DNA from: Antitrichia curtipendula
Taxonomy: Eukaryota > Streptophyta > Bryopsida > Hypnales > Leucodontaceae
Length of the DNA stretch: 64,000 nt
NCBI GenBank assembly: GCA_951230915.1
Contig: OX579635.1
Span: 12,648,001 to 12,712,000 of the forward strand
Reading direction: 5' to 3'
How positions within the stretch are numbered: the stretch's first letter is position 1; each line of letters starts with the position of its first letter. The notes below the pieces were generated by a model. That model was not told the DNA's origin and did no database searches. It saw nothing but the letters and a program-made list of their open reading frames with translations. Of the stretch, positions 1 through 64,000 are shown piece by piece. Made by a program: the position numbers and the translations under genes.

Positions 1-1124
1 TTTATTTTTTAAGAACTGAGTAGCTAGGTATCCTGATCAATTTTGAATATATGTATAATCAAAACTTTGGAAATCATACTTTATTTATATTTGCCTATTT
101 TTATTTATTTTTGGAGGATGTGCAAATATCACAACATTGTAAACCTCTAAAAGACTAGAAAATCCATATTAGGTTGTAGTTGCATACTAATTTTGAAATG
201 TAGTCATGACAATAAACGTTTTGTGATCCACACTTCATCTTGAGTTAAGGTCTAAACTCATGACTCTCATCTTGAGTTACAATCCCTTGCCTACATGCTA
301 TAAAATCTTATAGCAAATTCATTTGGAAGTATAGAGTGTCAAAATGTCAAAGTGAGAAACCTCTTTGATTGTAAGATATTTACCTTGAAACTTTGATAAA
401 AAGTTTTTTTTCCATAACTTTGCACTTCCATAGTCCATCTTTCAAAAAAATTCTAGTAAAATGTATTTGTCCTACAACTTGTTCAAGTTGATGAATTACT
501 TTCAATTTAGTTGAGAATCCATAGAAAAAACTTCAAGAAAAAAAAATACAAAAAAGGTTTTTTTTATTGTCCGACTTGTGCATGTTGAGAATTGAAAGAT
601 TAAATTGCACATAATTTTTATAACCATCCATTCAAATTCTATGAAATTTATCTTGCATTCAAGACAATACTTGTGTACATCTATGTGCAAAATTCCAACC
701 ATAGGATTGAAAAATTCAGATTGAAATTGCCTACCAAAAACTAATAAAAGTCCAGAAAACATGATATTCCCTACAAAGGGCTTTGTTCCTTCTTTTCCCC
801 TTAAATCAAGTTTTTTAATGAACCCCAAATCTTAACCCCTAAAGAACCATTGTCTCCTTACGGGACAAAATGGATGTTGGTCAGGTTCCTATGACCTCAA
901 TTTTTAGTACTTTTTAAAAAAAAAATTCTCATAAGATAAAAAAATTGAATTTGGAGAATCATGTATAATACAACTACTAATTCACAAATAAGTACCAAGG
1001 TTGAAATTGGGTGTACTTCCCTTAGAACATCATCAATCCAACTCTGTAAAAGGGGCAACACATATAAGAAATGTGCCCATTAAGCCAATTTCTCACTTGT
1101 GTTATATTGCTATCCCTTCAAGAC
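1..1124. other. AT-rich intergenic DNA
   Basis: No convincing gene. Short open frames here lack recognisable domains and coding-like composition. Around position 832 there is a terminus-like string, TTAACCCCTAAAGAACC, resembling the ends of the TTAA-flanked repeat family described at 6963, 51584 and 57277. Its partner end could not be assigned. Confidence 0.6.
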
Positions 1125-1391
1125 TTCACCATTGTTGGATTGATAATGCTCTTATTTGTTATGAATTGTTGATTCATGGCTTCATTCATGTTGCATTGAT
1201 GATGCTCTTATTTGCTATGAATTGCTAGTTAAAGGCTTCAACATTGTTGAATTGATGATGTTCTTAATATTTGTTATGAATTGTTGATTCAAGGCTTCAC
1301 CCATGTTGGATTGATGATGCTCTCGTTTGTTGTGAATTGGTGATTTAAGGCTTTTGATCGGATGCTCTCATGTGTTTTAAATTGGTGATGT
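1125..1391. repeat. Tandem repeat, about 57-bp unit, four and a half copies
   Basis: Four successive units begin with CTTCA and contain variants of GGATTGATGATGCTC and GTTATGAATTGTTGATTC. Units are about 56, 56, 59 and 56 bp, followed by a partial fifth. The copies have diverged by substitutions and a small indel, so the array is not recent. The open frame across it is a by-product of the repeat; no function is apparent. Confidence 0.8.
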
Positions 1392-4300
1392 TTCCCTACT
1401 GACACATATGCAAAGATATGATGTGCATGAATTGTGTGGGCAAAATCAATATGATTGTTGAGCAAAATATCCTTCTTTTTCTTCAATAAGGCATGTGAGT
1501 ACCGGTATATGGCAACAATTGAGTTTACTTTGTTGGTTATGAAGGATTCACAAAGAACCCAATGCATTCAAGAAAAGTATATGCATGCTTGTCTGCCAAG
1601 CATGGAAACTCAAGCAGACTAGAAAAGACTCAAAAACCAAATAGACAAGTTTCACAAATCGTAAACCCCCACCGTGAAATGTCTTGTTCATTTTTGTGGG
1701 AGGATTATTTTCTATAATCTCCTCTTGGCACAAGAAATTGGCATAATCAGTGATTACAAGATTTTCATTCATCAGTCACATATTTCATCCATTTTTTGAT
1801 GGGCATTTACATCAGGCAATCTCCTCATTATTGGAGGTTCTTAAAAAAAAAAAATTTTGCTTGTCGGGCTTTGCCTTCCTTGTTAGCTTTTTTTTCTTTC
1901 TAGACTATTCCCTCCATCTCAATGATTGCCTTATACAAAATTACCCTTTGGGAGGGCAAGGTAGAACTTCTTTTCACCTTCATCTAAGCTTCTGTTGTAA
2001 GTGAAGGTCTGATTCGGCACTCAATAGCTGAAATTGAATTTCGACAACAGATTTCCAAGGTTCCATGATCACCTCATACCATTCACAAGATGACATGTGG
2101 CATTTATTTATTTATTTTTATTTATTGACAAAAATGACTTAATTTATGCCAAATCTGACCTTTGTGTAGGGTATTCTCACCCTCACTTTGGAGCAAGTCC
2201 TAATTTGCTTGTCAACTTGACATTCAAGCAGAAGATTGTAAATCATGAATTGGTGAATCATGTTTGAATTGCTGCTGGGAAGATCATTTGTGGTTCATTG
2301 CAAATTGGGGCACCGTAATTGTGCATTCGGATGTTGCACATGAAGACCTGCTGTGATTTTATGCGTCTTAGGATTATTCGAAACAAGTATTCTTCATCCC
2401 ATGCAGAATGCATATTCTTTTTTTATTGTTTTTCATAGGATTTTTTATGCAAGGATTTTTTTTCAATTTTCTAAGGTAGTGTAATTTGCAATCTCGAGTA
2501 AGGCAATGAAGGTATTTACATCCAAAAATATACAAGTTATGGATGAAATTTTATTTATTCATCCAAGTTTATGCACGTTCATTCAAATATGGCTACATCA
2601 TCCTATTTTGACTTCTTAGTGATTTCATCCTTTCAAATTTGGAAAAATGTTTTGCAAACTATTCCGAATTTTTTTTTCAAAATTGCCAATGAGCAAATAT
2701 TGACACAAATCATATTACTTGCCGTACACTTTTGTATCACTTAGGAAAATGAAGCATGATTATGATGAAATAGTAATCCCAAAATTTCTATTTTGAAATC
2801 CAATATGACACTATAAGAAAATGAACCGATTGTTTCATTTTACTTTATTTTTTACAAAAAAAATCAAGTGCTTTCTACCAGTCATGATTTTTAGCAAGGA
2901 TTTGAAATTACTTTGAAAAAATGAAGAAAATTCATATCAAGTACAAATCATACCTTTTTTGTGCAAAGGAATGTATTACAATTTAAAGTACTAAAGTGTT
3001 AACCCTAAAGCCCTGAGTACATTTATTGGCAACATAGAGTTTTTAGACATCCATTTACAAATGGAAATTTTATTATTTTTTTTCGAAATTTTTACACATG
3101 TCATTTTGGATTTAGGAATAGCTTCAAGAAGCAACAATTTTCATAGCATTTGACTACATGGTTATTGTATGATACTTAGATCCTTTTGAAGTTTAGGCAG
3201 CTGAGCAACTTGGAGTTTTAAGAAGAAAAAAAAAATTGAATATATTTTTCTATATATTTTTCTATTTGAAAAGCTTCAAATTATTCTATTTTAATTAAAC
3301 AGATGAAAGTTATATTATTCTACTGTAGAGTAAGCTTTAAAATCTTGTCTTGAATTCAATTTTTGGTATTTTTGGAGAAAAAATTTAAAAATAGGATGTA
3401 GATTGGTTATTACAACATGACAACCATGGAATTGAAAATTCTCAATTCTATAACTAAATAATTTTATTATTTTTATTCATACTTTCTTTATTTTTTAAAA
3501 CTATTTTCTAAGCATAAACATTATTTTTTTTTAAATATTTTTATATGCAATCCCAACTTATTTCTTCAATATATTATAGAGAGAAGCAAGTTGTAGGATG
3601 TACACATTTTTGGGTAAAAAATTTGAAAGATGAAACTTAACAATTTGAAGAGAGTTGAAAATACTTTTCTTTTGAAATTCAAGCATCATGATCTTGCAAT
3701 TGGTAAAGTTTTTTACATTGAAATTTTAGGAGGGTGTATTCTAACATGTTAACTAATAAAGGATATTATAGTTGTATTTATTAATGAAAAAATATAGATG
3801 AAGATTTTAGCGTTGCTTTTGATACTTTAAGTATTTTGAAGCATTATTGATTTTAAATTTCATCTATAGGGTATTTGCTAGAACAAACTTGTCCTTAATT
3901 ATGTCACATATAGCGTGATCCACTATAACTTTTGAAGCATGATTCCAACGAACTTGAATTTTTTATTGAACATAGACATTTTCATTGTAATTAAATAATT
4001 ATTTTATTTAATATTTAAAATTCAATTTTTTAAAAATTTCACACTTTCAAGTTTATTGGTTTTGGAGAATTTCTTGTACCAAAATAAATGATATAGAGCT
4101 AAAGTTTTCATAGTATATTCTCCAGATTGGCATATTCTTTTTCTATAAAAATTTTTTTGTCATAGTATTGGTTGGTACAACTAAGTATTGCATATAGTGG
4201 TGGACAAATCTTGATTTTCTCCGTCTCTAATTTCAGTGTTCACTCATTGACAACAATTTATGCAGAATGAAGAGGATCGTAGGCGGTCTTCCAAGCTAGT

Positions 4301-5587
4301 AACTTTTATTGATGTTGGTAGTATACTACTTATACTATTGATTGTTGAGACACTAATTTTTGCCAAAATGCTACTTAATTGACTAGTCATTTTTGCAAGC
4401 ATCCTAAAAGTTCAAACTAGTTTGATAACATTTATATATAATTCATTGAACCAATGCGAGGGGACTTGCAAGACTTGCAATTCAATTATGCAATTCAATT
4501 CAAATGAGATCAATAAATTTGATATGATGATGTGGCTCAAATTTCCATCTCCACCAAGTTAATGAATTTTTTTAATTTTTTTTTTCTAAAAATTTAAATA
4601 CCAAAATATTTGTTTTTCTAAAATTTTCTATAAACTTATTTTGTGTGTGATTTTTAGAAAATTCTTATTGAACATTTGAACTTGATTTTTTAAACACAAT
4701 ACTTGTTGTACACTACTATTTTCTAATTCCCTCCCCTTTTTCTAGTGCTCCCTCTACTACCTCAATATGCAACAAAATCAATAGGTGTTTTGTGCTTTAA
4801 CTCCCTAAACCATTAATAAATTCAATAATTTTTCTTGAAGGTTTATGAATAAACAAGTCAATTGGTTGAAGTGCATTTTAAAGACATTCATCATGTGCTT
4901 TGTAGATGGTAGAGCAATTAAGAGGTAAAATGTTGGCCCCCCAAAATAGATGAAGAATATTGGCTATGAATAAGAAATGTTTGGCTATTTTGAAGTAGCC
5001 AACAAGAATTAATACCCAAAGATTAGTGCTTCAACCAAGAAGGAAAAAAAAAAAAATTGTACCTTAATTTGAAGTTGGTTAATTTGTATTTATTTACTTT
5101 TTTAGTTCTCCTACATTATCAACATTCCTTGATTTCAAATATAAATTCAAGTTTAAAATTTTGATTATCCATGGCAAATAATGAATAACTATGGTTTCTT
5201 TTGGAATTCAAAAACATGATTATGAAGGATTAGTTCTCCTTTGCCCTTTCTGTCTATTGTAAACTTCTACATTGAATAGGGATATTAAAGGGACCAAAAA
5301 ATTAAAGGGACTTATTGTAGATATTTATATAGCGTGTAATGTCAATTTAGTATGGATCCCCTTTAAAATCCTATTCAGTGTAGAAGATGTACTTTGCAAT
5401 TGATGGTTTGGATAGAGGCACAAGGGCTGACTTCAAGTGACCAAATTTCTCTTTGAGAACTTTCCTAGAATCTTACCTCTCTTTGGCATAAGGTAGCTTA
5501 ACTCCTAAATGACCAAACAAAGTTTTGGCAATACTTAAATTTTGGACTATTCACTAAAAACGGAATTTTCATTTATTTATAAAATAT
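1392..5587. other. AT-rich intergenic DNA with decayed interspersed repeats
   Basis: No gene seen. Around 3060-3420 the sequence is related to 5880-6260 and to 11660-11800 (shared strings such as GACTACATGGTTAT and GATGAAAGTTAT), so these are diverged members of one AT-rich repeat family. A terminus-like TTAACCCTAAAGCCC lies near 2999. Confidence 0.55.
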
Positions 5588-5879
5588 GGGCAATTTTGTT
5601 AAAATGGCTATATTTTGTGTGCCATTTTTAGACCGCCCAGTTTAATCTACAAAAGTGTCATCTAGAAGCGGTATAGATTTCAAAAATCTAGGACTAGTAT
5701 AGATTTTAGACCAAGCGATTTGAACTGTAAAAATGCCATCTAAGATAGATGTAGATTTTAGACATCTAGGAGTGGTAAAGATTTCAAGCATCTAGGATTG
5801 TTGTACATTTAAAACCATCTAGTCTAAATCGTAAAAATTACCAATGTTGTGGAATAGCACCATTTCAACAAAATTGTCC
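5588..5879. mobile_element. MITE with GGGCAATTTTRTTAAAATGG-type inverted ends
   Basis: The left end GGGCAATTTTGTTAAAATGG is mirrored by the right end, whose reverse complement begins GGACAATTTTGTTGAAATGG. The interior has short repeated TCTAGGA/AGATTT blocks. A second member with the same ends and the same type of interior lies at 57801-58105. The target duplication is unclear (at most AT). No coding capacity; probably non-autonomous. Confidence 0.7.
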
Positions 5880-6962
5880 ATAAATTTTCACACAAAATGT
5901 GGTTGAGGAGTAGCTTTAAGGTGCAACAATATTGGTAGCTTTTGAGTTTTGACTACATGGTTATAAAATTAATATATGATATGTAGTTTCTTTTTCAACC
6001 CAAGCAACTTAGAAAAAATCACTTTTTTAAGAAACAAAATTTTTTAATTGGTTTTCTAGATTTCATATATACATAGAAAACTTTAAATCATTCCATTTTA
6101 ATTAATGAGATGAAAGTTATAGAAGTTTTAGATTGTGGGTAGTTATGGATCTCTATTCTAAAATAAACTTTGAAGTCTTTTATTTAACTCAAATTTTAAT
6201 ATGTTGGGAGAAAAATAAAATTCTAAAAACAAAATATTTAGTATGTAGATTGTCTATTACAACATTAAAACCATTGGAATTGGCATTTTTTAATTCAATA
6301 ACAAAATTCTTAATAATTTAGTATTTTAAACCATTCTCTATTTTTTTCACTACTCCCTATTTTTTCAAGGATGAAGATGATAAAAAAAATGAAATTTTTT
6401 ATATATATTTTCAAATTATTTTTATATGTATTCCTAAATTATTATTATATATACTCCCAATTTTTGTAAATCCAAGCATCATGATCTTCCAATTGGTAAG
6501 GTTTTTTATTTTGAAATTTTAGGAAGGTGCAGTCTAACAAGTTATCTAAAAATTCCTTTGGTTGAATTTGTTAAAAAAAATATATATAAATGAAGAATTT
6601 AGCTTTGCTTTGCAAACTCGTATCTTGAAGTAATTTTGGGCCTCTAAACATGAAAGAAATTTAGGAATTAAAACTTAAGAAATTCATTATATTTTGATGA
6701 AAAATAGTTATAATAGATGATTTTATAGATAAATACACACATATAGATTATTCTATTTGTTTTTTCTTTACCTTTGTACATTTCTATACGTGTATTGCTC
6801 TATCAACAACAACAACAACAACAAAACCCTCCAAAAAGCATTCATAACATTGTTTACCAATGAAGTAGGGGTCCATTTTGCATCCTTGAAAAAGGATCCC
6901 TACAATGAACAAAGTTTTTTTATTTAGCAACTTAGCCAATTCCAATCTTTGAATGAAGTTAC
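5880..6962. other. AT-rich intergenic DNA
   Basis: No gene. It contains a diverged repeat related to 3060-3900 and a short CAA microsatellite near 6804-6826. Confidence 0.5.
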
Positions 6963-7893
6963 TTAACCCTTGAAGGACCGCAACTATGTTTCCACCAAAA
7001 CTGCTCCAAAATTGTCATTTCTAGGACAACTACCAAATCTCAGAAAAAAAAACATTTTTTCACATATAAAACGGTAGGATCTTTTAGTGCACTGGTTTGG
7101 AAAGATGTAGAAAAAATTTCAGAAATTTCCACCATGTAGATTGCAAAATATTAGTGTTTGAAGTTACAAAAATCATTTTTTTCCACTGCGAAAATCCGGG
7201 CAGCTGCACTTCAGAAGGTCACATTTTTATGAAGAAATGTCCAAAATGGTTGCAACTCTTTGGATTCATTTTCCAATTCAAGTTGACTACATGCTTGAAA
7301 ATTTTCATATCATTTGGAATTGTACAACATGTACAAAAAAACTAGTAAGTAGAAAGAAGTAGAAAATGATTCAAAATACAAAAATGGTAACAATTTATTT
7401 AATGAATTGAAAAATGCCAATCCCAATGGTTTAAATGTTGTAATAAACAACCTACACCCAATGTGTTTATTTTTTTCAAAAATATTGAAAATTGAGTAAA
7501 ATAAAGGACTTCAAAGTTTATTTTAGAGTAGAGAATTTATAACTACCCGCAAACTAAAATTCTTCATACCTTTGACTTATTAATCCAAATGGAATGATTC
7601 AAAGCTTTCTACGTATATATAAATCTATAAAACCAATTTCAAATTTTTATTTCTATAAAAAGTGATTTTTTTTTATCTGCCCGAACTGCCCGAGTTGAGA
7701 AATAAACAACATTTTATACGATAACTTTTCAGCCATGTAGTCAAAAGTCACAAAAATTGTTGGGCTTTGAAGATACTCCTCATCCACGCCTTCTATTAAA
7801 GTTTGGTTCCAAAATAGGGAAATCTCTAGCCACACGTACCTGCCCAAAATCGCTATGTTGCCAAAAAAGGCATGCTGGTCCTTTAGGGGTTAA
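6963..7893. mobile_element. TTAA-flanked non-autonomous element, about 0.93 kb
   Basis: The ends are TTAACCCTTGAAGGACC on the left and, reading inwards from the right, TTAACCCCTAAAGGACC. Each ends in TTAA, which serves as or includes the target duplication. The interior (around 7075-7180) is related to 51690-51790 and, inverted, to 45060-45200. The short open frames inside have no recognisable domain. TTAA targets are known for piggyBac and some other DNA transposons; a 3-bp TTA/TAA duplication would instead suggest PIF/Harbinger. Confidence 0.7.
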
Positions 7894-8164
7894 GTCCTTC
7901 CTATGTATCTAGCAAAGCATAATACCTTCCCAACATGGAGAAGAGCATAGGAAGGACCATTGCCTATTTGTACAATGTAATTTTGTCTTATAGCATTGGC
8001 TCTTTTTTATAAGTAAATAGCTATTCACCCTTCCTCGGGATAACTTCTATCAGTACAAAGCCTTTTTTTTTCCCAACTGAAATAGAAAGTTGATGCCTCT
8101 AAGCCTACATACAACAACAATGCACTAAAGTTGACTATAAGCCCAAGATATTTATATGATATAT

Positions 8165-8288
8165 GCACCTAAAAGAGACACCATCCTAATTGTGACACCT
8201 ATCTACATTTGTCCAAGATTTCAAGCTTGATATCTTGGACAATTGTAGATAGATTTAGCAATTAGGAGAGTGTTTCTTTTTAGGTGTA
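8165..8288. repeat. Small fold-back (hairpin) repeat
   Basis: The arms GCACCTAAAAGAGACAC...TGTCCAAGAT and ATCTTGGACA...TTTAGGTGTAC are near-perfect inverted copies around a short loop near 8222. Transcription would give a long hairpin. It is probably a small MITE; no coding potential. Confidence 0.75.
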
Positions 8289-8836
8289 CATACCTCATTT
8301 ATTAGGATGATGACCTGTTTTTAACCACTTAAGCAATTTAGCCTATTTGTGCCATGTCTTTTTTTTGGCTTTATAATGCCAGATTGCACCAGAAAAAAAA
8401 TTATTTGGTTAAAAAATGACAACAAACTATGAAGTTTTTTGCCAGAAAACTTCAAATTAAAAAAAAATCTTAGATGAACTCGCTAGATTGTTGATGAATA
8501 CCAAATTATGAACATGTGATATGTGCTAATGTGATATTTTCTATTCAATATGTGAATGAATATTGAAATTTGGAGCATATCTATAACATTTTATATTGCC
8601 ACTTTGACACTTTATAAAAATTGAAAAAAAAAACCTTGATTTGTAATATGGGAGAGGTTGAGGAAAAAAGATCCTGCATAGAAAAATAGATTTTAGAAGG
8701 ATTTCATAATTTTTGACATTTTTTCCTTTGAAAAGGAAAATTATCATGAAATTTTTTCATAAAGATTTTATTTGTCCCATTCTCAATCTGTAGGCAAATC
8801 AATTTTCAACCATAGATTACTTACAAAACCAATGTA

Positions 8837-9786
8837 ATTGATCATTGTGACTTTCAGTATAATACCCGGCAACTCTGAATTGTCCATCCTATTCTGTCAT
8901 TCCAAATAATTTTGCATAGTATATAATATAATTGACATTTTTAGTTTTGCATAGTCAACATTCAATTCTTATCAAATTTCAATCAAGCATACCAAATTTG
9001 GATTTCAAAAAAATAAAACTTGATTTTTGGTGAATTATTTCGTTTAAAATTTGTAGATTTACATGATAATTGATTGAAAACCATTGGTGATGAGTTCTTT
9101 TTAATTTGATTGCGGCGATATGTAGGAAACATCCATATGCACATCTTTCCTTCAATAAGCATCTTCAAAAAGTTTTAGAATTTCTTCACAAAGGTTTCAA
9201 AAGTTAAGGTGAGGGTGAATAGGTGACAATGTCAAAATTTTGAAAAATAGATGTTTGTTATTGTTATTAAATTTTTCTATTTGACCTTCATACTCTTACT
9301 AATTTTATACAATTGACCATGAAGATCCAATTGCTTTTGCCTAAATCTAATTACAATGAAGAAATATCTATTTTTCAAAATTTTGACATTGTCCCCCCAA
9401 CTCTCGCCCCAACTTTTATAACCATTGTGAGGAAATTCTAAAACTTTTTGGAGATGCTTATTGAAGGGAAAGATGTGTGTATGAATGTTTCCCACATTGC
9501 CGGAATCAAATTTAAAAAAATCCATCATCAATGTTTTTCAATGATTATTTTATTGTGTAAAATCATTCAAAAATAAAGTTATAGTTCACCAAAAATGGAG
9601 TTCAATGGGTTTTCTAAAACCCAGATTTGATGTGCTTGATTGGAATTGCATAAGAATTGAATGTTAATTTTGCAAGACGGAAAATGTTAATCATATGATG
9701 CATTCTACAATTTTCTTTTAAATGGAAAAATAGAGTGGACAGTTGAGTTGAGAGTTGCCGGGTACTGTACATGTTGTGATCATTTT
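8837..9786. repeat. Large fold-back element, about 0.95 kb
   Basis: A long imperfect palindrome. The outer arms share TACCCGGCAACTCT near 8863-8876 and, inverted, near 9750-9770. The inner arms share GACAATGTCAAAATTTTGAA near 9223 and, inverted, near 9376-9395. The loop is centred near 9310. The arms have diverged with many substitutions. It looks like a fold-back/MITE insertion; the small open frames in both arms are mirror images of each other, not genes. Confidence 0.75.
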
Positions 9787-10363
9787 ATGCTTTCAATGAA
9801 CACCTCCCGGATCGACTTGTCCAAAGTCTGAATGGTTAATTGCCAGTGCAGTTTCTGAGTGCGGCCGGCTGCAACGTACTAGCTTCACCAAGCTCTGTCT
9901 TTCTGTGCCTTAATTTCGTAATCTCTTAGAAGAAGATTTTGTAACACATAGCCTCTGAGAAGAGCAGTAAGATAAGTCAATTTCGTTAAATTGGCAAGTT
10001 TCAGAGCTCGTATATTGTGACATTCAAGCACTACCCAAAGACCTAAATCTGAGGAGTTCATCCATTTCGTGTAACTCGATCCAGCAGTAAAGCTCTTGAA
10101 GATTCGTAATAATCCACCCAGTGTATGCACGCCCGGCTTTTTTACGGGTTCAAGTCAAGTGGAGAATCATAAAAATGTTTGACTTTCTAAACCAATGCAT
10201 CCAAAGTTAATGTCGAACTACTGTAAAGCTTGTCCGTACTCCCAAAGTCAACCCAAGCACGAGATGCCGCACAAACCAGTATCAGACGAACCTTCTTAAG
10301 CACTTAGATCGTATTTCCAGTACGACTTTGCTTCATCATCACCTACCACATTCCTGTTTGTAT
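9787..10363. other. Intergenic DNA upstream of the secreted-protein gene
   Basis: Less AT-rich than the preceding 9 kb. A minus-strand open frame (9885-10130) has a leucine-rich look but no definable repeat, so I do not call it a gene. It may hold distal promoter sequence for the gene at 10859. Confidence 0.4.
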
Positions 10364-10607
10364 CACAGGAAGATTTTGTGGCGTTAGCCCCTGGGGCTAA
10401 AGTTTTGGGGGGTCTAAACTGCCCCACTTTAGACCCCAAGGCTTAACCCCACATGAACTTTAGCCTGGCTAAGGTGGCACATTTTGGGGTCTAAAGTAGT
10501 GTGAAAAAAAAAATCCGAGATTTTTCAAGCACTGTGTACATGGGGTCTAAAATGGGGGCTATTCCTCAAAGGATTAGCCCCGGTTAACGTCACGAAATCT
10601 TCCTGTG
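10364..10607. mobile_element. 244-bp MITE, deletion derivative of the giant CACAGGAAGAT element
   Basis: Ends are CACAGGAAGAT and its inverse, flanked by a perfect GTAT duplication (10360-10363 and 10608-10611). The first 80 bases match the left end of the giant copies (for example GTTAGCCCCTGGGGCTAAAG). The last 150 match their right end (for example CAAAGGATTAGCCCCGG). It is therefore a left end joined to a right end with the coding interior deleted. It sits about 0.5 kb upstream of the start codon at 10859 and could affect that promoter. Confidence 0.88.
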
Positions 10608-10667
10608 GTATGCGACACCTTCGGTTGCTAACTACGGATCCAGTTCCAATCGATACCAGTCAGTACG

Positions 10668-10675
10668 TATAAATA
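10668..10675 (+). promoter_or_regulatory. TATA box of the secreted-protein gene
   Basis: TATAAATA lies 191 bases upstream of the ATG at 10859 and is followed by a C/T-rich leader (TCTAGCTCCTCTTC, CTTCCTCTCCAAC), typical of a plant 5' untranslated region. Transcription would be expected to start near 10700. Confidence 0.55.
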
Positions 10676-10858
10676 AATAACAGTTTTTCCAGAGCTTGAA
10701 TCATCGATCATTCAGTCCGTCTTCAACTCTAGCTCCTCTTCTTTCTAGCTTCAGCTAGTTTGTGTCCAAGCACATTCTTAGTCTTCCTCTCCAACTAGCT
10801 AGCTCAGTCTTATTCCTTAATTGCACCGTACCCAAGTCGTCGATCTAGTACGTACGTC

Positions 10859-11051
10859 ATGGCTGCTGCCAGAGCTGCTGCCAGAGCTTCCACTGTGCTC
10901 GTGTTGGGGTACGTTGTTGCTGTCTGTGCTGTTCGTGCACGCCACGGCCGACTCCACCATCACCAACTTGTCCACGAAGGGCAAAGTTTATGTTTTCGAC
11001 CAGCTGCTGGCCAACGGCAAGGCCGTCACCATCACTCCCGCCCAGCAGATA
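10859..11051 (+). pseudogene. 5' part of a small secreted-protein gene, interrupted by transposon copy 1
   Basis: The ATG at 10859 opens an Ala-rich start (MAAARAAARASTVLVLG). A downstream frame, shifted by a net one-base indel near 10900-10915, completes a hydrophobic signal-peptide core (TLLLSVLFVHA) followed by ATADSTITNLSTKGKVYVF and then LLANGKAVTITPAQQ. Composition is much more GC-rich and coding-like than the flanks, and a TATA box and leader precede it. The frame runs straight into the end of transposon copy 1 at 11052. The probable continuation is 27889-28052. With both a frameshift in the signal peptide and a 16.8-kb insertion, it should be non-functional. I do not recognise the mature protein. 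Confidence 0.6.
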
Positions 11052-11370
11052 CACAGGAAGATATCGTCGCGTTAGCCCCTGGGGCTAAAGTTGGGTAGGG
11101 GGGCTAAGCTGGCCCACTTTAGACCCCAAGGTTTAGCCCCGGATAAACTCTTTTGTTATTTCACAATCCGCGGTTTTGTGTTAGACGGGGCTAAAATGTT
11201 TTGGTATTTCACAATTTGTGATTTTGGGGCTAAAGTTGGGGAGGGGGGTTAAACTGCCTCACTTTAGACCCCAAGGTTTAGCCCCGGATAAACTTCTTTG
11301 TTATTTCACAATTCACGGTTTTGTGTTAGACGGGGCTAAACTGTTTTGGTATTTTCACAATTTGTGATTT
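11052..11370 (+). repeat. Left subterminal repeat region of copy 1
   Basis: Contains repeated TTAGCCCC/GGGGCTAA words and two successive, nearly identical blocks of about 180 bp (each with GGGGCTAAAGTTGGG, CACTTTAGACCCCAAGG, TTAGCCCCGGATAAAC and TTAGACGGGGCTAAA). Copy 2 has the equivalent block only once (52740-52908 inverted). In known CACTA elements, short repeated subterminal words bind a TnpA-like accessory protein. That role here is inferred. Confidence 0.75.
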
Positions 11371-14353
11371 TGTCAATTAGTTTTCCTTCCACATCATCTC
11401 TGGAAATAAAATATTTTCGGTTGAACAATTGAACCCACTGTAAAAAAAAACCATATTTAAACATGAAAAACTTAATCTTCATACTTTAAGTAATTATGAG
11501 GTTGAAATAAAAAGAAATATTTAACAACAAACTAAATCATTAGTTTTTCTCAGATGGAACTAGTATACACCAATCCGTAAAGGACCAAATAACGTTTTGT
11601 TGGTAATCAAAAAATTCATAGTAACCCTTTAAGAACGATCTTTTATATTTTATATTTTTTTAAGTTTACACAAAATATGTGGTTGAGGAATAGCTTAAAG
11701 GCACAACAATTTTCTAGAACTTCTTTCTATAGCATTATAAAATTAAATACTACATATATGGTATGGTTTTTTTTCTCAACTTGCTCAACTCAAATAAATG
11801 ACTCATTAAACCCCTACAAGACCAAGGTCTTTTCTTTCTGAAAAACACACTCAAGAATTGCATTCTAAAATGAATCCTATACATAATTCCTTGAAACATG
11901 CTTATATATCATATGATACCTACTTATATCATATGAAATCCTTGAAACATGCTTATACTCTCTCATCACAAGTCTAATTACAATTATTCTGAACTTTGCG
12001 TACAAACAAATACATAATATTTGAAAAAAATAGTTATTTTTATTTTTGTTACTTCTGTTTTTTCCTGTTTTTATCATCAAAGTCAATTTTACACTCGTTT
12101 TGGTATAATTTTTTTCAAAGTACAAATTGAAGGAAATACTATATTTTGAAAACGCTATTAGTTTTTTCCTTGTTAAGGAAAAACACACCTAAGTCTTGAG
12201 GTTAACTTTAAGTAGACATCAAATCTACCTCAATATGCTTGATGTATACTAAGGTAGTATGCTGTAAAAGCACCCATCACACCGGACTTTCTTGGAATTC
12301 CCTCCGACTAATTTGGAGATTCTGCAGTTTTTCCCTGCAAGTTTCTCCTAGTTTTCATGTTTCCCTGTGTTCTAGTGTCACCATAGAGGGATCTTCAAAG
12401 AATTCCTATACAAAAAAAACCCATGGATTTTCTTTGCAAGTATTTCATAAATTTTCTCCAAATTCCCTGTGCAAAATTCAAATTGGTAGACTTTGTATAC
12501 ATTTTACATTTCAATGTTTTTTCCACCTGATATTGGTAGATTTTAGAAGATGCAATTGTCCCATATCAATTGTCAAGGGTACGGTGAGGTTGGACACATA
12601 AGACTTGTAAACTATCTTGTAATCTCCAAAGCAATGAATTCCATTGATTTCACAGTAATCTAACTTTTCTCTAGAGTTTGTACAATCTAAGAAATTTTGA
12701 AATGTGCAAATCTGAAATGTACAAATTTTGAAATGTACAGATCAATAAGATTGGAAATTCAGTATCTACATTTCCGTCAGATTTCAGCTTTCAAAATCTA
12801 TAAATTGTATTGACTATGCAAGCTAAAATCTACATTAAGCTTAGATTTTGGAGGCATAAATCTACATTCTGAAAGATTAAATTTCACAAATTCAATAGAT
12901 TTGGAGGTGGGGACATCACTGAAAAATGCACAAATTACCCCCTAAAAAATGTACAAAATTCCTTGTCTCACATTTCCCTGTGAGAGCTATATTTCATGTG
13001 TACTTGAAAAAAGGCCAAAAAACTAAATTTCCGGAGGGGATTTTTGTTATAGTGCCTGCAGGGAACATTGAGAATGTTTCTTGTGCATCCTCTTCAAATG
13101 GACCCTATATTTAGGTATAAAATGAACTTCAATTGCTCCTAAAATGGATATGTGACAGACTTTTGATGGACTGAAGATAAAGTGGGAACAACTTAAAGTG
13201 TGTTAAAGCTCGCTTTAAAGTTCAAATGTGCATGGTTAAAGCATGTGGTTAGGTTCATTTTTAAAGTTAGTGATAGGGTGGGCATTTATGTATTTAAATA
13301 AGAAGTTAACAAGCCAACTACTTTATTTGGAGAATAGAAAATCTGAAATTGATTGGATATGAGTATGGTCGCTTTAAGGACCAATGCTTGTTACTTATTG
13401 CAAATATCCATGCTTATTCGAAGTTTCCTCATCTCCCTTTATAAGCCGTTTGTATACTAATTTTGCCAGACGTACTGTCATAAATAGATGCCTAGAACCA
13501 AAAACTTCAAAAAACCATAACTAATTCAATATTGGTTGGAAAATTATGTTACCACTTCTGTTAGATGCTGCATCCATTTATCTTTCTCTAAAAAGTAAGT
13601 AAAAAATCTGAAGGTCTACAAAAGCCTTTGAAAAAGATGTAACAACCCGTAAATGGTCCCTTTTATAGCATCCTACCTTACACCTTAAATCCTCCTCTAT
13701 ACCATGTGATTTTAAACTTGTACAACTCTACAATGGAGTCTATTTTTGATTGATTTCTGTGTTTTGAGTAGGATTTAAGTTTTTTTTCATTTTGTTGTAT
13801 CTAACTAAATATGTTAACAAAAATAAAATATTTTTATGTCATCCCGACAATCAGAGGATGGCCATCCCCCAAAACAAAAATGGTTGTTATGAGGTACACA
13901 GAAGAAGTAGAAGTCGTTTTGTCATAGGGAGTTAAAAAATACCACAAGAAGTGAAGTCAAATTGAAGATTCAACTCTAAACGTTTTCATGTCAAGACATT
14001 ACTTTTGTTGTTTCCATTTCATGTGTACCAGTAAAAATTTGATTACAAAAAATCAAATGTTCCTCTCAGAAGGCTCGATGTTTTCCATTTATTTCTATTA
14101 AGGCCAAAAATTTACTCTAACATTCATCCTTCAACAATTGTTTGTCTACTTGAAGGACTTTGTGGGTTTGGTTAGGTTCCGGTTGTCTAAAATTTATAGT
14201 GAAAGATTTTGAAACTTCCTTAAGGTGTGTGCTTATACAAGAACTTTGTAGATACATGATTTTCATTTCGATAGGTTTCCTACAAAAAAAATGTATGGTT
14301 TAGTAAGCTAAAAATGGAGGGTGGAGGGACTATTACTAAAAAAAACACAAAAA

Positions 14354-14395
<42 letters not shown>

Positions 14396-15576
14396 CATAT
14401 ATTTCTATATTTTTGTCTTTGGTAGAAGCTTTGATTTATTATATTTGGAGTAACGACAAGAAAGTTACAGACAATCTCAATTTTTCAGACAATTTAAGCA
14501 TTTTTTTACTCTAATAACTTATCAAATCATTTGTGAATTTTCTAAACAATTCTTCAATAAAAAATTAGTAGGTAGATTTAGTTTTGCTTGCAAGTACAAT
14601 GTCATTATTGAGATTATTGTAACTCAATTCCACCTTAGAGCTATTAACGATTTAATTTGAACTGCAATCTTTGATCAACTTCTACTTAATAATTTTCTAA
14701 TGAATAAAAATTATGTGTGTTTTTCTGTTTTTTTTAATATAATTTTAAAATCAAAATCAACGGTACTAAATTTTTTTGTTCAAACGATTTAAAGCCAATA
14801 TATCTAATTAAAAAAATTGTTTTTTTCATTTTGGATGCAAATACCTTGCAATCTATATTGTCAAGATTTTTGAAATTTCTTCCATATGTTTTTCTACTAC
14901 TCTACTATAAGATCCTACAATTAGGTATGCAAAGAAAAAAATTTAAAATTTTTATTCTCTTTGCAATAGGAGGGGAAGTTCAAGTGTTTTTCTATGGAAA
15001 AAAGATGTGGGTCCTTCAGGTTTCATTTTATTACTGCATGTGTTTATTAGAAGAAGAAATGTTTTTTGGTTCATTTTAGACTACAATATCACGAGGCAAT
15101 TCTATCCTATACAACAACATACAAATTACAATTGCCATAGAAGTTAAAAAATACCACGTAGTCAATCACTTTGTATTCACCATATACTTCGATGTAGGAC
15201 TTGCCGCTATGTTCAAATTCATTATCAAAATGAATTGCCTATCAGTCTTCTATAAAATGTAGTTCATACATATGTAGCCCTACGGCATCTACTTCACAAC
15301 TCTAATATAAAAAAAGGAAAAATAATTTTACTTTTGCTATAGGATTACAATGTCTTTTGTTTTTTTAATGTTATTTTTTTAATTATTTTTACTTTTTATT
15401 TTATTAATCTTTGAAATTTCTAATATAAATATGTTTACAAAAATTATATATCTTATGTTCACTTTTCTTTATTGTGTTATCTATATTTCCCATCCATTTC
15501 ATAATATAAATTTTTCTTTATATTTTAGCTCATTCATACGTACATATATTCTTTTTGAACATTCATTTCTTCAATA
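11371..15576. other. Noncoding left part of copy 1
   Basis: No gene seen. 11371-11870 matches 51421-52740 of copy 2 inverted, apart from the TTAA MITE found only in copy 2. 14830-15570 matches 48560-49320 inverted. The middle part, about 11.9-14.8 kb, is longer than its counterpart in copy 2. A CT/TA microsatellite lies at 14353-14395. The last few hundred bases are a candidate transposase promoter. Confidence 0.6.
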
Positions 15577-18500
15577 ATGGCACAAAGACTTCCACGTCGC
15601 AATAAACAAGTGAAGTGTAGATGCAGTACATGTAGATTGAGCAATGAAGAAATAGGATTTAAAATTGTGAACTACAGGACTCAACAACGACATCACAAAA
15701 AAGACATTGCACTACAACTTCAGAGGGATGTTGAACCTATGCAAAATTTACAAGATGAAACGCAATTTCTAGAAGAAAATATGCAAGATGAGGACCCTGA
15801 ACAACCACTAGTAGCATTGCAGGTTGATGCAACATTGGATTGGGGGTCTTACTTACAAATGAAGATGAAGAACCAAATTATTAAAATGCAAGCACAATGG
15901 GACAGTAAAGGCATGCCTTTAGAATTACAAGATTGGACACTACACCAAATTTTTGAAGGTCTACCAAATCCAAATGCTGATTCTTCTAGAATCTCCATTG
16001 AAGATAGGCTTGCCCCTTTAATTAGGATGATGCCTGAAGATTGGGATGGGAGCTTAGAGGGGCCTACTTCCACCCCTTCATCTCTTAAATCGCTAATTCG
16101 TTTATACAAAAGGTGGGGCCTCGTGCAGCCTAAGAGATGGAGGATGTGCCTAGGCACTAGAAAATTTTCGCATGAGCCTTTCATTTTACAACCTGTTGAA
16201 GAAGATGGTTATGATGGCCAAAAATATATAGCTTGTTCATGTACGCCTCCCAATGACAAAAGAACATGTCTTGAGTGTGCACAAGCATGCCCACATTGCA
16301 ACAACTCAAGGTTCAAAATGGTTGCATTTGACTATCTTAGCATAGCAGACGAGCTTTCAAGTGCCATGGCTTCCAGAACATTGTGCTATGAAATGCTAAC
16401 CATGTGGAAAGCTAATACAGAGTGGTTGAATGTGCATGAAGCTCCTCCATCCATAGTCAATGTTTGGCATGGTGAGAAAATAAGGGAATACCAAGACTTT
16501 TGGAACCTGGAGGTTGAGTGGGAACTCCCTGTTATATGTCCCAACACCAAGTGCCAAAGATCATATTGTGCTTTTCTAAAGAAATATAAAACATTACGCA
16601 ATCCAGATCATTGGCAAGCGGAAACAAGGTCTTATAAATTCAAATGCAAACTTTGCAAGAGGCAGGTACTAGTACCTCAAAAAATGGTACAAGGGGATCC
16701 ACAAAACATAGCTCTAGCTGGCCACTAGGATGGTTTTCAAGTATCTGGAAAGAAGCAACGAGGGTGTTGGGCTATGGAGATTGATGTACTTAATGCAGGC
16801 ACATCCTCAAGTTTATCTCTGCTACCTGTATTATTCATCCCATTAGGTGGCAACCATCCCTACATTGTAAAACGAATGAAGGAAAATCTTACTGCTTTCA
16901 TAACACCGTTTGTCGAAGAGCTTGAGGCTTTGTTTATAGACGGAATGCAATGCAAATACAACTATCCAGAATCAACAACCTATTACCGCAATCTGAAATG
17001 CCTAACTTAAGGGCACTCTTCATGTTCATGACTGGAGATCATCCCGCTCAATGTAAAATATCTAGTTTGAAATCTTCTGGAAAAACAGCTTGTCGAAGAT
17101 GTAAAATGCATTCAGAGTTGGTTGATGGCCAATATGTATATAGTAACAATGAAAGGCAATGTGTGCACCCTCCGGAAAGGCGAGCCGCTAAGGAATTACG
17201 TCGTAGTGTGGATACTCTAATAAGGTTGAAAAACGACAAGAAGGCTAGAAACGAACATAGCATGGAGTCTGGAGTAACTGGAGATTCAAAATTGTGGCGC
17301 CTCTACTATTTAAACATATTTGATTTGTCGCGAGATTTGGTCTATGACATTATGCATGTAGCAAATTTAAATCTCTTTAAAAACTTCATGATTAAGTTTT
17401 TCCAGGACATTCGTCAACACCCTAAAGCACATGCCTTGCTGGAACTTGTGGATGCAATTTGCACCTCCGTTACTAAAGTGCGCACATATGAATTAAGACA
17501 TGGACAATGGCCACAAGATCCCATCAACGATCATGAAAACTATACTGCATAAGAATGTCAACATTTTGTGATGTGGGTATTACCTATTATTTTAAACAAA
17601 CTGGAAGCTAGCGTACATCAATTTTCAAGCGCACGATGTATGATAGGACGTTTGCTTGTTGATATTGCTCATTTCTTTTTCAATTGGACTAGAGGTAAAG
17701 GATGGAGCATAGAAGACCTACATGTTGTTCGTCAATTGTTACAAAAGTGGCGCAATCTTTCAGAAGCAGTAGATGGTCCAAACAGTAGACCTTTGGAGCA
17801 TGTGGCGGGTGCTGCTCACATCTTAGAAGATGTTATACGATTTGGCCATTCCAATGTTTTCTGGTGTTTTCCGTATGAGAGGGAAGTTAAAAGATACAAC
17901 AATATAAAAACCAATCAGAAGAATGTAGAAGCAACATTTGCTCAATACACTGCACGTACAATATTCCATAAAGTTCAACTATGCATTGCAGCTGAGGCTG
18001 ACGGCATGGAAGCAGGGGAAAGAGCTTTTGTTGAAGTTCACAATGCTCTAATGTTTCCAGAAGGTATGAGGCTTACTCATATTGCACAGTGTCTTGAGTG
18101 GCATTTGAATTGTTGTTTGACTACATCATCTATGAAGAAAGCAAAAATTTGTTGAACATGTTGGAGCGAGCGTCCGATTCATTTTGCAGTGCCATTGCAA
18201 AATCAAAGGGCATAATGATTAGTCCACTTAACAACTCATATCAACAAGCTTCAAATATAGTTTGGTTTTATTTAAAGCAACATATACATGGATTAGATGA
18301 CACCCATGCGCCTTTCATACTCATCCACAAGGGTTGCATGTTGAAAAAATATTATTATGATGTTGGTGATGATGTTGTTGTGGAAAATGATGATATTACA
18401 GGAACCCCATACAAAGCTAGAATTAAAGAAATATTCAGTCATGAGCACAACATGCATATAGAAACATACTTTTCAGCAGACTATTATCAACATCATACTT

Positions 18501-18721
18501 TTTACAAAAATAACAAGTGGGTTGACATGTTAGACCCCATTATACATATGCATTTGCTAAAAAATGGTAGTTTTGTTCCATTTGATGATACCTGTATTCG
18601 GCCCAAACGATGCATTAAACACAAATTCATGTGTCTTAAAAATCCTAGTCAAGGGAGAAAAAAGTATTTGGCATATGAAACTGAGGACAATAAGATTCGC
18701 GACCAATTACTCATTTTGTAG
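15577..18721 (+). pseudogene. CACTA/Tnp2-type (Plavaka-like) transposase, copy 1, four lesions
   Basis: Starts at ATG 15577 (MAQRLPRRNKQVKCRC). The order is an N-terminal cysteine-rich segment, an acidic linker, a region with CxxC pairs (CLECAQACPHC; CPNTKC; CKLCK), then the catalytic core. Candidate catalytic residues are D in DGFQ (codon 16729), D in TGDHPA (about 17036) followed by a CRRC zinc pair, and E in FPYERE (about 17875). This layout and DIMHVANLNLF match Transposase_21/Tnp2 of CACTA elements. Lesions: TAG at 16726-16728 just before DGFQ; a frameshift near 16950; TAA at 17550-17552; a frameshift near 18090. The final open part ends at 18721. All four are also in copy 2. Total length, about 1045 codons, fits the family. 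Confidence 0.85.
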
Positions 18722-19233
18722 ATTTAGATTGTAAAATTTAAATAAAAACTATCATAAATAAAATTATAATAAATACTTTTTTTAAATTGAAATATATGTT
18801 CATTGCATAAATTTTTTTTATGGAGTCCTTAATCTTCAACTAACTTTTTAGTTTGGAATCTTAATCTTGTAAGGGTGAAAAAAACTCATTTTTTACCTCA
18901 CTTTCTTTCAATAGTTTTTAAATGTGTGTTAATATGGAGATTTAGTTTTGCCAAAATAATTAAATTTCTGAGGTAATATGATGACAAGGGCACTTGAGTG
19001 CCTGCAGATAAATATCTGCAAACAATAGATTTATGCAATGGAGTTAAGACAACTCCACTTCAATGACTAGTGCATTAGAGTTAAACACATGTGTATTGGA
19101 ACTTGGAGTCAGATAACTCCACACAGTAGATCTAGATGTGGATACAAATTGATGATGAAATCTAGCCTTTTGGAAATAGTTCAGATGGGGGTAAAGTCTT
19201 TTGTATTTTCTTGGAGCAGATCCTTATGTGTAG

Positions 19234-19521
19234 GCAAGAAACTGTTATCTCCATTATGTGAAGAGTGTGGTACTACCTTAGAAGGGGTACTACAAAATTT
19301 TGTCACTAATGCAGAACACCGAGAGGAACATGCCTAGATGTGCTACAAATCATGATGCAATTGGAGGTGCCATTGTTGAAAATTACCGGAGAGATTAGTA
19401 GAGCAATCAATAGCAAGGTCAATGGAGGAGCAAGACGTAAAGGATTTTCAAGGGCCCGCAGTAAGAGAAGCTATACGAACACATCCTACATCTAAAACTC
19501 CAACTTATAACATGATTTTTT
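19234..19521 (+). pseudogene. Truncated zinc-ribbon accessory gene in copy 1
   Basis: The 5' part of the same gene that is intact at 23436 and split in copy 2. The exon follows a CAG-to-TAG-like acceptor (TATGTGTAG). The start ATG of the other copies is CTG here (CAAGAAACTG versus CAAGAAAATG). The zinc-ribbon CEECGTT is readable, then frameshifts appear; homology stops abruptly after CTTATAACATGATTTTT. The sequence that follows is an unrelated AT-rich repeat. It sits directly downstream of the transposase, its expected place in the element. Confidence 0.8.
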
Positions 19522-22500
19522 AGGTCTCAATTTATGAACCTTTAAAGGACCATTGTTCCAAGGACAAAAGGGATTTTGGCTAGGAACCTAACGTTTCATT
19601 CTTTTCTTGATTCGCTAAACCTTTTCTTGAAGATAGAAAAATTGATTAGCTTTGTGGGAAAATAATTTTTTCATTCAAAGCCTTGGAATAAAAGTTTTGC
19701 CCAAATAAGCTCAGAACATGGGAGAGGGGCCAACAAAACAATTTGAAAAGTTTGATTAAATTTTTTTTTCTCTCATAGATTATATTTTTGTCTACATGGA
19801 AAGCTTTGATTTATTCCATTTGGAGTTGTTGTGAGAAAGAAATGAACAGTCATGATTTAGAGGCAATAAGATATCTTCTTGAAATAATATCTTGGAGGAT
19901 CCATTTTTGAATGTTGAAATTAGAATTCCACCTTAGACATATAAATAATTTAGATTTTTATTCTATCTAGTACATACGCCTATTCAAACAATTTTTTTAA
20001 GAACTAAGATTAAGCTTTCAAGAATATTTTTTTGTAAACTCTTAACTAAAATTCTCCACCATAAATATATATTTCAGCCCAAAATATGTAGTGCAAGAAT
20101 TTAAAGATAAAAAGGTTTAAAGGCAAATAATCTAGTTGCTCAATGTGCTGGAAAACTTTTTGATAAGTGTTTGATAAAGAAAAAATTGGGACATCATCAC
20201 GCTCGTTTTGAGCTTCAGAAAGCTTCTATATTTTAATAATTTGATATCAACTATGAATATATTAATAATTCTTCCAAATTTCAAAGTCATAAAAAACTCA
20301 TACAAATAATTTATCACATTTGGATTATTTTTAACAAAGTTTAGAAAAGATAGATTTTAAAAATTTTCTATTAATTTTTGTTGCAATGCCTATAAATGTT
20401 CTAATCATTAGAAAGCTAGACTACAAAATGATTAGGGCAATAAAAACACTATATTCCTATTGCTTCAATGCAGTTTAAAGGTCATTGTATAAAATATATT
20501 TTGATGTTATTTGTTTGATGAATGACAGAGAATCCTTCTTGTGTGCGACAAAATTGTAAGTACTCATTCTCCGGGGGGGTTTTGTGAAAAGGGGAGACCT
20601 TACACAATAGTTTGACTTCCAATATACGTTTTTCTAATTTTTTAGCCAATTATTTTGATGTTATCCAAAGGGATGACTTCCACAGTCACGAGTCCGTCCT
20701 GTAACCCCTAAATGTTCAAGACTTGTTTTTGTCTTCTTGAAATTTGCTCTTAATTTAACAAAAAGCCAACGTTTGGATAAGTTGAATCAATTTTTTTTGA
20801 ATTCTAACCCATACAAAATCAAACTAGACATGCTAGAGAGCACATACAAAAAGAAAACATGACAATATCATTTAAATATATCACATTTAAAATGTTTGAT
20901 CATGAATGTGTTAAAACTAAAAAAATATTTTAGGTAGTCATTTTTTCATGTTTTAACTTAAAAAAATTTCAACGAAAAGAATATGAGGATGTATGGCCTA
21001 ACATACGTAACTCCAATCAATTTATGGTTTCTCAAAATCTACTCTATATTTTTTTTAAATGAATTTCTACTGTGAATTTTTCTACAAGATCTAGTGTATT
21101 TCAGGCTCATTTCCAATAGCTCGCAACACTACGAAAACTGAAGATTGCAATGTGCACCCTGCATCCCCTAGTCATGTTCTTCATCATAAGCCTTAAAGGC
21201 TCGAGGTAGAACATTTAAGTGTCAACAAAACTTTGAAGTTGAAGACCTAATTGAGTTTCTATTTTTACTAATTTATATTTTTGAAAAATTCTTTTAAAAT
21301 TATAATTTCAGCATAAAAAATCCATCATTGAAAATGAATGATTATAATTTTTCTGGTTAAATTTTTGTGCAAATTGTGGCTTTGACCCACCAAACCCAGC
21401 CTATAGATTGCTACAAACAACCACTACAAACACCCCTTGCAACAACACACCCTCTTCGAAGCTCAAAACCTACTACAAGAATGCAACAACTTATCCTTCC
21501 ATTCCTTTTAGTACGAATCCACCGGGAGGGAATCCTGTAGAGCGAGGGTTCCAGTCAGGCGGACGCACTGCCTGCACACACCTACCCTGTCATCCCAATT
21601 CTCAGTTCAATCTCAATCCCAAGTACCAAATTTTTTTTCATTTGGTAGTGATGATCAGAGCGAGTGTGTCAGCCAGACGATGTGATCTTCTGTTGCTTTC
21701 AGTTGCATCCCGGGATTCAAGGATTTCGAAGAGATGGAACCCTAGAACTCGAGGAACCCCTAGATTCTTGCACAACACTTAGTCTCTGACACAGAACAAA
21801 AATGAACCGTGACTCGCAACGTTAAAGAGATGTCACCGTGAAAAACGAACAATGAAAACAAACAGATTGGCTGCTGCTGCTCACAAAGACGCCCACAATC
21901 TCGCATGTACCAAGGTGAGATATTGAGGTCAGTTAGAACAAGCTTGCTTGCTCCAGTTGCTTATGTGCTTCATTGATAGCTACGTTAGTGCAGTTGAGTA
22001 CAGACGTACTTACTCTCCAAGTCTGTGTCCGCGTGTGCCGGATGAATTGCTCATGTGTGACTTCGGTGTAGGTTTTTTCCAATTTTGCGCACTGCTTGTT
22101 TCTTCCGCAAGGACAGAGTACTTTGCCTTGAAGTGTACATAGTCGACTGTTGGAGTCGTGTTTGCGAAGGAAAAAGCTCATATCCCCACCTTTCAGTGTT
22201 TTTTTGGTGAGTTTAGGGTTTCTATTGTCCGCCGTTGTTGCTTTTCAAAATTGTGGGAGCTTTTGATCGTCTTCAGGGCTTCGTCATTGCTTTGCTCTCG
22301 GGTTTGATGGTTTCAGATTTCCCTTGTGGGTTTGCAGGAGGAAACTCAGTGCGGATGTCACGATAGGTTACTTAGCTAATTTGTGTGTCACTTAAAAGGT
22401 GCAATGTGCTCCTTTTGGTACCAAGCTTATCGGGAGCTCAGAAACTCTTGTCGTGAAGTCATTGTGTATGTAGAAATGTTTGATGAATTTTAGGTTATAG

Positions 22501-23435
22501 AAATTATAGAAAGTTATTAAAACCTTCTTTGTGCCAATTGGCATAGTGAGACTGTTGGCTCACAGGAGGTTGATGTGAGGATTGCCACTTTGCACTTGGA
22601 AGCTGCGCCGAATGTGGCAAAATTTGCCCTGTGCTTGCTCAAGCTTGTTGTTGGTAAGCATTCTATGAAATGCTCTATTACGATTAATTGTGAATTCTCT
22701 CCGTAGGTGTCTTCAAAAACTTCTGCAATAAATATTATCTGATCAAGAATATCACGTGGTGGCTATTATTTTTACATAGCCCGACAATGAGGTTTTCGAA
22801 TGTTTAACATGGCTGTGAGAGGACATTGAGAAAATTGAAGAAAAGTTAACTTATTGGGCATTTCAATTAACAGTTGAAGTTAGTGACTACGAATTTGATT
22901 CACGAATTCGTCACTGTTTGCTCAAGAGTTGTATAGTAAAGGGATTGAATGAGTGACTTGTTTGCAGAGTAAGTTTGTTTTGAAGTGATTAGTAGCGTTA
23001 TGAAAGATCATATGCGAACCCTTGTTTTAGTTCTTGTGTTATTCTAGCAACTAATGAATCCTTGTTTGTCAATATGGGCAATCTGGGTTATTAGAAATCT
23101 CAAACTAATTCGTTCGTGTGATTCATGCCTCTATAGGGTAACAAATGCTAGTCTTCAGGTCCCAAGGAACACATCCTTTGGATTGTTTGAGTCCCACCAA
23201 ATTGTCACGGTGGGCAAGAGAAACATCCTCTTCTCTTTCAAAGTTGAGAGTGAAGTTTTTTTTTTTTTTAATAGGCAAAAAAATATGTAGACATTTATTT
23301 GGAGATAGACGTAGATTGAGCTTTCAGTGATTGTGCTTGAACTTTTATTTTTTCCTCTTTTAGTAAGCAAATTTAACTATGGATGTCGGGTTTATTTTTC
23401 CCTTATTATTTGTGCTTCTATGTGCAGAAAAAAAA
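19522..23435. other. Repeat DNA and unassigned exon-like DNA in copy 1
   Basis: 19522-21200 is AT-rich interspersed repeat; its start (CCTTTAAAGGACCATTG...GATAGAAAAATTGATTAGCTTTG) is related to 50770-50920 and to 832-960. From about 21400 to 23300 composition becomes more gene-like, with TCTCCAAGTC-rich leader-like DNA and a fragment around 22565-22655 (frame VDVRIATLHLEAAP...) ending in a donor-like GTAAGC. This may be another captured host gene piece; I cannot identify it. Confidence 0.45.
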
Positions 23436-24437
23436 ATGTCGTCTCCATTTTGCGAAGAGTGTGGAACTGATTTTGAGAGGGATACAGCAAAATTTTGTCG
23501 TCAATGTAGGACACCAAGAGGGACATGCGCAGATGGAGCCCAAAGGAGCATGCAATTGGAGTTGCCAATTCTACAGTCACCGGAGATACCAAGAAGAAGG
23601 TTAACAGAAGAAGCGTTGGTGGAGCCAACAGAGGTGGAGATGCAGGAGCAAGACACCGAGGATTTTCGTGGTCCCCTCGCACGAGAAGCTGTTCCGCAAC
23701 ATCCACGACAGAGAACTCCAAGTTACAATATGATTTTTGACCCTCCTTCCTTACCTAATAGAGTAAAAAATAAACTATATGGGAGAAGATGTTTAAAGTA
23801 TGAGTATCCAATTCAACATAAGTGTTATGTTAACAATTATAAGAGGACACATTCATGGATTGATGAAGGTCAATCACTTGGGCATCTCCCTAAGGGTGCA
23901 TTTACTTTAGAAGATCCAATGGTTCGAGATTCTTTAAAGAAAATTATTAGTGAAAATAAGGAGAATTTAATGGATATTAAATTTGACAAAAATAAAAAGT
24001 ATGAATGGAGAGAGGCAGATGTTTACAAAAAAATAAAAAAGAATCTTAAATATCGTAGATGGAAACAGAGGAAGGCAGAAAAGGCTAGAAGTAGTGACAC
24101 TGTAGGAGCTTTTGGAGGGCTCAATATTCCTTCACCATCACTGTCTGTACAGTCGTCTGGGCCTGGAGAGTCTGAACCTCACAGTATGGAAGTTGGAGAT
24201 GAAGAGGAACACAGTGACGACGAGAGTTTTGTAATGTGGCAGTTGAATTTTGAAAATGTTCATGAAATGTATACGGGGTTAAGTAATTTTATGAATGGTG
24301 AGAATGAGATAGCTAGATGTGCCAGAAGAAGAACTTCTTTTCCCCCGAACTGCAGGTCTTTTCCGGAGGGAGACAAATTAATGTTGGTAGCAAATTTTTT
24401 ACGCTCGCAGCGTGAGAGAACTCGTGGAATGGGTTGA
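23436..24437 (+). CDS. Zinc-ribbon transposon accessory protein, intact frame (333 aa)
   Basis: Residues 1-30 form a double CxxC zinc ribbon (CEECG...FCRQC). An acidic linker follows, then a conserved core (NMIFDPPSLPNRVKNKLYG, then KGAFTLEDPMVRDSLKKI), a Lys/Arg-rich helical stretch (KKYEWREADVYKKIKKN; RRWKQRKAEKAR) and an acidic Ser-rich tail. I chose ATG 23436 because a splice acceptor (TATGTGCAG) lies just upstream, as in the other two copies. The core is shared with 32877-33754. A basic DNA-binding-like protein beside a CACTA transposase suggests a TnpA-like role, but I do not recognise a named family. It is more diverged from the copy 2 gene than the truncated copy at 19234 is, so it may have come from another element. 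Confidence 0.75.
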   Translation: MSSPFCEECGTDFERDTAKFCRQCRTPRGTCADGAQRSMQLELPILQSPEIPRRRLTEEALVEPTEVEMQEQDTEDFRGPLAREAVPQHPRQRTPSYNMIFDPPSLPNRVKNKLYGRRCLKYEYPIQHKCYVNNYKRTHSWIDEGQSLGHLPKGAFTLEDPMVRDSLKKIISENKENLMDIKFDKNKKYEWREADVYKKIKKNLKYRRWKQRKAEKARSSDTVGAFGGLNIPSPSLSVQSSGPGESEPHSMEVGDEEEHSDDESFVMWQLNFENVHEMYTGLSNFMNGENEIARCARRRTSFPPNCRSFPEGDKLMLVANFLRSQRERTRGMG

Positions 24438-24714
24438 GATGAAGGCTTGAGAGCATTACAGTAAGTTCCAATATATAAATTGTTTTTTTCATTTCAAATA
24501 TACCTTCTCAATTCTCCTGTGGTGAAGGGAGAACCGCTCATATTTAAGAAAGAAGGTGTTTATCTACTTTGAAAGAAATGTTAGTGTTAGGATTTTGGCT
24601 TTTAGTTTTTGCTTTACATTCTATCAGTTTAAAGATTTGATTGCTTGATTTTATTCATCGGGCATGACCAACTACTTGCAATGAAACTACTGAACATTTA
24701 CTTAAGAATGTTGC

Positions 24715-27105
24715 TAATTTCTGGAGATGTGGTGTGGCAAGTGAAGGATGTCTTCCTACTATGGTATAATGCATATAGGTTTTTGGTGCAAAACGTGAAG
24801 AGGCTTGATGCAGAAGGACTTGAACCTTTTAAGCCACTTGACCGGACTATCTTGCAACAGTCTGGATAGATGGATCAGTTCACCTAGTGAAAGCCTTGTG
24901 GCCTTTGGTCATCAAGAAATGAATGCTACCGCCTATACATGGTAAGTTTATATACGCTCACATTTCATTTTGTGGGCGAGTAGGAGCAGTGATATGGAAC
25001 TCCTGAAAGTCAAACTTGCTTATCTTAACATTTGTGTGTATTATTCAGGTTGTCCCAATTCTACTTAAGTTCACTGTCAATTTCACTAGTATTTATGTTC
25101 GGTTGAACCAGAAGCGTTTGAAAGGTCGCACTGGGGATGACAACACTCCTGTTGCATTGTCTACTTTGTATTTCGTGAGTGCATTGCACCCCCCTTCCTC
25201 ACTATGAATGTGGTGATGTTTACTGTCCTGTCAAATAATTATTGCACCTACTGTGGCACTTATGCTCAAAGTTGTAATTGACACCAACACTTGCTTGATG
25301 ACATCATTTCAATTTCAGTCGCGAGGACTAGTCAAGTGACTTTTGCATACGGGGATACTACTTGAAGTAGGTGCTATTGACGTGCTGCAAGATTATGGCA
25401 CCATTTACTCCATTCTTTGCAGATGGAATGTATCAGAATTTGCGGCTTGCGGTACCTGAGGTAGAGGAAAGTGTACAGTATTGTTCGTTTCCAGAGGTGG
25501 AGAGTGAGGTCAGTTTACACAAAATTTTGTATATCCTTGTTTAGTCTTTGTGAAGTACTAAGTGTGCTTCTCTTGGTTAGGTTGGAGTACACCTAGCGCT
25601 TATTTATTAACTGTTGTTGATAGAGATTTTCTCTTGATACGTCCACTTGTCATTTACGAAGGTCAACATTTGTTGTTTGCATCGTCTTTTTCACTTGCAG
25701 AGTGAAGCTAAAGATTCTTACGGATGTGGCATCAAGGATGTAGACTAACAAGACTTGAAACATTTCGTATAATTGTGGATGCAGCCTGACGAACGTATAG
25801 AGCAGGGTGTTATCCGAATGATGTCCGTCATTGATCTTGCTTGCAATATTCGGGAACGCCACAACAAGCCCCTCTCAAGTAAGATGATTTTCCTTTTTTT
25901 AAAATTAAAATTCTCTTGGATTGTTTCCTCTCAAAATACATCAAACTGAATAAATTAATATTGTTTGTATAGGAAAATGGTGGTTGTCTATGCTGATACT
26001 GACTTCGTCGATGATATCACGGATTCCCTTGGCAAGGTTCTTTCCCTGTCTTGCAACTGACTGAGGAAGTGTATTTGTCTTATGAAACTAGTAGTTAATT
26101 TTCTTGTGCATCAAGTTAAGAAATTCAGTGAGATGATGGTAGTTGTGATTTTTGATCAACTAATATTGAATTCAATGATTGACAGTATGTAAAAGGGGAG
26201 CTTAATTTGCGGAATATTATGCCTTGTAACGATCTTCTCAAGTAGGCATCTTTGCGAGCTGAGCCCGATTACAGGTATGTATTCACTATAGATGTTTTCA
26301 CAATCATGTTCAGAGTCTAAACTCATTGCAGCAATTTCACAGCATCCATTTCAGTCGCATTTCAGTGATTTGCTTTTCACATTTCGGCGATTTGCTTTAT
26401 TTATAGATAGGATGTGCTGGTCCTTGATTTATAATGATACGAATATGGGACTAATACTCAGGGTAAGGGGACCGATTCTCATGCGCAGTGGATTGGGGAA
26501 GAAACTAGGGAAGTTCATTGGGCTGGTTGCGAAGGAAGTGAAGGCATTGACAGAAGCTCATATTTTAGAATTCCAGAAGGCTGGGGAAGGCACGTTTGTT
26601 GGTCACAAGCTTGGGTTGTAAGATATGAAGGTGAAATTCCTCAGTACCTGTGAAATGTGGATAAAACTATAATTGGGGATATGTTCTCATCTTTTCGACC
26701 TCTAAATTGAATTTGTAATTTTACCTTCTGCAGACTTTGGTGTTTTTTTCACATTAGTTTGCACCTAAGTGACCAGTCTATTAATTTAAAGTCATTTTTT
26801 GGAAGCATATAGTTCATTGTAGTGACTTTCATAACATTTTTCTAGTGTTCAAAATTGTAGAGTATGATACATTTTTTATATCCGTAGTCTTTTACCTTGC
26901 AGCTTCCTATATGATAGATTTGTAAATTTTCAAATCCTATCAATACAGAAGCAGACACGTAGGTGTTAGTTGCGTTTCTGTTCATTTCCTACTAGGGACT
27001 AAGCCGAAATTGTACTGGTTTGGAGGTTCTTACAGGTCATTAATGATTTCAAAACACCTGATGAAATTGATAAAGCAGGTATTGATGCAGCTGGGGATGG
27101 TAGCA
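24715..27105 (+). pseudogene. Captured 3' half of a cytosolic isoleucyl-tRNA synthetase gene
   Basis: Eight exon-like blocks separated by GT-AG introns spell the C-terminal part of eukaryotic cytosolic IleRS: about 24715-24941 (VKDVFLLWYNAYRFLVQN), 25049-25174 (IYVRLNQKRLKGRTGDD), 25319-25508 (KIMAPFTPFFADGMYQNLRL), 25785-25878 (IRERHNKPLS), 25973-26036, 26186-26274 (MPCNDLLK-stop-ASLRAEPD), 26489-26630 (GLVAKEVKALTEAHILEFQK) and 27036-27105 (EIDKAGIDAAGDG). It lacks the catalytic domain. Frameshifts after LQQSG and at 25390, and stops at 26243 (TAG) and 26619 (TAA), show it is dead. Retained introns mean it was picked up as genomic DNA. It lies between the zinc-ribbon gene and the right end of copy 1. 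Confidence 0.85.
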
Positions 27106-27589
27106 CTCCTCTTACTTTCGAAATTTGATTTGGATGTTCTTACAATGCTCAAGTTCTCATCATTTTACCCTTGTTCATCCCTTGCCTATAGTTTCTTTTG
27201 ACATTTGAGTTATATGTTGCTTATTTCTTGACACACACACGTACATGGTCACACATGATTGTGCATTACTATTATTGTATAGATCAAGAAAACTGACTTT
27301 GCAATGTTTCATTTCAGCCAAATGTTGGAGTTACCAAGCCCGTTGTACACAGGAGGCGAGAAGGTGGAATAGGGGTAGTTGCACTAATCAAATTTTTATG
27401 TACTAGGCAGTAGGCAGTGGTACAGTTGAAGTAGTGACAGTTATATTTTGTACCCATTATCTTCAATAATAAAGCTTATGAAGTCTTTGCCAATGCTATT
27501 CGTTGTACTGTTTGTTTACCTATTGGTCCATCTGGCACAATGCCAATGCTACCCCTATCGGACAGGAAAAGCATCGCATAGGCCTCTTC
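27106..27589. other. DNA between captured exons and right end of copy 1
   Basis: No gene frame. The last stretch (about 27540-27589, GTGCCAGATGGACC when read inverted) is homologous to 28360-28400 of copy 2, so transposon-end homology begins here. Confidence 0.5.
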
Positions 27590-27888
27590 AATAACAAAGA
27601 CTTTAGCCCCGGATAACAGTGGCACTTGATTACAAAGGCATTAGACCCATCTAACAAAAGAAGGGTTAGCTGGGACTAACTTGCATTACATTAGCCCTGG
27701 ATAGTACAATCTATGTTAGTTGGGGCTAAAGTTTGAACTTTAGCCCGGCCAAGGTGGCCCATTTTGGGGGCTAAAGCAGTGTTCACAAAGAACGCCCAAG
27801 ATTTTTCGAACACTGTGTAGGAGGGGTCTAAAGTGGGGGCTATTCCTCAAAGGATTAGCCCCGGCTAACGTGACCAAATCTTCCTGTG
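27590..27888 (-). repeat. Right subterminal region and terminus of copy 1
   Basis: Repeated GGGGCTAA/TTAGCCCC words (for example TTAGTTGGGGCTAAAG and AAGGATTAGCCCCGGCTAACG) end in ATCTTCCTGTG. Its last 150 bases are the right half of the 244-bp MITE at 10364 and the MITE at 60664. Read inverted, it aligns with 28070-28390. Confidence 0.8.
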
Positions 27889-28052
27889 AGAGCAATGTGA
27901 AAATTGCGAGGGAGCTCAATGGGGCATATGGCTTGATCCCTCTCAAGGATCGACGCCGCTACCTCATTGTTAACAATGGTGACACTAGCTTTCCCTCGGA
28001 TTTGGTAGAAGCAAAGTTCATCACCAACGCTTTCTATAGCTGTGCCCGCTAG
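27889..28052 (+). pseudogene. 3' part of the interrupted secreted-protein gene
   Basis: This 181-bp island (27889-28069) between the two giant transposons belongs to neither. One frame reads SNVKIARELNGAYGLIPL, then a basic stretch and YLIVNNGDTSFPSDL, ending FYSCAR and TAG at 28050. It is GC-richer than the transposons and coding-like. Joining it to the frame ending ITPAQQ at 11051, with a two-base overlap removed, keeps one reading frame and gives a protein of about 117 residues with a signal peptide. That join is inference. The terminal YSCAR does not match any family I can name. Confidence 0.55.
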
Positions 28053-28069
28053 TGCTCTTGCCCAGTAAA

Positions 28070-28390
28070 CACAGGAAGATTTTAATGCATTAGCCCCGCC
28101 TAATCTTTCAACGATTAGCCCGTAGTTTAGCCCCTCATTCCTCAGTGTTCGAAAAATCTGAAATTTTCTTTGTTGACAGAACTTTAGACCCAAAAAAGTG
28201 CCACCTTAGCCGGGCTAAAGTCTCAAACTTTAGCCCCCGCTAACAAAGGAAGGTTTAGTTGGGGCTAATGTAATACAAATTAGCCCCGAGTAAATCTTCC
28301 TTTGTTAGCGGGGGCTAATGCAATTTGTATTCAAAATTCCTACGCGTCAGTATTTTTGTCCGACAGGTGTTGCAATGACATTGTGCCAGA
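28070..28390 (-). repeat. Right terminus and subterminal repeats of copy 2
   Basis: GGGGCTAA/TTAGCCCC words again (TTTAGCCCCCGCTAAC, AGCGGGGGCTAATGC). It aligns with the inverted right end of copy 1, including the inner string GTCCGACAGGTGTTGCAATG against GTCCGATAGGGGTAGCATTG, which proves that the two right ends face each other. Confidence 0.8.
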
Positions 28391-31139
28391 CAGTTCAACA
28401 CATACACAAGAAGTACAACCAATTACATTGGCAAAGAGTTCAACAGATTATATTATTGTAAAAATCATAATGGATACTTCGTCAAACATATATGTGTCTA
28501 ATGTACTGCCTTGTACCTACTTCATAATAACTACAAATTGCAACTACTTCTACTCTCTAGTTTTGCAATCTAGAGTACTATCTAGTTACTCTAGTTTCGC
28601 AGGTTTATTTGTTCAAAACTGCCAATACTGGGAAGGGATCGGAAATGCTAAAGGGATCCTAATGGAAAAAAAATGACTATGTGATCACCTCATTGTCCTC
28701 TTCAAAGACAGAGACATATGCTCAATTCAGAAATTTCCTATCCTTGATCCATGCGGCCTTCAACGTCCTTCTGATAACTTGGTCAGGTATCCAACTGCAT
28801 CATCAATTTCAAATATCATTACCTCATAAGTCCCAACTGATGGTTGAAAATGTTGAAATATTTTTAGGAAACAAAACAACATGGAGATGTGATTGTTCTT
28901 CCACAACATGAAGAATTTCCAACATTACCCAGTGCAATCATAGTCCATGAACGATGGATGTGCTTGTGATATCACCCAGAACAATTCTTCCAAACCCTGC
29001 CAGCATAATGCATCTCAATTTATCAAAATCTGATTTCAGATTATCATTCTTATACAACCAGCATAAAGACTTACAAAACTCACCCCCCTCAAATTGGAAA
29101 ACATTGCAATGCAAGACATTAAACTTCTATCATACAAAAATCAGGTTTGTAAGCATAAGATTATTAAACCCAGTTTAGAATATCATTTCTGCAGAAAAAG
29201 AACAAGGACTAACAAAACTGAAACCCCTCACATTGAAATCAGAGAAATATAAGGCATGCATCTTTTTCATACCAAATCAGTTTTGTACATAGACTTGCAA
29301 GCACCATACAACAACTCTAAAGCAATTCCAGAGACCACGAAGACCTGTGCTAGCTGCATGCAAAAAAAACACCATTGAGAGATGGTTAGAAACTATCATA
29401 GTTTCAAGCAATACTGAAGGAGTGACTTGATGCCACATTAGGATTATCCACCTCTTTTATACAGCTAAAGTGCTAATTTATGCACAAAAGAATGTAGGAC
29501 ATGCCTTCTCCCTTTCTCTTGTCTATTGATAAATATTAAAGACAGAAAGACATGCCAAGTAATAACCATTGTCATTGAGATCTAGTTCAAGTGGTATATC
29601 CAGGGGTGACAAAACATGAACAGAAATGAATGAGATAAGAATTAAAAGTAAGACATAACAATACACATTGAGGTAGAAGTTGAATATAGAGAAGTACAAC
29701 AACATGAACTTACAAATAGTCAATAACAATATCTCCAAAAGTCTCAGCAGGGTTGTTTTACTTGAAAAAAAAAGATCAGAGGAATGCTGCAATTAGTGTT
29801 GTGCACTGCATTCTAGCTAGTGGTTTCAGAAAATCACATCATGGAAACTACAAACCGACAAGCTAAGCATCACTAGCGACCCCCGAGAAGAGTAGGACTG
29901 ATAGGGCAGAAGAATTACCTCAAGACAAGGATAAGATCTTGTGCTTTCATCTGTGGCTGACCTCCCATCTGCATTTTCAGACTTCATATGTAAGCAAAAT
30001 TGCGTGCTTCACAACTAACTCTTTCTAAGTGATTCTGTTCTTTATTGCTGGGATCCGTAAATAACAAGAGGTAAACCCAAAAAAAAACATCCACATCAGG
30101 AAGGTGGTTGTAGCAAAAATTGAAATTACATTTCCAAATTTCATAGTTGTCAGATAACACAAGAGGTCGTGCATATTACATCTTACTTGATAAGACATGA
30201 CGACGTCCACAACTTCATACAAGTGCTCTACAAAGATTGGATCCCCAACTAACTCTCTTAAAAGGTTTGCCCAGATCAGTGTCCTGCACACAGTGCCCAT
30301 ATTATCAATATGTGGACTTCTGAGACAGTCGTTTAAACAGCTATACGACAATGGAAAGGAAGAACACCACTACTTTACTTGCTAATGAATAATTACTTGA
30401 ATAAGCAGAAACTGAAGCTATTTAGACTTACATGACATCATAGTCAAAAACAAAAGTCCAGGTAAAAAGCACAAACCATCAGGCCCTCAGACGTGCAGTT
30501 CAAGATTGGCCAATCGTGGTTCCTTGATCGACTCGGTAAAGGGGACCAGGAAATAGGGTAAACTACAGAACGATAGGAGATGGGGAGCCAAAGGTAATCA
30601 AAATCTGAAAAGTAGAACTATAAAACATTATCCACTCGGAAATAACCATAAACCTTATTATCCAATTGTTGTATAAACAGATAAAATGAAGTCGATCATG
30701 CTATTGGAAGCAGACAACTCTTCCGTAAACAAACTGAGTACGCCGGGTACTGCAACAAACTTCAGAGATAAACGATGAAATTGACAGGTTCACGGAAACT
30801 AGGTCTTAAACACCATTGAAATCTTCATAACCTGGACGGTATTGCGCACATCGCAGCTCGCGGAGATTCCATGACAGCGACCGAATCCATTGCACCTTTA
30901 ACGTTAGCAACAGTTGGACCCCGATGTATGGAAGCAATACGCTAGCATTGCAAATTGGAAAATAGATAGAAATTCGTGATTGGAAACAAAAAAGTAGAAC
31001 CTAAACTACCGATAAATTATTAAAGAGGATTACTACACTGAATAAAGAACAAACGCCAATTTCTTAGCTTCAACCTGGCACAATGTAGCACGACTATTGT
31101 GCACCAAAAACAAATTGACAGGGTTAAAAAACCAGGTGG
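28391..31139. other. Copy 2 cargo region with exon-like pieces
   Basis: No complete gene. On the minus strand, exon-like frames at about 30200-30300 (LIWANLLRELVGDPIFVEHL) and 30860-30930 (VANVKGAMDSVAVMESP) probably belong to the same captured host gene as 31140-31598. The rest is AT-rich and intron-like. Confidence 0.4.
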
Positions 31140-31598
31140 AAAGAGAGACACACTCGGCCAGGTATTTCCGGTGGGGCTGTCATGCTCTGTCTGCAACTCC
31201 ATTAAGTACGGCACAAACTCAGGCAGCAGCGTCGATGGATCGCGATGCAATACGAACTCCACAAGAGTTTTCCACAATTCCGCTTTGGTCGAGGTCTCCC
31301 CCGTCATTTTCACCTCGTTCAGAAGCGCCACAGCTTGGTCCCGAATCCCATCCATCCTCTCTTGTTGCATTACTAGTAGCTCCTCTACTTTAAGAACAAC
31401 AATACCACGCACTCTATATATACATCCTACTCCTCCAACAACGATCTCATGCCACCAATTCCATTTACGGATAATCCTCATATACAGGCGCGAAACTCCA
31501 TCCCCAAGGTTGCCCTCTTGCAAGTCCTCCGCAGCCAAAAAATCAGCAAAAAACTGCCCGTCGGTCTTGAATTGATGTGTCTCAAAGTTGACTTCCAT
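31140..31598 (-). pseudogene. Captured symplekin (Pta1)-like N-terminal fragment
   Basis: The minus-strand frame starts at ATG 31598. Its second half reads RDQAVALLNEVKMTGE, then KAELWKTLVEFVLHRDPSTL, then LPEFVPYLMELQTEHDSP, the helical-repeat pattern of the symplekin N-terminus. Symplekin is a scaffold of the mRNA 3'-end processing complex. A one-base shift near 31158 turns the following residues into KYLAEC, as expected for the family, so the frame is broken here. The first 75 residues (MEVNFETHQFKTDGQFF...) are not symplekin-like and may be leader or another captured piece. It lies between the zinc-ribbon gene and the right end, the same cargo slot that holds IleRS exons in copy 1. Confidence 0.5.
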
Positions 31599-32876
31599 TG
31601 TAACCCTGCCATAAATTTCCAGTGCAAAATCATGAACGAGAACTGAAGATTCATACCGGTGCTTGGAAGCTTTCAGCCATGTGTTGATAAATTCACTAAT
31701 TCAATAACTACCGTGATGAGTCGTGATTCACAAGACATTAAAGAAGTAAAGGAAGATTCAAAAAATTGGCAACCCTAGTTTAGTAGTTTCATAGCAAGGA
31801 CTTGTAAATTCTTGTCCATTGCAGCGACGATGCTTCAGACTCTTTCATAGTGATTCTAGGGACGAAAATAGTGTTGTGACATCACCTCAAACACATTGAC
31901 GATCCTTTACCAAAACCCTAACCATCATCGAAGTCAAACTGTACCAAAAATACCTACGGCGAGTAGCTTCGCTGACAAAAGCATTCTTGCCACGAGCTCC
32001 ATTTCTAATACGGCAGGTAGTCTTCCAAGTTGGTATCTGAGCTGAAGCAGCGCACTTTTCCACAAACCCTAAAATCGCAACCCAGATACACGGCGTCTAC
32101 TTCTACTCACAACCCCCAAACACCGACTCAATTGCCCACTGAAAGCTCCCCAACGGTTTGAGGAAGTTGCACACAAAATTACGCACAGCAAGTGGAGTGA
32201 TTCATTGGATCAATTTGCTTCTGCAAATAAAACTCTGCTTGGGGTTACCTGCTTCTGCGCTTGCGAGCGTACGCCATAGCTATGAAATAGTGAATTGGGC
32301 TGTAAAGAAGTGTTGCGATTGTGAGTGCATGGTTGCATAAAAGAACAATCGACAGTCGCAGAGGAAGCAATGGTACACTGTGAGAAAGAAAATAGTCCGG
32401 GACGCTGTCAAGGCTGGTTCTCATTTGGTTGCAGACCTTTAAAGGAGGGTCAAGGTGAATTGATCCCCTTGTTGCCCCACATACAGAATCACTAAATTTT
32501 TTTATTTGCAGCATATGATAATATCTTAAAATTCATAATTCATATTTGCAATCAGAGACCTCAAATTAGGTAGGACAGGTGAAAAATTATCAATGAAGAC
32601 AGCACAAAATAGGGGGCAACTGAACATGGATTTTTAATATTTTTTGGAAAACTTTCAAGACAAATGCATAGAAAAGGATAACTTCCTCCCAACATACCAC
32701 AAAAGGGGGTGCAATTTGGTAAAATTATATGTTTAAAAAAATACATGCATGAAAACATTCATAAAAAATCCTCCACGACCATCTAAAATTTCTAGTAGCA
32801 AAAACAAGTTCTTTATTCTCAAAGTTTATTGAAGTTGTGACTCTAGAAATCTTGCCACCAAGAATAATTTGTCTCC
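31599..32876. other. Leader-like DNA between captured fragment and zinc-ribbon gene in copy 2
   Basis: No supported gene. 31600-32450 has the composition of a plant promoter and leader on the minus strand and may be the captured gene's upstream region. 32500-32876 is AT-rich. Confidence 0.4.
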
Positions 32877-33754
32877 TTATGTTGATGACCTAGCGTTTGG
32901 TGGAAAAGGAAGTCTTCTACTGGCACTTCTTGCTATTGAATTCTCACTAGTTATGAAATTTGACAGTTCTGCATACATTTCATGAACACTTTCATAACCT
33001 AACCGGTGCATTACAAAAGTTTCATCATCATCCTCTTCCGGGTCAACCCCATCTTGAATATTTTGAGGAATGGACTCGGTACACTCTGGAGACTCTGATT
33101 CTCTGCGCTCAGAAAATTGTTCAGGCTGTGCTGTCACAAGAGGACTGTACCCTTCAAATGCTTCTATAGGATCACTACTATTATTGGTTCTGTCCTTCTC
33201 TGCCTTTCTATGTTTGTATCTTTTATATTTGAGATGTTTTCTCATTTTTTTGTACACATCAACCTCTCTCCATGCATACTTTTTATTCCTACCAAATTTT
33301 ATTTCCATCAAATTATCTTTCTGATCACTTATTATTTCTTTTAAAGCATCTCGAACCAAGGGATCCTCTAAAGTAAATGCACCCTCAGGAAGATGCCCAG
33401 CTAATTGACCTTCACTAATCCATGAGTTTGTCTTTTTATAGTTATCAACATAACACTTATGCTCAATGGGAAATTCATACTTTAAACATTTTCGACCATA
33501 TAATTTATTTTTTATTCTATTGGGTACGGAAGGAGGGTCAAAGATCATGTTATAAGTTGGAGTTTTAGGTTTAGGATGTGCTTGTACTGCTTCTCTTACT
33601 GGGGGCCCACGAAAATCTTCAACGTCTTGTTCCTCCATTAGCCCTTCTATTGTTTGTACAATTGCCTCCTCTGTTGACCTTGTTGTTGGCATCTCTGCTA
33701 ATCTCTCCGGTAATTCCAACAACGGCACCTCTAATTGCCTCGTGATTTGAGGCC
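32877..33754 (-). pseudogene. 3' part of the zinc-ribbon accessory gene of copy 2, cut by the 10.2-kb element
   Basis: About 285 codons of the same protein as at 23436: VPLLELPERL, FDPPSVPNRIKNKLYG, GAFTLEDPLVRDALKEI, KKYAWREVDVYKKMRK, then a basic stretch and an acidic tail, ending NARSST at 32877. The 5' part (zinc ribbon) is at 43965-44063. The apparent start is only the first codon after the insertion site. If the transposon and one GCC are removed mentally, the junction is one base short compared with both other copies, so the gene was already frameshifted or lost a base. Confidence 0.85.
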
Positions 33755-33786
33755 ATTAGAAGAAAATTCGGGTCTCCAGATGCCTA
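33755..33786 (+). repeat. Left terminal inverted repeat of the 10.2-kb element
   Basis: Begins ATTAGAAGAAAATTCG. The first GTTGGCAAC motif starts at 33788, immediately inside. Confidence 0.85.
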
Positions 33787-34253
33787 AGTTGGCAACGCAA
33801 TTTTCGTGCTTGGAAATTGCTGAAAATGCCACCTTGCACGTTGCCAACGTGGAGTATAAGGTGATGACGAGGGATTTAGCACCCGTTGCTACCAATGGGA
33901 GTGACGCGTTGGAAACAATATTTTATTGGCGTACCGTTGTCCCCTGTCCTGTGTGTAGGGTTATAAAACGAATTTCCAATTGGGCGTACCAAACGCAGGG
34001 ACTAGTCCCGCATGCGGACCGGTAGTGGAGCCGCGCATCGTTGTCAATGATGCGATGTGTTTGACAACTTGGAGGGAATTTCAAACTTGGCACGGAATTG
34101 GCTGAGCTCCAATTTCAGAATGGGTCCAAACGCGTCACTCGTTCAATGTCACAGTTCCATGCATTGTAGTTCCATGAATTGTGTGGATGCCAGTGTTGTC
34201 GAGTGCTGCCCAAATTGTGTGATCACTGGCAACTCGTTTCCAACAAGTGTTAG

Positions 34254-35785
34254 GTGATCAATTGTGCGTTGGCAACGTCATCAGGAATGGAGAATCGCAG
34301 ACCGCGTTCGGAGGTGGCAGCAGTGACGCTCCACAACACACACAATAACCAGGGAGAGTGGATTCCAACGAGATACGAGAGGTTGTCGTGGGTGAGGTTG
34401 AACCCTGGTAGAAATGGAACTTGGGCTCGAGAGGCTCGTCGGCATGGAGGTGAGAGCATGAGGGGATCTTACAAGGCTCAAATCATGGACTTCCGGTTCA
34501 AGTTTGATGGGCGCAAGACCGTTTCCAACAAGCCGGAATTGGAGTCCGTGTTGGTTAGACATGCTTACCACCGGCATCAAGTGCTCTTAGATCCAGAGAT
34601 TCGCCACGATCGGGTTCCATGCAATTGTGAGAATAGATGGCGCTTTGTTTCCACCTTTGATGCCATGTTGTTCTTGAAAGTTTGATGGCCATCAAAGTAA
34701 ACGTGGCTGGGGCTTTACACTGCTTTGCTAATTTGGTTTGTGGTATTGTCTGTTGGAAACAGTTCTGTACCAATCCTTTTTTGAAGACTGGGTGGACACA
34801 CTTTCTATCCTTGGAGTCATCGTTGTTGTGCACAGCGAAATTGGTGAAGCCACTCGGAATGGGAGGTCCTACAATGAGCTTCTGGAGAATGGGATATTTT
34901 TTTCTAACCTTGTCTATGTGCCACCTACACCAGGGCTTCTATATGGATCAGTTGAGCCACTGTCGTTGCCACCTTTCACTGATCCCGAATGGCCTCTCCC
35001 CGACATGCACACCAGTGAAGCGTTTCGGTTCAAGCTTCGGGCCGATTTCCAAGCTGTCACCAAGGCCACCACTGGAAGCCGCATGGGCCACCTCCAGTGG
35101 TTTATGCCCTTGCATGTATTTGTAGATCTTTTTGCGTGTGAGGAGGAGAGGATGAGACGCACTGCCGTCCTGTACGTTGTCAACAGCCCCTCCGATGAGT
35201 TGTTCACGAGCCTCATGGACGCAGGTTGGCATCAAAAAGTAGTCTTCGGCAAGAACATTGTCAGGTGCACAATCTCAATGGACACTGTAGCCTTCAGGTA
35301 AGGAGACTTTTGTTGCCAACAGACTGTTGCATGTGCCATTGAGAGTGTTTTAGGGTGTAGGGTGCTTGTGAATTGTTGCGAACGTTGAAAACAACCTTTC
35401 TTAGACGTGTCGGGTGTGCTGTAGATACCATGTTGGGCGAGCAACGTTGTACACAAATTTCAAGTACGGCCGAGAGCGTCTGGCGCCAGATGGTGTTAGT
35501 TGGCAACAGATAGACGAAGTGCAGGAGGAGGACATGGTGGTCCTCCCATGTTTGTTTGAAGGTGTGACGGTGGCAAGGTTCCAGGTGGGTCGAACATGGC
35601 CGTTGGCACACATTCGCAGAGAGGTGGATATCACCTTGGGAGGTGTGGTTCCAGAAGACTTCCGCTTCTCTGTCCGTCAGCAAGGGTTTGCAGACATCCT
35701 TGTAAACCGGAGGCAGGAGGGTGCCAACAGGGTAGCAGATGTCCTTCCTCCGTGGACGTTGGAGATAGTGGCAATTACCAACTAA
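34254..35785 (+). CDS. Unrecognised plus-strand gene of the 10.2-kb element (multi-exon)
   Basis: At least three coding blocks. Block 1, about 34287-34685, begins MENRRPRSEVAAVTLHN and contains DFRFKFDGRKTV and VPCNCENRWRF. Block 2, about 34756-35299, probably after the acceptor GGAAACAG, contains FFEDWVDTLSILGVIVVVHS, PPFTDPEWPLPDM and CEEERMRRTAVLYVV, and ends at the donor TTCAG|GTAAGG. Block 3, about 35426-35785, follows GTGCTGTAG in phase and contains LYTNFKYGRERLAPDGVSW and REVDITLGGVVPEDFRFSV, ending IVAITN and a stop. The block 1-2 junction is uncertain. No domain recognised; the pattern suggests a globular alpha/beta protein. It is convergent with the two minus-strand genes and could be the motif-binding or regulatory protein (inference). 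Confidence 0.6.
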
Positions 35786-36010
35786 GTGGTAGAGCATGGT
35801 TAGTTTAGAGAACTATCAATGTCAGTTTTGAGACATTTTAGCACTTACATTCCTACAGGTGCCTCTTTCAACGTCACGTTGGAAACAAGTCGGTTTAGGA
35901 TGATATAGAGTTAGATAAGGACTTATGTGTAAGCAACAACCGTCATAGGAAACACTGTAAGGCTGAATTTTGATAATCAAAAAAAAAATTGGACGTTGAT
36001 AGTTACCTTC

Positions 36011-36164
36011 GTGTTTGGGACGTGTTTCAGACTTGGTTGCCACTCGGTTCATGATGAGAAATGACTGTGTTGGAAACAAAAGAACTCCTCATGTTTGGGA
36101 CGTGTTTCAGACTTGGTTGCCACTCGGTTTATGGTGTTTGTGACTGTGTTGGAAACAAGAGGAG
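36011..36164 (+). repeat. 80-bp direct tandem repeat containing the GTTGGAAAC motif
   Basis: Two units start GTGTTTGGGACGTGTTTC and ATGTTTGGGACGTGTTTC and each ends with GACTGTGTTGGAAACAA. A third GACTGCGTTGGAAACAAG follows at 36221 without the rest of the unit. It lies in the gap between the convergent genes, so motif clusters here are outside coding sequence. Confidence 0.75.
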
Positions 36165-36657
36165 TTCCATTACATCACGGTGATTGTACATTTGACAAAA
36201 TGAGGCAACAACTTCACAATGACTGCGTTGGAAACAAGATGACTCTCATTTCCTCTAACTCTATCATGACTCGTGACTTCCTGTTCCAACAATGCTTTCT
36301 TTTGTACACGTCCATCTAAGTCATATGGCGTGTGTAAACAAGGGCAAATCACAGAAGGGAACTGCATTCATACAAAACATGTTGACAACAGAGATGGGTA
36401 CCGAAAACTTGCGAGAGAGTTGAAGAACTAATGAATGCAAAATCACAATGAAAATATGCGGAAATGCAGAATTTTCATATTCGTGAAAGGCAGGTGAACA
36501 AAAATGATGGAAAGAAGTTTCTGCTTCCTATGACTGTCCTCAAAAACCCATCAGTGCCATTTCAAGTGTAGGCCTGCTAAACATCCACTGTTTCCAACGT
36601 CTACTACTGCCTACACTAGCTTGATGTACAGAAGGCGCTTCTAAACACGACAAAAAA

Positions 36658-38876
36658 TCAAATTTGGTCTACAAGCGCATCCAAAACTTCTGCATCCGCC
36701 GAATCTATGGATGACGAACCCGCTGCCTGAGGCCTGCCAGCAGATCCACCCTCAGATGAAAGATCGACGTGCACTGGTGCGGCAGGCGGGCCCACTGCGG
36801 GAGGTTCACGCGACGTTGCCAACTCCGCCTCCGCCCCATCTGTCGGTGCCAACGGGGTCGCGTTGGCAGCAGCCCCCGAATCTGAAGGCATGGGAGCTTT
36901 GCTTTTGTTGTTGTCCTCGAGCGGCAAAGGTGGTCTTCTTTCGGGCTTCGTCTCCCCTCTGCTTGCAGCTACTGCTTCATTTGCTGTTGGAAACAGAGCA
37001 CATCCCACATGAATATTACCACAACATTGTAAAGAAAAGACAGAATTCCAACAATACAAAAGAGAAGAGCAAAGGTTTGAACTACAGATGTTGTGTTATA
37101 AATTTGAGTGACAATTACCAACTAAGTGCATATAGTACATTACGCTACCAGAAACGTACTGTGAAAGGCTAAGTCTCGCACGGCTGCGTCAACCGCTTCT
37201 GTATAAGGAGATCCTTTTCGCCTGAATGCAAAACAAGGAAGTGCCCAAACGTATTCTCTAGGAGCAACAGGAGAGAGCACTGAATGCTGGGCCTTACCAG
37301 CCAAGGGTGATGCACCTAGCGGTGTCTTTAACAACTTCGGAGCTATTTCACCTTCAGGGATCACAGAGGCTTCCCTCTTCCGAATGCTGACACCATAAGA
37401 AGCCCCCTCACGCGGAACCTCATTCTCGCCAACACAAGTCGGGATCTGTGTTTCCAACGTGTCAAAGCCCCATGCTTCCAGCCACTGACGGTCACCTCCT
37501 TTCTTGCACCTTGGACACACCCGACTCCCCGAAAGAAGTTCAGACCACAAACACCATGGGTGAAACAGGCAACCACATGAGAAGGGCACAGCACCGTTGG
37601 AAACAAACAGTTGAGAGCACAAGCCGCAGGGTGAATCCACTTCAAGAACTGGCTTGACACCCGTTTCCAACGCCTTGTCGTCAGCCAACTTCTTCGGCTT
37701 GATGGAATACTGGCTTGCTCTCTCTGTTGCCAACTGCTTCTGGAGATCCCCCAGTCCTTCCTCGCTCAACCTGAAGGCTTCCTCCAGTTCCTTAAGGCAT
37801 TTGGACTTCTCAAGGACCGAATCTTGAACTTCCTCCAACTTGTCGTTGTTGGCAGTGATGTCCTTGCACACCTCCCGCTGCTCCTTGTCCACCGTTGCCT
37901 TGTCATACAGGTTCTCTGCTGCCGCAAGCTCTCTACTCCGCCTCCGCAAGAAATCCTTCACAGAGTTGAGGCGTTCGTCTTCTGCTTCCAACGTGAAGAT
38001 TGTGCCTTCCAGTCCCTTTAAGGTACCTCGCAATCGGGAAATGCACTTGGATTTGCCCTTGACGTCTTCCGACTTCTCTTTCATCTGCTTCTCCAGCGCG
38101 GCCACCTTGTTCCCAACATTGTCAACGCCGTCAGTGTTGCCAACGGCCTCAACTTCTCGCTGCTCCTGCTCCTCGCGCCCAACTTCGCTTCCAGCGGGCC
38201 GAAGTCCAACTTCCTTTTGGAAATACAGCCGGAACTCCTTCAGAATGGACCACATCTGCTCCCTCAATGCTGGAGGGCCCAATTTCAGGGGATTCAGGCC
38301 CGGATGAGCGAGTCGTTCTTCAGTCAATTGGGCCGCAGCCGCTGCCCAATTCACCTTGTTCCTGCGCCCCTCCTTGTAGAAGTACACACACGCGCGCAAG
38401 AATGTTTGGCTGAAGGCTTTGTTGTCAGGTGCATCGCCATAAACCCTCATGTACATCCGAAGGTATAGATCCCGCGAATTGAGGTCTCTGCACTTGTCCA
38501 AGCAGTACCGTGTCCTGTTCAACCCCTCGCCAGGAACCCAGATGGACTCGTACATGTAGGAGGGAACCATAGCCTCCGTCACCTCCTTGGGCATGATCCC
38601 TTCTTTGCACAATCCGTAAACCCTGTGGAAGAACTCTGCGTCATACACCGCCTTGTGCCTCCCCAACAAGCACGGTGCCAACGTCACCAGCCTCTTCTGC
38701 AACGCTGGTGGAAGCCCGCTTAAATCCAATGGAACCTCCCACGTTCCCCATCCCGGATCGGTGGGGAGAAGCACTTGGTGCTTCTGGGGAGGAGCAGACT
38801 CTGCCAACACTGCCGCCATGAGAGCTTTGCCTTTGACAAGGCTTTTCGAACGAGCTTTCCTGCTTGACGCGCTCAT
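36658..38876 (-). CDS. Coiled-coil C4HC3 RING-type protein of the 10.2-kb element
   Basis: Two exons, 38876-37160 and 36983-36658, joined in phase by GTACGT and TTCCAACAG. ATG 38876 (MSASSRKARSK) is preceded by leader-like DNA. Residues about 70-215 form a conserved-looking helical domain (PTDPGWGTWEVPL; APCLLGRHKAVYDAEFFHRV). About 220-400 is heptad-rich coiled coil. About 415-465 is a zinc domain CGLC...FSCGCLFHPWC...VCPRC, eight ligands in C4HC3 order as in RING-CH/RINGv E3 ligases. The C-terminal exon is Ala/Pro/Ser-rich with VHVDLSSEGG, a possible SUMO-interacting motif. Without splicing, exon 1 would run to a stop at 37140. It is likely a ubiquitin ligase or protein-assembly factor carried by the transposon; substrate unknown. 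Confidence 0.65.
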
Positions 38877-39821
38877 GGTGAGACCTACAATTGACCTGCT
38901 GCAAAGACAACAGGAGAGAAGAAGTGCAATTGGAATGTGTAACCAACAGCGCGAAACTCGCACAAGAGAGAGAGAGAGAGAGCAATGGCAACGTAGAAGT
39001 ACTTTGAAGTTTCACTTGTGCCTGAGGCTGGGGGTTTATGGGGCAAGTGCCTTGCTTATGACGCCAGTAACTCCCAACGTGCTCCATGATGGCACAGCCG
39101 CCTCCTGTTGCCAACGAGCCAATGAGCTTAATGATTAGATGTCGCTTTAGGCCCTAATTGAGTGTTTGGGACGTTACATTATGGTCAGTATCTTATGATT
39201 CCCTCATCCATTGATGGCAACTTGTTTCCATCATGGCCTAATTTTGTGGAGTGGGCACATCACCTCATAGTGTCTCCTGTTGGCACATCATGGACCCCAG
39301 CAAGAGAAGCTGGTACTTCTCTAGGAACCCAGTCATTTTATTTTATAAGCACGGTGCCAACAGGAGATCACAAATTTCTAGGGTCGTGGGTTTAGGGGTT
39401 AGAATCTTGGTTTAGGGTTTTCGGTTTAGGGTCCCTCTTAAGCATTAAAATTGCCTAGGTCTGTGGGATCAAAATGGGTACATTTGACAATTTGTTGGCA
39501 ACAAAATTTGGGCAGTACAAACTTTACATTTCTGATGTGGAAATTTTTCCGCTTGCTGTGAAAATTGGTGGTTTATAGTGATTTTATCCGAAAAAGTGAA
39601 TGATACCTAAAAAAACTTGCAGAATCCTTCCATGAGTGGATATTGTAGTAAAAAAACACTATGGTGTAAATTCAAAGGCTTGTTTCTAACTTCTACACAT
39701 GGAAGCGCCACTAAGTACATTGGTATGTGGCCTCGTTAAATAAACCTCAGCCACCGTCGTTGCCAACGGCCTAAACTCTGTTGCTATGGAAATGGTGCCG
39801 CTGTTTGCTACACCCTCCATT
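38877..39821. other. Intergenic DNA between RING and transposase genes
   Basis: Contains the RING gene leader, a GA microsatellite (38965-38981), and about 0.7 kb of noncoding DNA with motif copies near 39103, 39487 and 39752. No gene seen. Confidence 0.5.
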
Positions 39822-42800
39822 TCAAGACGTCGCCACCCAAGCACGGCCTACTCGTGATCTACCTTCCCTCCAGATTCTAGCTGCATCCATTGCATTTGAC
39901 GTGTTGTAGGCCGTCCTCTTTCTTGTTGTCGCTGCCGTTCTTTGGGCATCATCTTCCATCGATGTCGCGTTGGCAACGTCCTTCAGTCGTTCCTGCTTGG
40001 CAAACCTGTGTTGTATGTTTCTGTACCAATGTTGGTATTGCTGAACAATGGAGCTTGTTCTCTCTTTAGTGCCTCCATGTTGAGTGTGATGCTGATTAGC
40101 AGCCTTAGCTGCGTGATGAGATTTTTCCATGCCCTGGTTGTTCCAAACAGCGAGACTTCCATACGTTTCCACATACCAAGGACCATGGCGCACCAGATTA
40201 TGCTAGCAAATCACAGCATTCAAGGAATTAGTAGAAGTACGTGTAAAAATGTTGCACTGCGTGAAACGAGATGCCATGAAATGTGTCAAGTTCACATACC
40301 ATCACACCCTGGACCCCCTAAGCTTGTCAAATGAACTTCCCACATGACGGCAAACATTGACTTTGAACTGCAGATGTACGTTGGCAATAGACGGTACTCA
40401 CCATATAATGAGTCACATGGTCTTCCCCGAAGCATTTCAAGTAGAGGCTCCCCCATCTCTCAATTTTACCTTTGAAAGTCTCCCTTTGCTCTTGATCCAA
40501 GGAAAGGCCAACCAAATAAGGGAACACTGTTTCCAACGCCTGCCACATTTCCACCCTGTCTAGATATTGCCTCCCTTGTTGAAGAGTGTTATTTTCTGAG
40601 CGCAAGACATCCTTCCATACTCGATCTTGCCCTGACCAAGTCGATGGTTGGAACATCCTAGTTGCAGTCACACCACTGAGGGAGGGTTTGATGGGGACAC
40701 TGTTGGAAGCGCCACTGAGTACTGGGTCCTTCATGATGCGGACGTTTCCACCGTGAAGACCAGCTGCTGACAGAGTCTTCTCCATATTCTCTATGGCTTG
40801 TTGCTGACGCTCCTCATTCTTCATGTTCCAAATGAACATGAAATGGAGGTGAAGAATTTTCTCCATCATTCGAGTTAACGCATGTAAGGTACAAATATGT
40901 ACCCTCTCAAGTGGAATGGGTAGAATAGGCTTCCACCGTGATTCTCTGTCAGTGGCGAGCGGTTTACATTGCACGTTGCCAGCAAATAAACCTCCATGCC
41001 ATGTATGTTTTCTCCGCCTAGCCTCTGTAGCAGCAGACGCGGCTGTTCCCAGCACTGGTTTTGTCCGCTGTTGGTTACAGTAAATGCATGAGTGTATCGC
41101 GTTGGCTCCATGCTTCAGCCCATACAAACACTTAATTGTCTTCATGTCAGCTGACAAATGCCACTCTACTTTGAAGTCTCCAACACCCTCAACTCTTAAC
41201 AGTTGACCCTCATCTTGCGCTTTGATGAGTGTAGGGAACTGAGTTTGTTGGAACACCCAGTGGAGAACTTCATACGACTCCTTGGCCACCTCAAAGCATG
41301 CGATAGGCCAGATTTCGGTTTCCGATTGGACTGAAAAATATCTATCATCTGTTTTTTGTATGCTGGTGTCTAATGCACGATTCATGAGCGTCAAACTCAC
41401 CCTTTCGAATTTTCTCCCATGTACAATCTCTGCTTCGTCCATCTTCAAGACGAAAATTAAAGGCTTGTTTCCAACTTCTGGACATGCAGGTTCAGTTTCC
41501 AACGTCAGAGCACCCTACACCGCTTGATGTACAGAAGTCAATAAGAAATCACGTTGGAAACAAGTACCGTTTGAACAGGAATGTTTTGAAAAGAAGGATA
41601 TTCACCTTCGGTCGTGAATTGGTATAGCTTCACCATAGTCCTCTGCACCACTTCGATGTCAACAAACAAAGAATTCTTGGGCGTTAGAACCACCCTTGAT
41701 ATGTCTGATTTCTTCTTTCTTCCTTTTCCAGTGGTAACTGAAGGTTGCACCACCAACTCCAACGTACTGTCAATATGGTAATAGTTGCCAACAAGATCCG
41801 TCAACTTTGAATTGAGTTCTGTTCGCAACAAACTGACCTGTTCAACATAGTCCATATTGTGAGAACACCACGTAAGCCTAAACCCACCACTAACATGCCG
41901 TTGGAAACAAGATTTTCCTTATTGAAGTTATGTAAATCGCCCAGAACCCTGAACCCTAAACCAGGTTTTGCGACTGCAAACACGTTACCACCCTCCCTCT
42001 AGCAGCGTTTATGGGGCCCCTGCTATAATTCTGTTTTCCAATGCTCCGATCGACTAGGCTAATGCAAGAACCCTCCAGTATGTCCTATATTGAAATTTTC
42101 CATCGTTTCCAACAAGGCATAGCAATACGCTCTACTTTGAATGTAAGCCCAACTCGTTTCCAACAATGCATAGCCAAAATTCATGGAATGGGAATAATAA
42201 CTTCAAACCTTGTGCGGGTTTGGCAAGAATGTTGGCTTCAAGCGTTTGTCAACGAGCTGCACTCGCCCTTTGATCGTCTTGTAGATCTCACCATATCCTT
42301 TCTGTGACACTCCAGTCATATCGCACGCTGCTAGTATTGCTTCTGTTCCCAACTCCGTCCCAATTTTCTCAAGGTAGTGGTTCGTCATGCTGGTTGCAGC
42401 ATGACTATGTTGCGAACTTGATATCAACGCCAGCGTCTCTCCCTTTGACATCAATAGTCCAATCGCCTGCCCGGTCTCATCTTGGGTATCCTTGTCGCCA
42501 CACAGACGTTTCCTTCTGTTAGACGTCCTGTTGCCAGCGTGTATAGCTTGAACTACCTGCGGTTGCAACAAACTTCGAATTTTGGCTATACGAGCCCTCG
42601 ACGCGCCACCACTCTTCGCTAATTCAACGAGGCCCTTCGATGGTCTTAGTTGTGGTCCTGCTGGAGTCCTGACCATTCTTTCCATTTTCCTTTGGAATTT
42701 CACTATGGACTTTCTTGCTTCCATGAGTTCATGCTCCAACTGCAAGACCTTCTGATGCGCACCTTGTCGTCCTTGTTCGTTCGCCAACTGCAAGTTGTTG

Positions 42801-43567
42801 TTGTGTTGGTCCTCATTCCTGTGCAACTCTTCTTCGACTGCTACACATCGAGCCCTAAAGAAGTCTAAACCGCTCTTCAAAGTGTCAATCTCCTCTTTAC
42901 TTCTTGCAACAAGTTCCTCTGAACGTTGTGCCCAGCTACTGTTGGCAACGTCCAGATCCTGCGTTAGTAACGCAATGGAATTTTGCAAGGCTTCCCTCTT
43001 CCGAATTGCATCAGCTTGTGTCTCCTGTAATTGCCTTTCCAAGCCTTTTATTGAGTCACAGGTGCTAACAAGGTTTCTAGAATATCCTAGGAGTCCAGAG
43101 TCACCGTGACACACAAATTCTAAGCAACTCTTGATTGTTTGAAACGGTGGTGGCTTCCCTGTGACAGGATCTGTTGGGTACAAATTGCCATCCAACCATA
43201 AATCAATGTTGGTGGCTCCAGAATCTCTCAACGCTGGAAACTCTGCTTTTGAGGCTTGCTGATCAATTCGAACCCCTTTCCTCACAATAGGGGCGAATTT
43301 ACTATCCAATATAACAGCTGCTGTATACGAACTACCCTTTCCAACATTGGTAATGTCCTGAAGTGCCATCCTAAACCGAAATCTCTCAAATCGTGTGCCA
43401 AAGCCACCCCAAAACCAGTTGAGGGATGCCAATGAGCCTGTTGGCAACGGCAATGAGGCCAGCTCATTTGGCGGGAAGCAATTCCAACAATTGAGAACTT
43501 GCGAGCATCTCCACGTTGACATTCCCCACATCCCCCAATTCACACGCTCGTCAACTGGATTGTACAT
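39822..43567 (-). CDS. RAG1-like DDE transposase gene of the 10.2-kb element (multi-exon)
   Basis: Exon 1 (43567-about 42210): MYNPVDERVNW start, then a long coiled coil (residues about 170-310). Exon 2 (about 41880-41545). Exon 3 (41514-40402). Exon 4 (40202-39822), joined to exon 3 in phase by ATG|GTGAGT and GCTAG|CAT. Exon 3 has LKMDEAEIVHG (candidate first Asp, codon 41439), then SADMKTIKCLYGLKHG with Asp at 41148, 20 residues before CIYC, then VHICTLHALTRMMEKIL. The exon 3/4 junction gives H-x4-H (40202, 40187) and, 20 residues on, Glu in NNQGMEKSHH (40127). Mouse RAG1 has D708, C727/C730, H937/H942 and E962: spacings 19, 3, 5 and 20, against 20, 3, 5 and 20 here, with GS...W...G.E shared. 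No stop or frameshift seen in exons 3-4. The phases of junctions 1-2 and 2-3 are unresolved. Confidence 0.65.
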
Positions 43568-43929
43568 GTTGAGTACACTAATTGGAAATAGTGGCTTCCA
43601 AATCAGAATTCCAAATCGTGGATTAAAAGATTATAATCCACAATTTGGTACTCGCAGTCAACATTAAAATAGTCACCGAACTATATTAATCTATGTGCCA
43701 AACTCATTGCCCCAAGTGTTGAGTTGCCAACATGGCAAATGTTTGTACAGAGTCCTGGTGCACGGCTGTTGACAACAAGGCGCCACTTGAGTGCTTCAGT
43801 GACAACTCGACCTGTACCGTCCACAGCTCATTGGCGTGCAGGTTTGATGGCAACAAGCGCCAAGTACCCATGATGTTGGAATTGACCATTTTCTAAAAAG
43901 CAAAAAATTATTTTTCAAGCCCAAAGTAC

Positions 43930-43961
43930 CGGCCATCCAGAGACCCGAATTTTCTTCTAAT
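43930..43961 (-). repeat. Right terminal inverted repeat of the 10.2-kb element
   Basis: Read inverted it begins ATTAGAAGAAAATTCG, identical to the left end for 22 bases, then diverges (TGGATGGCC against CAGATGCC). The nearest motifs are GTTGCCAAC and GTTGACAAC near 43724 and 43768. Confidence 0.85.
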
Positions 43962-43964
43962 GCC

Positions 43965-44063
43965 ATCTGGGCATATCCCTCTCGGTGTTCTACATTGGCA
44001 ACAAAATTTTGCAGTTTCCCTCTCAAAGGTGGTACCACACTCTTCACAAAATGGAGATAACAT
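43965..44063 (-). pseudogene. 5' part (zinc ribbon) of the accessory gene of copy 2
   Basis: ATG at 44063 gives MLSPFCEECGTTFERETAKF and then CCQCRTPRGICPDG, interrupted at 43964 by the 10.2-kb element. A splice acceptor (CATATGCAG) lies just upstream, as in the other copies. The continuation is 33754-32877. Confidence 0.85.
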
Positions 44064-44887
44064 TTTCTTGCCTGCATATGAAGGCACAAATTGTAAAAAA
44101 AAACAAAAAAAACATCTACAATCATATAGCTTTAACTTTGCAAATCCACCTTGAACCAAACAACGTCTAAAGGATATGATAAAATATTCTTTAAATTTAA
44201 AAGAAACATGACAATTACTTATTCTCAATAATAGTATGTTACATACCTCCGGTAATAGACTGTCAATATGAACACAATATATTTGTATTGGCAAGATCGT
44301 TTTACAAGGAGCTCAAAACACCCAATCAATCTTAGAGAGATATATTTCCAAAGAGAGTCTCCTCATCCCCCAAGCTATGTCTTATATTAGAAATCATCAA
44401 TAAAAACTATTCGTCTTTATTTATAGACTAGGACATCTTTTCTATTTTTAACCTTTTTATCCTTGGTTCAATCTTGAATCATCCACTAAAGTAAAAGTAA
44501 AAGTTATACTTCTCTAGTCATATTTTATCCAAGTCATATTTTATCTAATATATCTTATATCCAATTTATTTTGTATCCACATTTGGATCTATTACTTAGA
44601 GTTATCTGACTCCAAGTTCCAACACATGTATGTTTAACTCTAGTGCACTAGTCATCGAAGTGGAGTTGTTTTGACTACATTGGATGAATTTTTTGTTTGA
44701 AGATTGCAGGCAGTTAAGTGCCCTTGTCAATTTGTCATCAAACTACCTCAAAAATATAATTATTTTAGCAAAACTAAATCTCCATTTCAACATACACTTC
44801 AAAACTATTGAAAGAAAGTGTAGTAAGGAATGAGTCTCTTTCACCCTTAGAAGATTAAAATTCCAAAGTAATAAGTTAGTTGAAGAT
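44064..44887. other. Intergenic DNA of copy 2 between accessory gene and transposase
   Basis: Upstream intron and leader of the accessory gene. The segment near 44580-44780 aligns inverted with 18950-19150 of copy 1 (for example ACTCCAAGTTCCAACACATG against CATGTGTATTGGAACTTGGA). No other gene. Confidence 0.6.
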
Positions 44888-45311
44888 TAACCCCTCAAAG
44901 GTATACAATTTTGTATTTTGAATCACTCTCTACTTTGTTTCCTATATGTTAAACAATTTCAAATGATGTGAAATTTCTGAAGCTTGTAGCCAACTTGTCT
45001 AAGAAAAGAATCTATAGAAGCACCACCATTTTGGACATTTTTTTATAAAAAAGTGAGCTTCTGAAGTGCAGCTTCCCTGTTTTTTGGCAGGATCCAAAAA
45101 ACGACTTCAGTGATTTTGAATTCTTATATTTTGCAATCTACGCGGTGGAAATTTCTGAAATTTTTACCACATGTTCTCCAGTCAACATACTACAGAATCC
45201 TATGGTTACATGTGTCAAAAACAAATTTCAAATATATTTTGTACATGTACTAAAAATGGTAGTTCTTGAGCATTTTTAATAAAAACATAGTTATAGAACT
45301 GTAGGAGTTAA
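44888..45311. mobile_element. 424-bp TTAA-flanked MITE, present in copy 2, absent in copy 1
   Basis: Bounded by TTAA on both sides (44888-44891; 45308-45311), with ends AACCCCTCAAAGG and, inverted, AACTCCTACAG. Copy 1 has the uninterrupted site at 18830-18845, where ..GAGTCC-TTAA-TCTTCAAC.. contains one TTAA. The interior matches, inverted, 7075-7180 and 51690-51790. The comparison proves a TTAA target duplication and shows that insertion happened after the two giant copies separated. Confidence 0.88.
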
Positions 45312-45417
45312 GGATTCCATGAAAAAATTTATACAATGAACATATATTTCATTCCCCAAAGAGGATTTGTTACAAATTAATGTACAATAGTATTTATTTA
45401 AAGTTTACAATCTACAG

Positions 45418-48400
45418 CTACAGAATAAGTAATTCGTCGCGAATCTTATTGTCCTCAGTCTCATATGCCAAATACTTGTTTCTTCCTTGATTAGAATTTT
45501 TAAGACACATGAATTTGTGTTTAATGCATTGTATAGGCCGGATACAGGTATCATCAAATGGAACAAAACCACCCTTTTTTAGCAAATGCATATGTGTAAC
45601 GGGGTCCAACATGTCAATGCACTTGTTGTTTTTGTAAAATGTTTGATGTTGGTAATAGTTCGCTGAAAAGTATGTTTCTATATGCATGTTGTGCTCATGA
45701 CTGAATATTTCTATAATTCTAGCTTTGTATGGGGTTCCTGTAATATCATCATTTTCCACAACATCATCACCAACATCATAATAATATTTTTTCAACATGC
45801 AACCCTTGTGGATGAGTATGAAAGGCGCATGGGTGTCATCTAATCCATGTATATGTTGCTTTAAATAAAACCAAACTATATTTGAAGCTTGTTGATATGA
45901 GTTGTTAAGTGGACTAATCATTATGCCCTTTGATTTTGCAATGGCACTGCAAAATGAATCGGACGCTCGCTCCAACATGTTCAACAAATTTTTGCTTTCT
46001 TCATAGATGATGTAGTCAAACAACAATTCAAATGCCACTCAAGACACTGTGCAATATGAGTAAGCCTCATACCTTCTGGAAACATTAGAGCATTGTGAAC
46101 TTCAACAAAAGCTCTTTCCCCTGCTTCCATGCCGTCAGCCTCAGCTGCAATGCATAGTTGAACTTTATGGAATAATGTACGTGCAGTGTATTGAGCAAAT
46201 GTTGCTTCTACATTCTTCTGATTGGTTTTTATATTGTTGTATCTTTTAACTTCCCTCTCATACGGAAAACACCAGAAAACATTGGAATGGCCAAATCGTA
46301 TAACATCTTCTAAGATGTGAGCAGCACCCGCCACATGCTCCAAAGGTCTACTGTTTGGACCATCTACTGCTTCTGAAAGATTGCGCCACTTTTGTAACAA
46401 TTGACGAACAACATGTAGGTCTTCTATGCTCCATCCTTTACCTCTAGTCCAATTGAAAAAGAAATGAGCAATATCAACAAGCAAACGTCCTATCATACAT
46501 CGTGCGCTTGAAAATTGATGTACGCTAGCTTCCAGTTTGTTTAAAATAATAGGTAATACCCACATCACAAAATGTTGACATTCTTATGCAGTATAGTTTT
46601 CATGATCGTTGATGGGATCTTGTGGCCATTGTCCATGTCTTAATTCATATGTGCGCACTTTAGTAACGGAGGTGCAAATTGCATCCACAAGTTCCAGCAA
46701 GGCATGTGCTTTAGGGTGTTGACGAATGTCCTGGAAAACTTAATCATGAAGTTTTTAAAGAGATTTAAATTTGCTACATGCATAATGTCATAGACCAAAT
46801 CTCGCGACAAATCAAATATGTTTAAATAGTAGAGGCGCCACAATTTTGAATCTCCAGTTACTCCAGACTCCATGCTATGTTCGTTTCTAGCCTTCTTGTC
46901 GTTTTTCAACCTTATTAGAGTATCCACACTACGACGTAATTCCTTAGCGGCTCGCCTTTCCGGAGGGTGCACACATTGCCTTTCATTGTTACTATATACA
47001 TATTGGCCATCAACCAACTCTGAATGCATTTTACATCTTCGACAAGCTGTTTTTCCAGAAGATTTCAAACTAGATATTTTACATTGAGCGGGATGATCTC
47101 CAGTCATGAACATGAAGAGTGCCCTTAAGTTAGGCATTTCAGATTGCGGTAATAGGTTGTTGATTCTGGATAGTTGTATTTGCATTGCATTCCGTCTATA
47201 AACAAAGCCTCAAGCTCTTCGACAAACGGTGTTATGAAAGCAGTAAGATTTTCCTTCATTCGTTTTACAATGTAGGGATGGTTGCCACCTAATGGGATGA
47301 ATAATACAGGTAGCAGAGATAAACTTGAGGATGTGCCTGCATTAAGTACATCAATCTCCATAGCCCAACACCCTCGTTGCTTCTTTCCAGATACTTGAAA
47401 ACCATCCTAGTGGCCAGCTAGAGCTATGTTTTGTGGATCCCCTTGTACCATTTTTTGAGGTACTAGTACCTGCCTCTTGCAAAGTTTGCATTTGAATTTA
47501 TAAGACCTTGTTTCCGCTTGCCAATGATCTGGATTGCGTAATGTTTTATATTTCTTTAGAAAAGCACAATATGATCTTTGGCACTTGGTGTTGGGACATA
47601 TAACAGGGAGTTCCCACTCAACCTCCAGGTTCCAAAAGTCTTGGTATTCCCTTATTTTCTCACCATGCCAAACATTGACTATGGATGGAGGAGCTTCATG
47701 CACATTCAACCACTCTGTATTAGCTTTCCACATGGTTAGCATTTCATAGCACAATGTTCTGGAAGCCATGGCACTTGAAAGCTCGTCTGCTATGCTAAGA
47801 TAGTCAAATGCAACCATTTTGAACCTTGAGTTGTTGCAATGTGGGCATGCTTGTGCACACTCAAGACATGTTCTTTTGTCATTGGGAGGCGTACATGAAC
47901 AAGCTATATATTTTTGGCCATCATAACCATCTTCTTCAACAGGTTGTAAAATGAAAGGCTCATGCGAAAATTTTCTAGTGCCTAGGCACATCCTCCATCT
48001 CTTAGGCTGCACGAGGCCCTACCTTTTGTATAAACGAATTAGCGATTTAAGAGATGAAGGGGTGGAAGTAGGCCCCTCTAAGCTCCCATCCCAATCTTCA
48101 GGCATCATCCTAATTAAAGGGGCAAGCCTATCTTCAATGGAGATTCTAGAAGAATCAGCATTTGGATTTGGTAGACCTTCAAAAATTTGGTGTAGTGTCC
48201 AATCTTGTAATTCTAAAGGCATGCCTTTACTGTCCCATTGTGCTTGCATTTTAATAATTTGGTTCTTCATCTTCATTTGTAAGTAAGACCCCCAATCCAA
48301 TGTTGCATCAACCTGCAATGCTACTAGTGGTTGTTCAGGGTCCTCATCTTGCATATTTTCTTCTAGAAATTGCGTTTCATCTTGTAAATTTTGCATAGGT

Positions 48401-48558
48401 TCAACATCCCTCTGAAGTTGTAGTGCAATGTCTTTTTTGTGATGTCGTTGTTGAGTCCTGTAGTTCACAATTTTAAATCCTATTTCTTCATTGCTCAATC
48501 TACATGTACTGCATCTACACTTCACTTGTTTATTGCGACGTGGAAGTCTTTGTGCCAT
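45418..48558 (-). pseudogene. CACTA/Tnp2-type transposase, copy 2, six lesions
   Basis: Nearly identical to 15577-18721 over its full length, with the same start (MAQRLPRRNKQ at 48558) and end. It shares all four lesions of copy 1: the stop before DGFQ, the frameshift after IDGMQ, the stop after ENYTA, and the frameshift near LEWHLN. It has two of its own: TAG for Trp at 48019-48021 (LYKR-stop-GLVQPKRW) and loss of one T in a run near 46736 (FFQDIRQH becomes FSRTFVN). A few substitutions are scattered along it, for example one Val codon lost in the VVVEN run. It cannot make an active transposase. Confidence 0.88.
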
Positions 48559-51170
48559 TATTGAAGAAATGAATGTTCAAAAAGAATATATGTACGTATG
48601 AATGAGCTAAAATATAAAGAAAAATTTATATTATGAAATGGATGGGAAATATAGATAACACAATAAAGAAAAGTGAACATAAGATATATAATTTTTGTAA
48701 ACATATTTATATTAGAAATTTCAAAGATTAATAAAGTAAAAAGTAAAATAATTAAAAAATATATATAGAAAAGAAAAGAAAAGACATTATAATCCTATAG
48801 CAAAAGTAAAATTATTTTTACTTTTTTTATAATGGAGTTATGCAGTAGAATTCGTAGGGCTGCATATGCATGAACTACATCTTATAGAAGACTGATAGGC
48901 AATTTACTTTGATAATTAAGTTGATAATAGCGACAAGTTCTACATCAAAGTATATGGTGAATACAAAGTGATTAACTACGTGGTATTTTGGATTTTAACT
49001 TCTATGGCAGTTGTAATTTGTATGTTGTTATATTGGATACAATATTATAATTTTATAGTCTAAAATGAACCTAAAAACTTTTCATCTTGTAATGGACGCA
49101 TGCAGTAACAAAATGAACCTTTAAAGACCCAAATCTTTTTGTATAAAAACACACTTGAGCTTCCCCTCCTATTGCAAAGAGAATAAAACTTTTTAAAATT
49201 TATCTTTGCATAACTAAATGTAGGATCCTATAGTGGAGTAGTAGAAAAACGTATGGAAGAAATTTCAAAAACTTGGACAACATAGTTTGCAAGATATTAG
49301 CATTCAAAATGAAAAAAATAATTTTTTTAATGGAACTTGTTTAATTATATTTGTTGGCTTTGAATTGTTTGACCAAAAATTTAGTACTCTTGATTTTGAT
49401 TTTAAAATTGTTCTTAAAAAAACAAGGAAAAAACACATAATTTTTGTTTATTTTAATTTTGTTCTCAGTGGTTTCTCAAAATTTCTAATTTACGAAAAAA
49501 CGTTGTTTGGTCCTGCACAGGTAAATGCACACTTAGGTAATAGGTCTAGAAATTGCCCACCTAAGAGTTGAAACTAAATATTGGAGAGGCTAAGCTTCTT
49601 TGAAATAATTTTCAGTAAATTTGTATGGAAAGAAAAGTGGAATTGGCATTGAACCCAAGTTCTTTCATTTGTTTTGAAGCTTCGTGGAATTAGTTTGTAG
49701 TTTTGAAGTTGAAACGGCATAAGGCTCTAGAATTGTACATTGTTTGTACATTACTGAAGGCTATGTGCAAGCAACATGCACAAGCAGTGTACATTTGAGG
49801 ATTTGGGCGACTGTGGAGGCTAAACGATTTCAATGCATGTTACCTTAGTTCCATCATAGAGCTATTAATGATTTAGCTTGTTATTCAATATTTGACCTAT
49901 TTGTACTTCATAATTACTCAAAGAATGCACATTCAGTTTTTTTATGTTTAAATATATTTCCTACACGTAGAACAAAATTTTATGAAGTAAAATATTTTAC
50001 TTTTAGAGCCCAAGGAATAAAGTACTTGAATGTCACAAACATGGCAAGTTTAGCCCTGTCCAACACAAAATTTGAATTTGTGAAAATACAAAAGACTTTA
50101 GTCCTACGTAAACTATGGAAATGAAGTCCTTAGCTCTTTTATGTTTAGAAAACCGAAATTGCATTGAGAAACTAGCATACAAATTAAAGATGAAATCCTT
50201 ATTAAGTGAATTGAATTTAAAAAAATTTCCAATTGTTATATCTTTTAATGAATCTACTAGAGTACGTCTTTCAAATGAAAAAACTTACTATTTTTTAGAT
50301 TATTGAATATTATTCTTGAATTCTAAAAATAAATATTTTCAAGTCTCCTTGTAGGCTATATTTTTTTGTTCTCTATAATATGTCAAAAAATTAAATTTAA
50401 AATGCATATAAAAAATATAACAAAAAAAATCATATTCATGCTTGAATAAAATAGTAAGTACAAAGAAGTAGAGCATGATTCAAAATATTGAATTGCTAAT
50501 AATTTTGTTATTTGAAATTGACAAGTTCCAGGTTTAAAGATTGTAAAAATGCAATACATAATCAATATCCAAAGGTTTTATTATTTTCTTGAAGTTGTTG
50601 AACACTAGATGACATAAAAGTAGTTCAAAGTTCATTTTAGAGTAGAGAATTTGTAAGTGCATGCAAACTTGAACTCCTCGTAGTTGTCATTTCTATAATT
50701 CAGATGAAGTGATTCATAGCTTTACACATCCTTATACATCTGGGGAATCAAATTGAAATTTTTTATTTCTTAAGTCCTAAAAGAGTATTATCCTTTTGGA
50801 GGGACAAATGGAATTTTGGACAAGTATATACGGTCTCAATGTTTGTCCCGTTTTTTTTAAACTATCTATGGCCAGATAGAAAAATTGATTAGCTTTGTAA
50901 GAGTATAATTTTTTTCCAATTGGTGTACAGTATTTGAAGTTATGCTCAAAGAACCAGTAAACAAGGGAGAAATTGTAGCAAACCAAAAATCAGAAATTCA
51001 AATTATTTTGTTACAGAATTTTTTTCTTACAACTTATATTTTTTCCAACATGTTAAGCTTTGATGCATTCCATCTGGATTTGTTATGAGAAAGCCACGGA
51101 CAATCTTGTTCTGGAGGCAATTAGAGGAACTTCTTCAAAACAACTAGTAGGACTCAGTGAATCATTTGTA
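48559..51170. other. Noncoding left part of copy 2
   Basis: 48560-49320 matches 14830-15570 of copy 1 inverted (transposase promoter side). Beyond 49320 it is AT-rich repeat DNA. 50767-50920 (GATAGAAAAATTGATTAGCTTTG) is related to 19530-19700. No gene seen. Confidence 0.55.
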
Positions 51171-51370
51171 NNNNNNNNNNNNNNNNNNNNNNNNNNNNNN
51201 NNNNNNNNNNNNNNNNNNNNNNNNNNNNNNNNNNNNNNNNNNNNNNNNNNNNNNNNNNNNNNNNNNNNNNNNNNNNNNNNNNNNNNNNNNNNNNNNNNNN
51301 NNNNNNNNNNNNNNNNNNNNNNNNNNNNNNNNNNNNNNNNNNNNNNNNNNNNNNNNNNNNNNNNNNNNNN
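51171..51370. other. Assembly gap, 200 N
   Basis: Exactly 200 Ns inside copy 2. The open frames that run through it are meaningless. Part of the copy 2 left region may be missing or collapsed here. Confidence 0.99.
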
Positions 51371-51583
51371 TTGTGTAGAAAAAACAATTTTGATTTTTTT
51401 TTAATCTTCTCTATAGAATTGGCTTTTTGGAATGTTTTTTTGGCAAAAAAAAGACCTTGATCTTGTAGGGATTTAATGAGTCATTTATTTGAGTTGAGCA
51501 AGTTGAGAAAAAAACACATACCATGTATCTAATATCTAGTTTTATAATGTTGTAGGAAGAAGTTATAGAAAATTGTTGTGTCT

Positions 51584-52415
51584 TTAATCCCTAAAGCCCC
51601 GAGGCCTTTTCTGCATCAAAACACACACAAAACTGCCACTTTTATTGCAATATCTCCAAAACTATAAAAATTGGTTTTTTTTGCATATCTAACCGTAGGA
51701 TCTTATACTAGACTAGTATGAGAATGTATGCAAGAAATTTCAGAAACTTTGACCAAATAGATTGCAAGATATTTGCATTCAAAGTGAAGAAAACAAGTTT
51801 TTTTGCACCTTACTTGACTAGATTTTTGGGCTTTGAACCTATTCAACTTAAATTTTTTGTATTGCTGATTTTGGATTTTCTAAATTTATATGCTGAATAC
51901 TTCAGTTGAGAATCTAGGAAAAAAAATCCAAGAAAAAAATACTAAATTTTCACTCATTAAAAAATTGTTTAAGTAGAAGTAGGTTCAAGATTGAAGGAAT
52001 AACTAAATCATTAATAGTTGTAAGACAAAATTGAAATACCATAATCCCAACCGTGAGATTGTTGTAGCAAGCAAATTCAACCTTGTCTAATATTTGTCCA
52101 TAACTTTTTCATTATTAGTCCAAATAGAATGGATCTAAACCCAAATGTACACAAAAAGACATAGATTTTGGAAAAAATATTTAAGAAATTTATTTTGACT
52201 TTTTATGATTTTTTTGTGTTGCCCGCTGAACTCTATTTTTGACATAACTTTTTCTCCCAAGCACCATTTGAAATAAAAATTATATATCCACAAAGCTCTC
52301 GCAGAGCTGCACAACCTCAAAAAATCCCAAGAAAATTCTCTAGAAGTTGAGGTCACAGAAACCTACCCAGACCCAAATTGTCCCCCAAGGGGACAAACGG
52401 GCCTTTAGGGGTTAA
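51584..52415. mobile_element. 832-bp TTAA-flanked element, present in copy 2, absent in copy 1
   Basis: Ends are TTAATCCCTAAAGCCCCG and, inverted, TTAACCCCTAAAGGCCCG. Copy 1 at 11690-11710 has the empty site (inverted, CCTTTAAGCTAT with a single TTAA). It is the same family as 6963-7893, 44888-45311 and 57277-58519. No coding capacity recognised, so it is mobilised in trans if at all. Confidence 0.88.
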
Positions 52416-52739
52416 GCTAATCTTCAACCACATATTTTGTGTGAACTTAAAAATATATAAAATGTAAAAAATCGTTCTTAATGAGTTGCTATGAATTTTT
52501 GGATTACCAACAAAATGTTGTTTGGTCCTTTACGGATTGGTGTATACTAGTTCCATCTCAGAACTATTAATGATTTAGTTTGTTGTTCAATAATTATTTT
52601 TATTTCAGCCTTACAATTATTTAATGTATGAAGATTAATTTTTTCATGTTTAAATATGTTTTTTTAAACTTTGGGTTCAATTGTTCAACCAAAAATATTT
52701 TATTTCCACACATTATGTGGAATGAAAACTGATTGATAG

Positions 52740-52908
52740 AACCACAGTTTGTGAAATACCAAAACAGTTTAGCCCCGTCTAACACAAAAACGTTCATTGT
52801 GAAATAACAAAACAATTTATCCGGGGCTAAACCTTGGGGTCTGAAGTGTGGCAGTTTAGCCCCCCCCACCTTTAGCCCCTGGGGCTAATGCATTGAAATC
52901 TTCCTGTG
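52740..52908 (-). repeat. Left terminus and subterminal repeats of copy 2
   Basis: Read inverted: CACAGGAAGAT..., GCATTAGCCCCAGGGGCTAA, then CCCCAAGGTTTAGCCCCGG and TTAGACGGGGCTAAAC. It matches the left end of copy 1, which has this block twice. Confidence 0.82.
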
Positions 52909-53918
52909 AAATCTCGAACTTGTAAGTCGCGTAAACTCCGTTCTGTAAATGCTTCGATGGGGTGAGACTGGTTGTAAGTAAGGTAAACCAGCCTATGACA
53001 GGCAGAATGACTGATTTGGTATGTTGCCATTAGCAAAATAAAATCAGATTTTTTTCTAGCAGAGACAACTTTGAGAAATGAAAGAAGCAGTTAAAATTTT
53101 AGTTTTTGGACAAAGTAGGAATTTGTTATGAACTTTTTAAATATTTTTCCAAAACAATTTGTAGACTATCTGAAATCAATAAAATATGTCTTCATGATGG
53201 TCATCTTACCACCTAATGCAGTCTTCAGATTTCCTAACACAACCACAAGAATTTTTAATGTAGCCATCACACAAACGAATAAAAAAAAAACTCTTTATGA
53301 TGAGTTTACACTCACAATGTGTAAGTGTCCTACAACAATCATTACTAATTCTATCACAATCACCTAATGCACTAATGTGGGCCACTAACCAACCTAATTA
53401 AATTGTAGAAGCAAAAATTCTGAAATGGACTGTAATGGGGGGGTTATGTAGATGTCTGCATTAGACAGTTGGCCTGTCATAGGCTGGTTTAGCTTAAGAC
53501 TTGCTGGTTGTTGATGATGTAAGAATTGAGAAATCATTCACCTTCCAAAACAAATCAATAAAACTAGATTCCTGTAACATTTGGGAAGCAAAGGGCCGGA
53601 GCTAATTAAGCCTCGATCATCTTCTTCCGGACGTCAAAATTGTTAACTTTGCGGAAAGTCACGAAACTGGCTCTTTCCGTTCTGACACAAATTGTAGAGA
53701 GATCGATACCAGTTCTAGCTAGTGTTTAGAGCTGTGAATGTTACAATTTGGCGCTCTGAATTGCGCCTGTTTAAGGCCGGAATTTGAGGATGATTGTATG
53801 TGTCAGTTTTAATTGGGCTCTTACAAGTGGGCATTTTGTGGTGTGAGCAGGTAATGTCGATCTCCTCTGGAGCGAGATTACTTCAATGTTGGACGCGCAT
53901 CCACGGCAACAGCAACTA
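52909..53918. other. Former host DNA right of copy 2
   Basis: If the giant copies interrupted one locus, this is the 3' flank of the secreted-protein gene (11051, 27889-28069, 52909 onward). No open frame of note. An inverted pair, AGGTAAACCAGCCTATGACAG near 52980 and CTGTCATAGGCTGGTTTAG near 53470, brackets about 0.5 kb and may mark another small fold-back insertion. Confidence 0.45.
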
Positions 53919-54513
53919 CACTAAAATTGGTAAATAGTGTTGGGTGACAATTAGTGTTGTTCCCTATTTTTTACCCCCAACACTATTTTCCAACTTATGT
54001 GCAAATAGTGTGAGGGCACTTAATTCCCGCAGTCAAATTCTGACCCTTTCTTAGGAAACTCTAACATTAAATGTTTTTTGGGGTGTGTGGAGGGCCGTTT
54101 CGGGCCTATTCCTGGCACTGTTCCCCCGACAATAAAAGAACGGCCGCTGTCAGAAATTTTTAAGGAAAAAAAAAAAAAAAAAAAAAAATTCTTAAAATCT
54201 TAAAATAAAAAAATAAAAAATATTTTTTTGAAAAAAAATATGTTTATATGACGTGGCAGTCCCTCTGCTACGTCACGCAGCTGCTGCGGCGCAGTTCCAG
54301 ACAGTTCCAAAGTCTGGAACCCCTGGAGAACTTGCAGCCCTCCACATGGGCTAAAAAACATATAATGTTTCTACCTTCAGCCGTCAAAATTTTTACTATA
54401 GAGCTCAAATAGTGTTGGAATGGATAAATAATGTTCTAACACTAACCTTGCAAATCACAATTAGTGTTAGGTGGGACAATTAGTGTTGCCAACACTATTT
54501 ACCAATTTTAGTG
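53919..54513. mobile_element. 595-bp MITE with CACTAAAATTGG ends and TA duplication
   Basis: The left end CACTAAAATTGGTAAATAGT and the inverse of the right end are identical for at least 24 bases and continue as repeated AATAGTGTTGG/AATTAGTGTTG words. TA flanks both sides. The interior is GC-richer (GGCCGTTTCGGGCC) with a long A/T run near 54166-54240. The ends begin with CACTA, but the 2-bp TA duplication would also fit a mariner-type MITE. Confidence 0.78.
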
Positions 54514-57276
54514 TAGTGAAAGTCACTTGCTGAGTTGCAGTAACATTGCAACTATAACTGCAACTACTGTCGGTAGAAGAAGCATCTTAGCAAGGTTTCT
54601 ATTGTTAAATTGTCTTAATTTTAGTTGAATTGTGATTCCAATGGAAAGAGGATTTCATATTCTCTTGGATTATACTTTTTGGATGCCATATGAATAAACT
54701 ATGAATTTTGCAAAGTGTTGATAATACGAGGCAACAATCGGTTTGGGATTGTATTAGCACTTTGCGCCTTTTGGAATGAAGGCTGGAGAATATTTTTTTC
54801 CGCAATTGCTGACTGTCTACACTAATGTATCCTATTCTTGCATGTGACACTAATTTGCACTCTATCTAGATTTTTGCATGCAGAGAGATTTCTTGTTTTA
54901 TGGGGAGTACTACTTTTCATAAAATAAATTAGTGTTTGACAACTCTACAACCTCTCAATAGTTTACATCTATCAAGGTTGTAATTGGCAAATGCGTAACA
55001 TCTAATTAAAAGTATTTTAGTTCCTCCAAATAGGATAAATTATACATGACACTAATTTTGAAATGACACTAATATTATGCACTCACTAACAGTAGGATAA
55101 ATTAGTGGAGCAATTGAAATCAATATTTAGGATAATTTTTAGCTTTATTAGATATTTTCTTATAATTCCCAAATTGAATTGGTTTTTAAACACCAAGTCT
55201 TGTTTATTTTTCTTCTCTATTTTTTACTCTGAATAGAAATTTTGTAGATTTTTTCAGTGAGTGGTTTGCCGATGTTTTCAAATCACAACTGTATTCTTTC
55301 CAATTCCACCAGCTAACTTTGAACTAGCCAATGATTTTTCCCCAACACCAATTGAAATAGTAAATTGGTTATACTGTAGGTGTTTAACTTTGCTTGTTGG
55401 ATAGTGGGTAAGGTAATTGATTTAACCCTGGAACATTGACTAGTCACCGTAAAAATCATCTTTTTTGATATTACCATATTTTTCTACCATAGTAACACTT
55501 TTTTAATAACATTTTATTTATAAGTAGAACAATTGATTCTCAATTGCTCAAATTTGACCTATTTAAAAGTAGACATTCATTAGTATTCCCGATACTCAAC
55601 AATGATATTAAGCCAAGGCAAAACTCTAGTAGGAACAAAGACTTTAATTTATTCTATTTTAATCTCTTAGGACTAGTATTATGATCTAACCTTGGCTCTT
55701 TCATACCAAAGAGGTACTTTTTATCATATCCAAAGCTTAGTGGTGAGAGGAAATTTCACATAACATTCTTTGGAATGAGGTCATACAAATTTTTTACTTG
55801 GTTTATTTAACCACTATTAGAATTGATATTTTTTCATATTTTTTTGAAAAATTGACGAGAACAAGCATCCAAGAGCCCAAAGATTGTAAGAAGTGAGGTG
55901 CAAGTCAAATTTATGACTCTTCAAAGTTTGATGAGTCTTTGCAAAAATGAATAAAATTGGATTAATATTTAATAGTCATTTCTTTTAAGTTTTGATTTTT
56001 GGCAATTTTGTCAATATTTGTTAATTACTAGCCTATATATTTTAAGGAATTAACTGACTAGTGTCATTCATGATCAAGCTTAAGAGCCACCTATTGATGT
56101 AAAATCATCTCCAAGTAACTCATCTATAAAATTTTCCATCCCCCATAGATTATGTATGTTCACACAACAACTTCAATGTTGAGTTCTTCTTGATAAAGTC
56201 TTTGAAATTTGAATATCTAGTTGTAAATATTTGACTTGGAGCAATTAGAGAGTCTAGGTTGTTCATCTTGCCCTCCATTTTGGCATTTTATTCAAAGACT
56301 ATTTATCCAAATAACGCTCATGAAGATTGCAATCTTCTATTTTTATTTTTTTAATTCTATTCTTTTAATATTTTTGCATTGGTGGTGCTAGAAATTCTCA
56401 CATTTCTATATTTTTAGCTTCTTTTCATGTAGAAATATATTAAAAATAAATTAGGGAATAATCATATTTTGCATCATTAGAAAAAATCTGGACCCTATGC
56501 AAGGCCCTTTGACTATATGAAAATGTGCAATTACAAAAAATAATACTTAATCAATTAATGCTTTGACCATGTAGTCATCTAGTGTGCCACACAGGACTGG
56601 GGATTAAAAAGAAATTCCTTTGGATTTGTACATTGGCCAAGAGTCAAATAGTCTTCTATAGTGACCAAATTTTCTCTAGTGCTATAGGCAATGAATAAAG
56701 TTTTATCTATATCTAAACCTCATGTACACTCATGATAGAACATTTGCAATCAAACCTTGTATCCTCATCAAATTCTAGATTTCCAAATTTAAGGACCTTA
56801 AAACTAGGTCATATCCTAAGCCTTCTATAAATTAAGAATTATCAATATACTTTCTTCCTTTTATTGTTAGGAGGTTTATACCATACGAATTATTTTCTAA
56901 ATGTAAACCCATAAACCTAGATAATAGGTGCCAAAATTTTATAATTTATCAATTTTTCATATTCAGATTATTATTTTTTTCAATATTTTTTATAAAATTT
57001 GGCAATTTTTTCTATATTTATCTCATCATTTATACTGCACCGCACATTGCTCCCCCCTCATTGCTTACACATTTGCATTGTTGCTCCAAACCCTTGACAT
57101 TGCCAGTAAGATTTATGTTTTAGAATGAAAATTTTCAAGAAAATTAATTCTAAAAAATCATTTAAAGCTTGTTTTATATGTAAAATGGTAATATTCACCT
57201 CTACTATGAATTTCAACTATATCAAATCATTATTTCAAAGTTATGCTTAAAAACAAAACCCCTTGCTCTTAAAGTC
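54514..57276. other. AT-rich intergenic DNA
   Basis: No gene, RNA gene or clear repeat boundary seen. Short open frames are at chance level. Confidence 0.5.
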
Positions 57277-58519
57277 TTAATCCCTAAAGTTACTTGATTG
57301 TTCTTTTAGGGGATGAAATGGATTTTGGATAGGCTCCTACAATCTCAATTTTTGCCATGATTTTTTGAATTTTTTTTTCAAGATAGTAAAACACATTAAC
57401 TTTAGGGGAATACAATTTTTATTTCAATTGGTGCCCAAGAAAAAAACTTATGCCATCCTAAGCCCAACACATGATTTGTTGGGCAACACAAAAAAAAATC
57501 ACAAAATGTCAAAAAAAAATTTTGAAAATTTTGAGTTTCTTTAATAGAATTCTTCTCTATATGGAAAGATTTGTTTCATTCTCTTTGGGCTAGTGATGAG
57601 AAAGTTATGGACAATCTTATTTTTCAAACAATCTAAGCATCTTTTTTCTTAAAAGATTTATAGGATTCATTTTTAAATGCAAATTTCACAATTCAAAAAA
57701 AGAAAGAAGTTTGACAAGGTTTGGTTTTCTTACTAAAACAATCTTATAGTTGGAACTATTGTATTTCAATTCCATCTGATCTAATAACAATTTAATTTAT
57801 GGTCAATTTCATTAAAATGGCGGTATTCCATTAATTTGGCACTTTTAACAATTCAGACTGTGCAATCTGAAATGGTCTGAAATCTTTATTTGTCCTAGAT
57901 TTATAAATCTATACCATTCTTAGATATATGAAATCTAAATAAGTCCTAGATTTTATTGACTCTACAATTTGAAATCTATATTAGTCCTAGATTTTTGAAA
58001 TCTATAATTATCATAGATTTCTAAAATCTATACTTGCCTTAGATGTCACTTCTACAATTTCGTTAAAATGGCACACAGAATACCGCCATTTTAATAAAAT
58101 TGCCCATGTTTTTCCTTCAATATTTTATCTATTTCTACTTAACAATTTTTTAAAGAATGTAAATCAAGGGTATTCCTTTTGAATTTTTTTTCAAGACTTT
58201 TTCAACTCAATTCTTCAACATGATGTTTTCTTAATTCAAAATTGGTAGGGCAAAAACTTTTAAGCTTAGAAGATTTAAAGCCTTAAAAATTTAGTTAATT
58301 ATAGGCAAGGTGACCCAAAACATATTTAATCACTTTGAATGCAAATATCTTACAATCCACAAGGTCAAAGTTTCTGATACTAGTCTACTTCAAGATCCTA
58401 CAGTTAGGTATGCAAAAAAAACAATTTCTAAAGTTTTTTACACTTTGCAGTAGAAATAACAGTTTTGAGTGGACTTTGATTTTTTTTTAAAGGGTATTTG
58501 GATCTTAGGGGGTGGTTAA
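57277..58519. mobile_element. TTAA-flanked element with a second MITE nested inside
   Basis: The left end TTAATCCCTAAAGTTAC (57277) and the right TTAA at 58516-58519 preceded by CTTAGGGGGTGG enclose 1243 bases. Subtracting the nested MITE (57801-58105) leaves 938, close to the 931-base member at 6963. The inner part around 58320-58420 (inverted) matches the conserved interior of the family (AAGATCCTACAGTTAGGTAT). The right end is more diverged than in other members. Confidence 0.6.
57801..58105. mobile_element. MITE of the GGGCAATTTT family, nested in the TTAA element
   Basis: The ends GGTCAATTTCATTAAAATGG and, inverted, GGGCAATTTTATTAAAATGG (continuing CGGTATTC) match those of 5588-5879. 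The interior is rich in TCTATA/CCTAGATTT repeats. AT may be the target duplication. Confidence 0.72.
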
Positions 58520-59339
58520 ATGTTATTTTACTAAATTGACCAATCACTTGCCCATGTGCATTGACATTAAAATAGAGGCACTTGATCGAGTGACATGGAT
58601 TACAACAACAGCGGTGACCCAACCAATGTCCGGGGAGTACCGCCATTTAGTTACGACCTAGCCAAAAAATCTAGAAGATTTCCGAATGACTTAGAAAAGA
58701 TTGGGATGAGGTACCAGCCCCCCAAATGCAAAATTCGGAAATTGACCGGCTAGGATAAAAAACTTGCAGCAATTTGACCGGCTACCACAAAAAATTTTAG
58801 GATTTCTACCGTTTCATTATATTTTTTTTAGGTGGGCAGCCAAGGGAAGTAGGGGTAGGTCGGAATTTTTTGGAAGGGGGAGTCTGAAGTCTGGACTTTG
58901 GAGTAGTGGAATTTGGGTCTTTGGAACTTAGAAGCATTGCTTGTAGATGAATGTTTGACTGTTGAGTGTCTGTCTGTCTGAGTCTTAGAGCCATTGGAAC
59001 TTGGGAGCGGTTTTAGCATCTACCTTGTCTAAGGGATCCCACCACACATCAATCATCCCACCACACATCTAAAACTTGAATTCAATTTTTCACTTTCATT
59101 TGTGAAATTAGGGTTCAGATGTTCAATGCATCACAGCCATCAATCACTGCCTCAACCGCAGTAAGTCTGAAATTAGGGTTCTTAATCCTTCTAATATGCC
59201 GTCTAAGCAGGTTGGTTTGCAAAATTGGGGTGTCACCGAGTTGGATACTTTGCTTGGATTGTATGGAGTTGATTGCTCACATCCAAGTTTTTCCTTAACC
59301 CCTCTTCTTAATGTGCAGGCTTGTAAGCAGGAGTTTTTG
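58520..59339. other. Intergenic DNA before the hAT-like remnant
   Basis: Contains diverged direct repeats of GACCGGCTA...AAAA (58740-58800). A frame at 59196 (MPSKQVGLQNWGV) leads into the hAT-like fragment but is not itself recognisable. Confidence 0.4.
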
Positions 59340-59772
59340 TCCTTCAAATTGCAGTGCACAACTGAATGGATGGACAAAAACTTCAAAGATTTGTGGGGTA
59401 TGATCATATGGAATCATACCCTACAAACACGTTATCCTAACTTAGATTGTTCTTGCTGAATTAGCTAGAGTGCAGTGTGTCTCAATAACTACCTGTAGGA
59501 GAGCTTTTAGCGTCCAGAACTTGATTAAAACTTGTATTTGAAACAAGTTGGGAAGCAAAAACTTAGAAGCATTGGTTAAAGTTGCTTTAGAGGGCCCCAA
59601 GGAGGACTATGATGATATACTCCATGATGCCATACTCTTGTGGAAGAATAAAACAAAATACAAATATCTTTATGCTACCCTGTCTATCTATTTGTCTGAT
59701 ATAGGTCCTAGCCCAAGCCATGCATCTTCTTCATTTGGAGATGTACATCAACAGGAGACACAATTGTCTTAG
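59340..59772 (+). pseudogene. hAT/ZNF862-type C-terminal fragment, broken
   Basis: Blocks in changing frames match the C-terminal dimerisation region typical of hAT-derived ZNF862-like proteins: FKLQCTTEWMDKNFKDLW, then (after a frameshift near 59455) ELARVQCVSITTCRRAFSVQ and NLIKTCI, a TGA near 59540, then KNLEALVKVALEGPKEDYDD and ILHDAILLWKNKTKYKYLYA. At least one frameshift and one stop are present, and the N-terminal catalytic part was not found. It is a decayed transposase or domesticated-gene fragment. Confidence 0.65.
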
Positions 59773-60663
59773 CTTGTTATGACTTATGTGGCATTGTTGT
59801 ATTTCTTTTCCTATGTGGTTTTGATTCTTGTGAATGCTGTTTTCATTTTTGTGAAATGGTGTTTTGTGGGCGTGTTGTACTAATTGTGGGTATGTCGTAT
59901 TAACAAGCCTCTCCAAAATGTATGGATCCTTTCTTGAATCCGTGCATTTTAGGAAGGCTACATCCTTGGCCCTAAACTAGTAGAGGCAATGCCAGGTTCA
60001 AATCCTGCCAAGGATTTTGCAATATGTAAATGAACCCCTCTCAAAGCAAAACAAAACAACTTAAGGAAAATAACAAAAAAATTATAGAACCGACTAGATT
60101 GACCGAAACTTAAGGAAATTTTCCAAATGAAAATAGAGTATGGTGGCAATGCCACCGGAAGGAAAATTAAGTTGTAGGAAATGAATCGGGATTTTTTTCC
60201 CGACTTACGGCACACTTCCAAACAAATTTTGAAGAAATCCAAGGCAGATGAAGATTTTTAGGAAATCTACCGATTTTCCCACAGAACTTCCCGGACTGTG
60301 GACCCAACAGTATGTCTGAAGGGGTGAGTTTGACTTCAAAATTGTCAACTCTCAGCACGGGCGGATTGGAGCTTGAGGGCGGCTCCCCAAGTCAAACACC
60401 AATGAGACCAGCACACCGCTGTATTGCAGATTTGCAGTACCAGACTCGTCTACTACTAAATCCTGAACGACTTCGGTGCACAGCCCACCAGTCCTCCAGC
60501 TAGCTACCACAACCATAAAAATCAATTCATCACAACGCCGACACACTGAATTTCTAAGACACTTTCTCAGCCTTTCTTCATCGCTTCGAATCTTCGATCC
60601 GATCTACACCAGTCCTACTTTCCAGAGCCTTGAACAATTGAAACAGTCACACCACGATGTCTT
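59773..60663. other. Intergenic DNA
   Basis: No supported gene. The frames at 60312-60550 on both strands are moderately GC-rich but lack a recognisable domain; they may be leader DNA of a gene disrupted by the MITE at 60664. Confidence 0.4.
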
Positions 60664-60910
60664 CAGGAAGATTTCGTGGCGTTAGCCCCTGGGGCTAAAG
60701 TTTTGGGGGGGTCTAAACTGCCCCACTTTAGACCCCAAGGCTTAACCTTGCATAAACTTTAGCCCACCGGCCAAGGTGGGACATTTTGGGGGTCTAAAGT
60801 AGTGTGAAAAAAGAACGTCCGAGATTTTTCAAACACTGTGTAGAAGGGGTCTAAAGTGGGGGCTATTCCTCAAAGGAAATAGCCCCGGTTAACGTCACGA
60901 AATCTTCCTG
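60664..60910. mobile_element. 247-bp MITE, second deletion derivative of the giant element
   Basis: Very similar to 10364-10607: CAGGAAGATTTCGTGGCG, GTTAGCCCCTGGGGCTAAAG, CACTTTAGACCCCAAGG, AGTGTGAAAAA, CTATTCCTCAAAGGA, then AATCTTCCTG. The outermost CA/TG of the ends is TT/AG here and no target duplication is evident, so the ends have mutated. Confidence 0.85.
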
Positions 60911-62177
60911 AGGTACTTCAACCTTATTATCCAAGACCTCTATTTTAACAAATCGAAAATTTATGAACATATCAACCTTTACAAAATCAAAGGTTTGTGA
61001 ATGTATCAACTTACTAAAGTCTCAATTCACCAAAAAAAATAAAATATCAAACACTTATTATCATCTAAATATAAAATCAAAGATAATAGGAGATTGCAAA
61101 TTGTCTCATTTTAACAAATATGCCCTTGTTGATAGATATTAATAATAAGACAAGTTGAAAGAATGGAGTAAAGAGCTAAGATAATAATACTTGAGTTTGG
61201 CCTTGGAACGTTGAGGACAATAAATGTCCTTTGGATGGTGAAAGTCATCCATTCTTCGATATATTCAAAGAGACTTTTAAATTTGAAAAGAAATGTAAAT
61301 ACAAAGTAAGAGACTTTCAAGTTTGACTACAGTCATGGGTTCCGTCCTTCAGAAGTCGGTGCAGAAACAAAGGTGCAGATAACTAAATAAAGGTTGGCAT
61401 CAATTACATCAAAGTAATTTTCCATCCATGAAGAATTGGTGATTTGGTTTTGAAATTCAGAGTTGCATAATTCTATGAAAAGTTTTATGTTAAAATTTAA
61501 TTGTGATTTGGACGTGCAGAACTCTTGCAATACAACAACTACTCTATGCTCAGTGTATATTGCATACATAAAGCTCAAAAAGAATTCACGACCTACATAA
61601 ATTTACGAATTTCCTGTCGTACAAATGTATTACTTGAGTACTACCGAATCTGAAGACATGCTCATGTTCGACACAATTTAGCCAGCCTCGAAAGAGAAAG
61701 AGCCTACTGTAAGCGACCAGTCATGTAAAGAGCAAGCAATATTATTCACACCAAGCACTGAGAATGAGTCACAAGGTGACTGAAATCCTGAGTGTCCAAC
61801 AACAGAGAGCTGCAAAAAAAAGATAATAAGTAACTTGATAATTAACTTATGGGACACGAGACCAACTAAAGAAATACACCGACTTTTCAGATTACAATAC
61901 AAGACTCTGTTACCCTTCCGTAATGAACAGAATGCCCGATCTGTCATGGTTGTTTTGGAAGGTAGCAAGCACCCAAACAAACAAGTCCAGCTCTCTATCC
62001 TCCCATGCTGTGGGCATACATGCCATGCCCTTGCAACACCCAACAGGAAACTCAATGGGTGAAAAGAATGTAAGATGAAAGCATAAACCACGATCTGAAT
62101 CATTGCAACACTCCATCCGCCACAGCTACAACGGTGAGGCAAACCAAAGTACTCTACAGACTACAGACTAACTATTG
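60911..62177. other. 3' flank of the FLY-type gene and intergenic DNA
   Basis: No protein-coding frame supported. 61600-62177 probably contains the 3' untranslated region of the minus-strand E3 ligase gene ending at 62178. Confidence 0.5.
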
Positions 62178-63871
62178 CTACATGGGAGGAAGCGGCCGTC
62201 GGCATGTTGGACATTCCATTTTGATGTCCATCCATCTTTGTAAACAACCAGTATGAAAAAAATGGTCGCACGGAGTTACCTGCCAATAACATACAAACTC
62301 AGATATAGGTCAATGCGAGTGATTCGCACATGTAAGCATTGGGTAGACAGAGAACACACTCTACTCATGTGCACGCAAACCCGTAGGAGTTAGCTACTAT
62401 CAATTTCGAAATCACTCCAGCTGCGTCATCTTGCTCGCATGATTCTGTGCTCTGGTGATTTTTAATCTGCTTACACTTCAATTATTTGCAAGAAAACATG
62501 ATTTGTTTTAAGACGAGGATACTCACCATGCACTCATTACACCGCTGCGACACATCAATAGCAGCCATGCAAATTACACAGTCAACCGGTGCAGATTCCT
62601 CCCCAGCTTCCAGCTGCGCATTAGCACGGTCCACTCTCCGGAAATAACTGTACTTCTCAGGCAGTAGCTGCACACGAACAAGCATCCAACATTTCTTTCA
62701 TTACAACTACGTTTGCTAAAGAAAGGATAAATGACGTGAACGAATAACTTTGCCTAAAATCCAGTGTTAGCTTGAGCGCCAACGAGATTTATATAGTATC
62801 AGTATGCATATTTACTCATTGTATACTGAAAATACATACCTGACGTGGAATGAAACAACGGGCTCCACAATAGTGCTGCAGGAGAAGTATGGCTGCCTGA
62901 GCGCCCAAGAATGTGGTAAGGCCAAGACACCACCCAAGGTTGGTTTCGATGCGCATGAAATTATTTGGACATCCAAACGCGTACAGAGGGATAGCAAGGC
63001 GGGTCACCGTGATACCCACAATATAATGCGGGTGAAGAGGCTTTCGCGAATCACGCACAACGTTGGCCACAATTTGGGGAATCCAAAAGGAGTAAAAGAA
63101 TAGAAGGATGTAGCGAAGCATGTTGTGAAGCTCATACATAATCAATATGCCGCCAAGCAGAAACCCATCTGCACGGAAAAATTCTGCCATTATTACCAAG
63201 CATCTTGGATACGTATCATGGTAAGCAAATGTTTGACAAAAAATACAATTTTGGTTTCAGATATTTCAAAGGGGAAGCCTCTGGATCTTCTTGCAAGACA
63301 AGTAACTTCTTAAAGCTCAAGTACACTCAATCACTCATACGAATGCCTGAGGTCTATCTATAACAGAGACTTTCCCCAGAACCTGCTGAGAATTTCAAGC
63401 TTGACATGGATCACTGAACCAGGATCTGAAGCTACAAGTACAAATTAATCTACTATATTAATTACAGACCGTGACCGAAAGACATCATGCTACTCGAAAC
63501 AATACTAGAATTCATAGAATCAAAATAGGACCAAACACATCAAGCAAATCAAACACGGCCAAACAGTAGCAACTACAAATAGACCTGGGTTTATCTTAAT
63601 CTCAAAACTGCCAGTAATATCTGAGTTCAATGACTGATACAACTGATACAACGATGACAGCCATAACTGGGGAGTTGAAAATGGGTTAAGAGCAGAAGCT
63701 TACAGAAACGGGAATAGAGAACTGAGAGCTCGCGACGCATAGTTTCCCATCCTTCTCCTGAGCTGATGGGTCTTCGCGATTTCCAGATGGCAAGCAAGTA
63801 TCGCATCTCAAAGATTGAGAATATTACAAACTTGAAAAATGCAGCAGTTGCAAATGCGTTGAACAGGGACT
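62178..63871 (-). CDS. Transmembrane RING E3 ubiquitin ligase, FLYING SAUCER (FLY1/FLY2, TUL1-like), 3' exons
   Basis: Four exons joined in phase: 63871-63704 (ESLFNAFATAAFF...MRYLLAIWKSRRP), 63168-62840 (LGGILIMYELHN; FWIPQIVANVVRDSRKPLH; VTRLAIPLYAFGCPNNFMRI), 62667-62527 (LLPEKYSYFRR; VDCVICMAAIDVSQ) and 62279-62178 (VTPCDHFFHTGC; CPTCRRPLPPM, TAG). Donors are GTAAGC, GTATGT and GTGAGT; acceptors end GTGCAG, GTGCAG and GGCAG. The protein has several membrane segments and a C-terminal RING-H2 (C-x2-C...C-x-H-x2-H-x2-C...C-x2-C). Known relatives are Golgi/endosomal E3 ligases; Arabidopsis FLY1 affects pectin methylesterification in seed mucilage. The N-terminal part lies beyond position 64000. 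All visible residues look intact. Confidence 0.9.
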
Positions 63872-64000
63872 CTGAAAATGGTGTCAACAAATTGCAAGCA
63901 GTGTCAACCTATAACTTCCTCATAGAAAAACGAAATTTCCTTGAAGTCTGAGTTGAGCAAGCGTTGAGCAAGACTCCACGTCAATAGCACACAGACATTC
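63872..64000 (-). other. Intron of the FLY-type gene at the window edge
   Basis: Follows the acceptor CATTTTCAG upstream of the exon at 63871. No further exon is confidently seen before the window ends. Confidence 0.5.

Follow-up and report, generated by a model that had tools for sequence, protein, structure and literature searches.

A probable RAG1/Transib-fold transposon that inserts without target-site duplication in the moss Antitrichia curtipendula

Results

Structure of the element and its genes

The window that was analysed is a stretch of 64,000 nucleotides of the Antitrichia curtipendula genome (contig OX579635.1, positions 12,648,001 to 12,712,000), and all coordinates below refer to it. 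It contains a 10.2-kb element with inverted terminal repeats, a spliced transposase gene, a second open reading frame (ORF), a possible third gene and a dispersed nonanucleotide:

33754..43962, no strand assigned: whole element, 10,209 bp, CATTAG...CTAATG ends, without flanking duplication; 14 copies with both ends
33754..33776, plus strand: left terminal inverted repeat, perfect over a 23-bp core and imperfect up to 29 bp
43940..43962, minus strand: right terminal inverted repeat, perfect over a 23-bp core
42209..43567, minus strand: transposase exon 1, N-terminal part, likely coiled coil; junction backed by P0004
41606..41837, minus strand: transposase exon 2, junctions backed by P0004 and P0043
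40402..41477, minus strand: transposase exon 3, with D1 (41439), D2 (41148), CxxC (41088/41079) and the His of the TLHA motif (40884)
39822..40202, minus strand: transposase exon 4, with HxxxxH (40202/40187) and the predicted catalytic Glu (40127)
37140..38876, minus strand: second ORF, likely a long coiled coil and, towards the C-terminus, a RING-like Cys/His cluster
34254..35782, plus strand: possible third gene, open stretches 34254-34682, 34732-35298 and 35405-35782
33788..43731, both strands, exons included: GTTGGMAAC, 36 copies (20 with A, 16 with C)

The transposase gene was modelled on the minus strand as four exons encoding 1015 residues and a stop. An in-phase splice between exons 3 and 4 had been proposed from the sequence alone, and three homologues (P0043, P0063 and P0060) indeed read straight across this junction (40402/40202). 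The exon 1/2 and exon 2/3 junctions are backed by one protein each, P0004 and P0043, respectively. For the latter junction an acceptor before ATGGAC was rejected on account of a frameshift, and the acceptor at 41477 was taken instead.

The second ORF obtained weak matches only in Pfam and NCBIfam, mostly to coiled-coil families. The three open stretches of the possible third gene had no match in NCBIfam, nor had stretch 34732-35301 in Pfam. No RAG2 match was obtained in Pfam for the second ORF and stretch 34732-35301 or in NCBIfam for the stretches searched, with the third gene taken as its open stretches.

The 36 copies of GTTGGMAAC within the element compare with a single one in the remaining 53,791 bases of the window, and with a mean of 0.39 and a maximum of 3 in 300 dinucleotide shuffles of the element. 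Within the transposase the motif is in frame at four places, where it reads V-G-N or V-A-N. It may represent a binding site of an element-encoded protein, possibly the product of the second ORF.

Two other repeats occur in the window. A CACTA-type element is present as two inverted copies (14699-18832 and 45308-49452, 96% identical) that encode a Tnp2-like transposase (PF02992, E 0.0015, below cut-off), possibly with a BAH-like C-terminal part, and that have kin in Adiantum and Riccia. A weak zinc-ribbon ORF recurs in several diverged copies (23367-24437, 32877-33755 and 19205-19560), and the 10.2-kb element was inserted beside or in one of these.

Copies of the element in the genome

A genome search for further copies had been put forward as a check by the sequence-only reading. 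A 13-base word of the element was sought over the host genome (400 Mb, 303 contigs), which yielded 18 recurring triplets of near-fixed spacing and further single matches; of the latter the one examined, on contig C150, showed no match to the element. All 18 loci, counting that of the window, are 99.78-99.95% identical to the element and comprise at least 15 distinct insertions; three of the loci (C111, C108 and C173) have their flanks in common and are possibly one insertion. On contig C7 two copies (L017-L019) lie 9,045 bp apart, one of them short and near a run of 200 N; this pair may be a tandem, an assembly join or a single insertion.

Both ends are preserved in 14 copies, that is the window copy and 13 others, all with different flanks. 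These copies run from CATTAG to CTAATG, which agrees with the earlier observation that the ends lack CAC, and measure 10,205-10,211 bp, with 1 to 34 substitutions between pairs (median 18). The transposase reading frame is complete in 15 of the 18 loci; one of the three incomplete frames carries a 9-base deletion and the other two are interrupted by a gap or contig end. Ten of the 15 complete frames, among them that of the window, encode the identical protein. From the copies we infer a recent multiplication, and the element is best read as a recently active cut-and-paste transposon.

Target sites

A 3-bp duplication had been proposed for the window copy, which is flanked by GCC left and right when ATTAG is taken as its end. 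This is a coincidence of that copy. Adjoining flank words of 4-10 bp match in none of the 14 copies, and shorter words match at about the level of chance (3 bp in 1/14, 2 bp in 1/14 and 1 bp in 6/14). Moreover, a search of the joined flanks of the 14 copies against all collected loci retrieved true empty sites, for two copies only, the first of which is represented by two paralogues within the window:

19205..19560, plus strand: empty site 1a, an element-free paralogue of the insertion site; no gap where the joined flanks align
23390..23790, plus strand: empty site 1b, a second paralogue of the same site; no gap where the joined flanks align

The second concerns copy C6, whose joined flanks match a repeat just upstream (105/117 identical) without a gap. 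Two further apparent spans were discarded, as they consisted of 12-base overhangs of the copy itself. The 14 copies without duplication and the two gap-free empty sites refute the 3-bp duplication. Since the joined flanks align to the paralogues without a gap, the insertions at the window and C6 sites left no duplication and removed no bases, to the extent that these diverged paralogues can show. The joining to the target is thus likely to be blunt, with a stagger of 0 bp. An AAA|TTT junction occurs in none of the 14 copies, and a TA duplication is absent from the 14 junctions.

Relation of the transposase to RAG1

The resemblance to RAG1 that had been read from the letters holds at the level of single residues. 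The codons are found as claimed (D 41439, D 41148, C 41088, C 41079, H 40202, H 40187 and E 40127), and the distances in the window protein (D-C 20, C-C 3, H-H 5 and H-E 20) stand beside those of mouse RAG1 on PDB chain 9jpu (D708-C727 19, C727-C730 3, H937-H942 5 and H942-E962 20). In the homologue P0043 the distance from His to Glu is 19, versus 20 in the window protein. The context G-S-x3-W-x3-G-x-E around the Glu (checked on 9jpu) and the G-L at +9/+10 past the second Asp are likewise common to both proteins. BLASTP against mouse RAG1 returned a match of 34 residues at exactly these positions (35% identity, E 5e-4 in a set of 35 sequences). Together with the profile evidence and the predicted fold described below, this match confirms that the pattern exceeds chance. 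D544, D641 and E915 are predicted to form the catalytic triad, and the C2/H2 pair a zinc site.

The fold evidence comes from a model of P0043, standing in for the window protein. Its predicted fold is that of the RAG1 core over 445 residues, where the Z score of RAG1 exceeds that of the P element by over 9 units, and the Transib fold is also matched. The model of a CACTA control, too poor for a judgement, resembled RAG1 too and speaks in part against a reading as RAG1 only.

Sequence profiles were the more decisive evidence. A profile of the family (29 rows) scored 53.5 against RAG1, BbRAGL and HzTransib, versus a maximum of 23.8 for 200 column-permuted profiles and 19.1 for the reversed profile. 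Against 32 CACTA proteins it scored 20.6, inside the controls (maximum 29.0), and a CACTA profile scored 21.2 against RAG1/Transib. The RAG1/Transib template is thin, and the halves of the profile score lower alone (35.6 and 32.8). In the alignment D2, CxxC, LH, G-x-x-AR, H-x4-H and the Glu are in register; D1 lies outside the local alignment and has no convincing placement in the global one. Compared with the single sequence of HzTransib, the family profile gave a probability of 15%, and direct sequence comparison with Transib gave no significant match. An earlier family profile (A1), the C-terminal columns of which were mostly gaps, had no matches in PDB. In Pfam the window transposase core has no match, and one of six members (P0060) matches RAG1 (PF12940; E 0.0038, 15.8 bits, below the cut-off of 25). 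Transposase_21 (PF02992) matches neither the window protein nor the six members. CACTA Tnp2 had been said to share the D..CxxC part and to differ around the Glu; reading by eye agrees with this, and in the profile test the similarity to CACTA does not exceed the control, whereas the RAG1/Transib score lies well above its own control.

The homologue family

Two overlapping searches, in each of which about 8,000 candidates were scored, retrieved 62 and 61 proteins, together at least 108 homologues. The named sources are Klebsormidium nitens (one protein) and the fern Adiantum nelumboides (three). Among the 108 rows, many of which are fragments, the motifs recur as follows: D1 in 85, ERVSxTLMN in 91, D2-CxxC in 62, VHxCTLHA in 52 and GGxKAR in 49. 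The C-terminal H-x4-H...Glu pattern is found in six of the 108, probably because most gene calls leave that exon apart. The family tree, built from 72 rows, is deep with many branches, and P0001-P0003 adjoin the window protein. Long branches lead to the Klebsormidium row and to one of two rows from Adiantum, and the second Adiantum row is short, which makes their places unsure. One Adiantum nelumboides protein (P0104) joins a POT transporter to a piece of the transposase family, and is probably an annotation artefact.

Discussion

A probable transposon of the RAG1/Transib fold with likely blunt insertion

Taken together, the data make it likely that the element is a recently active transposon of the RAG1/Transib fold that is cut out at its terminal CATTAG and CTAATG sequences and pasted into the target, the two strands of which are joined at directly opposite positions and hence without a duplication. 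The predicted RAG1-type catalytic core would make double-strand cuts at the CATTAG/CTAATG ends and thereby excise the element. Both target strands would then be joined at directly opposite phosphates, resulting in a blunt, concerted insertion. In addition, an element-encoded protein may bind the GTTGGMAAC motifs across the element. A wider view is more tentative, and we hold it to be possible though somewhat less than an even chance: the family would constitute a third great branch of RAG1/Transib, which ranges in streptophytes from Klebsormidium to ferns, still jumps, joins opposite strands without duplication and is aided by a GTTGGMAAC-binding protein of the element.

The sequence-only reading had proposed a new branch, RAG1/Transib-like or sister to it. 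The affinity to RAG1/Transib over CACTA has gained support from the predicted fold, the controlled profiles and the weak Pfam RAG1 match. The novelty as originally worded has to be narrowed to that of a new lineage within a known clan, considering that potential Transib-like proteins of plants and the RAG1-like fungal ESTA elements are known. Within the CMCT clan (EnSpm, Mirage, Chapaev, Transib and RAG1), the element likely represents an unnamed lineage of streptophytes, and its family likely stands closer to RAG1/Transib than to CACTA, of which one group was compared.

Could the element instead fall within one of the CMCT lineages that already bear a name (ESTA, Lanisha, Chapaev, Mirage, Plavaka or a remote EnSpm), its duplication having been lost? 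According to the clan survey (PMC12730594), these lineages have C(2)C and H(3-4)H and mostly CA..TG ends, as in the element, and the fungal ESTA transposases are also RAG1-like by HHpred. However, the same source gives them duplications of 2-5 bp. The absence of Transposase_21 matches noted above also argues against this reading, as does the control-level score of the CACTA group of the window, the one group among these lineages that was compared by profile. We consider this alternative unlikely.

The missing duplication could also have another cause, namely that an excised blunt element is captured by end-joining into chance breaks, like captured RAG signal ends. Insertions without duplication would be expected from such a process, and cutting of the RAG type leaves blunt signal ends. 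Nevertheless, end-joining usually trims or adds bases, whereas neither empty site shows loss or filler. The ends are complete in all 14 copies that have both, which disfavours capture, even though the way these copies were picked could miss trimmed ends. We therefore regard end-joining as improbable as well. That the transposase belongs to KDZ, hAT or another group outside CMCT, with its RAG1 likeness due to the general RNase H-like fold, is very improbable considering the lead of RAG1 over the P element across 445 residues and the C2/H2, LH and GxxAR motifs in register with RAG1.

RAG1 is the protein that cuts the antibody genes and thereby underlies antibody diversity, and its ancestor was a transposase. 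A relative that has multiplied recently outside animals, with its genes intact in many copies, would serve as a further outgroup in tracing how V(D)J recombination arose. Should the insertion prove to be blunt, the element would have a RAG1-fold enzyme with a target geometry undescribed for the clan in the literature compared, and would offer a means of studying how the stagger of strand transfer is determined.

Comparison with known systems

With RAG1/ProtoRAG the element has in common the predicted core fold (445 residues), H-x4-H-x19-E, G-S-x3-W-x3-G-x-E and the G-L past the second Asp. RAGL elements carry CAC ends, 5-bp duplications and a RAG2-like partner; the present element ends in CATTAG, leaves no duplication and carries, besides the transposase, an ORF with a coiled coil and a RING-like cluster. 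Transib elements also have CAC ends and 5-bp duplications, both of which the element lacks, and the HzTransib chain has x21 between His and Glu versus x19 in the element. CACTA/EnSpm elements have CAC..GTG ends and a 3-bp duplication; the D..CxxC part is shared, but the ends of the element are CAT..ATG, a 3-bp flank match occurs in 1/14 copies and the Glu context is another one. By its ends and duplication, the element falls outside Transib, RAGL and CACTA.

The presence of a RAG1 relative in a plant has precedents, since 39 potential plant Transib-like proteins and RAGL in a pelagophyte alga have been reported (PMC9435367). A literature search at the level of titles and abstracts, which left aside Repbase and most subscription journals, returned no account of the element or of a duplication-free RAG1-like plant transposon. 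Within the reach of such searches, three features are new here, namely the lineage, the insertion without duplication and the motif scattered over the element. For TransibSU a CCAGG duplication is quoted (PMC4411706). The Spy transposons (PHIS) equally make no target-site duplication (PMC4482050); they differ from the element in their strong preference for AAATTT and their other transposase family.

The CMCT clan is characterized by C(2)C and H(3-4)H between the second D and the Glu, by mostly CA..TG ends and by duplications of 2-5 bp (PMC12730594, Kojima 2025). The element has the C(2)C/H(3-4)H signature and the CA..TG ends, and departs from the clan in the duplication. The fungal ESTA elements, which are EnSpm-like, are reported there to have RAG1-like transposases by HHpred and to be of the CMCT clan, with a TA duplication and a TET/JBP gene (PMC12730594). 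On this published description, rather than on sequences, ESTA is set apart from the element by the TA duplication, the fungal host and the TET/JBP gene, whereas the RAG1 likeness and the membership of the CMCT clan are common to both.
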